NCBI GenBank assembly: GCA_024699855.1
Contig: JAMPIQ010000001.1
Span: 9,796,001 to 9,860,000, forward strand
Reading direction: 5' to 3'
Origin: Aphelenchoides besseyi
Lineage: Eukaryota; Nematoda; Chromadorea; Rhabditida; Aphelenchoididae
Length of the DNA stretch: 64,000 nt
Positions 1 to 64,000 of this stretch are shown here, in pieces (the first letter of the stretch is position 1; each line of letters starts with the position of its first letter). A program made the translations under genes and the position numbers. The notes beneath the pieces were generated by a model that saw only the letters and a program-made list of their open reading frames with translations, searched no databases and was not told where the DNA came from.

Positions 1-1625
1 GAGGCACTGGTTCCGGTTTGTACTCGTGATGGTGCTCATGAACAATCACTTTTTCCACAGATTTACGTTCCGGAATCATCGAAACAGTTTGCAAGTAGAT
101 AAAGTGGAAGAAATTCGAAACACTTCGATAAACGTAGTTTGCAAAGTCGCTGGTCAACTCAACGGGTTTGTAGAAGAGTCCCAAGTTCATCCAATCGGGC
201 CGGTGCAAACAATCCAAATTGTACTTCAAACGACCGTAGAATCCCGAGATAAAGCCGCTGATCCAACTACTAGACCAGTAGAAGAAGTTGTAGATGGAAG
301 ATGCCGATCCACTGATCAATTGATTGATCTTTACGTAAGCACCATATGCGTTTGAGGTGATCGAGTTGTAAACACCACTAGACTGGTTTTTGACGAAGTC
401 GTAGAACGCCCGGGGATAAGATATTGTCTTTTCGTAAGCTCCGTACATGGTCGTAGCAATCGAATTGTAAATGCCGGTTGTCTGATCTTTAACATAATCG
501 ACGGAGTTTTGTGCATATGCTAAAATGAATAACCATTTCTATTTTCATCAATCAACTTTACCTTTCAACTGACGATTGTTTATATTCGCTGCATTGCCAA
601 TATCCTTTACACGACCGTAGAATCCCGAGATAAAGCCGCTGGTCCAACTGCTAGACCAGTAGAAGAAGTCGTAGATGGAAGATGCCGATCCACTGATCAA
701 TTGATTGATCTTTACGTAAGCACCATATGCGTTTGAGGTGATCGAGTTGTAAACACCACTAGACTGGTTTTTAACGAAGTCGTAGAACGCCCGGGGATAA
801 GATATTGTCTTTTCGTAAGCTCCGTACATGGTCGTAGCAATCGAATTGTAAATGCCGGTTGTCTGATCTTTAACATAATCGACGGAGTTTTGTGCATATG
901 CTAAAATGAATAGCCATTTCTATTTTCACCAATCAATTTTACCTTTCAACTGACGACTGTTTCTATTCGCTGCGATTCCAAGGCCGAGAAAGAGCAACAA
1001 GAAGAGCAATAATGGAACCAATTTCTTTGCTCGTTTTTCGTCGTCCATTGGAAACAAATGAGAAATCTTGTCGACTCTAGAACGCAACATCGACGGCACG
1101 TCGTTGGCACCAACAACGAAGATTCTTTTCATTCGTTGGAAGACACGATCTCCATAAATACTGATCGTTTTGGTCACACGAACGTAGGAACTTTCAATCT
1201 TATAGCCGCCATGTGTTGTGTGAACTCGTTTACCGGAAGCAAGTCGGTAGTTAGAAACATCACCGGCGCCGGTACTGAAATCCACATGTCGGCGCTGATT
1301 AAGATACGGATGCAGAAATTCTTCCGCTCCGTCGCTCCTGTACGAAATGCTGAAACAGACAGTGACAATCAAATCCTTCACGCCCACCTGTCTCCATAAG
1401 TGTATCCAGTGTATTGGTCCTGGCTTAAAATGTCTTCCACTTCGGCCGGGGTCAAACTTCGTGGACGTGGAGAGGGAGACAGACGCCTTAACAGAAGCAA
1501 CGGTAAGTGTCAACTGAAGTCGCTTACCATCGTCGACGAACAGAATCGGTATCGTAGTCGGTGTACGAGCGATTCGAAAACTCCGAGCTTTCGCGCGTAA
1601 ACGATCGAGATGATCGAGTTGTCAT
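1..1625 (-). CDS. Single-pass membrane protein, possible SUN-domain (LINC) protein, 5' part
   Basis: Exons on the minus strand in transcript order: 1625-1528, 1486-1388, 1349-943, 900-562, 519 to beyond 1. All junctions have GT/AG and keep frame, with introns of 38-42 nt. The 5' end is complete (ATG at 1625) and the 3' end lies outside the window. The encoded N-terminus is Ser/Arg-rich. At about residue 175-190 a basic stretch leads into one strongly hydrophobic segment (LVPLLLFLLLFLGLGIA). Two near-identical copies of an aromatic Tyr/Phe/Trp/Ser-rich module of about 113 residues follow. A long N-terminal region, one membrane span and an aromatic luminal start resemble SUN-domain inner nuclear membrane proteins. 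The diagnostic C-terminal SUN domain would lie beyond base 1, so this name is inference. I am confident that this is a gene and unsure of its family. Confidence 0.45.
231..971. repeat. Tandem duplication of an exon plus its intron (381-bp unit)
   Basis: Bases about 231-590 and 612-971 are two direct copies offset by 381 bp (127 codons, in frame). Identity continues through the 42-nt intron and the end of the preceding exon, with only scattered substitutions (for example tccaactac against tccaactgc). The copy covers most of exon 4 or 5, one intron and the donor side of the upstream exon. The result is a second in-frame copy of the aromatic luminal module. Confidence 0.9.
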
Positions 1626-2434
1626 TCTCTCGATTTTTGTGAATCAACAAGAATTTCAACGTTTCCTTCGGGCCGCAGCCAAAAGCGGAGGTTAGCGGTG
1701 GGTCGAGTGTTTCGTCGATGAATAACACGAAAACTGAAAATAAAACTGAAATGTCGAAAAGAACACGAAATCGAGATTCACGAACGTAACTCCCGGTATA
1801 CGTCAAAGCGAGTGGCCGAGGAGCCGAAGCTAATAACAAATTCAAAAAAGTGAAAAGCGAAGTGGCCACATCAACGTCTCCAAGTGAAAAAAGCGCAAAA
1901 TGAACGCCGTCAACTGAAAGGACGCAGCGACCGTGACGTTTCGAATTTCCGTTCGTGTGCGCCGAGCGCAACAAAATCGATTCGATATCGACCGGTGGAG
2001 TAATGACGGTTACTGCCGTCTAACTGCTCGTCGTCGGGGTGTGAATTCATGGTGATAGATGGCAAGCAATTTCAGTGAATTCTCTTGTAATCTAACGAGT
2101 ATTCTCTCTAATCGACGGCTTTAACAAATGCTTCTGTATCCTCTGTCATCTAATGTTCCAGTTGTGTAGTTACAGAACAAATGCTTAAGATTGAGTTTTT
2201 TAAGCTGCTGAGCAACTACAACTTTTGCATAGAAGCTTACAAAGACATCAAAGCGAGTAGATGAGCACTTCCACAATGAGGCTGATAACTAATCTGATGA
2301 CTAAGAGTCGAAAGAAGTGATGTTTAATGACATTCTTCTAGAAAAAGCAAGAATGGAATTGGACTTGTTTATTTTGAATTAAGTAAGAAAATGGCAATAT
2401 TAAAGCTCAAAATTACAAATTAGTTCAAGGCGGT
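1626..2434. other. Intergenic region between two minus-strand genes
   Basis: No supportable exon was seen. It holds the upstream region of the membrane-protein gene starting at 1625 and the 3' flank of the WAVE gene ending at 2435. A 154-codon frame at 1510-1974 on the minus strand mostly overlaps a real exon in another frame and shows no protein-like pattern. Confidence 0.6.
2368..2373 (-). terminator. AATAAA poly(A) signal of the WAVE gene
   Basis: TTTATT on the plus strand reads AATAAA on the minus strand, about 60 nt after the WAVE stop codon. Confidence 0.6.
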
Positions 2435-4186
2435 TTAATCGTCCCATTCGTCATCGTCGTTCTCTCCTTTTTCACTCGACGAACTCGAAGCTGCTCCACC
2501 GAGCATATTCAGGCGTCTTTGTAGCATAATCTCCATGACATTTCCTTTGTCGAACGCGTTTCGTGATGACTCAGCTTCGACTTGTCGTTGAACTTTCTTC
2601 AGTTTTTTTCCTTCTTTAATCTGATCAGACAAAGTCAGCGGTCGTGCATCTCCACCAGCTATCGGATTGACATCTGTTGTTACTGTTGTTGATGTTGCAG
2701 AAATCGTAATCGGTTGGCCGTTCTGATCTTCACCGTTCAGAACAGTTCGTTGGAATGATGATTGAACGGTTAATGTCGATTCAGTTAACGAATTTCCTGT
2801 TGAGTTCTGTACAGCCGAAACAGTTGGCGCCGGTGGAATTGCTGTCGATCCATTCTGCGTTTCAATAGCACGTTCAGCACCGGGAGGCAAGAAATGAAGC
2901 CCAGTAGAACTTTGAACTGCACCCATTCGACTCGCTTGATTCGTGAAAACCGAAGAAGGCGGCGGCGGTGGAAGTTCGTCGTCGTCGTCGATGTGCGGGA
3001 GTTGTTGAACATCATTGCCTTCGATTGGCTTTTGAACGTGCATTTGAGTCATGCCATAAGCCAAATTGTTCGTTTCATTGGCAGGTGTTGGAATGATTGT
3101 CGGCGGTCGATAGGTTGCCGGTTGAGCTGCCGTTTGAAGCTGTTGAGTGTGAGCAATTGGCGGTGGAGGTAATGGTTCGTCGTCGTAAACCGCTGCAGCT
3201 TGAGCGTGTAGTTGCGGTCGACTCATTCCAACAGGTGCTTGAATCAACTCGGGTCTCATATTTCGCAGAACTTGTGGAACCTTAAACTCGACAATTAAAA
3301 TTAAAAAAACTTGAATCAACAAACTTGATATTCCGTTGGAAATTGCATAAATTCACCGCCCCCAGCCATCAGTAGACCGCCAGTTCGATAGTCACCGTAT
3401 CCCTGCATTGGACTACTAGATTGGAAATGTCCAAGAAGCACCTGAGAAGTCGGTTGTTGCTGTGGTTTCCGGCGTTTCTGTGGACTTCGACCAGTAGCTT
3501 GCTGGGCAGGCAGATTTGCGGCTGCGGCATGAGCACGAGCCGACCGCATTCGACGATCGTTTTCGCATTCTCGAAGAATCTGCTCTTTCCATCTAAAAAC
3601 CGAATAAACAATCAATTGAAGAGAAACTCACAAATCGAAGAAGTAGCCGGGATCGGTGTAAAATTTGAGTGCCGGTTTCCCGTCATCGCGAAATTCGTTC
3701 AAATCGTTGAGTCGTGGTGGTGGATCGCAGCGATTGTAAAGTTCGGCCATTGCTGCGGGAAGCGTCTGACGAGATAACGAGTGCTGGTCGATAACTTGCG
3801 CTGTTTGGAAGGCTTTTCGAAGATGGTTGTCAGCCAATCCGCCTGAACAATTGACGATTGGAATTTTCAGTGTCTGTTAACTCACCAACATGCGATCCAA
3901 AACCTCCGCCTTTTTGGTATTTTTCTTGCAATCTCGCCGTTCGATTCGCCAAATTTTCCATTCGTTGATCGATTGCAACGGCTGAGTTGTTCAAGTCGGT
4001 CATCAAATTGGCGATGTGATCACTCAGATTGCTCATTTGACGCATCAAATTTGCCATTGTGCCATTAGCGATTGTTTGAAGTTCATCGATTCGTTGACGT
4101 CGACGCTGCCCATCGTAGTGATCGGATTCAGGGATTCGATTCAAACTCACTTCTACGGGCTCAACACTTCGCAGGGACAGTGGCAT
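2435..4186 (-). CDS. wve-1: WAVE/SCAR actin-nucleation promoting factor
   Basis: Exons: 4186-3886, 3842-3632, 3592-3325, 3280-2435, giving 541 aa with frame kept at every junction. The N-terminal 180 residues match the WAVE homology domain: MPL start, a heptad-rich coiled coil, then the signatures [36 protein letters not shown] and WKEQIL. A proline-rich middle follows ([18 protein letters not shown]). The C-terminus carries a WH2-like segment ([15 protein letters not shown]), a connector helix and the acidic end DDDEWDD with the conserved Trp. WAVE relays Rac signals to Arp2/3 inside the WAVE regulatory complex, and the WH2-central-acidic tail binds actin and Arp2/3. The third intron ends in TTTAAG rather than TTTAG or TTTCAG. 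Confidence 0.93.
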
Positions 4187-4256
4187 TTTGGATTCGCAAG
4201 CGATTGGTCAGCTGCATAAAAATCTGCGGATTGCGGTCGTCGGCGACTCACTTGAC

Positions 4257-5209
4257 ATGTTCGTCACAGTCGTCACACTCCTTCTCGCACTCGTTACCCT
4301 TCTTCTGTTCATTTATTTCTGGCTTCGAATGGCGCCGCCTAATCGCAATGCTAACGGCCAAAACAATTGGCAACAATTGAAATCGGTGAGTTCAATCGTC
4401 CCTTTCTTCGAATTCCAGTTGTCTAGGAAGTTTCCGTAAAGACCAGCAAAGTCACAAAGATAACTGATGGAGCGGTGAAGCCGAGCAAAAACGCGAAGAA
4501 GAACGCGAGAAGACGAAAAGAGTTCGAAGAAGCCGTTCGAACGGCAGTCACCACAAAGTGGTGAGTTTCCGCTTCAATCTGTTCAGTTGGCTGCTTCAGG
4601 AAGACGACCATCAAATCGACCGCTTCGACGACGACCGGTCGATTTATAAGCGAGGTCTGTGCGATCGACTGCGAGTACGTGGGTGTTGGATTCAATGGCG
4701 CCGAAGACCATTTGGCTCGCGTTTCGATAGTCAACGAAAAGGGAGGAACCATCTACGACAAGTACGTTAAACCACGAGAAACGATTGTGGATTATCGAAC
4801 GCATGTGAGTGGAATTCGTGAGGGTCATTTGGCCAATGGTAGGTTCAACGACTGAAGTGCGTACTCGCTATGTTTTTTAGGAGTGCCTTTCTCTCAAGTT
4901 CAGCAAGAAGTCCACAAGCTGCTGGCAAACAAGATCGTTGTTGGTCATGCGGTTCACAACGATTTTCGGGTTCTCAACTTAACTCATCCGTTTCGTTTGA
5001 CTCGTGACACCGCGAAATATCGACCGTTCCGAAACGCCGTTGGTTGTGTGGCTTCGCCGTCATTGAAGCTGTTGGCCGAGAAGCTCTTGGGCATCTCAAT
5101 TCAACAGGGAGAACACGACTCGCTTGTCGACGCTCGAACTGCTCTGCGTCTCTACATTCTCCACCGCAAGTCGTGGGATAACACGATCAAACAAGTGAAA
5201 AGAAAGTGA
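4257..5209 (+). CDS. REXO4: REXO4-type RNA exonuclease (DEDDh)
   Basis: Exons: 4257 (or 4329)-4385, 4427-4560, 4600-4838, 4881-5209, frame kept at each junction. The catalytic residues of a DEDDh exonuclease are visible: Asp and Glu in [10 protein letters not shown], Asp in [11 protein letters not shown], His and Asp in [10 protein letters not shown]. The segments [20 protein letters not shown] and RDTAKYRPF are hallmarks of the REXO4/XPMC2 family, which acts in nucleolar rRNA processing. The start is uncertain. ATG 4257 puts a hydrophobic stretch of about 22 residues at the N-terminus (276 aa). ATG 4329 gives a basic, nucleolar-looking N-terminus (252 aa) and is the conventional choice. The gene is divergent from WAVE. 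Confidence 0.88.
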
Positions 5210-5236
5210 TGCCCAATCGTTGTTGTTATTGTTGAG

Positions 5237-5242
5237 AATAAA
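5237..5242 (+). terminator. AATAAA poly(A) signal of the REXO4-type gene
   Basis: AATAAA lies 28 nt after the stop codon. TTTATT at 5267-5272 could serve the convergent minus-strand fragment. Confidence 0.6.
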
Positions 5243-5302
5243 AGTTGGGACTTCTATTTGACGGGTTTTATTTAACAAATCGCAACGTACAATCGAATCA
5301 GA

Positions 5303-5668
5303 TTACAACATGTTAATGTGGTCTTTGAGTTGCTGTTTTGTGAGACGACGGAAACCGTCTTTGGTGCAAATCGCTAATTCGACATTCCCTTCGGTCATTG
5401 CAACATCGAACGACTCGCGCAAAGTCAACAACGTGGTGTGGATTCCATCGTGCAGTTCAATGGAGTCGGTGAACATTCGGATCACACAACGAGTATTTCG
5501 AACCCATGAACTAATATTTACCGCAAATTTTAGTTCGCAACGTGGAAACCGAACGAACAGAACTCGATCTTTGTTGTGGTTCTGTATTCTCAGACTGAAT
5601 ACCATTCCCGGCGAATGCTCAAAAACATAATTTCGATAGCAATTGAGCACAAAACCAATTGACCTGAA
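5303..5668 (-). pseudogene. Proteasome subunit alpha-2-like C-terminal half, diverged fragment
   Basis: One open stretch follows a possible acceptor (GTTCAG) near 5669. Its end is clearly proteasome alpha-2 (PSMA2): ELHDGIHTTLLTLRESF, AMTEGNVELAICTKDG and FRRLTKQQLKDHINML line up with the family's C-terminus. Weaker similarity continues upstream (FSLRIQNHNKDRVLF, where the family has a VSLLICGWN-like strand). The N-terminal half, with the conserved YSFSLTTFSPSG-type start, should lie before it. Only about 150 bp separate this exon from the next gene and they hold no such sequence. It is therefore a partial duplicate or pseudogene, unless the first exons are elsewhere. Confidence 0.55.
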
Positions 5669-5820
5669 CAATCAGTCCATCGAGCGATGTCACGGAAGAT
5701 AAATTGAATGCGGTAAGAGGTCAACGACACAAATTTCGAAGATTATAATCGCGATGACTTTAAAAGAGTCGAGATATTGCGGCTAATGACTAGTATCTGA
5801 AAAAACGTTGGAGTTCGATC

Positions 5821-7121
5821 ATGTGGTACACTCGTTTGTACGACTCAAAAACTGATCCCGCAGCTCGTTCTGTTCAACTTCTAATCCGAGTGCCATGTGC
5901 TCTTCTGATTTTGTGTCTTGTCGCTGTTTCACTGGCCGAGCTTATCGCCTTGTTATTCGGAATCGAACGTCTTCAGAAACAGAATGGCGGAATCACTTTG
6001 ATTCGGGCCCAAGAGCTGGTCATCGGACAACAAATGAAGATGCCAAAGGTAAATTCAAAGACTAAACCTGCGTGATTGTGTTCCACAGATTGAAAGATCA
6101 ATTGACGTTGATGATAAGTCTGAGCGTTGTCGAAACAAATCTTTTGCTCTCATTGAAAAGATGAGAAATCAACAGACACTTTTGACTGCCAATTGGACCT
6201 TTTCGTATCCACGACTTTGGGATCGATGGCATGTTATGGCCGACTATTTCGGAGTAAGCGACTTCTTTGTTTCCCTTTTATTTGTGTGTTTAGCCAGCAG
6301 TCAACGACCTGAAACACTCATTTCGTCCGTTCACTTACATCGCCGACGACGAGTTCAAACACTGGTTGGAAATGAAAGATCGAACTGACTCTTGCAACAT
6401 GATCACAATTGGCAAGTTCTTTTCTTCTACTTCAATGATGTTGCTTTAGGAGTTGGAGAAGTTTGGGACGGAGAGAAACTGATCAGAAAGAAATACCCGC
6501 AGTGTTCTTTGTTGGGTGTTGATCCCGGAGCAACGATCAATCGTCGTTTGGTTGAGTCGATGAACAACAGTCGTTTCGTTCATGCAGCTGTTTCCGATCG
6601 AGCGAGTCGAACGGAAATCTACGGAAAAGGTTTGAATGGACAGAAGCAGCCACTAATCCGAATTAGACAACGGAACTTATGTCTATCAACAGAACAAAGT
6701 CGTCAGTTTCGTTGATCTGTTGGCCAGAGAAAACGGAGCAAAACTCGTGGACTTCATGTCAATTGACGCAGAAGGTGCCGAGTTCTCTCTTCTTCCCATT
6801 TTACATCGTGAGTTCACTTTCACAACCAATCACAGACGTTTAGATGAACGTCACAAACTGCCAATTGTTTGTCAATTCAACATGGAACTTCATTTCAAAG
6901 AACGAAACTACGATCATTCGGTGTCCGAGTTCATGGAGATTCTGAGAGGCTTCATGGCTGAAGCTCATTTCGTTCTCATGGACATTGACGTCTACGATCA
7001 CTTGCCATTGAACAGTAAGCACAAGAATCAAGCTCTTCATTCAGATGCTTCAGTCATGATGCGACGAGTTTTCTTCGTCAATGTGATGGACAGTGAATGC
7101 GTGTCCAAGTTTTTGTGTTAA
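5821..7121 (+). CDS. Membrane-anchored FkbM-like methyltransferase
   Basis: Exons: 5821-6048, 6089-6253, 6294-6411, 6450-6629, 6667-7121 (381 aa). An optional 36-nt in-frame intron at 6808-6843 would give 369 aa. Residues about 20-48 form one membrane span (LLIRVPCALLILCLVAV), suggesting a type II protein. The C-terminal half has the Rossmann features of FkbM-type SAM-dependent methyltransferases: MITIGVGEVWDGEK (glycine motif), CSLLGVDPGA and VDFMSIDAEGAEF. Proteins of this architecture are numerous in nematodes; their substrate is unknown to me. The third intron has a GC donor. Confidence 0.75.
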
Positions 7122-7174
7122 CTTCAAACCAACAATCAAAATCTACAGAGCCAAAGACAACTTTATTGCCTTCA

Positions 7175-7180
7175 AATAAA
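7175..7180 (+). terminator. AATAAA poly(A) signal of the methyltransferase gene
   Basis: AATAAA lies 54 nt after the stop codon at 7121. TTTATT at 7205-7210 would serve the convergent alpha-kinase gene. Confidence 0.5.
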
Positions 7181-7275
7181 CTAATCATCTTTCTTGAGGT
7201 CGTGTTTATTTAAACAATAAAAAAGTTACAACAATCAAATGAACACAACTTAAGAGTTAATCGTGACATGGCATC

Positions 7276-9136
7276 TTAGCCAATAAGCAAAATATCCGGA
7301 TCCACTTCGGGCAAATTGAGTCCTTTGCAAAAATGACTGCATTTGTGGTATTCGAAGAACGACGACATTCCTGCACGATTAAGATTCATAGAGCCAAAGC
7401 GAGTACGATCTTCCGAGTGGATTGCCGGATCGGTGAGAAGAATTGTCGGACGGTCACTTGGATTCGGTTTCAAAGTTCCTTGCAAATCGACGACCATCAG
7501 TTTACCAGCAGTGACCTAAAAGATATCAAAACAAATACATTAAGTCGCTTTTTACCTCATAAGTCCAATGCGAAAAGCTGATCAAGAAATTCAAAAGGTC
7601 AAGAGAAATGTCGTTTTCCTCAACATCAGACTCGTTCATGATGAACTCCCAATTGTTAGTGAAACGAAGATAACGAGCATTTGCGTCCAAACGTTGTTCA
7701 CAAGACATGTAACGTGGATGGGTTGCCGATCCCAGTAGCAGGGTTTTGATCGCCAAAAATTCGATGGTTGCCGGCAAACGACTCGCACCAAACTTCTCTT
7801 CGCATTTGGTCATGAACAACGAGGCGAAGTAGGAAGCCACAGTTTGAAGTTGATTTGACAATTCGTGGCGGCGAGCCGATTCATTAGTCGCCATCTTGTG
7901 TCGATATTCTTTGAGCACGATCTTTTTGCCAGTCAAAGAATTACGTCCATAGTAAGCCAGTCGTTCACAACCTTCTGAAGTTTAATAGATTTAAAGTACC
8001 TTATCAACGAATTTATCCTACTAGCAAATGGATTGTCTGACATTTGAATAAGAGCAGCTTTCGGACGCTGACGATCTAATGGCACTCCTTCGACCACATC
8101 TTTGATTGAGTTCGGCAACTTGTACGTGACGAACTTCCCGATTTGTTCCGCACTCGTTTTCCAATCAGGAATAGTAGGATCCAATTTGTATTCAATTTCT
8201 TCTTTGACAATTTCGGACGTTGACTTGCCTTCAATGAGTTGCAAATCGAGATGCTAACCGCCGCAACAACCGAATTGGTAATTTCGTTCACATTTGCAAT
8301 GTCAAACTGGTAAATTGGTTTTCCAAGAGCATCGCTGAAGCACTTGATCATAGTGTTAGTATCGTCAGTAATTTTGCCAAGTAGTAGTCGATTCCCTTTG
8401 CAGTCATTTTCTCGAAAATTCCTTCCGCGGTAAGACCACTCGGATCGCCGTCTGGATAATTGTCCTCAAATTTGTAGTTCTCGTTATGAAAGTGGCGACC
8501 ATGAGGCGGCTAAAACAAAGCAATGTAAAGGGTGTCAACTTGTTCAAGTCACTTGATCACAGATGTGAAAGATCACTTTCGTATTGTCGGTTTCGCTCCA
8601 GTCCAAGTTACTGCTTTGTTGAGGCCACCAAGCACGTCTTCTGGATAGTCATGGCTTATGTTGTCAAAAAGAAGTGAAATTTCATTGCAAAATGTGTAGA
8701 ATTGATCAACAGACGCCGTGAACGAAAGCATTTTGTATTGTTCAGGATAACCGTAATCGCGATACGCAACAAACGCAAAACGTTTCATCATTGGTTGTCC
8801 ATCTTTTTTGTTCGCTTCATGCTTCTTGACCAAGTCGGCGACAATGCCTCGAATCGAATCCTTAACTCCAGCAATGTGGCTATCCATACTAACGATTGCA
8901 TCGACGACAAAGCACAAATCGACATTTCGAGCTTCAAGAAGCTTTTGAATCGTCTGAAAAATAACGTTAAAGTCACATGAATGATATCAGATTTGAACTT
9001 TTGCTAAGTACTCCTTGCGAATAATGACAGCTTCACGACGACGCTTATTCAATTCATTTTCGGTTTTGGCGTCTGGACCGTAAATCATCCCTGCATTAAA
9101 GTAAATGCTTCGATAACGTTTGTTTTCTTCACGCAT
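7276..9136 (-). CDS. VWA domain plus alpha-kinase (vwkA-like), frame-disrupted
   Basis: Exons: from a Met at 9136 (or upstream) to 8999, 8953-8553, 8509-8022, 7974-7556, 7515-7276. The VWA part shows LCFVVDAIVSMDSHIAGVKD and FAFVAYRDYG. The kinase part shows DNPFAKGCERLAYYGRN, KIVLKEYR, SHWTYEVTAGKLMVVDLQG, LLTDPAIHS, the glycine loop FGSMNLNRAGM and the zinc-binding HKCSHFC. This is the atypical alpha-kinase (MHCK/eEF2K class) fold joined to VWA, as in vwkA proteins. Frame breaks occur near 8577-8579, 8379-8380 and 8243-8245; each looks like loss of one base from a homopolymer. The last could instead be a 38-nt intron (8260-8297 region). It is either a decaying gene or it carries local assembly errors. 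TTTATT at 7205-7210 is a likely poly(A) signal. Confidence 0.75.
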
Positions 9137-9163
9137 CGATCGCTCTCGCTGAATCTGTCGACG

Positions 9164-9706
9164 TTACAAAGCTTCGCAATTGAGTGTCTTTTCAGAAGCG
9201 TTGCTAACGACCGTCTCTTTGGAACTATTGCTAGCAGCTGATTCTTCCGAAACATCACTAGCAATTGATTCTTTTGTCCATGAAACAACTTCATCAGGAT
9301 CACCAACTTCATTGCCAACGATCTAGAGGTGATTGTCATAAACAACGTGTCAGATCCCGTAAACTGACCGAAAAAGTACTGTCCACGGAGTCTGTATTCT
9401 TCGTTTTCTTTATTTTGGCTGAAACAAGATCTTGAACACAAACACACAATGCGCACTTACTATCTCGTAGAAGTAGACGAAAGCAGTTAGATCTGAAGTC
9501 AAACAAATTGAACTAAAAGAACAAAAAACACGATTCAGCAAAATAACACCAAGGGAAAATTTCAGAAGGAAAATGACCGTTGCGTCAGTCATCAAACTGC
9601 AGAGACGTTCAGTGAAAACAAATTTCTCTTCACTGACTGCAATCTTCAGTGGGCTGAACGACGTTTGCCATCGATCGGCATCTTTGGCAGGAAAGAGGAA
9701 AGTCAT
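9164..9706 (-). other. Uncertain 5' exons upstream of the alpha-kinase gene
   Basis: Candidate coding segments: 9418-9369 and 9322-9167, joined by GT/AG in frame. They encode a Lys-rich piece and then an acidic Ser/Glu-rich stretch (VGNEVGDPDEVVSWTKES). This frame runs into TAA at 9164-9166 and then continues, in the same frame, into the Arg/Glu-rich N-terminus of the VWA-kinase gene. A further open stretch at 9706-9460 has two hydrophobic segments. They could be the 5' part of the kinase gene interrupted by a nonsense codon, or a separate small gene. I cannot decide between these. Confidence 0.3.
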
Positions 9707-9877
9707 TTAATGGAAAACGCGCGAGCAATTCAAGTGCTAACCACCTTCTAAAGACCCAGTCAACAGAAGACCGCATTCTGTTGATCAAAAAGAAGTGTGA
9801 AATTTATGCACAATCTTAAATTGATCAAATAACGTTCTGATCCAAGATAGTAAGACCAACAACTACGATATCAACTG

Positions 9878-9883
9878 TTTATT
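9878..9883 (-). terminator. AATAAA poly(A) signal of the 310-aa membrane protein gene
   Basis: TTTATT on the plus strand, about 62 nt beyond the stop codon at 9945. Confidence 0.5.
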
Positions 9884-9944
9884 CAACCTTTTAATCACAT
9901 ACAATTGTGCTCATAGACAATCGTTCAAACTGTTTGTTGCATAT

Positions 9945-11096
9945 CTATTTTGTCGAGGTTTTCGGTTGACGTTTTGGCTACAAAACAACAGAAATTAGAT
10001 CAACGACAAGAACTCACAGCAAGTTTCTTTCTGTTTTTAGTGCCACTTTTAGTCACTTTCTTCTTCTTCTTGCTATCCGAGCGATTTGCCGTATTGGATT
10101 TTCCCGATTTCTTGAGTGTACCCTTGGATTTTGACTTGGACTTTGAGGTTGCAGTTTTCTTTTTTGTGGTCGTCGTTTTGGATTTGCTTGTTCGTTTCTG
10201 AGTGCTTGTTTTTTTCTTAATGTTTGATTCCTTTTTCGTTGACCTAAACTTTTTCAAACAAAATCGAAGACAAAAAGCACCAGCAATAACCAAAAGAAGA
10301 GCACCAACGACTCTAAAGCTTAAGATAAGAAGAAATTGAATTGACATACCCGACAGCACAATAAACGATTCCAATTATAATAGTCGAGTCATCGACCCGT
10401 AAATCGCTTGTGTTCTCTAAGGCCTTCGATTCGACGTAAAGACTCGTATTCTGAAACTGAAGTTTAGCCGCACCATTAGAAGGACTTACAAGGTAGTAGA
10501 TTGCGACAGGAATTGCTTTGACCGCCATCACTGCCACATAAAGCGAATAATTTGGACGAATGCTCGACACTTCGTGGAACTCGACATCGCAATGGATATC
10601 ATAGGGTTCAGCGTCTTTGCTTTTAACTGTGATACCGGCTTGTTGAACTTCGATATAAGTCGGATTTTTGAATTTTTTTTGATCTAAATAGACTCTCCAG
10701 TTTTAAGACAGCAATAATACTTACAGATTTTAAACAACTGCTCTTTCCCACCAAAGAAACCCCAAGTCAAATTAAGATTGCACTGACCAAAATGCAGATT
10801 CATGCTATAAACTAAGTGGTTGTTATCTCAATGTTCGATTACCGCGTATTACTAAGTTTAGCGTAATGGTAAGCAATGACTTTTATTGATACGTACGGAT
10901 TGGGTGACTGTAAGATTCCTGATACATTTCTTTTGCTCACGTTGAACAACCTAAGCACTCTGAAAATACGAATTTGAAGGTGAACATACGTTTTGCCTTT
11001 CAGACTTTGGAAGTGTTGATTAGTCAGATTGAGAGCCGGGTCACAAGAAATGAATGATAAGAACAAAACGCACAGATAAACTTCATAGAGAAACAT
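9945..11096 (-). CDS. Type I membrane protein with Lys/Ser/Thr-rich cytoplasmic tail (unknown family)
   Basis: Exons: 11096-10990, 10959-10843, 10804-10725, 10683-10490, 10456-10350, 10312-10018, 9977-9945, giving 310 aa with consistent phases. The start encodes a signal peptide (MFLYEVYLCVLFLSFISC). The roughly 200-residue ectodomain has several N-glycosylation sequons (NLT, NVS, NTS, NYS) and few cysteines. One membrane span follows (VVGALLLVIAGAFCLRFCL), then a strongly basic tail of about 90 residues built of Lys, Ser and Thr (KSKSKSKGTLKKSGKS, KKKKKVTKSGTK). I do not recognise the family. The domain order suggests a surface receptor or a secretory-pathway protein. One of its introns (10457-10489) is only 33 nt. 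Confidence 0.7.
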
Positions 11097-11251
11097 AGCC
11101 GACACTCAGCTAGAACGGATGAGAAAAAGTGGATGAATGAAAGAAATTTGAATATACATAGATTATTGGGAAGTGAGTGTAACTGACAGCAAAAATTGAT
11201 AATGGGACTTTGTTGGATTTGTTCTCTTATCGCTTGCACTAATCTATAAAT

Positions 11252-11611
11252 TCAAGCAACTTTGTTTGAATTATGAGAAGAATCATCTGTGTTGATCTTT
11301 CTTTGTTTATGAGTCCCGCTCTCTGTGAACAAAACAATCCAAAATTTGTGATCCTGTCCACTGAAGGGCTGAATCGTTTGACGAACCTCAATTGGGGTCA
11401 AATTTAGACGGCAAACGAGTGGACTGGAGTGACTGTGAAGTCTTTCAATTTCCCTTTTAGCGATGAGAAAGCCACTTTCCAGCGATCGGTTCTGCTCGTC
11501 AATCGCTCTCTCCATCTCCGCATTCGACAACATTTGTTGAGCTGCAAAAAGATCGTTTGAGTTGGTGGAGGGCAACTGATGAGTCAAAAGGTGGTCGCTG
11601 AGAGTGTTCAT
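11252..11611 (-). CDS. Hypothetical 119-aa protein
   Basis: A single uninterrupted frame from ATG 11611. It is polar, with an amphipathic helical centre (NAEMERAIDEQNRSLESGF) and no signal peptide or membrane span. It ends 155 bp before the 310-aa membrane protein gene on the same strand, so the two could be co-transcribed. No family was recognised. The length and charge pattern make it more likely real than chance, but an intron near 11545 (after DLFA) cannot be excluded. Confidence 0.4.
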   Translation of the reverse strand: MNTLSDHLLTHQLPSTNSNDLFAAQQMLSNAEMERAIDEQNRSLESGFLIAKREIERLHSHSSPLVCRLNLTPIEVRQTIQPFSGQDHKFWIVLFTESGTHKQRKINTDDSSHNSNKVA

Positions 11612-11765
11612 CCCGTCGCTTCTTCGGATGTTTGAGAGCAGAAATCGAGTCCGATCGGCCTTATTAGCAGGTTATATAGCCTCTCAAAAGGTTAGTAAAC
11701 AACTTCAACAACATAGTCGGAAGTTGAGTCGAAATTTTGGATTGCCTTGCATCTCAGGGCACATA

Positions 11766-12014
11766 TTATCGAAAGAAATCAACAACCTTAATATCTTCAA
11801 TTTGATTCGACAACAGCAATAAACTCCTGTTATCCCAATTAAATGGCATATGTTGTTGAGATAACGTAAACTCGATCATATAAACTTCAATTTTAATGTT
11901 TGCTGGGGATTTGAATCGAAGAATTACAACTTCCGATATTGCTTGTTCGAATTTGTGCACAGCAAGATCTGCACTACGTGTAGCAGCTGTGCAAGCAGAA
12001 CGGTCAAATGTCAT
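11766..12014 (-). CDS. Hypothetical short coding region
   Basis: An 82-codon frame starting at ATG 12014. The first 43 codons (ending SPANIKIE) look protein-like. A possible intron with a GTTTAT donor and an AACAG acceptor would remove the middle. There is no recognisable domain. It is divergent from the aspartic protease at 12268 and could be a first exon of the minus-strand gene that follows. Confidence 0.2.
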   Translation of the reverse strand: MTFDRSACTAATRSADLAVHKFEQAISEVVILRFKSPANIKIEVYMIEFTLSQQHMPFNWDNRSLLLLSNQIEDIKVVDFFR

Positions 12015-12267
12015 GGTCCCTGAGCATCAATACGCGACGAGAACAACGGAAAAGTAACGGTGAACGTGTGTTGACATCGCTCGTCTGTTTACTTCATATC
12101 GAGCACACGCCAATTTCGGAATCTTAATTGTGATCCGTCTGTGCAAACAAATTTGTCGCTCGTTAATTGAATGACGTATTCGGTGGACTTTCTCGATAGT
12201 TCATAAGCCCACAAATCTGAGCGCCAGTATTCTAAACGGATTGGCTTCTCATTAGTCGTGAAGCGAA

Positions 12268-13658
12268 ATGAAATCGTCGTTTATTTTCGCTGTTTTGACA
12301 ACTCAGTTTGCAATCGCTTTGGCCGGTGGGGCGTTGCGAATTAACTTGGAACAAAAAACAATACCAAAGAAATGTAAGTTACCCGATGATCTGCAAACCT
12401 TTTTGTTTTCAGCTAATGGTCTTTTACTCAGCGATATTGTCGGCGCCTCCATGATCAACACGCATGACGTCATCTATCAAGGTGCTTGAGAGCTGAATGC
12501 TTAGTCTTTAACTTCAATTTTAGGGATCGTTACAGTCGACGGACAGAAATTCGCAGTTGTTTTCGACACGGGTTCAGATATCCTTTGGGCAAGTTTTTTT
12601 AGCATCATATCTTTTATTTCCAATCATTAATGTTCGTAAAAAATTGATTTGAATTCAGGTTCCCGGAGCCAATTGTTCGTCAAATGGACCACATGCTACA
12701 GAATGTAAAAACGCCAAGAATCTTTACAATAATCCGAAATTACATTCTTCTGCTAACATCAATTTCCGCATTGATTATGGAAGTGGAAAGGCATCTGGCG
12801 AATGGATTAAGGCGTCTTCTGTTGGAGTGAGTCAAACGAAAAGAACATTTGGATGAAACATCGTCGTTTAGCTTGGAGATCCGGATAACGGCGGTCAAGT
12901 TGTGATTCCAAATGTTGACGTTGGTGTTGCGAATAAGATGGAGTATATTGATAAGGGCGTGTTTGGACTTTCGCTTCAAGGTAAACATCTTTTTTACTGT
13001 ACTTTCTAATCTCGATGCAGAGCCAAATGGTCGCAAGCCAATGTTCATCGAAGCAGTTGAACGAAAGTTGTTTGATGAACCGATTTTCACTGCATTTTTG
13101 AAGAAATGCAATGGAGGTTCCTGCAAAGGAAGTGGCGGAATGATCACTCTGGGCGGCTTCGACAAACAGAACTGCGATCCCGTTCGAAATTGGATTTCGG
13201 TTAGCAACATTGGTCCATTGTGGCAATTCCCGACGACTGCCGTTTATTCGAATAACAAATTGATCAAAGCAGGATATGTGTCTTCGATCGTTGATAGTGG
13301 AACTTCTTACATTGAACTCCCAAAATCGTTGATCAATCCGATCATTCAGAATATTGGAGCCGAGAAGATGGGCGATTACTACGTGGTTCCGTGTGACTCG
13401 CAAGTTATGTTAAAGTTTGAAATTGGCGGAGTGATGTACAAAGTGAATGAAGAGCAATTGATCTTGAATCAAGGCTACGGCACCAAATGCGTGTTGGCGA
13501 TTCGATCTTCCGGAGACGAGATGTTGATCTTAGGAGGTTGGTAATCCTAAGTATTTCGAGTAACGATGCAAAGTTTAGATGCCTTCTTCCGTTCTTATTG
13601 TGTTTCTTTTGATGTTTCGAAACGACGAGTTGGATTTGCAAATCCGAAAGCTCAGTGA
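12268..13658 (+). CDS. Pepsin-family (A1) aspartic protease, secreted
   Basis: Exons: 12268-12373, 12413-12481, 12524-12588, 12659-12826, 12872-12980, 13021-13536, 13579-13658 (370 aa). A signal peptide is followed by a short pro-segment. Both catalytic motifs are present: FDTGSDILWVPG and IVDSGTSYIELP. The flap-side segment RIDYGSGKASGEW and the C-terminal ILGDAFFRSYCVSFD are typical of cathepsin D/pepsin-like enzymes. Nematodes carry many of these for gut digestion or lysosomal turnover. The intron after exon 3 has a GC donor (GCAAGT), placed right after the invariant Trp of the first catalytic motif. Confidence 0.93.
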
Positions 13659-13708
13659 GATGACCGTTGAAGATCAGATAATTATTCCGATTTCCTTTGA
13701 ATTTGCTG

Positions 13709-13714
13709 AATAAA
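13709..13714 (+). terminator. AATAAA poly(A) signal of the aspartic protease gene
   Basis: AATAAA about 50 nt after the stop codon. Confidence 0.6.
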
Positions 13715-14025
13715 TTAATTGCGTGAATTGCTACAAAACTGCTATTGAGAGAATTTGCGTAGTTCGAGTTGCATGGCTTCTGATTACAGGTTTCCATAAC
13801 TATGCTCTTTGCTCTTTTTTCTTGTTGTAAATGATACGAAGGTCGTGTGACCGATTGGAACGTGATTCTGCTTTTAATTGTTTCGTTTCGTTCGAAAAGA
13901 ATGGGCGGGAAAACAAATGACTAGAGGGCGAATGGAAGTTCTTTTTTGCTTTTTGTTGCGAGTTTTTCGGGGGAATGCCTGGCCGTTTCTTTTGATCGAA
14001 TTTTCTTTTAGCTATCGATTGCAGA

Positions 14026-15693
<1,668 letters not shown>

Positions 15694-15922
15694 CATAAAC
15701 GATTTTATTTCAATTTGTTTGCACCTACTGTGTACGAACGCAAAAGGTCTTTTCAACTCTGCAGCGTCTATTTGGAGTGATCGGAGATGAGAGAAAACGT
15801 TTAGGTCTCAAGTCGACCGATTGTTTTGTTGTCTTTGACTCTGCATTCTTTTTGCTCTTCAGTTCAGCCATTTTTGCTGAAAGAGTTTAGTCATCGACTT
15901 TTCGTTCGTCTGCCTCTCCGAA

Positions 15923-17219
15923 ATGTCTGCCACAGTGAACGATATCGAAATTTGTGGAGAGTTTCTCGAGAACTACAAGAGTGAGCATGTATTCTTCGAT
16001 GACCAAACGGTTCCTCGACTCAACGAGTCGCTTGTCGAACAGTCGATCATCCACGCCGACCTGATGATTGGAATCGAGAAATTCGAAGAAACCCCGAAGT
16101 TCGATAATCAACTGCGTGGTATTTTGGAGTATCTTCAAGTTCGTATGAGTGAATCAAGTAAGATCTCGTATCACTCAATTGCATCTAATGTACATTTTCA
16201 GATCTGAAGTTGAGCGAAGCTGCTCACGATGCTGACGTCGTTACACGTCGGAGTATTCTCTCGCGAATCGCCGCAACTCCCTATCAAATCACAACAGACT
16301 ACGATCGCGGTTACTGTCTGGTTGCGTGTAAACTCAACGGAGTCGTCTTTCTGAACGAATTGAAGGTGAAATCGTCGGAATCGGAAGACAAAATAGAAAA
16401 TCCCGAACAAGAACGAATCCGAAAACGACGAGCAGAAAACGCATTTGCTCGCGCTAAATTGGAACAGGGCTTAACGTTGGGCGATGGACAAGTAACTTTG
16501 TGGTTAGAATCCGCGTTCTAATTTATCTGTTTAGAAGAAGCACCCGTTCGATCAAATTCCGTCGACGGAAGCAGCACACAATGTCGTTTCCAAGTTCAAA
16601 ATGTATGGTCCAGACGGTGAGTTGGCACATCGAGTTCTGATCACAAGCACCGCAAATGCTATCGATCGAAGTGAGTTGTAGATTTTCAAGCGCATTATTG
16701 AGTTTCCTGTTTAGATGACGAGTTCGTTCAAATCATCGGAATTCACGTTAATCGTGCACCGAAACCATTGAGAGAACTGCTCGAGAATTATTTGTACGAG
16801 AATCTTCAGCTTCGTTACTATCTTAATGCTTTGTTCTCTGGTCAACGGCGCATCATTGCCGGCGTATATTTGCGTCGTTTCAATCATCTCAAGCAAATCG
16901 TTGACATCGATGCATCAATTCTTCAAGAAAACGCAAAGAATTGGAACATCGAAGAATGTTTGGATTATCTCAACAATCTCCTCTGCAATGTAATTCAACA
17001 AACCTTCTCATCTTATACATAATGATCATTTAGATTCGTATAGTTTTGACGGCAATTCCCGAAGGTTCTTACATCAAATTGGAACGTCAAGCGAAATCGA
17101 TGGCTTTCAATATGAGCAAGGCCGATCCGTCGATTGATCCCCACGTCGATATTCTTGGACAGGAGTTTCGCGAGCGAGTTAGCTTCATGGAAACCAATCA
17201 ATCTTCGCACCTTCCTTAA
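15923..17219 (+). CDS. Conserved-looking intracellular protein, 373 aa, family not recognised
   Basis: Exons: 15923-16157, 16202-16491, 16535-16670, 16715-16989, 17034-17219, all with clean GT/AG junctions and kept frame. The protein is soluble and highly charged, with no signal peptide or membrane span. It begins MSATVNDIEICGEFLEN, has a Lys/Arg/Glu-rich middle (QERIRKRRAENAFARAK), and ends with a mainly helical region containing YLNALFSGQRRIIAGVYLRR. It follows the OAT gene on the same strand at a distance of 229 bp. I could not assign a domain. Confidence 0.75.
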
Positions 17220-17407
17220 ATGCCCTTTTCCTTTCTTAAAGTTTTTCAAAAATGTAAACATTATGTCACAACGGGATTAAATATGAGACCAATTAATGAC
17301 ATGTTTTTATTCTAACTAACGAGTACAAAGAATCTGGCATCAGAACAGTTTTGTACGTTGTAATATCAAAGATTGAAAGAGTGAATGTTTCGAATTGATT
17401 GTTCGAA

Positions 17408-18419
17408 TCAACTGCCTTGTTTCTTGTTGGGATCTTCGGCCTGCTTATTTGGGTCTTCTGGCTGCTTATTTGGATCTTCAGCCTGCTTATTTGGGTCTTC
17501 TGGCTTCTTATTTGGATCTTCGGGCTGCTTACTCGGATCCTCAGGTTTCTTATTTGGATCTTCGGGCTGCTTACTCGGATCCTCAGGTTTCTTATTTGGA
17601 TCTTCGGGCTGCTTACTCGGATCCTCAGGTTTCTTATTTGGATCTTCGGGCTGCTTACTCGGATCCTCAGGTTTCTTATTTGGATCTTCGGGCTTCTTTG
17701 GATCTTCGGGCTTCTTTGGATTCTCTGGCTTCTTGTTTGGATCCTCTTTTTTGGGAGTGGTTGTCTTACATGATTTGGGATTCTTTTTACAGTATTCAAC
17801 ACATTTTGCGTTCTTTTGCTTGTTGGCCTTCGAACATGTTGATTTGAGACACTTTGGCGCAAATTCGGTTTTTGGAGACGTGCATTGTTTTGCCAAAGGT
17901 TTCTGCTTTTCGTTTTGTTGTTTGCCACAGAGATTGCAAGACTTCGCACACATCGCTCGTTTGGCGGTTATTTTAAATTGCTGCGACTCACAAAGACCTT
18001 GGCTTTTCCATTTTGGACACTCCTTCGGATAGCCATCTTTACACAATTTCCCCACCGGTGCACAGTGTCCACAAGAAGCCTAAAGATCCAAAAACTAAAA
18101 CCAAACCGAATATCCATCACTTACCTTGCAGTAGACTTTGAAGATATTAACAAAGGCGGTTTCACTGCACATTGTTTGGAAGCTTTTGCAGTTTAGAGCT
18201 TTGTTAACACAGGCATTGGGGTTTTCTTTAATTGCGCGAAGTGATCGTGGCGATACACGAAATCGAATTCCACCATGTTGATGTCGGTTTCTTCGGTGTC
18301 TACGCCTCGCCTGCAAATTCAATTTATATGTGAGAAGAAACGCTCAAACCTACGGCGTCAGCAATCTCCGTGACAACGAAGATCAGCAGCAATGAAACCA
18401 AGAGAACGGATGGCTTCAT
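17408..18419 (-). CDS. Secreted ShKT-domain protein with PEDPNKK repeats
   Basis: Exons: 18419-18354, 18310-18125, 18079-17408 (307 aa). Exon 1 is a signal peptide (MKPSVLLVSLLLIFVVTEIA). Two six-cysteine ShKT domains follow, with spacing as in NCKSFQTMCSETAFVN...CKASCGHC and CKDGYPKECPKWKSQGLC...CNLCG. A third, looser six-cysteine stretch (QCTSPKTE to PKSC) may be a degenerate copy. The last third is a Pro/Asp/Lys/Glu repeat region. ShKT domains are common in nematode secreted and cuticle-associated proteins; the fold is named after a channel-blocking peptide, but that alone does not imply toxicity. TTTATT at 17306-17311 is a probable poly(A) signal. Confidence 0.85.
17513..17692 (-). repeat. 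42-bp coding minisatellite (14-residue unit, about 4 copies)
   Basis: Near-perfect 42-bp direct repeats encode the unit PEDPNKKPEDPSKQ. Looser 7-residue PEDPNKQ/PEDPKK units flank them on both sides (about 17420-17730). The copies are almost identical in nucleotides, so the array is recent and probably length-variable. Confidence 0.9.
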
Positions 18420-21400
18420 GATTCTCAACGTCTGAATGACGAATAGCACAGCAGTCCGTTCTTTTTATATCCCTTATAGTTATGTTATGGTTTGCCTTCC
18501 TGCAAATTTCTAACTTTGTGGGCGTAGATGTTTCGACACTGCAACTGTTCAATCAAAAGCAACGAAATTTCTTTGTGCTTTTCGACCACTAATTTCTGGG
18601 AATCTTCAAAATCCTCCATTGACGCAATCAAGTCAAAGGCTAAACATTCTCCAAACAAAAGTTCAACATTCGTTGTTCAATTAATTGGCTAACATGAGTT
18701 TGTCTTTGTTGGCTTAGCTGCACGACCTATGCATCGAAGGTGCACAAGTTAATGTGATCATAAGACCAAAACAAAAATGCAAACCGTTTGCCGGCCGTAG
18801 ACTAAATATCGATGTCTAGAATGCACGTAAGAAATTGATTGCAATCACGTGCAAAAACGAAGACAACTTCGAAATGTTCGCACTTCAGAGTCCCGAGAGA
18901 CAAAATGGTCGAGCAATAAAAGCCATCAGATTGATTTGTATTCGAGATAGACGAATAAAACTCTCCTTCTACTAACATCGAATTCACTATATGAACCTAA
19001 TACTCTTTGTTGAAACCCCTAATTGATTCACTTTGAACTCCAAAGGCAAAAATTCACTTCTTCACTGTCATCATTCCTCATTGTCAGTTCGTGTGTTTTC
19101 GCGCCGCTCGAAATAACTCACGAATCTGTTTGAGGATTCCAAAAGCGGCACAACCGAAAGAATCAAAAAATGACACGTCGTCCATTTGTTTGTTCAAAAA
19201 CATTGCATCACGAGTCAAAGGATTGAAAATCGGACGGCCGTCCGATTCCATGAACCCACTTGATGTGCGAAACCAAACCGAAGTTCAGAAGTTCCTTTCA
19301 ATTTCAATGGTTTCAAGGTTACTGCTAAGCAGCCAATAATCTTTGTTGATTGCGCAATGGACTCGGTAAGCAGTCGTAGGACTTTGACAACTTTAATCGC
19401 TGTCTAAGTCGTGATTCATTCGTCCAATGTTTTTGTGTGGTCTACGTTCTCGTTCGATTTTTGAACTTCTCCAGAGAACAGTTTGTGCTTCGCTGCATTC
19501 CGTTAATCCTCCGATGGTTGTCTTCCAGAAAACATTAATTTACGGTCAAATGACGAACATCGTTTGAGTCTTTTCGTCGACATTCTTTTCACATCAACTT
19601 TGTGATTCGAAGTCTCGACCGTCTAATTACGAAGCGGAAGAACTGTTTCCACGTTCTTTTATGCACTCAATTGCTTGCAGTTTTGTTTCTTTTTGTCACT
19701 AAAACAAAGAAACTAATTGGTCGAATGACTCGGATACTCGTTTCCTCAACGTGTCAATTCGTTTCTCTTCCATTTCGCTAATCAGAAGAAGTGAAGGGTG
19801 AAGCTCGAAAACCAATTGAGCTGATGACTTCAAAATACGATGCGCTCAAAAAACGATTCTCGGTCGTTTAAAAAACAAAAGCGAGAATTCGTAGCCGATT
19901 GTTCTCAAGCTCCCGAAGTCCCCAGTGAGATTGTCGCGACTTGGAATCTCGACTGACTGTTCTTTTCCGTGTATTCGAATTGTTCAAACGAGTTGGCACG
20001 TTTCGAAACTTCAATGCTGACAACTCAATTGGCAATACAGTCGATCCAAATCGTCGTTTGATCTCTCGGGATTCATGGTCTCAAGTTCAATTGACGAACA
20101 ACATCCGAACTAATCAAGTTGCTTTCCTTTCGCTCTCTCGAGTTATTTGGCATCCGAATGCGATCGAATGACGGAAACGAGCATCCGCGTCGAGTTCCAT
20201 TTTCATCTTCAAAATCAAATTACCGACTTTGTCTTATGATTCCCGCAGCTTGTTGACTTTCACAGATGATTTTGTAGTTTCATCTGCTTAGTAAATTCGA
20301 TTGTTAAACAGATTGAAACACCAAGAAAATAATCTCTTTTCTCATAATGTTTGGCAGTACGGTAAGTTCGAAAAAAGGTTGCTGTTTCGGTGTTCTATTT
20401 TATGTTCACTTACCAATTGATTGTTTGCCATTCGCTTTTTTCATGAATTTCGAAGCTTAAGAAACGGCGGCCATTGAGTCTTCTAATGACTTTGTTTTCT
20501 CGTATGCATTTGTTATTCTTATTGTTTCTGACTTTTGCACCACGCCTACAATGAAAATAATCCACATATTTTTAGCTTACAATGTATTCAAATGTTAATT
20601 CTCGTCGTCAATCTGAAATGATTTTGGATCCGCAAAAAGGTTTGTGCTTTCCGATTCGATGTCTATTCCTCACCGTTGCATTTCCTTGTATGAAACAAGA
20701 CATCTGTTGTGACATATTGAGTTTTGCAAGAAACCCTTTAGCGATCGACCTGCCGGCTTCCTCGAGCGACATCTGCTTGTGATGCCATTAAACAGCAGAA
20801 CTTGTGATGTTCCGAATCGTTTCCTCACAACCGACTCGGCCCTCAACAAGACCACCGGAGGGCAAAAATTTGATTAAGAGCCGTGAGGCAGAGGAAGGAG
20901 ACGAGCAAAACTTGGGGAGCCCATCTTCCGCGATTCATCAACTCAAGTGGTCTTCCCTTTTGCGTTCTTGGGTCAATTTGAATTCTTTCCGGTTGTTTTG
21001 ATTTCTTGGACAGTCTACACTTTGACGGATGTCAACTGGGATGTTAAGTCGGGAGTTTTGACGTCTGGAGAACTTTTTTGTCGAGCTGTTTTTTGGATAA
21101 ACAAATCAACGAGTTCGAATTCGCCCATTGGCTTTGACTACAAATAAAAATGTCGCTTTCTATTTGTTTTGGTTTGTGCGTAACCCTCTGAATTGTTGAA
21201 CAATCGTCGTCACAAGACGTTTCCATTTCCCCATCACATTTGTAGTTAAACGGCATCAATATGCGTAAACATTCCCTAAACAATCATTCAGACCAATGAT
21301 TGCATTTTTCAATTTACGTTAACCTCTGGCTATTCCTAAGCTCCAATATCCGATAGAAATGTTCTTCAGAAGGTTTGGTATGTTCGTTTGGAATTGAGAC

Positions 21401-22100
21401 GAGCACTCGGTACTTCGAGTCTTTTGTTTTCACTCACCAATAATCACTTTTCTCGGAGGCTTTAGATCCATCGACTTCCACTCGTCATCGATGAACACGA
21501 GCCGAGTACTCCGGTCGTCTTTTTTGTCTTTTACGGTCCAACGCGTCGCAAATCGCTCGAAAAAGTTGGCCGCAGATTTGCGACCCTAAAGAGTCGAACG
21601 AAGTTCGTCAAACACAAAATTTTTAATATTCGACCGTGGCTTTTGAACACAACGTTCGAGATTGTGCGTACAAGTAATCCGAAAACCAACTGAGTGACAT
21701 CGTCCACTCGACTTTCACTTGAAATTCATTTTGTAGCCGATTGAGTTACCTTCTCAAAGAAAGCTTTTGATCCCCGTTTTATCGATGCCATCGATTAGAT
21801 AAGAGCTGAAATTAATTGAATTAGCGTTTTGAACCGAAATTTGTCGACGGAAGTTCACGTCGAAACTTCATTAACTGCGGTTACTTTCGAAGCTGCTGCT
21901 CGAAAATGCATTGGAACAAGAGAAGCGGGAGATGATTTGCGATTCTACTTCTTGACTTTTGCGTCACAACCACGTTGCTTTGAACGATTTTACAAAGCAA
22001 TCTGAAAGTCAAATCGAATCCTTGATTTTTCTGTTTGATTCATAAGCCATTAGTTGTTTGTATACCTACAACGCGGTATTTAGCGTCGCCCGTCGCATCG
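18420..22100. other. Gene-poor interval upstream of the potassium channel
   Basis: About 3.7 kb lies between two divergent gene starts. Only short frames without protein-like character or flanking splice signals were seen. No RNA gene or repeat was identified by eye. It probably holds the regulatory region of the neuronal or muscle channel gene starting at 22101. Confidence 0.5.
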
Positions 22101-24225
22101 ATGGAGAACGAGAGGATCATTCTCAACGTTGGAGGTCACAGACATGAAGTCTTCAAATCGACGTTAATGAAAATCCCAGCAACTAGACTTTCACGGTAGT
22201 TTTGTTCAATTGATTGATGGTGTCGATGTGTTTGTAGACTGACGCCAAATTTGGCCAACTATGACAGCCTACTAAACGAATATTATTTCGATCGAAATGG
22301 TGGCATAGTTTTTGAGATGGTCAGTTACAAAATTTGGTTTCATAACCATTCAAATTTTCGGTACTGAATTACTATCGCACTGGGAAGTTACACGTCAGTT
22401 GTTCTTATAGACATTAACATTGAATTCTGTTTTAGTATCCAACTTCTGTTTGTGGTCCACTTTTCGAAGAAGAATTGGAGTACTGGGGCTTAGATCCATC
22501 ACAAGTGAGTTTCTTCGTTCAATTGACGTAATTAATGTTTAGGTCGAGCAATGTTGTTGGATGGTTTGGAGTTCACATCGAGACACTCAATCGACTTTGG
22601 CGGTACTCGAAGAAATGGACAACACAATCGGAGACGATGACGCCCAAACGCTGGAAAAGCGATTAATGAGCAAGTTCGTTAACCGAAAAACCATGTGAAA
22701 TTGATCGTGTGCTTTAGATTTGGTTGGGAAGATGAGTTCTATCAGGGTCGAATAACGGCGTGGATGAGATTCAAACCCAAAATTTGGGCACTTTTCGACG
22801 AGCCTTATAGCTCATCAGCAGCCAAAGTAAGAATATTGCAGAAAAACATTTCGAACATATTAATTTTAGTCAATAGCAACAATTAGTGTTTGTTTTATTG
22901 TCATGTCAATCATATCTTTTTGCTTGAAAACTCATCCATCATTTCGTGTACCTTCAATTTTGCATCTCAATTGGACCGGACAACAGACCTCAAGTGTTGA
23001 TCAGTTTTCATTGCACAAGGTTCATACTGAGCCAATGAAGATCTTTTGGATGGTCAGTTATTTGTTATGATTTCCACACGAGAAAGAGGTTTTTAGATCG
23101 AGCTGATTTGTAACGTTTGGTTCACATTCGAAATTCTGGTTCGTTTCATGTTCTGTCCATCACGTCTTGCGTTCATTAAAAGTCCAATTAACATCATCGA
23201 TTTTGTAAGATTGCAGTCATCTTTTAACAACATCTGGTCTTTTAGGTCGCCACAACTTCTTATTATGCGGACATTATCTTAAAGTTATTGCATAATGAAA
23301 CACCCAAAGATATTGTTGAGTTTCTGTCAATGATTCGAATTCTCCGACTATTCAAATTAACTCAACATCATCGCGGATTGCAAATTCTAATTCACACGTT
23401 TCGAGCATCAGCCAAAGAACTCATGTTACTCGTCTTCTTTCTCATATTGGGAATCGTGATATTTGCGACGGTAAGAGACAATTAGGCATCATTTGACAGC
23501 TTCATTTGAAGTTGATGTTCTATGCCGAGAAAACGGAAGTCAACGAACAAAACGCTTTTCACTCGATACCGGAAGGACTTTACTTTGCGATCATTACGTT
23601 TACCACAGTTGGTTATGGCGATATGGTTCCACGAACGGCAATGGGCCGACTAGTTGGTGGAACGTGTGCAATCTTTGGAGTTCTTACGATCGGTAAAAAG
23701 ATCGACTGTTCATCGTATAATCATTGCTTTTTAGCTCTGCCTGTTCCTGTGATCGTCAGTAATTTCAGGTCATCTATTAATCATTAAGCACTTTAACATT
23801 TTATTTTTAGCATGTTCTACAGTCATTCACAAGCTCGCGAGAAATTGCCTCGTAAACGAAGACGTGTGTTGCCGGTCGAACAGGTGCGAATGCAAGTTCG
23901 ACGACACGCTCAAGCGATGGAAGCAGCCGTGACAACTCAACGTCGAAATGCCATTGCAAGTGTTTTCGCTGATGCTCCGAATCACATGACGAAATTCCAA
24001 AACTGTCATTCGTTTCCATTAGGTGGTCCGAATACGGTGCTTAATCGTAACAACTCCACTACATCCAACAACAATCATAGCAGTGCCACGACGAATAGTT
24101 TGACTTGCGATACGAACAACTCGGCATACACGATCAAAGGACAGTCAACAAATGAGAAACCCGATGAAGCCAATAGTCCGAGTTCGAATCACGATTTTCA
24201 CGCAAATCATCGATCAGTGATCTGA
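22101..24225 (+). CDS. Shaw-type (Kv3) voltage-gated potassium channel
   Basis: Exons: 22101-22195, 22238-22319, 22361-22393, 22436-22504, 22543-22673, 22718-22826, 22870-23052, 23097-23204, 23246-23470, 23512-23692, 23735-23768, 23811-24225 (554 aa). The T1 domain has [37 protein letters not shown] and [20 protein letters not shown], all Shaw-like. S1 follows [11 protein letters not shown]4 is [19 protein letters not shown]. The selectivity filter is TTVGYGDM and the S6 hinge is [11 protein letters not shown]. The C-terminal tail is Asn/Ser/Thr-rich. The acceptor before exon 3 reads TTTTCG rather than TTTTCAG; without that exon the T1 domain is broken. Confidence 0.93.
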
Positions 24226-24373
24226 ATCGATTGTATTGTTTCCATAGTTTTAGTCCTATTGTTTACGGTTACATTTGTTTTCATAAATCTGGAAAACCAA
24301 TTACTTGTTGCCCATTGACTTGTTTTGCTCTCTTGCAATCTATAGTGTCAACCAATTCAGATCATTGCGTTTA

Positions 24374-25951
24374 TCAAAATATTTGAAAGACGAAAAGCTT
24401 CAAAATAGTCGAAGCACCAATAAGATCACAGCTTCTTGTAGGAGTACCTAAACATAAATGTTTGTATGAATAAAAACAAACGACCGTACATGTAAAACTG
24501 TTTCGCATTGTGAGGTCGCGGTCCGATTCCCGGTCTCTGCTGTTGAGTGAACACATAGTGAGCAACCACCGATCCAGCGACGAATATAAACGCCAAAATA
24601 ACAAACGCAATCAAATCCGGGGACCAGGCGTGAGGTGGCGGTCGTAGACGCAAATCTGACGGTAACTGGGCGTCTTTGACCCAATCGACATAACGAAACG
24701 TTGCAAACTGATCTTCGGCCGCAATCTGATGCATTTGAACTAAAAGCTCCTGGTCGTGAAGTCGCAATTCCGGCCATTGCGGTGGATCGACGAAAAGTCG
24801 AAGTGCAACGACCAGCGCATTCAGAACTAACGAACTGAACCGTTGATTGCACTCATCTGTAAACTCAAGTTAATGTCTTTAAGACTCGCAGTCACACCTC
24901 TTCCACTCTGCTCTTCTTTCGGTTTTGATGTAACTACCGGCGAATCATCCAAACCCATCGCATCAACAACGCCGTGTCGTGGCACCGGCTCCGGTTTAGT
25001 TCGTGCATAACAACCGCTTTTCGGTTGTTGCCATGCGAACAACGTTTCCAAAACGTGCGGATCCACAAACTCAACAAAACCCAAACGACCACATGTAACA
25101 ACTAAATTGGCCATGAAATAACTATAGGACTAGCCCTAACCTTGTTCGGCAAGCAATTGGACCGTTGCGGAATCTGCACGAGTCAAACGTCTTCGATCTT
25201 TGCGAATTTTTGCGGTTTCGTCAATGAAGTTTGTGCACAACGATGCTGCGAGTTCGTTAGTTGATCGCGGTGTCGAATGTCCGGCTGTTTGGTAGTCGAT
25301 GAACTTGTCGAGTTCATTTGTGCAGTTGAATGCGTTGACGGATGCCAAATAAACAAGCTGTTCGGCTACTGGAGCTAACGGTCGTTGCGAAGCATTCGAG
25401 TCGATTGTGAATCGCAACTGACAACCGGACGAAAGTTGAGAACAAACACGAAGTTCTAGCAAACATTCGAACAGACTGAACTCGTGTTTTGATTTTCGTT
25501 TCAATTCGTCTTCTTACCGTCCATTTTTGTTCAACCACTCGATATTCTTTGTTCCAAATTCAACTCCCGATTTCGATTGCCATCGCCAACGTTCATCAAG
25601 CCGCTGGTAAGGTTGAAGAGGCAGTTGACGTTTTGGCTCAAGCAAAAACAAAACATCCGCCGAGTTTGTTTCCTTCCATCGATCCAATCCGCGTTCCACC
25701 AATCGATCCGTTCGACGACTCAAATTCCCAATGACCGAAAACACTTCACGATGAATACCATTGGACGAGAAACGTTCGTTCAGAAGTTGCAATTGGGATT
25801 GTTGAATACGAAGAGCAAAGAGTGTATCCAAAGTTAAATCGTCAACATTGCTGTCGAAGTAAGTCAGAAGTCCGGTAAGGGAATTTAAGAGCAGTGCCAT
25901 AAGTCGAGCGTTGTTCCAAGAAAGCCATTGAACTGTTTGAATTGTTGGCAT
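24374..25951 (-). CDS. Single-pass membrane protein, 473 aa, family not recognised
   Basis: Exons: 25951-25518, 25475-25141, 25101-24865, 24826-24485, 24447-24374; phases agree throughout. It is polar with a cysteine-containing central domain (ELRVCSQLSSGCQ, TCGRLGFVEFVDPHV, KSGCYARTKPEP) and one membrane span near the C-terminus (LIAFVILAFIFVAGSVVAHYV). The 5' end is doubtful: a TTTCAG acceptor sits 3 nt before the first ATG, so a further upstream exon, perhaps with a signal peptide, may exist. It is convergent with the channel gene (149 bp apart) and lies 306 bp downstream of MED14 on the same strand. No function is proposed. Confidence 0.65.
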
Positions 25952-26257
25952 TTGCTGAAAGTTTGTATAAAGACAGGCGAATTAGAAGAACTAGATATCT
26001 CATGGTATTTTTAACCCAATTGCTTGGCTCAACTTGTTTTTACTTTTATTCTTATTCAATGATATCGATGTCTATCACTGGGATCACAAAACACTTTGTT
26101 TACACTCACACAACACCAACACATCACTTCATTATAGTTTTTAATGACAACAAAAAACACACGCAAAAGTGAAAAGGTAATTATAAACGAATTGGAAACA
26201 AACGGATAGAAAGAATAATGCGACTAGATCTTTAAATTCTGAGGTATACGGTTGACA

Positions 26258-29200
26258 TTAGAACACAGGGAAATGTTCTAAAATTTTGGCAATTGTCAAC
26301 CAGAAGACTGCACAACCCGTTTCGTTAGCTGTTTGAGCGACTAAACGATCCAACATCTGCTGCAAATTCGAATTCACGACCTCCATTGGACCGTCGAGTC
26401 GAGCAGTGACTTTGTTCCTACAACTCAAATTCAGTGTCACATTTCCGATCAAAACTCACATTTCAACGTTGTAAATCAAATTGATTTTCCTAGACACTCT
26501 TCCCAAAGTTGGATGTTTGCGTATCGACTTCAAATGAATCTAAATCGATAGATGAGAGCAAGCCAGTGAACGCGCAATCTTACGGTCATCCAAATCGCAT
26601 TTTCCGGCGTCATTGCAATTCCGTTTTTCGGTTGGTTATTCGTGGTGTCCAATAACTGCAAATGCATAATCCATTGGCGTTTTGGTGCGTTGACTAGCCA
26701 CGATGAGCGTCGTTCACGTTTACTCAACATCGAATCCTAAAAGCCGCTCGATAATAGAAGCTTTATTAGCACCATTCTCACCAAATGAGCGCGCATCAAA
26801 CACGCGAAGGCCGGAAAAACTGACGTTGCACAGATACGACACATGATCAAGAAGGACAGCAGCGCAAATTCGTTGCAAAGCGGTGCAACGGCCTCCTCGA
26901 AATAGCGCTCAAAAACGTGAACGTCTGAAGATGAGGGAAGTGATCGATCCGACGAACTTGCTAAACAAAACGATTGATTACAACTCGGATATTTTGGAAA
27001 TTACAGAAATTTAGTTTACATTTGAGAACAAATGTGTGAGAGCAAACATAGATATGCATTCGAATTCGCCACACCGGCGTGTTCGTGTTAACGAACTCGA
27101 ATCCGACCAAATCGAAAGAGATCGTATGTTCGGATGTTGATAGGTTGGTTATCGGCAAATGGTGTTGAGAGCTTCGTTGAAATGCTCGCAATCCGTGACC
27201 CATACGAGTGACGAACATCACACCATTCAGATACTGTTCGAAAGGTGAGGGTTGTAAAGCTTAAAAGGAAGTAAAACAAAAACAAAGCAAGGAACCTACA
27301 GCCATCTTCTCGTTCCATTGCCCGTTCCATTGTATCTGCATCGATAACAACAAGCGGAAGATCGATGAGTGGCCGACGGTCATCTTCTGTCTCATCATCA
27401 GCCAACTTCTGTCCATTGATTTCCATCAGATGTTCCGTTTCATTCCAGAAATCGAATAGTGATGGACACGATCGTTGAGGAAATTCATTTTCGTTGTGTA
27501 TCTTTACAACAAATTCAACTGCACAAACATCCCAGACTTACCGGTGCAGGAACAGAAGCAGGGCCGGTTCCGGACTCCACGTTAACAAAATCTCCCAACA
27601 ATTGACTTTTTTTGTCCGCCAAGTTTTCCAACGGTCGACCGGCCATTTTGCTCCAAAATGCAAGGAAGAACGGAAACGACGCAAACTCGTCAACGTAGTG
27701 CCTTCGTTCGGCATCTTTCCACCGAATCGCTTCGATGGCCGCCTGGTTGCCGTCCAGAAGCCAAAAGTCGAGATGTGCAACACCGAACTTCACACGAATG
27801 TGATGCTCAGTAATTGGAATCAAATAGCTCTACAAATTCGAATAAATAAGATCATAATTCCTTCCTATCCTTACTTTCAATTCTAAGTTCACCAACTCGT
27901 TAGTCAACCCGTGAATAAGCGAATGAGATTCAAGAGATCGTAGTTGAACATAAGAAAAATGAAAGATCAAATTGAGTGTACGATCAGTATTCACAATATA
28001 ATTAACAACCGATAAAATTGGATCTTCACGGTCAACTCCGAATTCCGTTTTGTGATCCGAAGATTCTCGTTGGATCTCTGAACCGTACGTTTGATCTAAG
28101 TCACTTGAACTCGAGTGTCCATTTGAAAAACGTCTGGAATTCAATTGTTGACTCAACGCAAGTGCAACAACCGAATGAGCATTCCACTTGCTAAGAACAG
28201 TTTAATTGGCAAAAAGATTGGAGTGTTTGCTTACTTGTTATAAGGTCGTTTATCGTTAGGACCAATCGACTGAGCGAAGTTAACCCAAAACCCGTTGTAA
28301 CTAACTTTATAGGAGATAATGAGAATAAGATCACGTCTACGCCCGTATAAGATCGTGAGTTTGTGATAGGAAAACGCCAGAACCTAAATCGTCAAACTAT
28401 CAAGAGTTTTTCTTCTTTACTTACACTACACAAGTCTTTGAAATAATAATCGTAAGCAAACGCAAATCGCTGAGCCAAATCGAACATATTTGCGTAGATT
28501 TTAATCCTATCGACCAAATTCTGTTGAACCGAATCGACGATTCCAATTGTACCGGTCGGTAGGAAGCCGTAATGAAAAACGTAATTCACGTCTTGAACAT
28601 GTGACTGCAACTCAAGATTATTTGTTCTTCACTGAGTTGGCTCTTACGAAAAATTGACGTTTCAGGTTCTCGAGTTCGTCTTCGGTTTTTCCAACATCCG
28701 AAACCAACAAAACGTTTTTCAGCACACATTCGAATGGCCAGGTTATTTGGTTCCTATGAACTTGAAGTCGAAGGCTGCAAGAAACGAAGTTGCGAAAGAG
28801 ATCCGATTCAGATGGAATCGACGGTTCTTGTCGAAGCATATCGGTGAAGCTAAAATTGAAACGAAGTTCCGGATGGATTCTCAGTCGCTTACTCTGTAAT
28901 TTTCAGTACGTAGCCACCAACTTCCTTTTCACTTTCAACCGGCGAAAACTTGATTCCGCGACGTTGTAGGTTCTCAGTCAAACGTACGAACAACAATCGA
29001 TCAGCGATCGTCGAAAGTGCAACACGAATTTGTCTTCGAGTTGCTGTGAGCAGATTTGCATCAGAAAACGGCCATTTGCGTATGTCGATTCCTGAATTCA
29101 AAATAAACATCAAAGTAATCGACAGAAACCAACCTTTAGATTCCAAGTTAGAAATCGGCGTATCGCGAACCAACGTCGCGATGTTCAACTCGTGCAATTT

Positions 29201-31286
29201 CATCTTCTGTCCGTCTGAGTCGGCTATAAAGAAACGTGGCTGAAAGTTGGCTTCATCCTCCATTTTCACACAGAGAATCTAAAACAACATTGGATTCTTG
29301 TAGCAATCGAAAACAAACCAAAAAATAACGAAGATCCCAATTGAACTGCAAGTACATTCGCTCTTCATTTGGCTTCTTCCATTTGTCGATCCAAAGACAT
29401 GAACGCGGATGACTGATCGGCCGAAAATGCAAATTGGTACCTGTTTGAGCAAAACGCCGTAGAATCAAACATAAATGCAAACGTGTCAACAGAATTTCGA
29501 TATTCTTGTTTTCGATGTTGCAATTCGAATTGATTTCTTCCTCCAACTCCTCAAGTTTGCTGCAACGAAGTTTGCTCGGAAATTCCATCCAACATTCATC
29601 TTCGTCGATAATGCATCCCGACTGTCCTTCTTCAAGTGCTGGGATCGAACACAAAACTCGACCGCTATAGATATTGACGGCAAAATAAAGCGACTCGTCA
29701 CGTTCGGCATCATCTAACGGTATTATTCGATAGGTCAAACGAATGGACGCATCACCGATCAGACGAATCGCCGGAGAAGAGAGCTCGAATTTTCGGAACA
29801 CTCGTTTCACTGCATTCAGACGTTTACGACATCGAAACAACATTGTTTTCGTAAAGAGCGAATGAAACTGTGGTTGACTGGAAGAAGCAAATGAACAAAA
29901 AATATGATTCCCACTTACCCATTGATGAACTCGAGTTGAGGTAGATTAAAAGCGGAGGGTTGATGTAAGAGTTTCAATTTACCGCACACACGTTTCTGAT
30001 CTCGAGTGATAATTATACGATATTCGGTCGATCTTCGACTTGACAGCCAGTATACAATCGACAGGAAACCTTCTCGCAGATCGTACGCTTCAATGGACAC
30101 GTGGTTAGTAGAAATGGACTGACACAGTGACTGAGCCTGACAAAACAAGAGATCCAATTGAAGTTTCTGACAAAAGTCGTGCAAAATCTCGTAAACAATG
30201 TGAACATCCTTAAACTCAATGATAAGCCGAAAGAAATCCCGAAACCAACGTAATGAGAATGACGCATGGAAGAACGACAAATGTCAATTAACAGTTGTTT
30301 ATGTCTCGTGTGAACCAACGGTCGTCCCAAACCCATTTCGTAATCGACAACCAAAATCTTCAAATCTAACAACGTCCACTGCCAATTCTTCAGCTCGACA
30401 TCGTAATCAAAATTTGCCGGATGTTGGTCGTCATAGGCCCGCGTTAACGTCATGTGCATTTGGAACTCATCGGGTACAGTAAAAATGCACTTAGAAAAAA
30501 GTTAATTGTAAATAAAACGTTTCTTACCATTCCGTTTTCGATTTTGATTTTCGTGAATCCGACGGGCAGAAACTGAGACTCTTGCAGCAAACGATACTCG
30601 AGCATTTGTTCCAGATGCTTCAAAGTCATAGCCTGTTCTTCTTGTGTCAACGGTTCTTCTGGAATGTGTTTTTTCTAAAGAACATCGTTTAATGAACAAA
30701 GCTAAGTTTTCACTGACTTTGATGATGGCTGGAAACTTCGGCATCGTACCTAAAGACAAAACATCGACGGCAGTTGAGACTTCGAAGATCGGTAATCTTT
30801 AAAAAGGTTTTTATCATCACATTATTTATGAACTAACAGTGATTACCGTGCAAAGATCAGCTCTTCGCTCGCCAGTCGAGCCAAACTATCCGCCATTTCC
30901 ACGTAGTGTTGAGATAACTGATCCAGAACGAAGTTAATGCCTGTTGTTTTTTGATCCAACGCTTTGGCTATTCGCGCCCATTTGACAACTGCGTACAGTT
31001 TAAGGTAGAGAGTTCGGGTTGTGCGTGTAAAGTCGACCATACAAATCTTTCGATCCATATCGTTTCGTCGTTCCATGTATTCTACGGTAATCGTCCACAG
31101 TCGATAAGTCTCTTGAACGGCCAAATCGATCAAATATGTGAGACTAACGGACGGCGGCTCGTTTTGCTCGGGAACTAACGGCAAAGTGCAACGATCGGCA
31201 AAAGACGTTTCGTCCTCGTCGTTTCCACTGTTCTCGTCTGGGGACTCGTCGACCACCATGTTCTGTCGATCAGTCAAAATATTCAT
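26258..31286 (-). CDS. MED14: Mediator complex subunit 14 (MED14/RGR-1)
   Basis: Nineteen exons: 31286-30847, 30796-30718, 30674-30528, 30489-30250, 30208-29919, 29877-29319, 29278-29134, 29091-28893, 28849-28648, 28610-28425, 28383-28235, 28190-27875, 27829-27542, 27501-27300, 27259-27020, 26960-26782, 26736-26584, 26539-26460, 26417-26258. The product is 1417 aa, close to the usual MED14 length. N-terminal hallmarks: SLTYLIDLAVQETYRL, LYAVVKWARI, ADSLARLASEELIFARLP and VDVLSLGTMPKFP. Middle segments such as LEQMLEYRLLQ and VDYEMGLGRPLVH follow the same order as in metazoan MED14. MED14 is the scaffold joining Mediator head, middle and tail, and is needed for RNA polymerase II transcription. 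No frameshift was found. Confidence 0.92.
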
Positions 31287-32355
31287 ATCGAAACACGAGG
31301 AATTGGATCACCGATCAACCGAATAAACGAAAAAAGTAAACTTGTGGTGAGCGACTGCACGTGTTGGCACTCTGGGCGTTCTGTTATGTCTTCCGTTTTG
31401 TTTTGTTGTGGTGGTTACGTGATTTAAGGTTCAATAATTGTCTCAATTAGTTCGAATGGAAACAGCTCGACAATCGAATTTGTCCTATTTAACCCTCCCA
31501 TCCGACCGCTCGCTAAATTTTTTGTGACTTGCAAATCTACCGCTTTCTACCGCACAATTGCCACTTGCAACCGGCTGCGCCGCCAACGCCACATCTCTGG
31601 CAGGCATAGACTAACCGGAGGGTTGGCGTGGGCTAACGTGGCTTGGTATGTTGGCTGACGTTAAGCAAAACACAAGTGGCGGTACCGGATCGCTTGAGAG
31701 GAATTTGCTTTGTTAAGAAACCCGTATTCATTAAACCTCTTATTCTGGCGGATTTAAATTCGCAATGTCTGAAATAATTGCTTTAAACGGGTCTTGATCA
31801 CGATGCCGAGACCGCCACATAAATTCAAATAGATACGAATCAAGGACTGAACGATGAGTACCCCAACGCTTACGACCAACGAAAAATTAAACGCGAGCAA
31901 ATTAGAATGCGAAAAAAATTTGAGCGATCGGTCGTATGGGTGGATAAATAGGAAAGATCCCGACAATCTTTTCACTCTTCAAACTTCCGTTACAACACAA
32001 TCGTTTATTATGTTTTGTAAACTGATTACAACAAAAAGGTTAAAACGATTGAACGAGCAGATCGTTTCACTGATGGAAAGGTCGATTTAATGGAGGAACT
32101 AAAGTTACGAGAAACAAAATAACTGCCGATCCAGTCCTTAAGTTTAATGCCTGAGTTTTTGGAAACGCAAAAGAAATGGCAATTGTAGAAAGGCAAGTGG
32201 AAAAAGATCATAATGGAAACTAAAAGGCCACTGAATTAACAAGAGAGAAGGCATGCGGTTGAATTGAAGGCCGGTGAGGTACAAAAAGAAGGAATTCATT
32301 AAGAAATTGATTTGTACATCCAAAAGGAATCAGATAAGGTGCAGCGCCAATTCGT
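31287..32355. other. Intergenic region upstream of MED14
   Basis: About 1.07 kb between MED14 and the H1-like gene, both on the minus strand. No supportable exon was seen. The part nearest MED14 (31340-31700) is richer in CG and GGC/GCC and contains a weak inverted repeat (cgccaac and gttggcg). Confidence 0.5.
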
Positions 32356-32970
32356 TTATTTTGAAGCAGGTTTCTTCGCGGCTCCTGGAAAATGGACATC
32401 AATTGAAGTAATGGATTTTCATTCAACATATTAAAGCGGTTCAATCGACTCACCTTTTTTGGCCTTTGGACTCTTTTTCTTAGCTGGTGACTTCTTCTTG
32501 GCGGCGGTCTTCTTCGGCGGAGATCGTGTCGGACTGGCAGCCGGTGATCCGGGAGCAGCGGTTTCTTGTGGCGATTCAGCCGAAGCTGCGGTCGAGGCTG
32601 CGGCTTTTTTGACTGCAGCAGTCTTCTTTGCCGGAGCCTTTTTGGTTGCCGTCTTCTTTGGTGACGCCTTCTTCTTGGGAGCAGCTTTCTTGGTCGCTCC
32701 TAAAACGTTTCAATTCAATTGATTTGAAGTTTTCTGTTTACCTCTTGCGGCACGAGATCCACTGGCTTTTGGCGATGATGCGGCTTTCGGGCTTTTTGGT
32801 GGACTGGGTGAAGAAGGAGCGGCAACAGCTTGTGGAGAAGCTGAAGCTTCAGCGGCCGTGTTTTTGGTCGTTTTCTTGGCCGCTGCCTTCTTTGGCGATG
32901 CTTTCTTCTTCGTCACTCCGGTCGACTTCTTCGGGCTCTTCGGCTTTGCGGCAGTTTTACGAGCTACCAT
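32356..32970 (-). CDS. Lys/Ala-rich, SPKK-containing histone H1-like protein
   Basis: Exons: 32970-32742, 32699-32454, 32384-32356 (167 aa). The protein consists of Lys, Ala, Ser and Pro: KPKSPKKSTG, KKKASPKKAAAKK, SPKAASSPK and a basic end AAKKPASK. The repeated S/T-P-K-K motifs are the DNA minor-groove binding and phosphorylation motifs of linker-histone tails. The globular winged-helix domain of H1 is absent, so this is a tail-only H1-like or chromatin-compaction protein, perhaps germline-specific. It could also be a nucleolar basic protein. Confidence 0.7.
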
Positions 32971-35897
32971 TTCGCACTGATCAGTCAGAACAGAAGTGTT
33001 GATCTAAACAATTGTATTTAGCAGTGCAGTTAATGTCGCAATATCAACGCAATAATATGCGTACGATAATCGAGAAGAGAAAACTGATTACGTCGTAAAA
33101 TCAAATGACCGATCGGAAGTCCGAATGAGGACAACAACGTTTTTTAACGGGACTGCAAAATGACGCCAAAGCCTCGCGTCCTCAACAGTTTTTGAACTCA
33201 ACAAACGCGCGAGTCCAACAGAAAGCCAAAAACGCGGGACGCCGCTAAAAAGCGCAAGAGCGTGGAGAAAGAAGCGCAGAAAACGCGCCAAAAGCGCCGA
33301 AAGAGCGGAGAGAAAAAAGGTTGTGAAGAAACGAAAACGCACGAGCAACGAAAACTGGACGCCGATTCTTCTTTTGCGTCGTTTTCTGTGTGGAGAGGAA
33401 AAGGAAAGACGAGAGGCCGCCGAAAATGATGGTCTTTGCGCGTCTGTGTGCTGACGAGTGGACGGTCGGAAAAGAGAAACGAGAATTGGCGCAAAGAATC
33501 CAGAGACACGTTTGCGGATCTCAACCGTCTCTTTCCGCTCCCCTTGACCACAAGCGTTCTCTCGCGTTATTGGTCCATTTTCGAGCGTGGCAGAAGGGTG
33601 GACGCAACTCGCCGCTTTCTCCACTGCCCGCCAGTCACTAGCAATTTTGAATGGCGAGCAAAGTTGAGGGCGGAGTCCAAAATCGCTGCGAGCTCACGAG
33701 TTGGGGACCGAAGCCCAGTGACCCACACACGAAAGTAGTGGCGTTAGAGAGAGGTTTTGCGCGGAAGTTGAAAATTCTGCAATGCTTCTCGTTTTTGACT
33801 GCAAATCCGAAAGTCAACAGAAAAATCGATGCCGTTGAGTGGCCACAAAAAAAACTGGGCGCATGGCGAGCGCTCTGAACAATTGGACCAACGGCGACAT
33901 TTGAGCGCAAAAGCAAAATGGAAACAACGCGAATTTGTAGGCGAAAGCAGAAGACCGTCTAACAAAAAACTTGAAGTCGATCATGTGACCTGCGGGAACC
34001 GCGAACTGTACATCCGATGTTACGTAAACGGTCAATCAACTTCCATCGAGATGTTCACCGGGTCTATGTCAATGGACTTGCTCGTCTCTTTCCTCTCATA
34101 GTAGGAATAGAAAGTAAACTCGAAAATATTGATGTTATACAGATGCAATCTTATTCGAAAATAAACATTGCAATCGGTTGTTATGTTCAATTGCGTATTC
34201 CAACCTCATGGCCACCACGTGATTGTGAACATCGAGAATCCGAAGGCAGATCGTTGTCTTTAAAAGGAAATTTCACGAGCAACTTATTCGCCAGATGATT
34301 TCTGTGCTTTTCGACATTTGCAAGGTTGAGCAACAGAACGAAAAGCTGTCGATCAACAGAACGGATTTCAGATCAGTCACTCGAACGTGTCAAACGGAAC
34401 AGAAGCCGACTGATTTGTTAGTTTTTATCAATTGACTCGATTAATTGCGATCACACGCCACGATCTGAAAGAGCGAAGAGGTTGATTGTGAGATCGGGTG
34501 CCCAAGTTCGTTTCATCACTCGCCGGCGGTGGTCTTTGCAACAAATTCGAGAGTTTTCAATAGCTTTCCATGTTAAATCATTTTCAAAATGACCTTTGAC
34601 TTTTTTCTTCGACTCTCCAGCCGTTTTTTGTTCTCAATTGAACTCCCGTTCTGAGGGCAAATCGATCACCGAAACGACCGAATTCGTTCACTCCGGCCCA
34701 ATTTGCAGCTTAATCTCTTGAAAGAACGATGATTAATTCGTAATTTCTGAGAGAAGTTCAACTCTTTTGTTCGACTTTTCGAGCGAACTTTTACGCAAAT
34801 TCCCGAAACGTTGACCCCCGAAGGCGTGTAAGGTCCCCGAACTTCCTATTCACGTTTGCAATCATTAAGAAAATGTGATCAATTTCGTTCGCCCTTCAAC
34901 GATCTCCGAGCTTTTCAATTTGTTGTTGCAATTCAATACCCGATGGTCGGCAATTCGAACCGCCGATCATCTTCGAACTCAACCGCCTCGTTGATCGGCA
35001 CTCAAATTGGTTTAAATTCGAATACTCCATCGCCGCTTTCGTCCATGTGTTAGCTGGTGGGTGGCCGTAAAAGTTTGTTTTTCTCGATTGACCTCCGGAA
35101 TCCGCAACACGTGGCCACTCGATTTCGCTCTACGGTTTCTTTCTGTCTACAGAAAATGTAAATTTTATGTGTCGGAAATTGACGAGGTCTTGCGCTTCAA
35201 CGATTCCATTCAACTCGTTGATTTGCGAAATGACCACTTTTACAGTCCACCACACTTCTCGAAAGACGATCTTCGGCGTAATGAGCCTTCGGTTTCAATG
35301 TCCGAAGAACTTTCCGGTCTCCAATTTGCTTTTAATTGGTCAAAGAAAGTTCCAACTCTGCAACCGCTAATCCAACCGCCCACAGTCTCATCCCACACAT
35401 CATTTCGACGTGCAATTGCTCTTGCAAATTTCGAAACTCGTAAAATTTTCTGTTATAGTTTATTGTGAGCCTTCGTCGGGCTTTGAGTCGTGAATTCGTT
35501 CGACGACTCATCATCTTAATCAGATACAATTCGACGGGAGCAGCAGTGATTTGAATTTTACGAACCTACCTCTCGAAATTTACTGTTTTTGACGTTAATC
35601 TTTTCTTTTCAGTTGGTTGTAGGGTTCTCAGGTCGATTAAGTCATTTTATTGCAAGAAAAACTTTCGACTGCACTTCTTCGCGTCATTGAAAGTCGGTGG
35701 TTTTGCAATCGAGAATCGTTTTTTTCCGTGACCCATTGGTCTTGTGCGTTCTGCTGATAAGAAACATCGCGCACCGGTCGAGTTGCAGCTCATGGATTGT
35801 TTTCAGCTCTTGAACTTACTGATTTTCTTCTGAACTCGAATCGACTTTACACCACTTGGTGCTGTTTTTCGCTCGTTCACAACAAGCGGCCAAAGCA
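32971..35897. other. Noncoding region between the H1-like gene and hemicentin
   Basis: About 2.9 kb between two divergent genes. The frames seen (for example 35061-35468, starting with GTG) lack splice context and a recognisable domain. It contains the periodic A/T-run patch listed separately and must hold the hemicentin promoter. Confidence 0.5.
33090..33960. repeat. A-run/T-run clusters at helical spacing (PATC-like)
   Basis: Short A runs (3-6) and some T runs recur at close to 10-bp steps in a CG-rich background, clearest at 33270-33350 (AAAA-cgcgcc-AAAA-gcgccg-AAA). Similar runs extend on both sides. This resembles the periodic An/Tn clusters known from Caenorhabditis introns and promoters. 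The periodicity was judged by eye only. Confidence 0.45.
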
Positions 35898-37329
35898 ATG
35901 CGTCGACAGCTTCTGCTTCGGGCCGCTTTTCCACTTCTCATCGCTCTCTGCAGCCTTTTAACGGCTAAAGCGAACGGCGCTTATCATCAAGATGCCTTCC
36001 AACGCGTCCAAATGGACATTCCACCTCCGGGAGTTTCGTCATTGACGTTCGTTTTCGACCGCACCGGTTCCATGAACGACGATCTCGTACAAGTCGGTTG
36101 TGTTTGATTTCAGTTTTCTACTTCGATTTTCAGGTTCGACACGGAGCGAAGGGTATCTTTGAAACGGTTTTGAAGCAGAGAAAGAAACTGATTTACAACT
36201 ACGTTCTTGTGCTCTTTCATGATCCCGGTTTGTCTGATCAAAATCTTTCCAACTGTTTTGCTCAATTTCAGAAGTTGATCCGCCGTTTGTTACCACAGAT
36301 CCCGATGTTTTTCAATCCGAATTGGCGTCCGTGTCGGTTCAAGGCGGTGGTGATTGTCCGGAAATGGCGTTGTCGGGGATCAAAAAGGCACTAGAGGTTT
36401 CTTTACCAGGCTCTTACATTTACGTTTTCACTGATGCTCGAGCAAAAGATTATCATTTGGAAGAGCGAATTCTGAATTTGATTCAAGAAAAACATTCATC
36501 GGTTGTTTTCGTAATGACCGGCGATTGCGGGTTAGTTAGAAGCAACTGTTAGCTTACAAGAAGATTCCAGCAATCGAACAGCTCCCGGCTATCGAACTTT
36601 TGAGAAGATTGCCGCCGCTTCTTTCGGTCAGGTTTTTCATTTGGAGAAATCACACGTGAACACTGTTCTTGAATACGTTCGTCACGCCGTGGAACAGCGG
36701 ATGATTCATTTGCTTTACGAAGTTCGAGAGCGTGGTCAAATGGTTATTAGTCCCGTTGCTGTCGATGGACTGATGACCGAGCTAACAATTTCGCTTTCTG
36801 GACAACGAGATGACAGCGAATGGTTGAACATCACACTCATCGATCCCGAAGGTTCGATTTTTGAGTCCAACACTTTTCGATTTGAGTTTCAGGTGACACT
36901 GTGGACAAGGCAACATACGAAAATCAGGCGGGAACTATCGATTTGAAAAACGTCAAGTTAATTCGCGTAACGAATCCGCAACCCGGAACGTGGAAAGTTC
37001 GCACCACGAGCAAAAACAAACACACCCTAAGAATCTTTGGACACTCAACAATCGATTTCAAGTATGGATTTTCGACTCGTGTTGTTGATTCGATTGAGTT
37101 AGCTCATCCACGGCCGATTGCCAATCAACTCACCTACTTGATAGTGAACATGACGGGACTCAATCCACCGGGTCTACTTATGCAAGTGTCTTTGTTGGAT
37201 TATCACGGTCGAATTTTGTATCGAAATGAAAGTCGACTTCATACCCGAAATGGAAATCTCTACTACGTTGGGCCACTGATGCCGCCGAAAGGATTCTTTT
37301 TTGTTCGAGTTCAAGGAGAAGATGAAACT
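35898..37329 (+). other. Hemicentin signal peptide, VWA domain and linker (exons 1-5)
   Basis: Exons: 35898-36092, 36134-36227, 36272-36530, 36571-36851, 36893-37329. The signal peptide is [16 protein letters not shown]. The VWA starts at [20 protein letters not shown], with a MIDAS-type D-x-T-G-S motif, and continues through [20 protein letters not shown] and [19 protein letters not shown]. The linker up to 37329 (for example [19 protein letters not shown]) matches the conserved region between VWA and Ig domains of hemicentin. Confidence 0.9.
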
Positions 37330-40300
37330 GTGAGTTCGATTTTTCGCGCTTAACTCGCTGTTTGTTTAGGGCTACGAATTCAATCGAATCTCTTCGACCG
37401 CAATTTCAACTGTGGATTCGTCAGGACCGCGTGCTTTCATGAGCGATCGAACGATGGCAACCGCTTTTCAACCAGTGAATTTGACTTGTTCTGTTGAATC
37501 CGTTTCTCCGTACACAATTTACTGGCAGTATGGTCAAGATGTGATCGGAGGGCCGTTGTTCTATCAGTGGGTTTTGAATCAATTATCTCATCTTATATGT
37601 TTAGACACACGGACACTTCAATTTGGACGATCGATGCGGTGACTCCACAAAATCGTGGTTATTACACGTGTCTTGTTGTAAGCTCGGCCGGCAATCACAG
37701 TGCAACAACGTACTTGGATTCCCGCGAACCACCGCCTCACATTACGACACTCAGAAACTATACGGTTATTCTGCAGCAATCCGCTTTCTTGCACTGTCAA
37801 ACGCAGAGCAGCGAACAGGCACGAATTGTTTGGGAACGAAACGGTGTGATCGTTGGGAATTCTGCAAAAGTCGTGAGTTCACTTTTGCTTTTCCTCAATC
37901 ACTTGTTTAGTATCAATATCCAAATGGAACCTTGCGAATTTTGGATGCATCTATCCGAGATTCCGGTTACTATCTTTGTCGCGCGACAACTTCGGGTGGA
38001 ATGGACGAAGCGAGAATGTTTTTGAGTGTCTACGATCTTCCACGTGTCATAATCAAACCGCCGCTTCTTTACGTCGCTCCGGGACGTGAGTTCGGTTTGA
38101 GTTGCGTTGTCAGTGGAAATCCACAGCCTGAGGTCTTTTTTGTCTTTAATGGTCAACGTATCATTCCGGACGTTGATCATTACATGCCAGTACCAAGTAA
38201 TGACGAATAATGAGAACATGCATTCACCGTCTTTTAGCTGAGCTTATGGTCAGATCGGCACGTGTTGAGAACCTTGGAATTTACGAATGTCGCGCTTCAT
38301 CTCCTGCAGGAATTGCAATGGACGCTGCGAACGTTCAGTTTGCTGGTTTGTATTTAATTATTGAAATTACCGAAGATTTTTCTAGTTCCACCACAAATTC
38401 AAATCAACGAAAACAAACTAATGATTGGCCGTGGTGGCCTTCTTCAACTCGACTGTCGAGTCCTACAAGGAGTGCCAAGTAACTACCGTTTTGTTTATTT
38501 TGAATACCATAGATTTTAGAACCAACAATCAAATGGTTCAAAAACGATCGAGAACTGTATCCGAATAGCGCCCTGCAATTGGACTACGATCGCTTAACTA
38601 TTCCAGTAACAAACGACCTGTAACCTCATTTATTTTGTATTGTAGAACGCTCAAGAATCTGATGCAGGATCATACAGCTGCCGAGCAGAAAATATTGCGG
38701 GGTCTTATACCGATCAAAAAACCATTGATGTTGGCGGTCAGTTGTCGTTTTTTATCGATTTACTTTTCTTGTTTAGTGAGTCCAACGATTGTTCCGAGTC
38801 CCGAGAGGGTTCAAGGGAACATTGAAAGCTCGATCAAGTTGCAGTGTCGCGCACTTGGTGCTCCGAATCCGAAGATTAGTTGGACAAAAGATAGAAGCCC
38901 GATTTCGTTGGAAAACAAACGATTTTCGATATTGGCTGACGGAAGTCTTATGATTCGAGACATTCAAGTCGAAGATCAGGGTTATTTTACGTGTGAAGCA
39001 AAAAACGAGTTTGGAGTTCAATTCAAGAACACTCTTCTCGTTGTTACTGGATTAGGTGAGTGGATTATAGTTTAACTCTAATTGTGATCAGTGAGTCCAA
39101 TTCTCGCCCAATCACCAACAGAAGCAAACCTAATCGAAGGTCAAGATCTGATTCTCAATTGTATCGTTTTGCTCGGAACACCGAAACCCAAAACTCAATG
39201 GTTTAAGAACAAACAAGAGATTCAGACATCCGAGAAAACAATCGTATGTTCATTCGTTGTTTTTCCCTAGGAAATTGCTTCAGATTCAATCCGATGGCTC
39301 TCTGTTGTTGCGCGATGGTTTGGCTGAGCAGCAGGGCGATTACGAGTGTCGAGCTGTGAGTCCGGCCGGGACCGCTTCGTTGAACGTCAATGTGCTTTTA
39401 ATCAGTGGGTTTTGAATTGCAAAGTGAACATCGTTTTTTTGTGTTGTTGTGAAGTGCGGTGATCGTTTTGGCTGTTCGTCTCGTTTTCCTTTCTTTCCAT
39501 TTTTGCTCAAAACTTTCCTTCGAATTTCCCGTTCTTTCTTGTGGTAAAATCACGAAATTCGACAACAAGCTCAAACGATCAACACACGACACAAGTCGAC
39601 ACAGCGGCTCTAACCAAACAGTAAAACTAATCAAATTGCTGTTCTTTTAACTTCGATTTGAAACTTTCAGGTAAACCGACACTCATCAACGGAAGTCCAA
39701 CGGTCGTACATGCGCGTGCTCACGAACCGTTGGATTTGAAATGTCCGATTCGCTCAACAGACGAAGCAAAAGCGTTGTGGATGCTCGAAGGCCAACCCTT
39801 GCACGGCAACACCGCATCATACACAATCATGGTAAACGATTAGCGTGAATACAAACAAAAGAAGAATGTTTAGCCCGATAATACGCTTCGAATTCACAAT
39901 CCCGATCACGTTCACGAAGGTCGGTACACGTGTTCGATTGCGAATCAAGCCGGAGAAGTTACGGCTTCTGTTGTTGTACAAATTCAAGTAAGTTAGAAGA
40001 ATTTCAACAATCGCAATTGTTGACGCTTAAGACTGCCCCACTAATTGCGGCTGCACAGTCGTCATTCAACTTGGTTCAAGGAGATACCGTTGCTTTGGCG
40101 TGTGAAGTGGATGCAAGTCCGGCGGCGGAAATCAGTTGGCTTTTCAACGATGCGCCAATCGAAGATCCTCCGGTTGACGAAACTGGAGCCTTGGTATTGG
40201 ACAGCGTTAACGAACAACAGCGTGGTGTTTACAAATGTGTCGCCGAGAATTCGATTGGACGTGACGAACGAGAAATTCTCGTTACCGTTCACATTGCGCC

Positions 40301-43300
40301 GATAATCGAAGGTGCCGGATTGGCCAAAACGAAACACGCAATCGCCAATGAAACCGTTCGATTGGAATGTCCAGCACGGGCTTCACCACCACCCGAACGA
40401 CGTTGGAGCTACGAAGGTACACCGTTGTTTGCTCGAAGTTACGATTCTACACAAATTGCCGAATTGGATTCCGATGGAGCGCTCTTGATTCGACAAGTCC
40501 AGTTAACACATAGCGGTTTATACACGTGTAGAATATCAAATTTGGCCGGCGAAGCTTCACTTAGTTGGCAACTTTATGTCTTGGGTAAGTCGCTTACTTG
40601 GTAATATAGGCACGGCCGTAAGAAGTAAAACTCCGGTTAATCTCATGCGTTGTGATAGCTTCTTTTAACGTCCAAAGTGCGATTGTTAAAATGAACAAGA
40701 CATTTGAACAGAACTTGAGATACGGTCAACAATTTGACGTTCAATTTTACGAAGTTCGTGGCATTCGAAAAAAAATTTTTAAGAAAAATGCGGACAAGAA
40801 TGTTCGTAATATTCGAACTTCGAAGCACGACTGACGTTCTGAAGGTGACTCGTGTAAACAAAAAGAACAAGCCTAGTCTAACCGTATTTCCGATCTCTAA
40901 CAAATGCATCACCGATGTGCTGTTTCTTCTTGACGTATAAATTACAAAAAAAAACTTCGGAAATGAGTTTGGACTTTTAAGCCGCAAGTTAATTTCGTTG
41001 ATTTCAGTGCCGCCATCAATTGTCCAATCGCTTCCACCACAGGTTGACGGCATCGTCAACATTCCATTGGCAATGGCATGTCGAGCTCAAGGAACCCCGC
41101 AGCCAACAATTCAATGGGAATACGAGGGAGTTGGCTTGTCAGGTGGGTTATCCGAAAAACGTTGTACTTGTTTGTGAAATTGAATTCTTTTAAATATGAA
41201 ATTAACTTGTCAAAAAATAACAAAGTTCTGGAAACAGAGGACTGGAGAACTAATGTTTGGAATCGGGATTTATATGAATGGAAGATTCAAAGTCACGTGG
41301 CATTTTTGTACAGAAAAGACGAATAGTTGCCGATCAAGTGAATAATGTACAGGATTGCAGGAGACGATGAGCGTTTCGTTCAGACCTCGACCGGGACTTT
41401 GCGTTTGAGTCAACCACGAGCCTCAGATTCGGGCCTGTGGAAATGTTGGGCTAGAAATCAGGCTGGAGAAGATTCGGTGAGTCTTATTGTACCATATAGT
41501 AAGAAATTGCAATTGAAGAAATCGCTGATATCTATAAAATTACAATCTTATCATACAATAACGGCAACCTGGTTTGATTTTATCGAAAGAATTCTTTTAG
41601 TCACAAACGATTTTGACTGTTCGCGAACCGCCAACTATTCGATCGACACAAAAACTGCGCTATCAGTTGGTTGAGGGATTGAGTGGTCAAGTTTACTGTG
41701 AGATCAATGCTCATCCACTGCCAACAATCGAATGGTTCCAAGAAGAGCAGTTGTTGACCTCCGGAAATGGAATCGAGATCTTGAATAGTAATTTAAATCG
41801 AATTATGAAGTTTAAAAGTTGTTTTCAGATGGAACTTTGATCTTTGAAAAGACCGAACGATCTCAAGCTGGTCTCTACCTTTGCACAGCGACGAATAGCG
41901 CTGGAAAAGTTGATGTCAGTATAAACATTGAAGTTTTGACACCACCGGAGATTCGTGAATCTGAACAACCGGAACAACGATACGTAGCCGATGGATCGCC
42001 AATGATTTTGCATTGTCCTGTGGCTTCTCATCAACAACCTCAAATCTCGTGGTTTTGGAATGCGAAACCGTTGGCTTCATTTGCCGCTTCATCGACCAAT
42101 CGATTGCCACAATTCACGTTGTCTGATGATAAACGACGTCTGATGGTTCAGAAATCACAGATCGCTGATACCGGAAATTTCACTTGTGTCGCTCGAAATG
42201 CCGCTGGAGAAGCGTCGAAATCTTTTCTGGTCGAAATCAACAGTAAGACTGAGAATTCAAGTAAGAATACAGAAATCTTTCCAGTTGCTCCACGAGTTGA
42301 CAATCAACAGAAACGTCAAGTGACGGTTCTTGAGGGCGAAAGAGTTGAAATCACTTGTCCAGTGAACGGTCATCCACCACCCAACATAACGTGGCTTTCA
42401 GTGATGAGTGAAAATGGAAGGAATGCGGGACTTCAATTGGGTGGTCAAAACGGAGAAAAAGTGAGTTCGAGCCTATCGGCAGCTTACGGACGTTTAGTTG
42501 ATCATCGAAAACGCACAACTCCACCAATCTGGCTCGATAGTATGTATCGCTTCAAACCGAGCGGGAAGTGTTGATGCGACAGTGAATCTCGAAGTCTTGG
42601 CAACACCGAAGATTGTGAGGAGCAATGAAACGCCGCGCAGCGCTCTGATTGGCAAACCCGTCAGTTTGAGTTGTGATGTCGAGAACTCCGATCCAACTAC
42701 AAGAATCAAGTGGCTTTTCGTACGTTTCTCCGTTGGCTGACAAATAGTTTTGGTTTAGAACGGAAAAGAAAATCTGCCATCGAACGTTCAAATTCCACCG
42801 CACTCTCGTCGTTTGATTATTTTGGAATCGACGGAAGAACATCACGGTCAATTTTCTTGCGTTGTAACGAACAAAGTCGGCGAATCGACTTTGGATTTCC
42901 CACTTGAAATCAACGGTGAGTTTTAGTTTGTCCGTTCGTATTTCGCTTTTTAGTTCCACCCCAACTCTTGGATCCATCGCAGGCAGAAGAAGTGGCTCTG
43001 ATCGAGGGTCAACATCGAGTTTTGCATTGCGACGTTCGCGGTCATCCACCACCACGAATCCAATGGTTTCGAGACGGAGTGTTGCAGTCGGCAGCCAACG
43101 GACAAACGAGTTTGACGGTTGAGGCGGCTAGCGAGAGCGATGCTCTGACGAAGAATCGTTTTTCTTGTGTTGCAACTAACGAAGCGGGATCAGTCTCTAA
43201 AGAGTTTTTTGTTAACGTAAGTTTCTGTTGTAAAGTAAAAACCAGAGGATTTTCAGTCAATCTTTGCTCCCAAACTCTTACCAGTAGACGAACAGGAACG

Positions 43301-46300
43301 AAAAATCGATGTTTTCGAAGGCAACACTGCAACTCTCGAATGTCCGGTGGAGAATTTGCGATTGGATGACCTGTCAATTCACTGGTATCAGCGTGGACGA
43401 CCGTTGGATTTGGGACAGAACTCCAAACACTACTCGCTGTCATCGGATCGAACTCGTTTGACTATTTTGGGTGTTCATCACAACGATGAGGGAGAATACT
43501 CGTGTGTTGCTAAGAACGAAGCCGGAGAAATATCGTCGCCATTTGAACTGAAAGTTTTGGGTAAGAACAAAAAGTTACCGGAATGTTCAAATTTGAGTTC
43601 TAGTTCTTCCAATCATTGAGGGTGATGCCGAAACGTCTGTTGAGTTGGTCGAAGGCGAGGAGTTGGATTTGGAGTGCATTTTTGAAGGACAACCGCTGCC
43701 TTCAGCTTCATGGACTAAGGACGGGCTTCCAACTCCAAAGCATTCAAAAGTACGTTAATTCACGACTATGATTACGAACAGAGTTTTTAGCTTTTGTCCG
43801 AAAATCGTTTTCTTTACGTGGACAAATCGACTTCTGTTGATGCGGGAATCTACATCTGCAGAGTCGAGAATTCGGCCGGTGTAGTCACAAAAAAGTTTGA
43901 TGTTCGTGTAATCGGAAGGCCAAAGTTGTTACGGGAAGAACTCGCAAGTCAGGAAATTGGAGTAAGAAATGAGACTCAAGTTTCTATCTTTCATTTCAAT
44001 CTTTAGGTGCCTATCGGTCAAAGTGCGATCTTGGAATGTTCGGTGCGAGTTGATCCGAACACTGAAACGGAATACAATTGGTTGAAGGAGGGACGATTCT
44101 TGGCGTTGGACACGTGGGATTCCAAATACAAACTGTTGGATAAGGGAAGAAAACTGCAAATTCTGTTTGCTGCTGAAGACGATTCAAGGCTTTTCACTTG
44201 TTTGGCCAAAAATCGAGCTGGTGAAGTAAAACAGGAATTCGAACTATTAGTTAAAAGTAATTACAAACTGTCAGTTACTTACCAACCATCTTTTTAGTTC
44301 CACCATCCATTACTTCGACTGCAAATCAGTACCGAGTAATCGAAAACGCTTCGCTGGTCATTCCCTGTGAAGCTCATGGCACTCCGAAACCGAAGATTGA
44401 GTACTTACGTAACGGCAATTTGATCACTAGCGGAAGAGATGGATTAGAGATCGTGGATGGTGGGCAGCAACTTCGGATTCCATCAGCACGCGCAGATCAC
44501 GATGGTTTTTTTGTTTGTCGCGCTACAAACGAAATCGGACAAGCGGAAATCGGTTTCGGCGTCGAGGTCATCCAACGGCCAATCCTCACTGATACAACAA
44601 CTCAACAGTTGGATGTAACTCTTGGCGATTCGTTTTCTTTCAACTGTCCGCTAAAGAACATGACTTTTTCGGGCAACATCACATGGTACGTGTGTTATTA
44701 AGATACATGCAACAATCCAATATTCAGGCTCTTCAACAACGCTCCAGTTCCAACCAATCAAGAGCGATTCAAGATCATGCAAAACGGTCTTCGACTTTAC
44801 GTCCTACAAGCAACAGAAGACGATCGTGGAGAGTACTCGTGTGTTGTCAATTCAAACGCAAAAGCAGGTCAGCTTTTTCTCTGTCTAAATTGTTTACTTC
44901 ACTACTTAAAAACCTCCACACTGAATACGACAAAACCGAAAAGCTTTGCAAGAACCGGAAAAGTACATTATGTAATTGGTAACGAAATTAAAGTTAGCTG
45001 AGAATTGGCGAGAAAGTTAAACTGTAAGTAAAGCGGAAGGTGGACGAGATCGATTCGGCCGTTCAGCTCGAGAAATCGGCGATTCGGTCGACGACAAACA
45101 GCTCGTAATCATCAACTTGTAGCAACCCAAGACGCCAATAATCGTTTTTCACGGATGTTCCTTGTAAAACAAAAGTTGGGAAGTCTACGTTTACGTTATT
45201 CTTCAAGAATCGACAAACTTCTCGATGAAAACTTCGATCCAAATCACGCATCAATCTGATCATCTTCTCGCGACGGCCAACGAACTTCGGTAGTAACGTT
45301 AACGTTTTCGAAACATTTCTGGAACTCTTCGAACTACAACTGACCTCATAGCATCTTGATTCCAATGAAAGTTTCAAATTAAATCGTAGAAAAAGTTCAC
45401 ATGAGATTGAATCGCATGTACAAATTACGACTTTTTCCACCCACTAGACTGTATCTTAAAAGTTTTTGTTTTCTGTACAATCGACATAAACACTTTTTAG
45501 AAGCAAAGTGTCTCTTGAGTGAAGCTGATCGACCAAGTCCACCTGAGGGCCCAATGACCTATCCGACAACCACACAACAGTCAATCATTTGCGCATGGAA
45601 ACCGTCAGCTGACAACGGTGGAGCTGAACTGGTTACGACAAGGAAAAACTACGCTTTGAACGTTCTGGTTCCTCCTTCAATTTCGCTTCTTGAACGCGAC
45701 AAACGACGTGCGATCATCGAAAACGGAACCGTCGAATTGGAATGTCCGGCGAGTGGCCATCCACAACCGTCGACTCGTTGGTACAAAGATGGAGTTCCGT
45801 TGGAGGCCGAGACGATTAACAGCGTACTTCCCGGAGCATCGCTCGTCGGAACGGCCATTCGAATCGAAAACATTCAAGAATCCACCGGATCAGGACGATA
45901 CACTTGTGAAGCGCAGAATTCGGCGGGCATAGTCGATTTGGACATTTTGGTTCAAGTCATGAGTGAGTTCAATGCTCGTGTTGATTGTGTTAACAGCATT
46001 GTTTTAGCTCGGCCAGTGATTCAACGGAACAATCAAACGAACATTCCAATTGACGGCGAAATCGGTGGACGCGCAGAATTGGAGTGTAAAGTCAACGGAA
46101 ATCCAAGTGAGTTGTTTCGATGGTCATCTTGCTAACTGCTCTTTCAGCTCCAACAATCACTTGGCTTCAAGACGGAACTCCAATTCAGGTCGACGAACCT
46201 GCCAATCAAATTTATTTGACTCACAACCAACAGAAATTGAATTTTGTTGAACTGAAGAAGGTTTGTGCTCATTGAAATGATGTTAATTTGTTTGTAGGAA

Positions 46301-49300
46301 AATGCCGGCAAATACTCGTGTATCGCGAAAAATTCGGCCGGTGAAGATCGTCGCGATTTCGAACTTCGTTTCCTGGAAGAACCGAAGATCGACACTTCGA
46401 ACATTCCACGCGAACAAATGTTCGTTCGAAACAGAACGATGACGTTGAGTTGTCCGGCAACTGGTAAGCCCGAGCCTTCGATTGTGTGGCTTCGCGATCG
46501 ACACGTTTTGGGCGTAAACGACGCGTTGGGTCAGGAACATGATCCCCGAGTAACGTTGGTTCAAGGAGGTCGTCAGTTGAAAGTCGAAAAAGTAGAGGAC
46601 GATGATGCTGGACTTTATTCGTGCTTAGGTAAACGCTTACAATTCCCAACATTCAATTCGAAGTTACAGCAACGAACGCCGGTGGTTCAACTGATCTGCA
46701 GATTAAAGTTACGATCGTCGGTAAGAAACAAACTCACTGGACATTCGCTTTGTTTTTCAGACTTTCCCAAAATCTACGGTCCAGCAATTGAAGAAGTGAG
46801 TACTCTGTTGAATAAACGCCACGTTCTCAATTGCGATGTCGATCCACGATCCGAACCCTTTACAATCGAATGGTTGAAGTCCGGCCAGTTAGTGGGCAGT
46901 GCTAGAGATGAAACCGTCGAGTCTGAAGCTTACATTCAAGTAAACAACAAGAGAAAACCATTTTGACGGCTTGTAAGTTTAGATCACTGAACGAGGTCAA
47001 AAACTTCACATTCTGGCCGCTCAACGATCGGATGCCGCCAAATGGACGTGCAAAGTTGAGAATCCGGCTGGCGAAGCGCTGAAAGAGTTCGACATGACAA
47101 TTTTAATTCGACCGCAAATCGACGAGTCTCGATCCTCACCATCGATTGTTTCCGCATTGCATGGCGACGAAGTTGAATTGAACTGTCAAGTGGAAGCTAA
47201 TCCCACGGCAAAAGTTGGTTTCTGTGCAAGAGACCACCTCATCGATGGGTTTAGATCACGTGGACAAAAGACGGACAACCGATCGAATTTGGTCGACAGT
47301 TTGTTTTACGTTCCGAAAACCAAACGTTGCGAATTCCGACGGCAACTTCCGCCGAAAACGGACGTTTCAGTTGTTACGGTAAAACAAAGTCGATTGCATT
47401 GATGTCGATTTTCTTTTAGCCGAAAATGATGTTGGAACCACAAGTCGCAATTTTGTTGTCGAACTCGAGGGGCCTCCAATCTTTGAGACTTCGGAAGAGA
47501 TGCGAATCTTGCAGTTGGGCGAATCGTTTGCGTTGAATTGCGAACCTACGAGTGGTAATCCGCCATTCGAGTTCGCGTGGTCCATCGATGGACGCCCGCT
47601 GGACAAAGAGGAAGACCCCGCTATTCTCATCAACGGCAATCGACTGCTTCTGAACGGCGCCCTTATGAATCACAGCGCAGTTTTCGGCTGCTCAGTGCAA
47701 AATGCCGCTGGTGAAGGCTTCAAAACCTTCGATCTGCATGTGCATCAACGTCCACGTTTCATCGAGACCACACACGACGCTAACCCAACGATCATCGCCG
47801 GTCGTTCGTTGGTTTTGGATTGTGCGGTCGAAGGTGTTCCGAGACCGATTGTTACGTGGAGAAAAGTAAGTTGAAAAGTGTTTACTACTCGGTTTGTATT
47901 TACAACGGGAATCCTGAGATTACGGGGGTTAAATGTTGTGATGGCAGGGGAATCGAATGGATCGGTTTACGCAAGAAAGACCCGTCTTTTGTGACCCATC
48001 AGTGAAGCCGCTCCAATTCCGCGTTGAACGCTAATTCGTCGGCGTGTCGACAGAAAAACCAACGCGCCAATTCCACGCCTAGTCATAAGAAGATTGGAAT
48101 GCAAATGAGAAGGAAAAGTGCCGCGATAATTTTGCCAAAAGTTGTTCTCCAGAATCCGAAATCCTGGGCCGCATCGGACGTACAGATTCCATAGCGATTA
48201 CACGTCTTACCCCCGGCACAATCCAATCCAACTCGCCAGATTGGACGATTATGCGGCGTTGCGATTTGATATTTTCGGAAGGCCGATTGACAGCGACGAG
48301 AAGACGGTTTCTGAAAAGTGTCTGATGAGAATTGCGATCAAAAAGACTCACGACATTGAAGTCGTAACAGCACAACTGACAGCGATCTTCCGATGCGAAT
48401 CCCGTATCCGGATCGATGGTCGGACAATCGCAGACCATCAGATGCGGAGCTATTCGTGCGCACGGGTTCTCGCAAACATCTTCAACGCAAATTTTCTCCA
48501 ATCTGAAAAAAACATGTGAGGACAAGTGAGAATCCAAAAACTACTTCCGATCGCAAAAGGCGCCCTGTTGTTTATCGTGACAAACGGACTTCGAGCATTT
48601 GCCTTGCAAACACAAACGTTGCGGATCTCGGTCATCGCACGCCAATCCCTCCAATTCAGCTCCATTCATTCGACATCGAGCACATGATTCACGTTCCCAA
48701 CGTTCGCCATTGATTCTAAAGACACGTATGAAAAGGCAGACAATAGGCGAGATAGATACCTTAAAATACCGTGCTCATGTGCCGCTTTGCACTTGTTTTT
48801 CTCGTTCCCACAGCACAAGTAACAGTAATTGTCCTCTTCCGTGTCGCAGATGCACTCCTTCATGCCACGCAAAGAACAAACCGAAACGCACCTAAACGTT
48901 CTCTCGAGTTAATCATCTTTCCCGGAAACGCAACTTACGTGTTGTTACGACAAACGTGCGCGTTGTTTCGCGAACAAACTTCGTTCTCCTTCGTACACTC
49001 GGGAATCAACGTCTCAACGTCGCCGAAAACCGTTGGGTAATCGGAAATAAAAAGCAGGAAAACGGCAAAAATGATTCGAGATCTCCATTTGCTTTGTTGC
49101 ATTGCGACCATCCGTCGACGCGAAGATTCGCATTCCCGTCCAAAAGAACGTCCGCTTTCTCGATCGACGTGACTGATTATGAGCGTGCGTGAGCAATGAT
49201 GTTAATAGCCGCGGTCTTCTTCGCCTAAAACACAGTCGTTGACTTTAAGCCGAAAAGAAAAACGAGCAGAAACGTGGCCCGAAGATTATGCGCGCGCGTC

Positions 49301-52300
49301 TCGATTATTTTCGCGGGGACCCAAAAAGGTGTTTGAATTGGAAAAAATCCTTCCGGTCGCGAGATTTTCGCGCGTCCACGAAAAAAGCGTATGGACGATC
49401 AGGACGCAGCAGCAGAAGTTTGGTTTCCTTTACGAAATCGACTTTCCCACGCCGAAGACAATAGCGAAGGGACTCGTTTCATAAGCCGTGGACAAACACA
49501 AAAATGTCTTTGCACCACCAGGAAAACTGACCTTTTTTGGTCAACAGAAACTCGGCACGTCGCTAATTAGACGTCGACGCACGACAACTCACTTGTCATC
49601 GCTGCGGATAATTAAAAAGCCTTCAAAATTGAATTCGCAGTTGGAATCCACGAAAAGGTGCGGCAGCTGGAGGTCCCTTCGATTGACCTCAAGGAAGTGG
49701 CCGGACAGCTTCGCATTGCGCCGCGGCAGTTAAATGGAGAAGATTGACGGACGACCAAAAAACTGCCAATTTAATCACGATGATTGAAAACTTTTCGTAT
49801 GAAACGTTTTCTTGTAAGCGAACATTTTGGCGTCCAAAAAACGGCCGTCGAGGCCGAAGGTGAGCGGCGAACCGGAAAATCGGTTTTCTGTCAAAATTTC
49901 CGTCCCCGAATTCTCGTTTTACAGCGAAGTCATCGACGCATAAAAGAGATTTTCAGGGATTAATTTTCGCCGTAAACGCTTTTTGTTCGCCCCCCAAAAA
50001 CACGCAATCCAATTGGCCGCCTCGTTTTACTACTGTTCGTCGGGAATTGGCGACTCGAATTTCCCTTTTTGTTAACAAAACTTTTTCCACCTTCCAACCA
50101 AAAAAGCGATTTGAGTTTTTGGGTTCTCGTGGGAATTGCGGACTTCGTTTCGACTTTCCGTCGGTTTTCCAACTTAATGGCCGCAGATGGCAAAAAGATT
50201 AAAGACTGACAGACGATTAAAAAACAACTTCGGCTTGAAACCCAAAGTCCAAAACGTTTCCTCGGAACCCAAGAGGCATCTGCGCGACACGTGAGTTTTC
50301 TTTTTGGCAAATTGAAAACGCGAAGTAAACACGAAAAGACCTTCGGAAAGAGGTTACGATCGTTACGCGCGTCCGTTTTTTGGCATCCAAATGGCAAAGC
50401 GAAATGAATGGGATGAGCGAAAGACGGATACCTCTGGAAGGTCATTTTTCAACAACAAAAAACACACAACTTGGCCTTGAAAATCACGTGTTGCTGGATC
50501 AGTCGTCCATTCGAACAAAAACGATGTCCGCTGGAATGAACAGCCGCTCGAAGCGCCAAAGTTGATCGGCTTTTTAATTGAGCCACTTACGCGTCCGGCA
50601 CGCACATTTCAGCCAACGGATGAGTCGGGGGGAAAGCGAAACCGCCGAGAATTTTGGCTGACAAGCAAACCGGCACGAAAAAGCCAAAAAGGAGTCTTTT
50701 TTTCTCGTCGACTCGCTTTCGCCCAAAACAAAGAAACTCGAAAGCGCAGTTTGGAAACAAATGAGAAACTCGAATCCACGGAAACGTGGTCGTGAGTTCG
50801 AAACTCGAAAAAGGACTTCACATCAAACAAAAATGAAAATCGCACTTTTCAGGACGGCGAGATTCTAACGGCAACTTCCGGTCGCGAATTCATCAACAAT
50901 CACCAACAACTTTCCATCGATGAAGCTACAGAATCGGATGCTGGAATTTACTCGTGTGTTGCGGAAAGTCCGTCGGGAACCTCATCGAAAACGATCGTAG
51001 TCACGACTCTGGAAGCTCCGGTGATGCTGCAGACTCGATTTGATGTCGAAGCCAGAGAGAACGAAACGTTGAGTTTAACGTGTCCGGTGAAAGATGCCGC
51101 TAACGCACGAATCGAATGGACACAAAATCAACAGCCGATTACAACGTCTTCGGCAGTTCAAGTTCATCGATATTTAGTTTTACGGCTAATCAGTATGTTT
51201 AGATCTCGGAGAACGGCAACAAACTTCATTTTCTGAGCGTTCAAAAACATCATCGTGGAGTTTACTCGTGTTTGGCCGAAAATGAAGCCGGTGGTTCGGA
51301 AGCGATCTTCGACGTTTTGGTTCAAAGTTTGTGATCAGAAAAAGGCTACGGTTGAATTCTGAATGTTTAGTTGCTCCGGTAATTCAGCTACCGGCTGTTG
51401 GAATGAGGAACATTGCGGTGATGAAAGATCACAGCATAACTCTACAGTGTCAAGCTGATGGAGTACCAGGTGAGTTTCGGAAATTCAATTCCCACATTTG
51501 CTTTCAGCCCCGGAGATCACGTGGCTCTTCGACGGAGTTCCTTTTGCGAACTCACACGGCGATCAGCTAGTTTCTTTGGGCACAATCGAAGTTGAATTGG
51601 AACGAACTGCCGGTGGAGCTGCCGAGTTTCGAATCTCAAATGCTACTCGGCAAAATCAAGGCCGTTACACATGTTTGACGGTTAACAAAGTGGGAAAAGC
51701 TGAGGCTGATGTTTTCGTTCAAGTGATGGGTGAGTACTGACTGCTAACTAATTGGCATTTGAGTCTTTTCAGAGCCACCAAAACTGCGAACATCCTCGGA
51801 ATCAATTCGCGTCATTCAAGGCCAAGAGTTTTCTGTTCGATGCGAAGTCGAGAGTGGAATGCGTCCGTTGAGTGCCGAGTGGACGAAGGGCGATCAGACG
51901 TTGAGCAGTCTGACTGAGGAAATCGACGACAGAATCACGTATTATCTGCACAACCGCCAAGCTCAACCATCCGATGCGGGTGTGTACGTTTGTAAGATCC
52001 AAAACAGCGCTGGAAAAGCACAACTGTCAATTCGCGTTGATGTTTTGGGTGAGCAGTCAGTCAGTTTGATTAATTGTTGCGAATTTTCAGTACCACCGAA
52101 AATTGAGGCAGGCGATCGTGTACTCAAAGTGATCGAGGGGGCCGAATTGACTCTCGACTGTCAAGCCAAAGGAACTCCCGAACCAAAGGTTGTTTGGTAT
52201 TTCGGCTCGAAAGTTTTGTCCAGCGACAATCAAGGCCACTACACAATTCGAAATGCACAAGCATCACACTCTGGACGTTACACGTGAGTAAAGTCAACAG

Positions 52301-55300
52301 TTTTGTTGACTTTTTTTTAGTTGTGAAGCTCAGAACGCTGCCGATACGGTTTCTGCCGACTTTCATGTTGAGGTTTTGGTCAAACCGCGAATTCGCCCTT
52401 ATGATAAGGTTGTTCGAGTGCTGGAACGCGAGAGCACGCATTTGGAATGCAAATTCGAAGGAAATCCCGAGCCAACAGTCAAATGGATGCGATCGGGCAA
52501 AACGATCAACACCGCCGATTCCTCCGTCATTCTGTCACCACGTGGCGAATCGCTTTTGATTCCGAAAACCGAAAGATCGGATGCCGGCGACTATTCGTGT
52601 CTTCTCAGCAACTCGGCAGGAACCGCCGAAGCGCCGTTTGTTGTTTTGGTTCAAACAGCTCCGCATATCGACGAAACAATCGATCAGAATCCACGTATTA
52701 TCGAAGGTAACTCAGTGCTTTTGATTTGTCCGGTCCTTGCCGATCCTCAGCCACAAGTCAGATGGCGACACGGAGATCGAGAACTGAAGTTTACAGCCAA
52801 TGAAAACTACCGACTTGAGGGTACAAATCTGCGAATCGAAAAGACTACAGTATGTTCTTTTCTCTTATTTTTATCTTTGTGTGTTAAGGTAGATAATGGT
52901 GGTCGATATACTTGTCACGCTGAAAACGATATCGGAGGTTTGGATACTGAATACGAATTGGAAGTCATGGGTCAGTAGTCGAGATCTTAAACTCTATTGA
53001 CTCAAAGCTTGCAGCTGCACCTCGTTTTGAATCTGCTGGTCAACGAGTCTTCGAAGCCATTGAAGGTCAACCAATCAGTTTGGAGTGTCCGGCCGAAGCG
53101 TCGCCACAACCAACGATCGAGTGGTTCCGCGGCACCGTTCAACTGAACGGCGATTCGAATACTCAGATCTCACCAACAGCAAAAGTTCGTTTAATCGTTT
53201 ACTCGTGTGAAAATGAAAAGTTCAGAAACTGAAAATTTTGAACTCGACTTTGGACAACGCCGGCAAATTCACTTGTCGAGCAACGAACGTAGCGGGATCG
53301 ACGGAAATCGATTTGACCTTGAAAGTGATCGTACCGCCGCAAATCGATGAATCCAATTTGATCACCAGTCCACTGGGCGTTTTGGGTCGTTCTATTTACT
53401 TGGAGTGTCCGGTTCGTGCGATTCCTGGTGAATGATCTGCAATTGAAAACTTTTAAAACGTTTTGTTTAGAACCATCAATTCATTGGCTTAAAGATGGAA
53501 AACGCGTAGAACAAACGGACGTTAAAGACCTCGAAAACGCGAAATTCTCGTTACAACAAGCGAATCAAACGTTTGGAATCAGAAAGGTGGAACACGGAGA
53601 TCGCGGAATCTACACGTGTGTTGTGGAGAATCAGGGCGGAAAAGTTAGTCAAGATTTCAACGTCGAAGTGCTGAGTAAGTTGTTAGAATTGTGCAAACAT
53701 CGTTGTTCGTTTAGTTCCACCAGTAATGGAGAAACAAGAAGCAGAAAACGTGACCAAGCGTGAAGGCGACACTTTGATGTTATCGTGTCCAATTAAAAAT
53801 ACTTTGGGCAAAACCCAAAATCTTTCCGATCTCACGGTTACGTGGACACAAGACGGACGACCTTTGGATCCGAAGTCGGATAACGTTGAAGTACTTGAAT
53901 GCTATCAAATTTCGTATAATCAACCTTTTCAGATCTCACATGATGGAAAACATTTGAAATTGAAAAACTTGAGGGTCGCAAATGCCGGTCAATACAAGTG
54001 AGTTGGTACAGTAAGAACGGAATTGAAGTATTCAGATGTGTTGCTGCAAATCGCGCCGGTCAAACACACACAAAATTCAACGTCGACATCTTGTGTACGC
54101 ATTTAAAAACTGAGTTTTGTCGTCAGTTGGAGTTTCAGCACATAACCGCACAACGTTTGGCTTACGAACGACGACGTGACGCTTACGAGAGTCGTGATTT
54201 TAACCATGAGTTTGAAACTAACCGTCCACTAACCAGTCCCTTCGTTCGTCATTCGCAGTTGAGCGCCGAACATCGTTCAGCACTAAGATCTTCGCATCAA
54301 CGGCGTTTGCGTCAACGAACTCACGGCCGCGGTGGCTATCGAATTTCGGTCGGACGTCTGACTCCCGCAAAGAAATCGATTCCACCGGATTATTTGGCCA
54401 ATCCACGATTACCGTTGCATTCACAGTTTGCAGCCGTCGGGCGCAAAAGTTTTGTTCACAAATCTGAACATGTTTCTTCTTCGGAATCCTCTGAAGATAC
54501 TCAGGTTCACTCATTGCCAAATTTTAAAGTCAAAGCTCGTGTCACTCATTTTCTTCCCGAAGGTTTTCTTTCCAATTCCTCTGTTCATCATTCCCGTTTA
54601 CCTTCCTCTTCTTCTCCTAATCAAAACGAAAGAAAAACTGAACGTGAGAACTTCGATCAACTCCTTAGACACTATCGAAGACAAAAAAAGCGACGGCACC
54701 GGAAATTGCACGAATCAGAAAGAACCGAATTCGAGATCGTGAATCCGAAGACATTCGAAGAAAAAGAGTCTGAAGAACTCGAATGGGATGATCGTTTGCT
54801 CTACAACACTCAAACCAAATTGGCGGACATCGATCAGAATGACAAGTTCGATGAAAACAAAATTCAATGGGAAATGCGAGACGCCGAAACGCCCTATCTT
54901 AAACGACCTGCTCGCATGTCGTGGAATCAACCAGCAACAGGATATGGGTCGTTTCAAACGATCGACAACAAGTTCATAGCTTTTGACAAACCGTCTGGTC
55001 ATCGTCAGGACGTAAATCTGCAGAACTACAAAGAAGATTTTCAAGCCGAGCCACTAGCTAATCAGCAAAATGAGTTTTATAGTATTGATTTTGAAAAGCA
55101 AAATTTGATTGATGACATGAAGAAGTTTAATGAGTTCGAGCATAATGAAGATCGTCAACTTAATGTTATGGATGACTTTTTGATCAACGATAACGAATTC
55201 AAAGATCTTAAGCATGAAGACAACAACATTGAAGTGAAGCAGAAAGCGGTTTTAAATCGAAAACCTGTGATCTGCCGAGCCTCTCAAGGAACCATCCAGA

Positions 55301-58300
55301 AGCCATTGGTTATTCCGAAACCTTTGAATCTTAAGAACTCGACTTCTCAACAACTATTGACTATTGTTGTGCCAAAACTAGAGGGCAGTTTTGTTGCCCG
55401 TGTATCCAAGGGAGATTACAAATCGCCAATCATAATTGAGAAGAAGAAGACAACCAAGGCAAACGCGAAATCGTTGGAACTCGGTCAGTTTGTTGTTCGA
55501 GTTGCTGCAGGTCGTGAACAGAAAGCAATCGTGGTTGGGAAGAAGAAAAAATTCGTCAAACAACCAATCAAAGGCGTTATCATGCTCCCGATAATATACT
55601 CAAAATCTTGGACTTCAACTGCCTCTCCGATTAAAACAATAGTGTTGCGAACCACAACATCTAGTAATTTTGATTTTTCTTCTACTTCTCAACATTCAAC
55701 AAAAAGTGGAATAACACAGAAAACCATGTCATCAACATCAAACATAGGAAGCGATACTGACGATCTTGTAAGTGCCGAAAGCCCTAAAGAGACTGTGTCT
55801 TCATCATTTTTACTTTCTCAACCGGCGTCTTTGAGCATGAGAAGTGAAGAGACAACCATGAAAAAGCGTGTATTTGGTGCTGGTACAACAAACGAACAAA
55901 CATTGACATCCGCGGATCAAACCAAAGAATCACTGACCTCCAATCATCGGTTTATAAGCGCTTCAAGTCGTGCAGTTACAAAGACGGGAAGATCGAAAGC
56001 AACGTTAAAGTCAAATCCATTAGGCGTTGCGACGCTTTTGATTCAACAAGTCTCTTCTCGAACACAAACGGAGAACAGGCGGACAACTGAATTCACAGCT
56101 TTTGAAGCATTGGCTACCAGCTCACCAAAAAGAGATGATTCGATTTCATTAGATTTCAACACGATTACCTCAACCGAGTCTACGGAATCAAACAGTCCGA
56201 GCACCGAAGAAATCACGATCGCCGTCCGTCCAGTAGAAGTACAACGAGAAAAACTGAGATCAACTATTCCAACGAGTCATCTACAACATGGAGAAACACC
56301 GTTCAAAACAAAAATTATTGGAAACTCGGCGACAACACCATCAGTCAGCAGGAGCATAAACCCAAATACATCAACTGATGAGAATAACGAAACAAGCTCA
56401 CCATCGATTACTTCGACAGTAACTTCAAACGTCAGCAAACAACGACGCACGAGCGCTTTGACTAGTGAGGAGAAAACCAGCACAGAACCGAGGGAAAGCA
56501 CAGAGAATAAACAACCTACAAAGTTGAATTTGCTAACAGGATCGCCCTCAAGCAGAGACGAAGAAACGTTTAGTTATTCGGAGATCTCCACAACAAGTTC
56601 AGCTAATAACAAAATGAGCAGTTGGAAATCCACCAAACAAACGACTAAAGTTCGTAAGATTGTTTCCGAAACGTCAAATTCACACGAGCTCTCAACCAGA
56701 AGTTCTATACCTTCTTTCTCTGCTCAAATTTCAACCGATGAACAGTTGGAAAGGGAACGAACAACAGCACACGAAGAATTGAAATCAACGGACTTGTCGG
56801 AAACATCTAAACATCTTCAAACGATGTCAAAAACTGTTAAATTGTCCACTCAACCGACTACATCAGATGGAATAAGTTCAGAAACAATCGAGTACCCGAA
56901 TCGTGTGTTCTCAACTAATCGAGATTTAAAGCCGACTTCTAAACCTGAAGATTCTAAAACGGATCAAGAGTTCGATTTCTTAAGATACACTAAAAATGTT
57001 CTAAGCGAAAAACCAACTAGCAGCTACGATTCGAAGAAAACGACTCAAAATGTAGAAGTGAATTCATTTGTCTCATCATCAACGGCATTCGTAGGCAATA
57101 CTGTAAAATCAAGCAGTCACAAAGATCCAATTTCTACGACCACAGGTCAGAAGAAAAGAGAAGCGACTGAGAGATCATCAAAGAAAAGCACTACTGTTAT
57201 TAGCAAAGATCCTCACACAAAAACCAGTGAATTTCCCGTGTCCGAAGCTTCTCACTCTCATTCTTCCTCACTACCATTTACAATTCTTGGTCATAATCCA
57301 ACCAACGAATCGGTTCCAGAGACGTCGAAGATACGAAGGAAGATTTCAACATACCTTTTGACAACCAACAATAAAAAGAGCTCGATAATGCCATCGCAGT
57401 CGAACGATAAATCAACAACAGAAACCTTTCTTCCATTTGACAAATTGACATCGAAAATCACGAATTCTTTCAAATCTACTTTACAACCGTCGAGTTTCAC
57501 CAGTTTTACTCAATCAAGAAGAGCTTCTGACACGACAAAACTCATCGGCACAGCAGCAAGATCGTCAAAACAAGTTAACACACCATCGGATAAAACAACT
57601 CTTAAGTGGAAGTTAGAAACTAGTGAAATTTCACCAGAAAGTTCGATTGTTGATCCGCTTACGTCTCAAAAAACAACCGAACCTTATGATATCAAAAGTT
57701 CAACAGTTGAGGGCACACAGCCAAATGATCGTAAGGTGGTGGATTATTTGAAGACTAAGAACTCTGCTCTACCGCCTATATCAACAAGCAAATCAACTGT
57801 TCATGGAAATTCATCTCAAAAAATAACATCTGAAAACGGCGAAGAAAACAGCCAACGTACTGAAGAAACGACTGTCAATGTTCGAGGAAGAGATTTCAGT
57901 GCGTCAGAAACAACTCGACACTTCAATTCCTCGACAACGTTTACCAGACAGAGTGTTTATGATGATTTAACCAATGAGCTTGTCAGTCAATCATTTCCAT
58001 CGGCTTCTACAAACATTATACGGCAAGAGACATCAACTCGTAAGACTGTCGACTTGAAAACACAAACACCAAAATCAAATACAAGTTCTCAAACATTCGT
58101 TCCTTCGCCAAACTACTCGACAAATTCTAACGACCAAATCACAAGTTACTTCAAAACAACCTCTTCAAACACTGCAAAGATTCTTTCTTCTGTGCGATTG
58201 CCGTCCGAGGAAAGTTCAGATGTCGCAAATTCGGTTACAAAAAAGATTGAAGGTGGGACATCTACGTACCAGAAAGAAGCAAAAACATTTGCACAATCAT

Positions 58301-61300
58301 CATTCAGTATTTTACTTGAATTAACAACACCAACTGGGAAGAAGGAAACAATTCGACCTACGAGCTTAACTGATGGAATACAAAGTCGGTCAGAAGCGTT
58401 TACTCAACAATCTGTTGAAGCCACAAAAACTCACTCTCTTCCTTCCGAAGGCAAAAATCGATTAACAAGCGCACAACCCTCAGATATGAATAGTTCAAGT
58501 TCACGGGTTCTACCTGAGAAAACAACAGATCTTGTTGTCGGGCATTCAAGACCTCATTTATCAATTCATGGATCTCCAGTTGATCAGCTGACTAGTTCGC
58601 GAGTTTTAACAAACATAACCCAAGAGCCAAAAACGACTTCCTTTGGAACTTTTACTCAGTCATCAGTTAGCTTAAATCGTGTATTTTCAACAAAAGTTAC
58701 TGGCATTACTCAGGAATACAACATCCAATCTGCTCGGACCACTTCTAATAACGCAAATACAAACACATTTGAATCGATGAGCACTTTTGAAGACAGCGGT
58801 ATAACAACTGGTCTATTGGCAAGTTCCTTCACTTCAGATTCCTCAGTTATCATAAAAGGAAGTACGAAAAAAGCAGAACGTTTAAGCACAGTACAATCAT
58901 CGATCGAAGGAAGCACGAATACCGGCTATTCAGAGTCGAGTCATTCAAGTAAACGAGGGAAATCGATGTTAAACTATGAGGCATCAACGTTCATTTCAAC
59001 ACCCAAAACTCAAAGTTCTCCAAGACAAACGGTTCCTAGTTCAGATGCTGAACTATCAACATTTATAACCGAGCAAGCAAGCGCACAAACTTTAAAAGCT
59101 TCATCAATCATTGCATCAACAGACGGTCATTTTGAGGCGTCTTCAACAAACACTTTTCGCTCAGAATCCACTAAGCAAAAAGTAAACTGGTCAAGTGCAT
59201 ACAGCGAGAAAACATCAACAGTGACATCAAAATTCGTAGAAATTAACAGCTCACTTTCAACTCAGCGTCCCAACGAAAAGCCTACGAACACAAAATCGAG
59301 TATTCCAACTCAACAAGCAGAATCGACAGTGAGCTCAAAAAGTTCTATTTTAACTCTCTCGACGCAAAGTACAACTCATTCAACGGATGATTCAAGTCGA
59401 ATCGAAGGATCAAATACTGCACCTATTTCACCATCAAAGGCGAACGTAAACCACAAATCTACAATAAGAACTACGACTGAAGAAACGAGCACAAAAAATT
59501 TAATATCTTCACCCGCAGTTGTTGAATCAACAAGGACAAGTGAAGAAGTTGAAAACGCTTCGACTACGCCCTTGCCGATAGAATTCAGTTCAACTCAAAG
59601 TTCGACTACACCAATCACTCAAACAATAAACTGGACAACCTCGTACAGCCAAAAATCAACTAATGATCGAGTTAAAGATAAAAGCTCCCGAGTAACTCAA
59701 TTGCCGACTCAAGATGTTACAAGTACGAAGAATGTAAAGACGAGTCGTCAAATTCTACAGGAAGAATCAACGTCGAATTTTAAGTCAACACCACATTTTC
59801 CAATTCGAAAATCTTCAAATCCAGAAATCGAGTTGCAGACAAGTCTGAGATCAAGTACAGACAAAGCGAAAACATCTGAACGTTCTACGTCTGTAGTCGA
59901 CAAACTCTCAACGCTGGACTCAATACTATCAACTGAACCTACAAAATCGAAAATCAGCTTGAAGTCTTCGATTACATCAACGGATGCGACGAGCTCAAGC
60001 AATTCTGGTGATCAACTTACATCAAAAAAAAGTTCTGCTTCAACTCATAAACTGAAGTTGTCAACCGAAAAAGCTGTTAGTCCAAAACAACCAAAGACAA
60101 GTATCAAAAGTGTCCAAAAAATAACATCGATATCTGATAGTTCACCCTCGACACTGTCTGACGACGATAGAAAATCGACATTGAGTTCACAACCAAAAGT
60201 TCCCATTGAAACTACGAATTCAGACGGAACAATTGATTCGAGTCTTCAAACTGCAACGTCTATTTCTATAATTGATAAGACAAAACCATTTTCATTGTTG
60301 AGCATAACGGACAACACAAATCGATTGTCAGAGTATTCTTCTCAATTTTATCGCCCCGCAACAGGTAGCTCGTCAACCTTATTGACTGCAGACATTAAAC
60401 AAGCCGAGGAGTTAAGCAGCACCCGATCGCCAAAATCTTTACCGTCTGTTACGTCTACTAAACTAAAACCTAAAAGGACATCTCATTCATTTTCACCGAC
60501 TTCAACAACAAATCAACGAGTGAAAAAGTCAACAGATGATCTTAAACGGTCTTTAGTGCGTATTTCAACTCAAAGCTCATCAACAAAAAACGTCGCTTAC
60601 TATTCAAAAGAGTTGTCTACATCTCAAACAAGTCAGCAGTCAAAAACCACACGAAAAGAAGAGTTGGAAATAGCCACACCTACTTCTTTCGATCGATTAT
60701 CGAGCAAAAAAGAAGGTAAAACAACAACATTGAAAGATGATATTTCGAATACTTCAAGCCAAACAGCAACGTCTACAAGTCTTAAGCAATCAACAGATAT
60801 TGCTTGGTTGAGACGTTCGTTTGATTCGGAATCCTATCTACCTCCGAGTGATGTAAACACAAAAACGAATAATAAGAAGACAACGAAAACCGTCGAGAAA
60901 AGCAATCCGAGTTTAGAGATAGATGAAAGTTTGTTTACACACTCAAGTGTTGGGTCTTCGTCTCGAAGTTCTACATCAACTGACGATCAATATCGAATAA
61001 GTACGCCAATTAATCTTACCAACAACAGTAAAATCTCAACAAAGACCTCAAACACATTCAAAACATCTAAAGAACTCTATTCGACATCGACGAATATTGA
61101 AGGAATGTTCACTAACAAAGAGAATCGATTCACGAAAACTCAAAACCTATTCAGCAGTCAATCACCATCTGATGCACGAAGTACAATAAAAAATAAACCT
61201 CAGGTTGCTGAAGATGATCGGCTGTATTCAAAACCAATACCAATTGATGTTCGTGAAGAAATCGATGGATTGATGAAACCAAACACAACCGATCGTTTCG

Positions 61301-64000
61301 ATACGCAGTTGATAAGAAAACAAACGTCGACCAACAAAAGCGTGATTCCAGGAGAAGAAAACCACACGGATGTCATAACTTCGTTGAGAAGTTCATCAAA
61401 TTTATTTGACACCCAACCAACTCTCCAATTGACAATGTCAACAAAAATACGTGGTCAAACATCAATGGCGTTCACTCATTCAACTTCAAATCGACCATTA
61501 AATGGTGGATACGAGCTACCACGTGATTCCGGAGAAGCAATAACGCCAAATTTGTGGGTGAAACCGAAGCAAACTACGACTAAGTATGCGCATAAAACGA
61601 CTTCTATTTTAACTCCGTCAACAAGCAAGAAGATCCGGTTTAGTTTATTGACACAAAAACTAAAAACGTCAACTTTTTACTCTGCAGTTCATAAAGAAAC
61701 AAAAAGATTTGGAGAAGATATAACGCCAAACAAATGGTCAAAAAAGACATTAAGTTCTAGGCGTCCAGCTAAAACATCGGATGATCTTGTTCCAACGAGC
61801 ATCGGTTTGCGTGAAGGAAAAGACGAGTCAACCACTACCAAAGTGCATGAAGATTTACTCGGTTCATCAATTAATAGTTTTACCAATACTAGCAGTCGTT
61901 TTATTCCTACTCAGTTACTTTTAACTTCTTCTGCAACTCGAGATACAACAAGCAAACCAAATGAATTTGCATTCACGTCAACTACGCAAAAACAAAGTTC
62001 ACATCATCCAGCTAACAAAAAGAATGCAGTTACTGTCTCTCCTGTTGTTCTGCAAGAAAAAACACCAGAAATTGAAGAGCTTAGCAGTCTGACTACTGAT
62101 TCAAAGTCAACTACAAACTTTAACACAGAAGAAACATCTGAAGTCGTAAAATCAACCACCACGCATTCACGAATATTATCCACACCAAAAAAACGGCTCC
62201 CACTTCGTCCGGCAAAACCACAGGAACCGGAAGTCTTTATTCCATCTGCCACCACATCATACGAACAATCCACGAGTCAATCAAGCAAACGGGTTCATTT
62301 GTCTACTAATCACCAGACAAAATTCAGTTCGGCGTTGCTTGTCGATCACAGCACTCAAAAGTTCAGTTCTAAAACAACGCCGCAAACATCAGCAGTTGAA
62401 TTGACAAATTCAGTTACCAAGATGATAACAACTGGACAAACAAAATCGAGCAATAACGGTGAGATGATCACTGTACAATCAGAATCAACGATCTGGACCA
62501 GAATGCCTTTGTCCAAAAGTTCTACCAGTTTTGAATTCCCCTCGACTTCGATGTCAAGTTTGCATACGAGTAAAAGAAACGAAACTGAAGAGTCACAAGG
62601 ACATGTATCTCCGACTATGAAATCAGTTCTATCGACTAAGAAAGCAAGCACGTTGAATTCGTTAAACACAACAAGTCTTGTCTTGACTGATCAATCAACT
62701 ACTCGATCTTTTGAGCAAACAATCGATTCAAATTCACGAAAGAGCTCAATTATGACTCAAAAAGTTTTTGAAACACTAACAGTCAAAAGCACAACTATTG
62801 AATTTGAAAATACATTAAGTGAAGAGACGGTTTCCGATCAGACGAGTTCTAATTTAAACAGCAAGAAGTTCGAATCGACAACAGCCAATCAGATTCTTTC
62901 CGAATCTACGTCGCCAATCTCTTCACGTCCGTTTACTAGCCATCGATCATTCCATCTGCCGAACGTAACCAATAGAGAGATTGCATCAACCACTTTAGTG
63001 AAGACAGGTTCTACAGCAAACAAGGAAACGAGCACATCAAGTTCTTTTATGAGCACAACACCTTCAGGAAGTTTGCAGCCAACATTGTCTTATTCGCCTT
63101 CAAACGTCGTTGCTTCTTCTCAAGAATATCAAACGCCTGAAAATGAAGGTGCAAAAATTGAAAGCAGTTATTGGTCAAAAACAAAAACAGTTAGCGATGC
63201 ATCAACAGTCGACACAAAAACATCTCAATTGTTCGATTATTCTACAAATTCCATTAAATCAACGAGTAAACTATCTGATTCAACCTCTCACTTATTAAAA
63301 GAGGAAATTATGAGAGTGACAGGGAATCAATGGCTGAAACCAATAACAACAGCAACCATACTCAATGTGAAACCAACGCATTCAGAAGCAACAACTTCAT
63401 TGTCATCGCCTCTTGTGTTTACATTACACGAAACCTCTACAAATACGGCATTTCCAAGTGAAAAGACGGCGAGTGCAAATGGCTTCACTGATGACAATAT
63501 TAGCGACATAACACAGGACAGTAGCAAATCTACAACTGAAGAATTTCAGTCGCCAAGAACCGTGAAGGTCTATGTTACTCCAAAGTATGAACGCCAAACA
63601 GCTATCGATTTTACAGATCGATTGTTATCAACGACAACCAATAGCATCCAAAAGAATCTATCGACTAGTCAACAATCTTCTTACTCTTCAAAGTTCAGTG
63701 TTAATCAGATGACAACAAGAAGCGAACTCCCAAATCGAGCTGCTAAGAACTTGTTGAGTTCTGAAGAAGTTATTCTCGATGTAAAAAGCATAACAACAAA
63801 AGATTATTTAAATGGAAATTCGAATGTCGAAAAATCGAGGACACGGTCAAAAGATCAGTTTACTTCAACCGCAGATGCCACAATCACGGGTGAAATGACG
63901 AATTGGAAAATAGAACTCACAAAATTAGTTCCGACTGTTTCATCAACCAAACAAACGTCGAACAACAACATAACTGTTACGACTACAAATTGGATGTCGA
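35898..64000 (+). CDS. him-4: Hemicentin-like giant extracellular matrix protein with mucin-like C-terminal tail (3' end outside window)
   Basis: Fifty-five exons keep one frame from ATG 35898 to base 64000: 54 exons (11531 nt) up to 53997, then a single exon from 54036 of at least 9965 nt, so at least 7,100 residues. Order: signal peptide, VWA, hemicentin-specific linker, 36 Ig domains with one half FN3 domain after Ig20, then an acidic/basic polar region and a very long Ser/Thr-rich tail. Hemicentins are secreted matrix proteins that organise hemidesmosomes, germline syncytium and tissue linkage. Known members end in EGF repeats and a fibulin-type module; none is visible here. Exon coordinates are given in the sub-entries. 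A separate gene joined by chance readthrough is unlikely, because the last Ig exon itself continues into the tail without a splice site. Confidence 0.88.
37370..44867 (+). other. Hemicentin Ig domains 1-20 (exons 6-32)
   Basis: Exons: 37370-37566, 37605-37872, 37911-38196, 38238-38345, 38386-38478, 38520-38605, 38646-38736, 38777-39055, 39092-39243, 39284-39404, 39671-39831, 39874-39987, 40032-40584, 41008-41142, 41361-41476, 41601-41787, 41829-42242, 42285-42460, 42498-42719, 42759-42915, 42954-43216, 43257-43560, 43604-43749, 43791-43961, 44007-44256, 44298-44685, 44728-44867. Each Ig repeat shows the I-set pattern: PP-x-I linker, C in strand B, W in strand C, and D-x-G-x-Y-x-C-x-A-x-N-x-x-G. 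Introns fall at the same two or three positions in most repeats, a sign of tandem domain duplication. Confidence 0.9.
45063..45263 (-). pseudogene. Antisense protein-like fragment inside a hemicentin intron
   Basis: A 66-codon minus-strand frame from an in-frame ATG, ending in TGA. The translation looks like the end of a globular protein ([36 protein letters not shown]). The frame remains open upstream to 45440, without a convincing start or splice sites. It is a possible gene fragment carried into the 633-bp intron between Ig20 and the next exon. The family was not recognised. Confidence 0.25.
48083..49102 (-). CDS. Nested gene: signal peptide, two ADAM17-type Cys-rich modules, C-terminal membrane span, no protease
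   Basis: Exons: 49102-48939, 48891-48760, 48715-48545, 48502-48352, 48310-48083 (281 aa), all GT/AG and in frame, so this is a complete gene inside a hemicentin intron on the opposite strand. It begins with a signal peptide ([18 protein letters not shown]). Module 1 at about residues 51-89 ([16 protein letters not shown], then CYLCC) and module 2 at about 161-213 ([17 protein letters not shown], then CQLCC) share the C-x3-C-...-C-x-C-...-C-x2-C-C pattern of the ADAM17 (TACE) membrane-proximal region. Module 2 is followed by [16 protein letters not shown], as in ADAM17, then a terminal membrane span ([18 protein letters not shown]) with almost no cytoplasmic tail. No metalloprotease or prodomain is present. 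The family assignment is inferred from cysteine spacing. Confidence 0.72.
49200..50850. repeat. A/T-run-rich intronic region with roughly 10-bp periodicity (PATC-like)
   Basis: The rest of the large hemicentin intron holds no exon that I can support. Runs of 4-7 A or T recur about every helical turn in a CG-containing background (for example 49970-50150 and 50180-50330), much like the patch at 33.1-34.0 kb. Judged by eye. Confidence 0.45.
54036..64000 (+). other. Giant single exon: polar linker and Ser/Thr-rich mucin-like tail
   Basis: The exon starts with the end of Ig36 ([20 protein letters not shown]) and stays open to the window edge; codon phase was checked at several points up to 63901. 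First come about 420 residues of Arg/His/Glu-rich polar sequence, with basic runs such as [10 protein letters not shown] and acidic runs. A short segment with beta-strand-like patterns follows ([47 protein letters not shown]). From about 55620 it becomes a low-complexity Ser/Thr/Lys/Glu tail with sparse single Trp residues. Cysteine is almost absent from the stretches I translated. The DNA is A-rich compared with the Ig exons. Dense O-glycosylation is expected of such sequence. Confidence 0.85.

Follow-up and report, generated by a model that had tools for sequence, protein, structure and literature searches.

The closest described systems are the hemicentins, whose signature combines a VWA domain, a hemicentin-specific region near the N-terminus and a long Ig chain (PMC3707829). 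The C. elegans gene him-4 has 62 exons and encodes products of 5175/5198 aa (PMC3707829), and its product HIM-4 has been identified as the chondroitin proteoglycan CPG-14 (PMC11632948); hence, bulky glycans are not foreign to a nematode hemicentin. A count of the words isoform and splice in the available text of one paper on HIM-4 (PMC6467243) gave 0. We found no literature on alternative splicing or truncated forms of hemicentin in nematodes within a partial coverage of the field. Likewise, judged by titles and the beginnings of abstracts, none of the matches listed in that partial coverage concerns a hemicentin form with a Ser/Thr-rich stretch such as the one described here.

The Ig-rich protein UNC-52 occurs in some forms that are truncated in or before the Ig array, and we know of no giant Ser/Thr-rich exon in unc-52. 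Several isoforms of this perlecan, a matrix proteoglycan of C. elegans, are produced through MEC-8-regulated splicing (PMC4290612). Regulated isoforms of a matrix proteoglycan have a nematode precedent in UNC-52.

Aphelenchoides besseyi is the rice white-tip nematode. The window, meaning the whole 64,000-nt stretch of DNA that was analysed (C1:9796001-9860000), comes from an assembly of 47.4 Mb in 31 contigs, and chromosome sequence past position 64000 was also read. The window holds the first part of a gene that resembles HIM-4 and the vertebrate HMCN1/2 in its VWA domain, galactose-binding-like domain, Ig chain, EGF modules and fibulin-like end. Unlike HIM-4 and HMCN1/2 as they are described in the available text of PMC3707829, it also holds, after Ig 36 and before Ig 37, an in-frame open exon of 14 kb that is Ser/Thr-rich. 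From its sequence, we consider this stretch to be probably a giant exon that the A. besseyi hemicentin gene uses alternatively. The features discussed below are as follows, with a slash marking splice borders.

35898..54094, plus strand: first part of the hemicentin gene, with its start, VWA domain, hemicentin-specific region and Ig 1-36 in short exons (mapping of P0001, the deposited protein)
47866..50852, plus strand: hemicentin intron of 2,987 nt, with an antisense Cys-rich open-frame region (intron mapping)
54036..54094, plus strand: exon ending Ig 36 in the form that skips the stretch, with the phase-1 donor TGT/GTACGC at 54095 (mapping of P0001)
54095..64000, plus strand, continuing to the TAG at 68176-68178: giant in-frame Ser/Thr-rich open frame (frame scan, period-3 power)
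54094..54873, plus strand: 260 codons of the giant frame that precede the first ATG in frame (54874), left open by 0 of 2000 dinucleotide shuffles
54281..54283, plus strand: candidate acceptor ATCGTTCAG/CA, exon start 54281, phase-compatible with donor 54095 (19 of 78 real acceptors score lower)
54434..54436, plus strand: candidate acceptor AGTTTGCAG/CC, exon start 54434, phase-compatible with donor 54095 (11 of 78 score lower)
55250..55600, plus strand: three segments with a loose similarity to one another, close to the beginning of the stretch (noticed by eye in its translation)

The identity of the gene is demonstrated by its 145-residue hemicentin-specific region (exon 36895-37329), for which a search gave three matches among 20 candidates, with identities of 100% to P0001 (the deposited A. 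besseyi hemicentin, 5,548 aa), 90% to P0002 (A. fujianensis) and 58% to a Pristionchus protein. P0001 maps onto the gene in 81 exact blocks, and its precomputed Pfam list includes PF25106 and PF23560, which were scanned as VWA_4 and GBD_Hemicentin in P0002. A profile built from P0001's own Ig domains gave 47 Ig matches in this protein, 36 before the junction described below and 11 after it. Past the window, at 68.5-74.9 kb, the gene resumes with these 11 Ig domains, EGF modules and a fibulin-like end. EGF_CA lies above the cut-off in all three exon translations given for the downstream sequence L003. The exon at 74379-74879 runs about 125 residues past its EGF module with no Pfam match and is followed by a stop after 74879; the C-terminus is called fibulin-like by position and by eye. 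In other hemicentins a nidogen G2F domain precedes the EGF modules. The place for such a domain in A. besseyi is 72.8-73.5 kb, and in A. fujianensis P0002 the 23 Pfam families reported do not include G2F.

These data alter several points of an earlier note on this DNA. It had called the exon ending at the stretch the last Ig exon, which the 11 further Ig domains contradict, as the gene goes on beyond the stretch. It had also supposed that a tail replaces the EGF/fibulin end; those modules lie past 64000 and P0001 reaches them, so that the loss is wrong for the gene, yet may be right for one isoform. Among the observations named beforehand as refuting its reading were a splice near 54.1 kb that skips the stretch and, in most related species, EGF modules of the ordinary kind after it. 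Both a skipping splice and EGF modules are seen in the deposited A. besseyi model, and EGF modules (EGF_CA) are seen in the A. fujianensis protein as well.

Mapping of P0001 gave 79 introns with GT-AG borders and a median length of 41 nt, while one further gap, after 68609, gave none. The deposited model excises 54095-68499 as a single intron of 14,405 nt, joining Ig 36 to Ig 37; the second-longest mapped intron (2,987 nt) is the only other one above 1 kb. P0001 residues 3808-3826 correspond to 54037-54093 and residue 3828 starts at 68502, with the junction reading ...VDIL-S-IPKIEEE.... The same direct Ig-Ig junction is found, at the protein level, in A. fujianensis P0002 and in P0003 of Pristionchus entomophagus. 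Against a reference of 78 hemicentin introns, with the giant one left out, both borders of the long intron are weak: only 3 of 78 real donors score lower than 54095 and 8 of 78 real acceptors score lower than 68500. Such weakness is expected of an optional splice. Separately, P0002 lacks 554 residues after P0001 position 1525 together with five pieces of 35-108 residues, which are probably gaps in its gene model.

Several other features lie near the hemicentin gene. Upstream, a separate gene at 8573-8986 on the minus strand carries a VWA_4 domain (Pfam, E 2.8e-06, 27.4 bits against a cut-off of 27). Within the 2,987-nt intron, 48079-49111 on the minus strand is an open-frame region rich in Cys, which has short introns and a start that looks by eye like a signal peptide; it is apparently a nested gene, and 48079-48540 has no Pfam match. 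Also on the minus strand, 17408-18079 encodes a Cys-rich protein, ShKT-like by eye, with a long PEDPNKK/PEDPSKQ repeat tail that keeps further frames open on both strands, and the open frames at 2-538 and 548-919 share a near-identical start, KWLFILAYAQNSVDYVKDQTTGIYNSIATT..., which by eye is a local duplication. Just downstream of hemicentin and convergent with it, two minus-strand open frames (L003:2548-2853 and L003:3499-3804) have the same translation, ubiquitin-like by eye.

The giant frame is open from 53944 through the window end at 64000 to the TAG at 68176-68178 (L002:5176-5178) in the adjoining chromosome sequence. Counted from its first full codon at 54037, it comprises 4,713 stop-free codons, versus a longest stop-free run of 236 codons in 100 dinucleotide shuffles, and a chance open frame was rejected on this comparison. 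Each of the other five frames contains 183-353 stops across the same region. The claim of a giant Ser/Thr-rich open exon directly in frame after a hemicentin Ig exon is thus borne out. The earlier length of at least 9.96 kb was correct in that the frame is open to the window end, but the open exon is really 14.1 kb, with its frame running on to the TAG. On the other hand, the statement that no splice site follows the Ig exon does not hold, as the phase-1 donor 54095 at the end of the Ig domain is used in the deposited model. The exon start, 54036 in our own gene model, agrees with the deposited-protein mapping (codon start 54037). That the giant frame shares its reading frame with the upstream Ig exon would happen by coincidence one time in three.

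Coding character was examined in several ways. Period-3 power in giant-frame blocks of at least 339 nt, up to 67981, was matched by 0-1 of 1000 shuffles; shorter blocks were reached more often (22/1000 for 54095-54280 and 50/1000 for 54281-54433). A synonymous-codon score separated nothing in the hemicentin gene. Our gene-model program, which was trained on Ig exons and codons, split the stretch into three exons (54036-54243, 54736-55483 and 66860-67981). This split is read as the program's dislike of Ser/Thr codons, and the gene model is not counted as independent support.

Secreted mucins are built on long, Ser/Thr-rich, Cys-poor stretches. The A. besseyi stretch is like them in being long (4,694 residues added after the Ig domain), Ser/Thr-rich (31.1%, from 16.9% Ser and 14.2% Thr) and Cys-poor (three cysteines in 4,694 residues, all within the first 500). 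Unlike gel-forming mucins, it has no proline-rich tandem repeats (4.5% Pro), and Pfam detected no VWD, C8, TIL or cystine-knot domains in its window part or continuation. Tandem Repeats Finder reported no arrays, whether in 50-64 kb or further on in L002:1-5500, and the commonest 7-residue word occurs twice. The description as a mucin-like tail stands for the Ser+Thr content and the three cysteines, but not for proline or tandem repeats. The proposed gel-forming hybrid was rejected for the scarcity of cysteines and the lack of tandem arrays and Pfam domains, and gel cross-linking of the stretch with three cysteines is unlikely.

No known family accounts for the stretch in the searches made. 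There was no Pfam family in its window part or in the continuation up to the stop (including 54139-55656), no NCBIfam match, and no PDB sequence matching the last 725 residues. Within the genome, the two pieces searched, the first 506 residues from 54139 and the last 725, match only themselves. Three related acidic motifs (EEIHVVRKHNG, DEIQVIRKHNV and DEAQMVRRHNG) lie near the end at 67471-67830 (L002:4471-4830), and ITPN-W is present twice, at about 61540 and 61720 (61540-61735); the motifs and the ITPN-W pair may be relics of degenerate repeats. The sequence RPKR at 68068-68079, a furin-like site, is the only R-X-K/R-R in the stretch and was dropped from consideration, as our residue-frequency estimate expects about one by chance.

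Chondroitin attachment in C. elegans uses the motif E/D-G/A-S-G (PMC8418075). The stretch has 13 SG sites, three of which are closely flanked by acidic residues on both sides, and 0 of the 13 fit this motif; chondroitin attachment by the C. elegans motif was therefore rejected. The only match in the canonical part of hemicentin, at P0001 residue 4055, is inside an Ig domain. A looser acidic SG motif occurs in the stretch at seven sites versus 4.0 expected (P 0.098), and a strict one at four match positions in three sites versus 0.7 expected (P 0.016); neither count was used as evidence.

Deposited proteins were searched with two parts of the stretch. The first 540 residues from 54037, compared with proteins of 1,826-5,811 aa (4557 candidates), found no carrier of the stretch, and 54139-63999, compared with proteins of 3,245-10,325 aa, found none among the 1005 candidates sharing most words. 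A. besseyi proteins are present in the database searched. It should be noted that these size ranges were set by a rule of the tool and that deposited fragments beyond them would escape.

Translation most likely enters the stretch from the hemicentin sequence upstream. This is suggested by the 260 ATG-less codons, which are open beyond chance, and by the lack of a signal-peptide-like start among the ATGs listed at 54000-56000 (by eye, 30 residues each). For instance, the nearest ATG, at 54470 in a different frame, is followed by a broken hydrophobic run. Parts of the ATG-less region remain open in shuffles at varying rates: 134/2000 for 54094-54279, 43/2000 for 54094-54432, 11/2000 for 54433-54873, 1/2000 for 54280-54873 and 0/2000 for 54139-54873. 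The entry route could be reading past donor 54095 or splicing to acceptor 54281 or 54434. The acceptor scoring highest near the start of the stretch, 54139 (39 of 78 real acceptors lower), is out of phase with donor 54095, and a splice between them would shift the frame and reach a TGA at about 54180 (by eye).

The 5' end of the stretch is not uniformly supported. The period-3 power of 54095-54433 as a whole was reached by 0 of 1000 mononucleotide shuffles; over 54095-54434, however, a frame-specific score with 54434-55600 as its training sequence is negative (-3.2 at 54434). Ig-exon pieces of 58 and 202 nt, taken for comparison, also gave non-significant period-3 power (315/1000 and 142/1000), indicating that this test has little power on short pieces.

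The evidence on the other end of the exon conflicts, as composition points to the exon's own stop at 68176 and periodicity to a splice at 67982. Donor 67982 (GCG/GTAAGA) scores above 32 of the 78 real donors, is in phase with acceptor 68500 and was picked by the gene-model program; it lies 13,887 nt from donor 54095, a multiple of 3, and both are phase 1. Beyond it, 67982-68175 has a period-3 power of 0.19, below all 685 windows of equal length in the exon, and a power as low as this is found in 5 of 126 noncoding windows. The exon-versus-intron composition score, in contrast, climbs until about 68130-68160 and drops past the stop, where T rises from 25.8% to 40.7%. The 194-nt piece before the stop scores 3.5, whereas the 101 intron windows, which come from the introns used in training the score, do not exceed 3.7. 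Exon-like values, with a median of 9.1, are also given by this score to another hemicentin intron (49.2-50.8 kb), and hence it is not decisive. The segment 67981-68175 is open in 326 of 2000 shuffles. An AATAAA at 68446, 54 nt upstream of acceptor 68500, offers a candidate polyadenylation signal; AATAAA appears in 133 of 1000 shuffles of the post-stop stretch and seven times inside the giant frame. We slightly prefer an exon ending at its own stop over the internal splice.

Three other explanations of the stretch were weighed. In a variant of the explanation preferred here, the stretch would be an internal cassette, with the splice from donor 67982 to acceptor 68500 always used and no shortened isoform. 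The in-phase donor, with 32 of 78 real donors lower, the end of coding periodicity at that point and the choice made by the gene-model program are all in keeping with this version. We nevertheless regard it as rather doubtful, since 67982-68175 is open with an exon-like composition that flips at the stop codon, and since at least ten other phase-1 GT sites in the giant frame score equal or better. Indeed, 11 phase-1 GT sites, with 67982 included, reach its score, making this donor by itself unremarkable. An independent Ser/Thr-rich gene nested on the same strand in the hemicentin intron of 14.4 kb and served by a promoter or spliced-leader acceptor of its own (e.g., 54139) appears improbable. 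Such a gene would be compatible with a deposited A. besseyi hemicentin model that skips the stretch, with junctions in the proteins of two other species that show no trace of it, with the strongest nearby acceptor (54139) being out of phase with donor 54095, and with the antisense gene-like region held by another hemicentin intron. It would, however, have to accommodate the lack of any in-frame ATG before 54874, preceded by 260 codons open beyond chance, and of a signal-peptide-like ATG start among those listed at 54000-56000 (by eye). It would also find little upstream room for a first exon; only seven other introns exceed 150 nt, the largest being 2,987 nt.

It is very improbable that no protein is produced at all, the stretch being an intron open by accident, a decaying former exon or an assembly artefact. 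No deposited protein matched within the size ranges searched, and the two tested pieces have no relatives elsewhere in the genome, both of which such an origin would allow. Yet a run of 4,713 stop-free codons with a strong period-3 signal would hardly persist across 13.9 kb unless selection maintained it. As for an artefact, errors in the sequencing would be apt to interrupt the frame, and the stretch offers no tandem repeat for misassembly.

The best reading of the sequence is thus an alternative isoform with a brush, encoded by a giant optional exon. Use of the weak 5' splice site at 54095 would remove all of the 14.4 kb and yield the ordinary hemicentin of 5,548 aa. If the site is passed over, or if acceptor 54281 or 54434 is used, about 4,600-4,700 Ser/Thr-rich, Cys-poor residues would be added in frame. 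If the exon ends at its own stop (TAG 68176, polyadenylation signal 68446), the product would be a secreted protein of 8,520 aa made of VWA, 36 Ig domains and the brush, without the EGF/fibulin end. If instead donor 67982 joins Ig 37 in phase, a hemicentin of 10,177 aa with an internal brush would be made. We infer that the giant exon is expressed and that the stretch is probably disordered and O-glycosylated. As in other hemicentins, secretion and targeting would be the task of the VWA and Ig part, and the extended O-glycosylated stretch would act as a bulky, hydrated spacer on the VWA-targeted Ig cable.

On balance, we lean towards a choice at a single weak 5' splice site by which one hemicentin gene would give two matrix proteins of different physical kind. 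These would be, by our somewhat favoured estimate, the usual Ig cable and a version of 8,500-10,200 residues that either keeps or lacks the fibulin end and owes a brush of some 4,600 Ser/Thr-rich residues to the exon of about 14 kb. Among the A. besseyi proteins on deposit, within the sizes covered by the searches, the brush isoform is apparently missing, and the case is a warning that gene prediction may throw out 14 kb of coding exon as intron sequence. Should it be expressed, the isoform would differ from the hemicentin forms that we found described, and its coding exon would be exceptionally large. It would also allow a test, in a small animal, of how an attached glycosylated brush changes a matrix cable, and of whether splice choice tunes tissue linkage.
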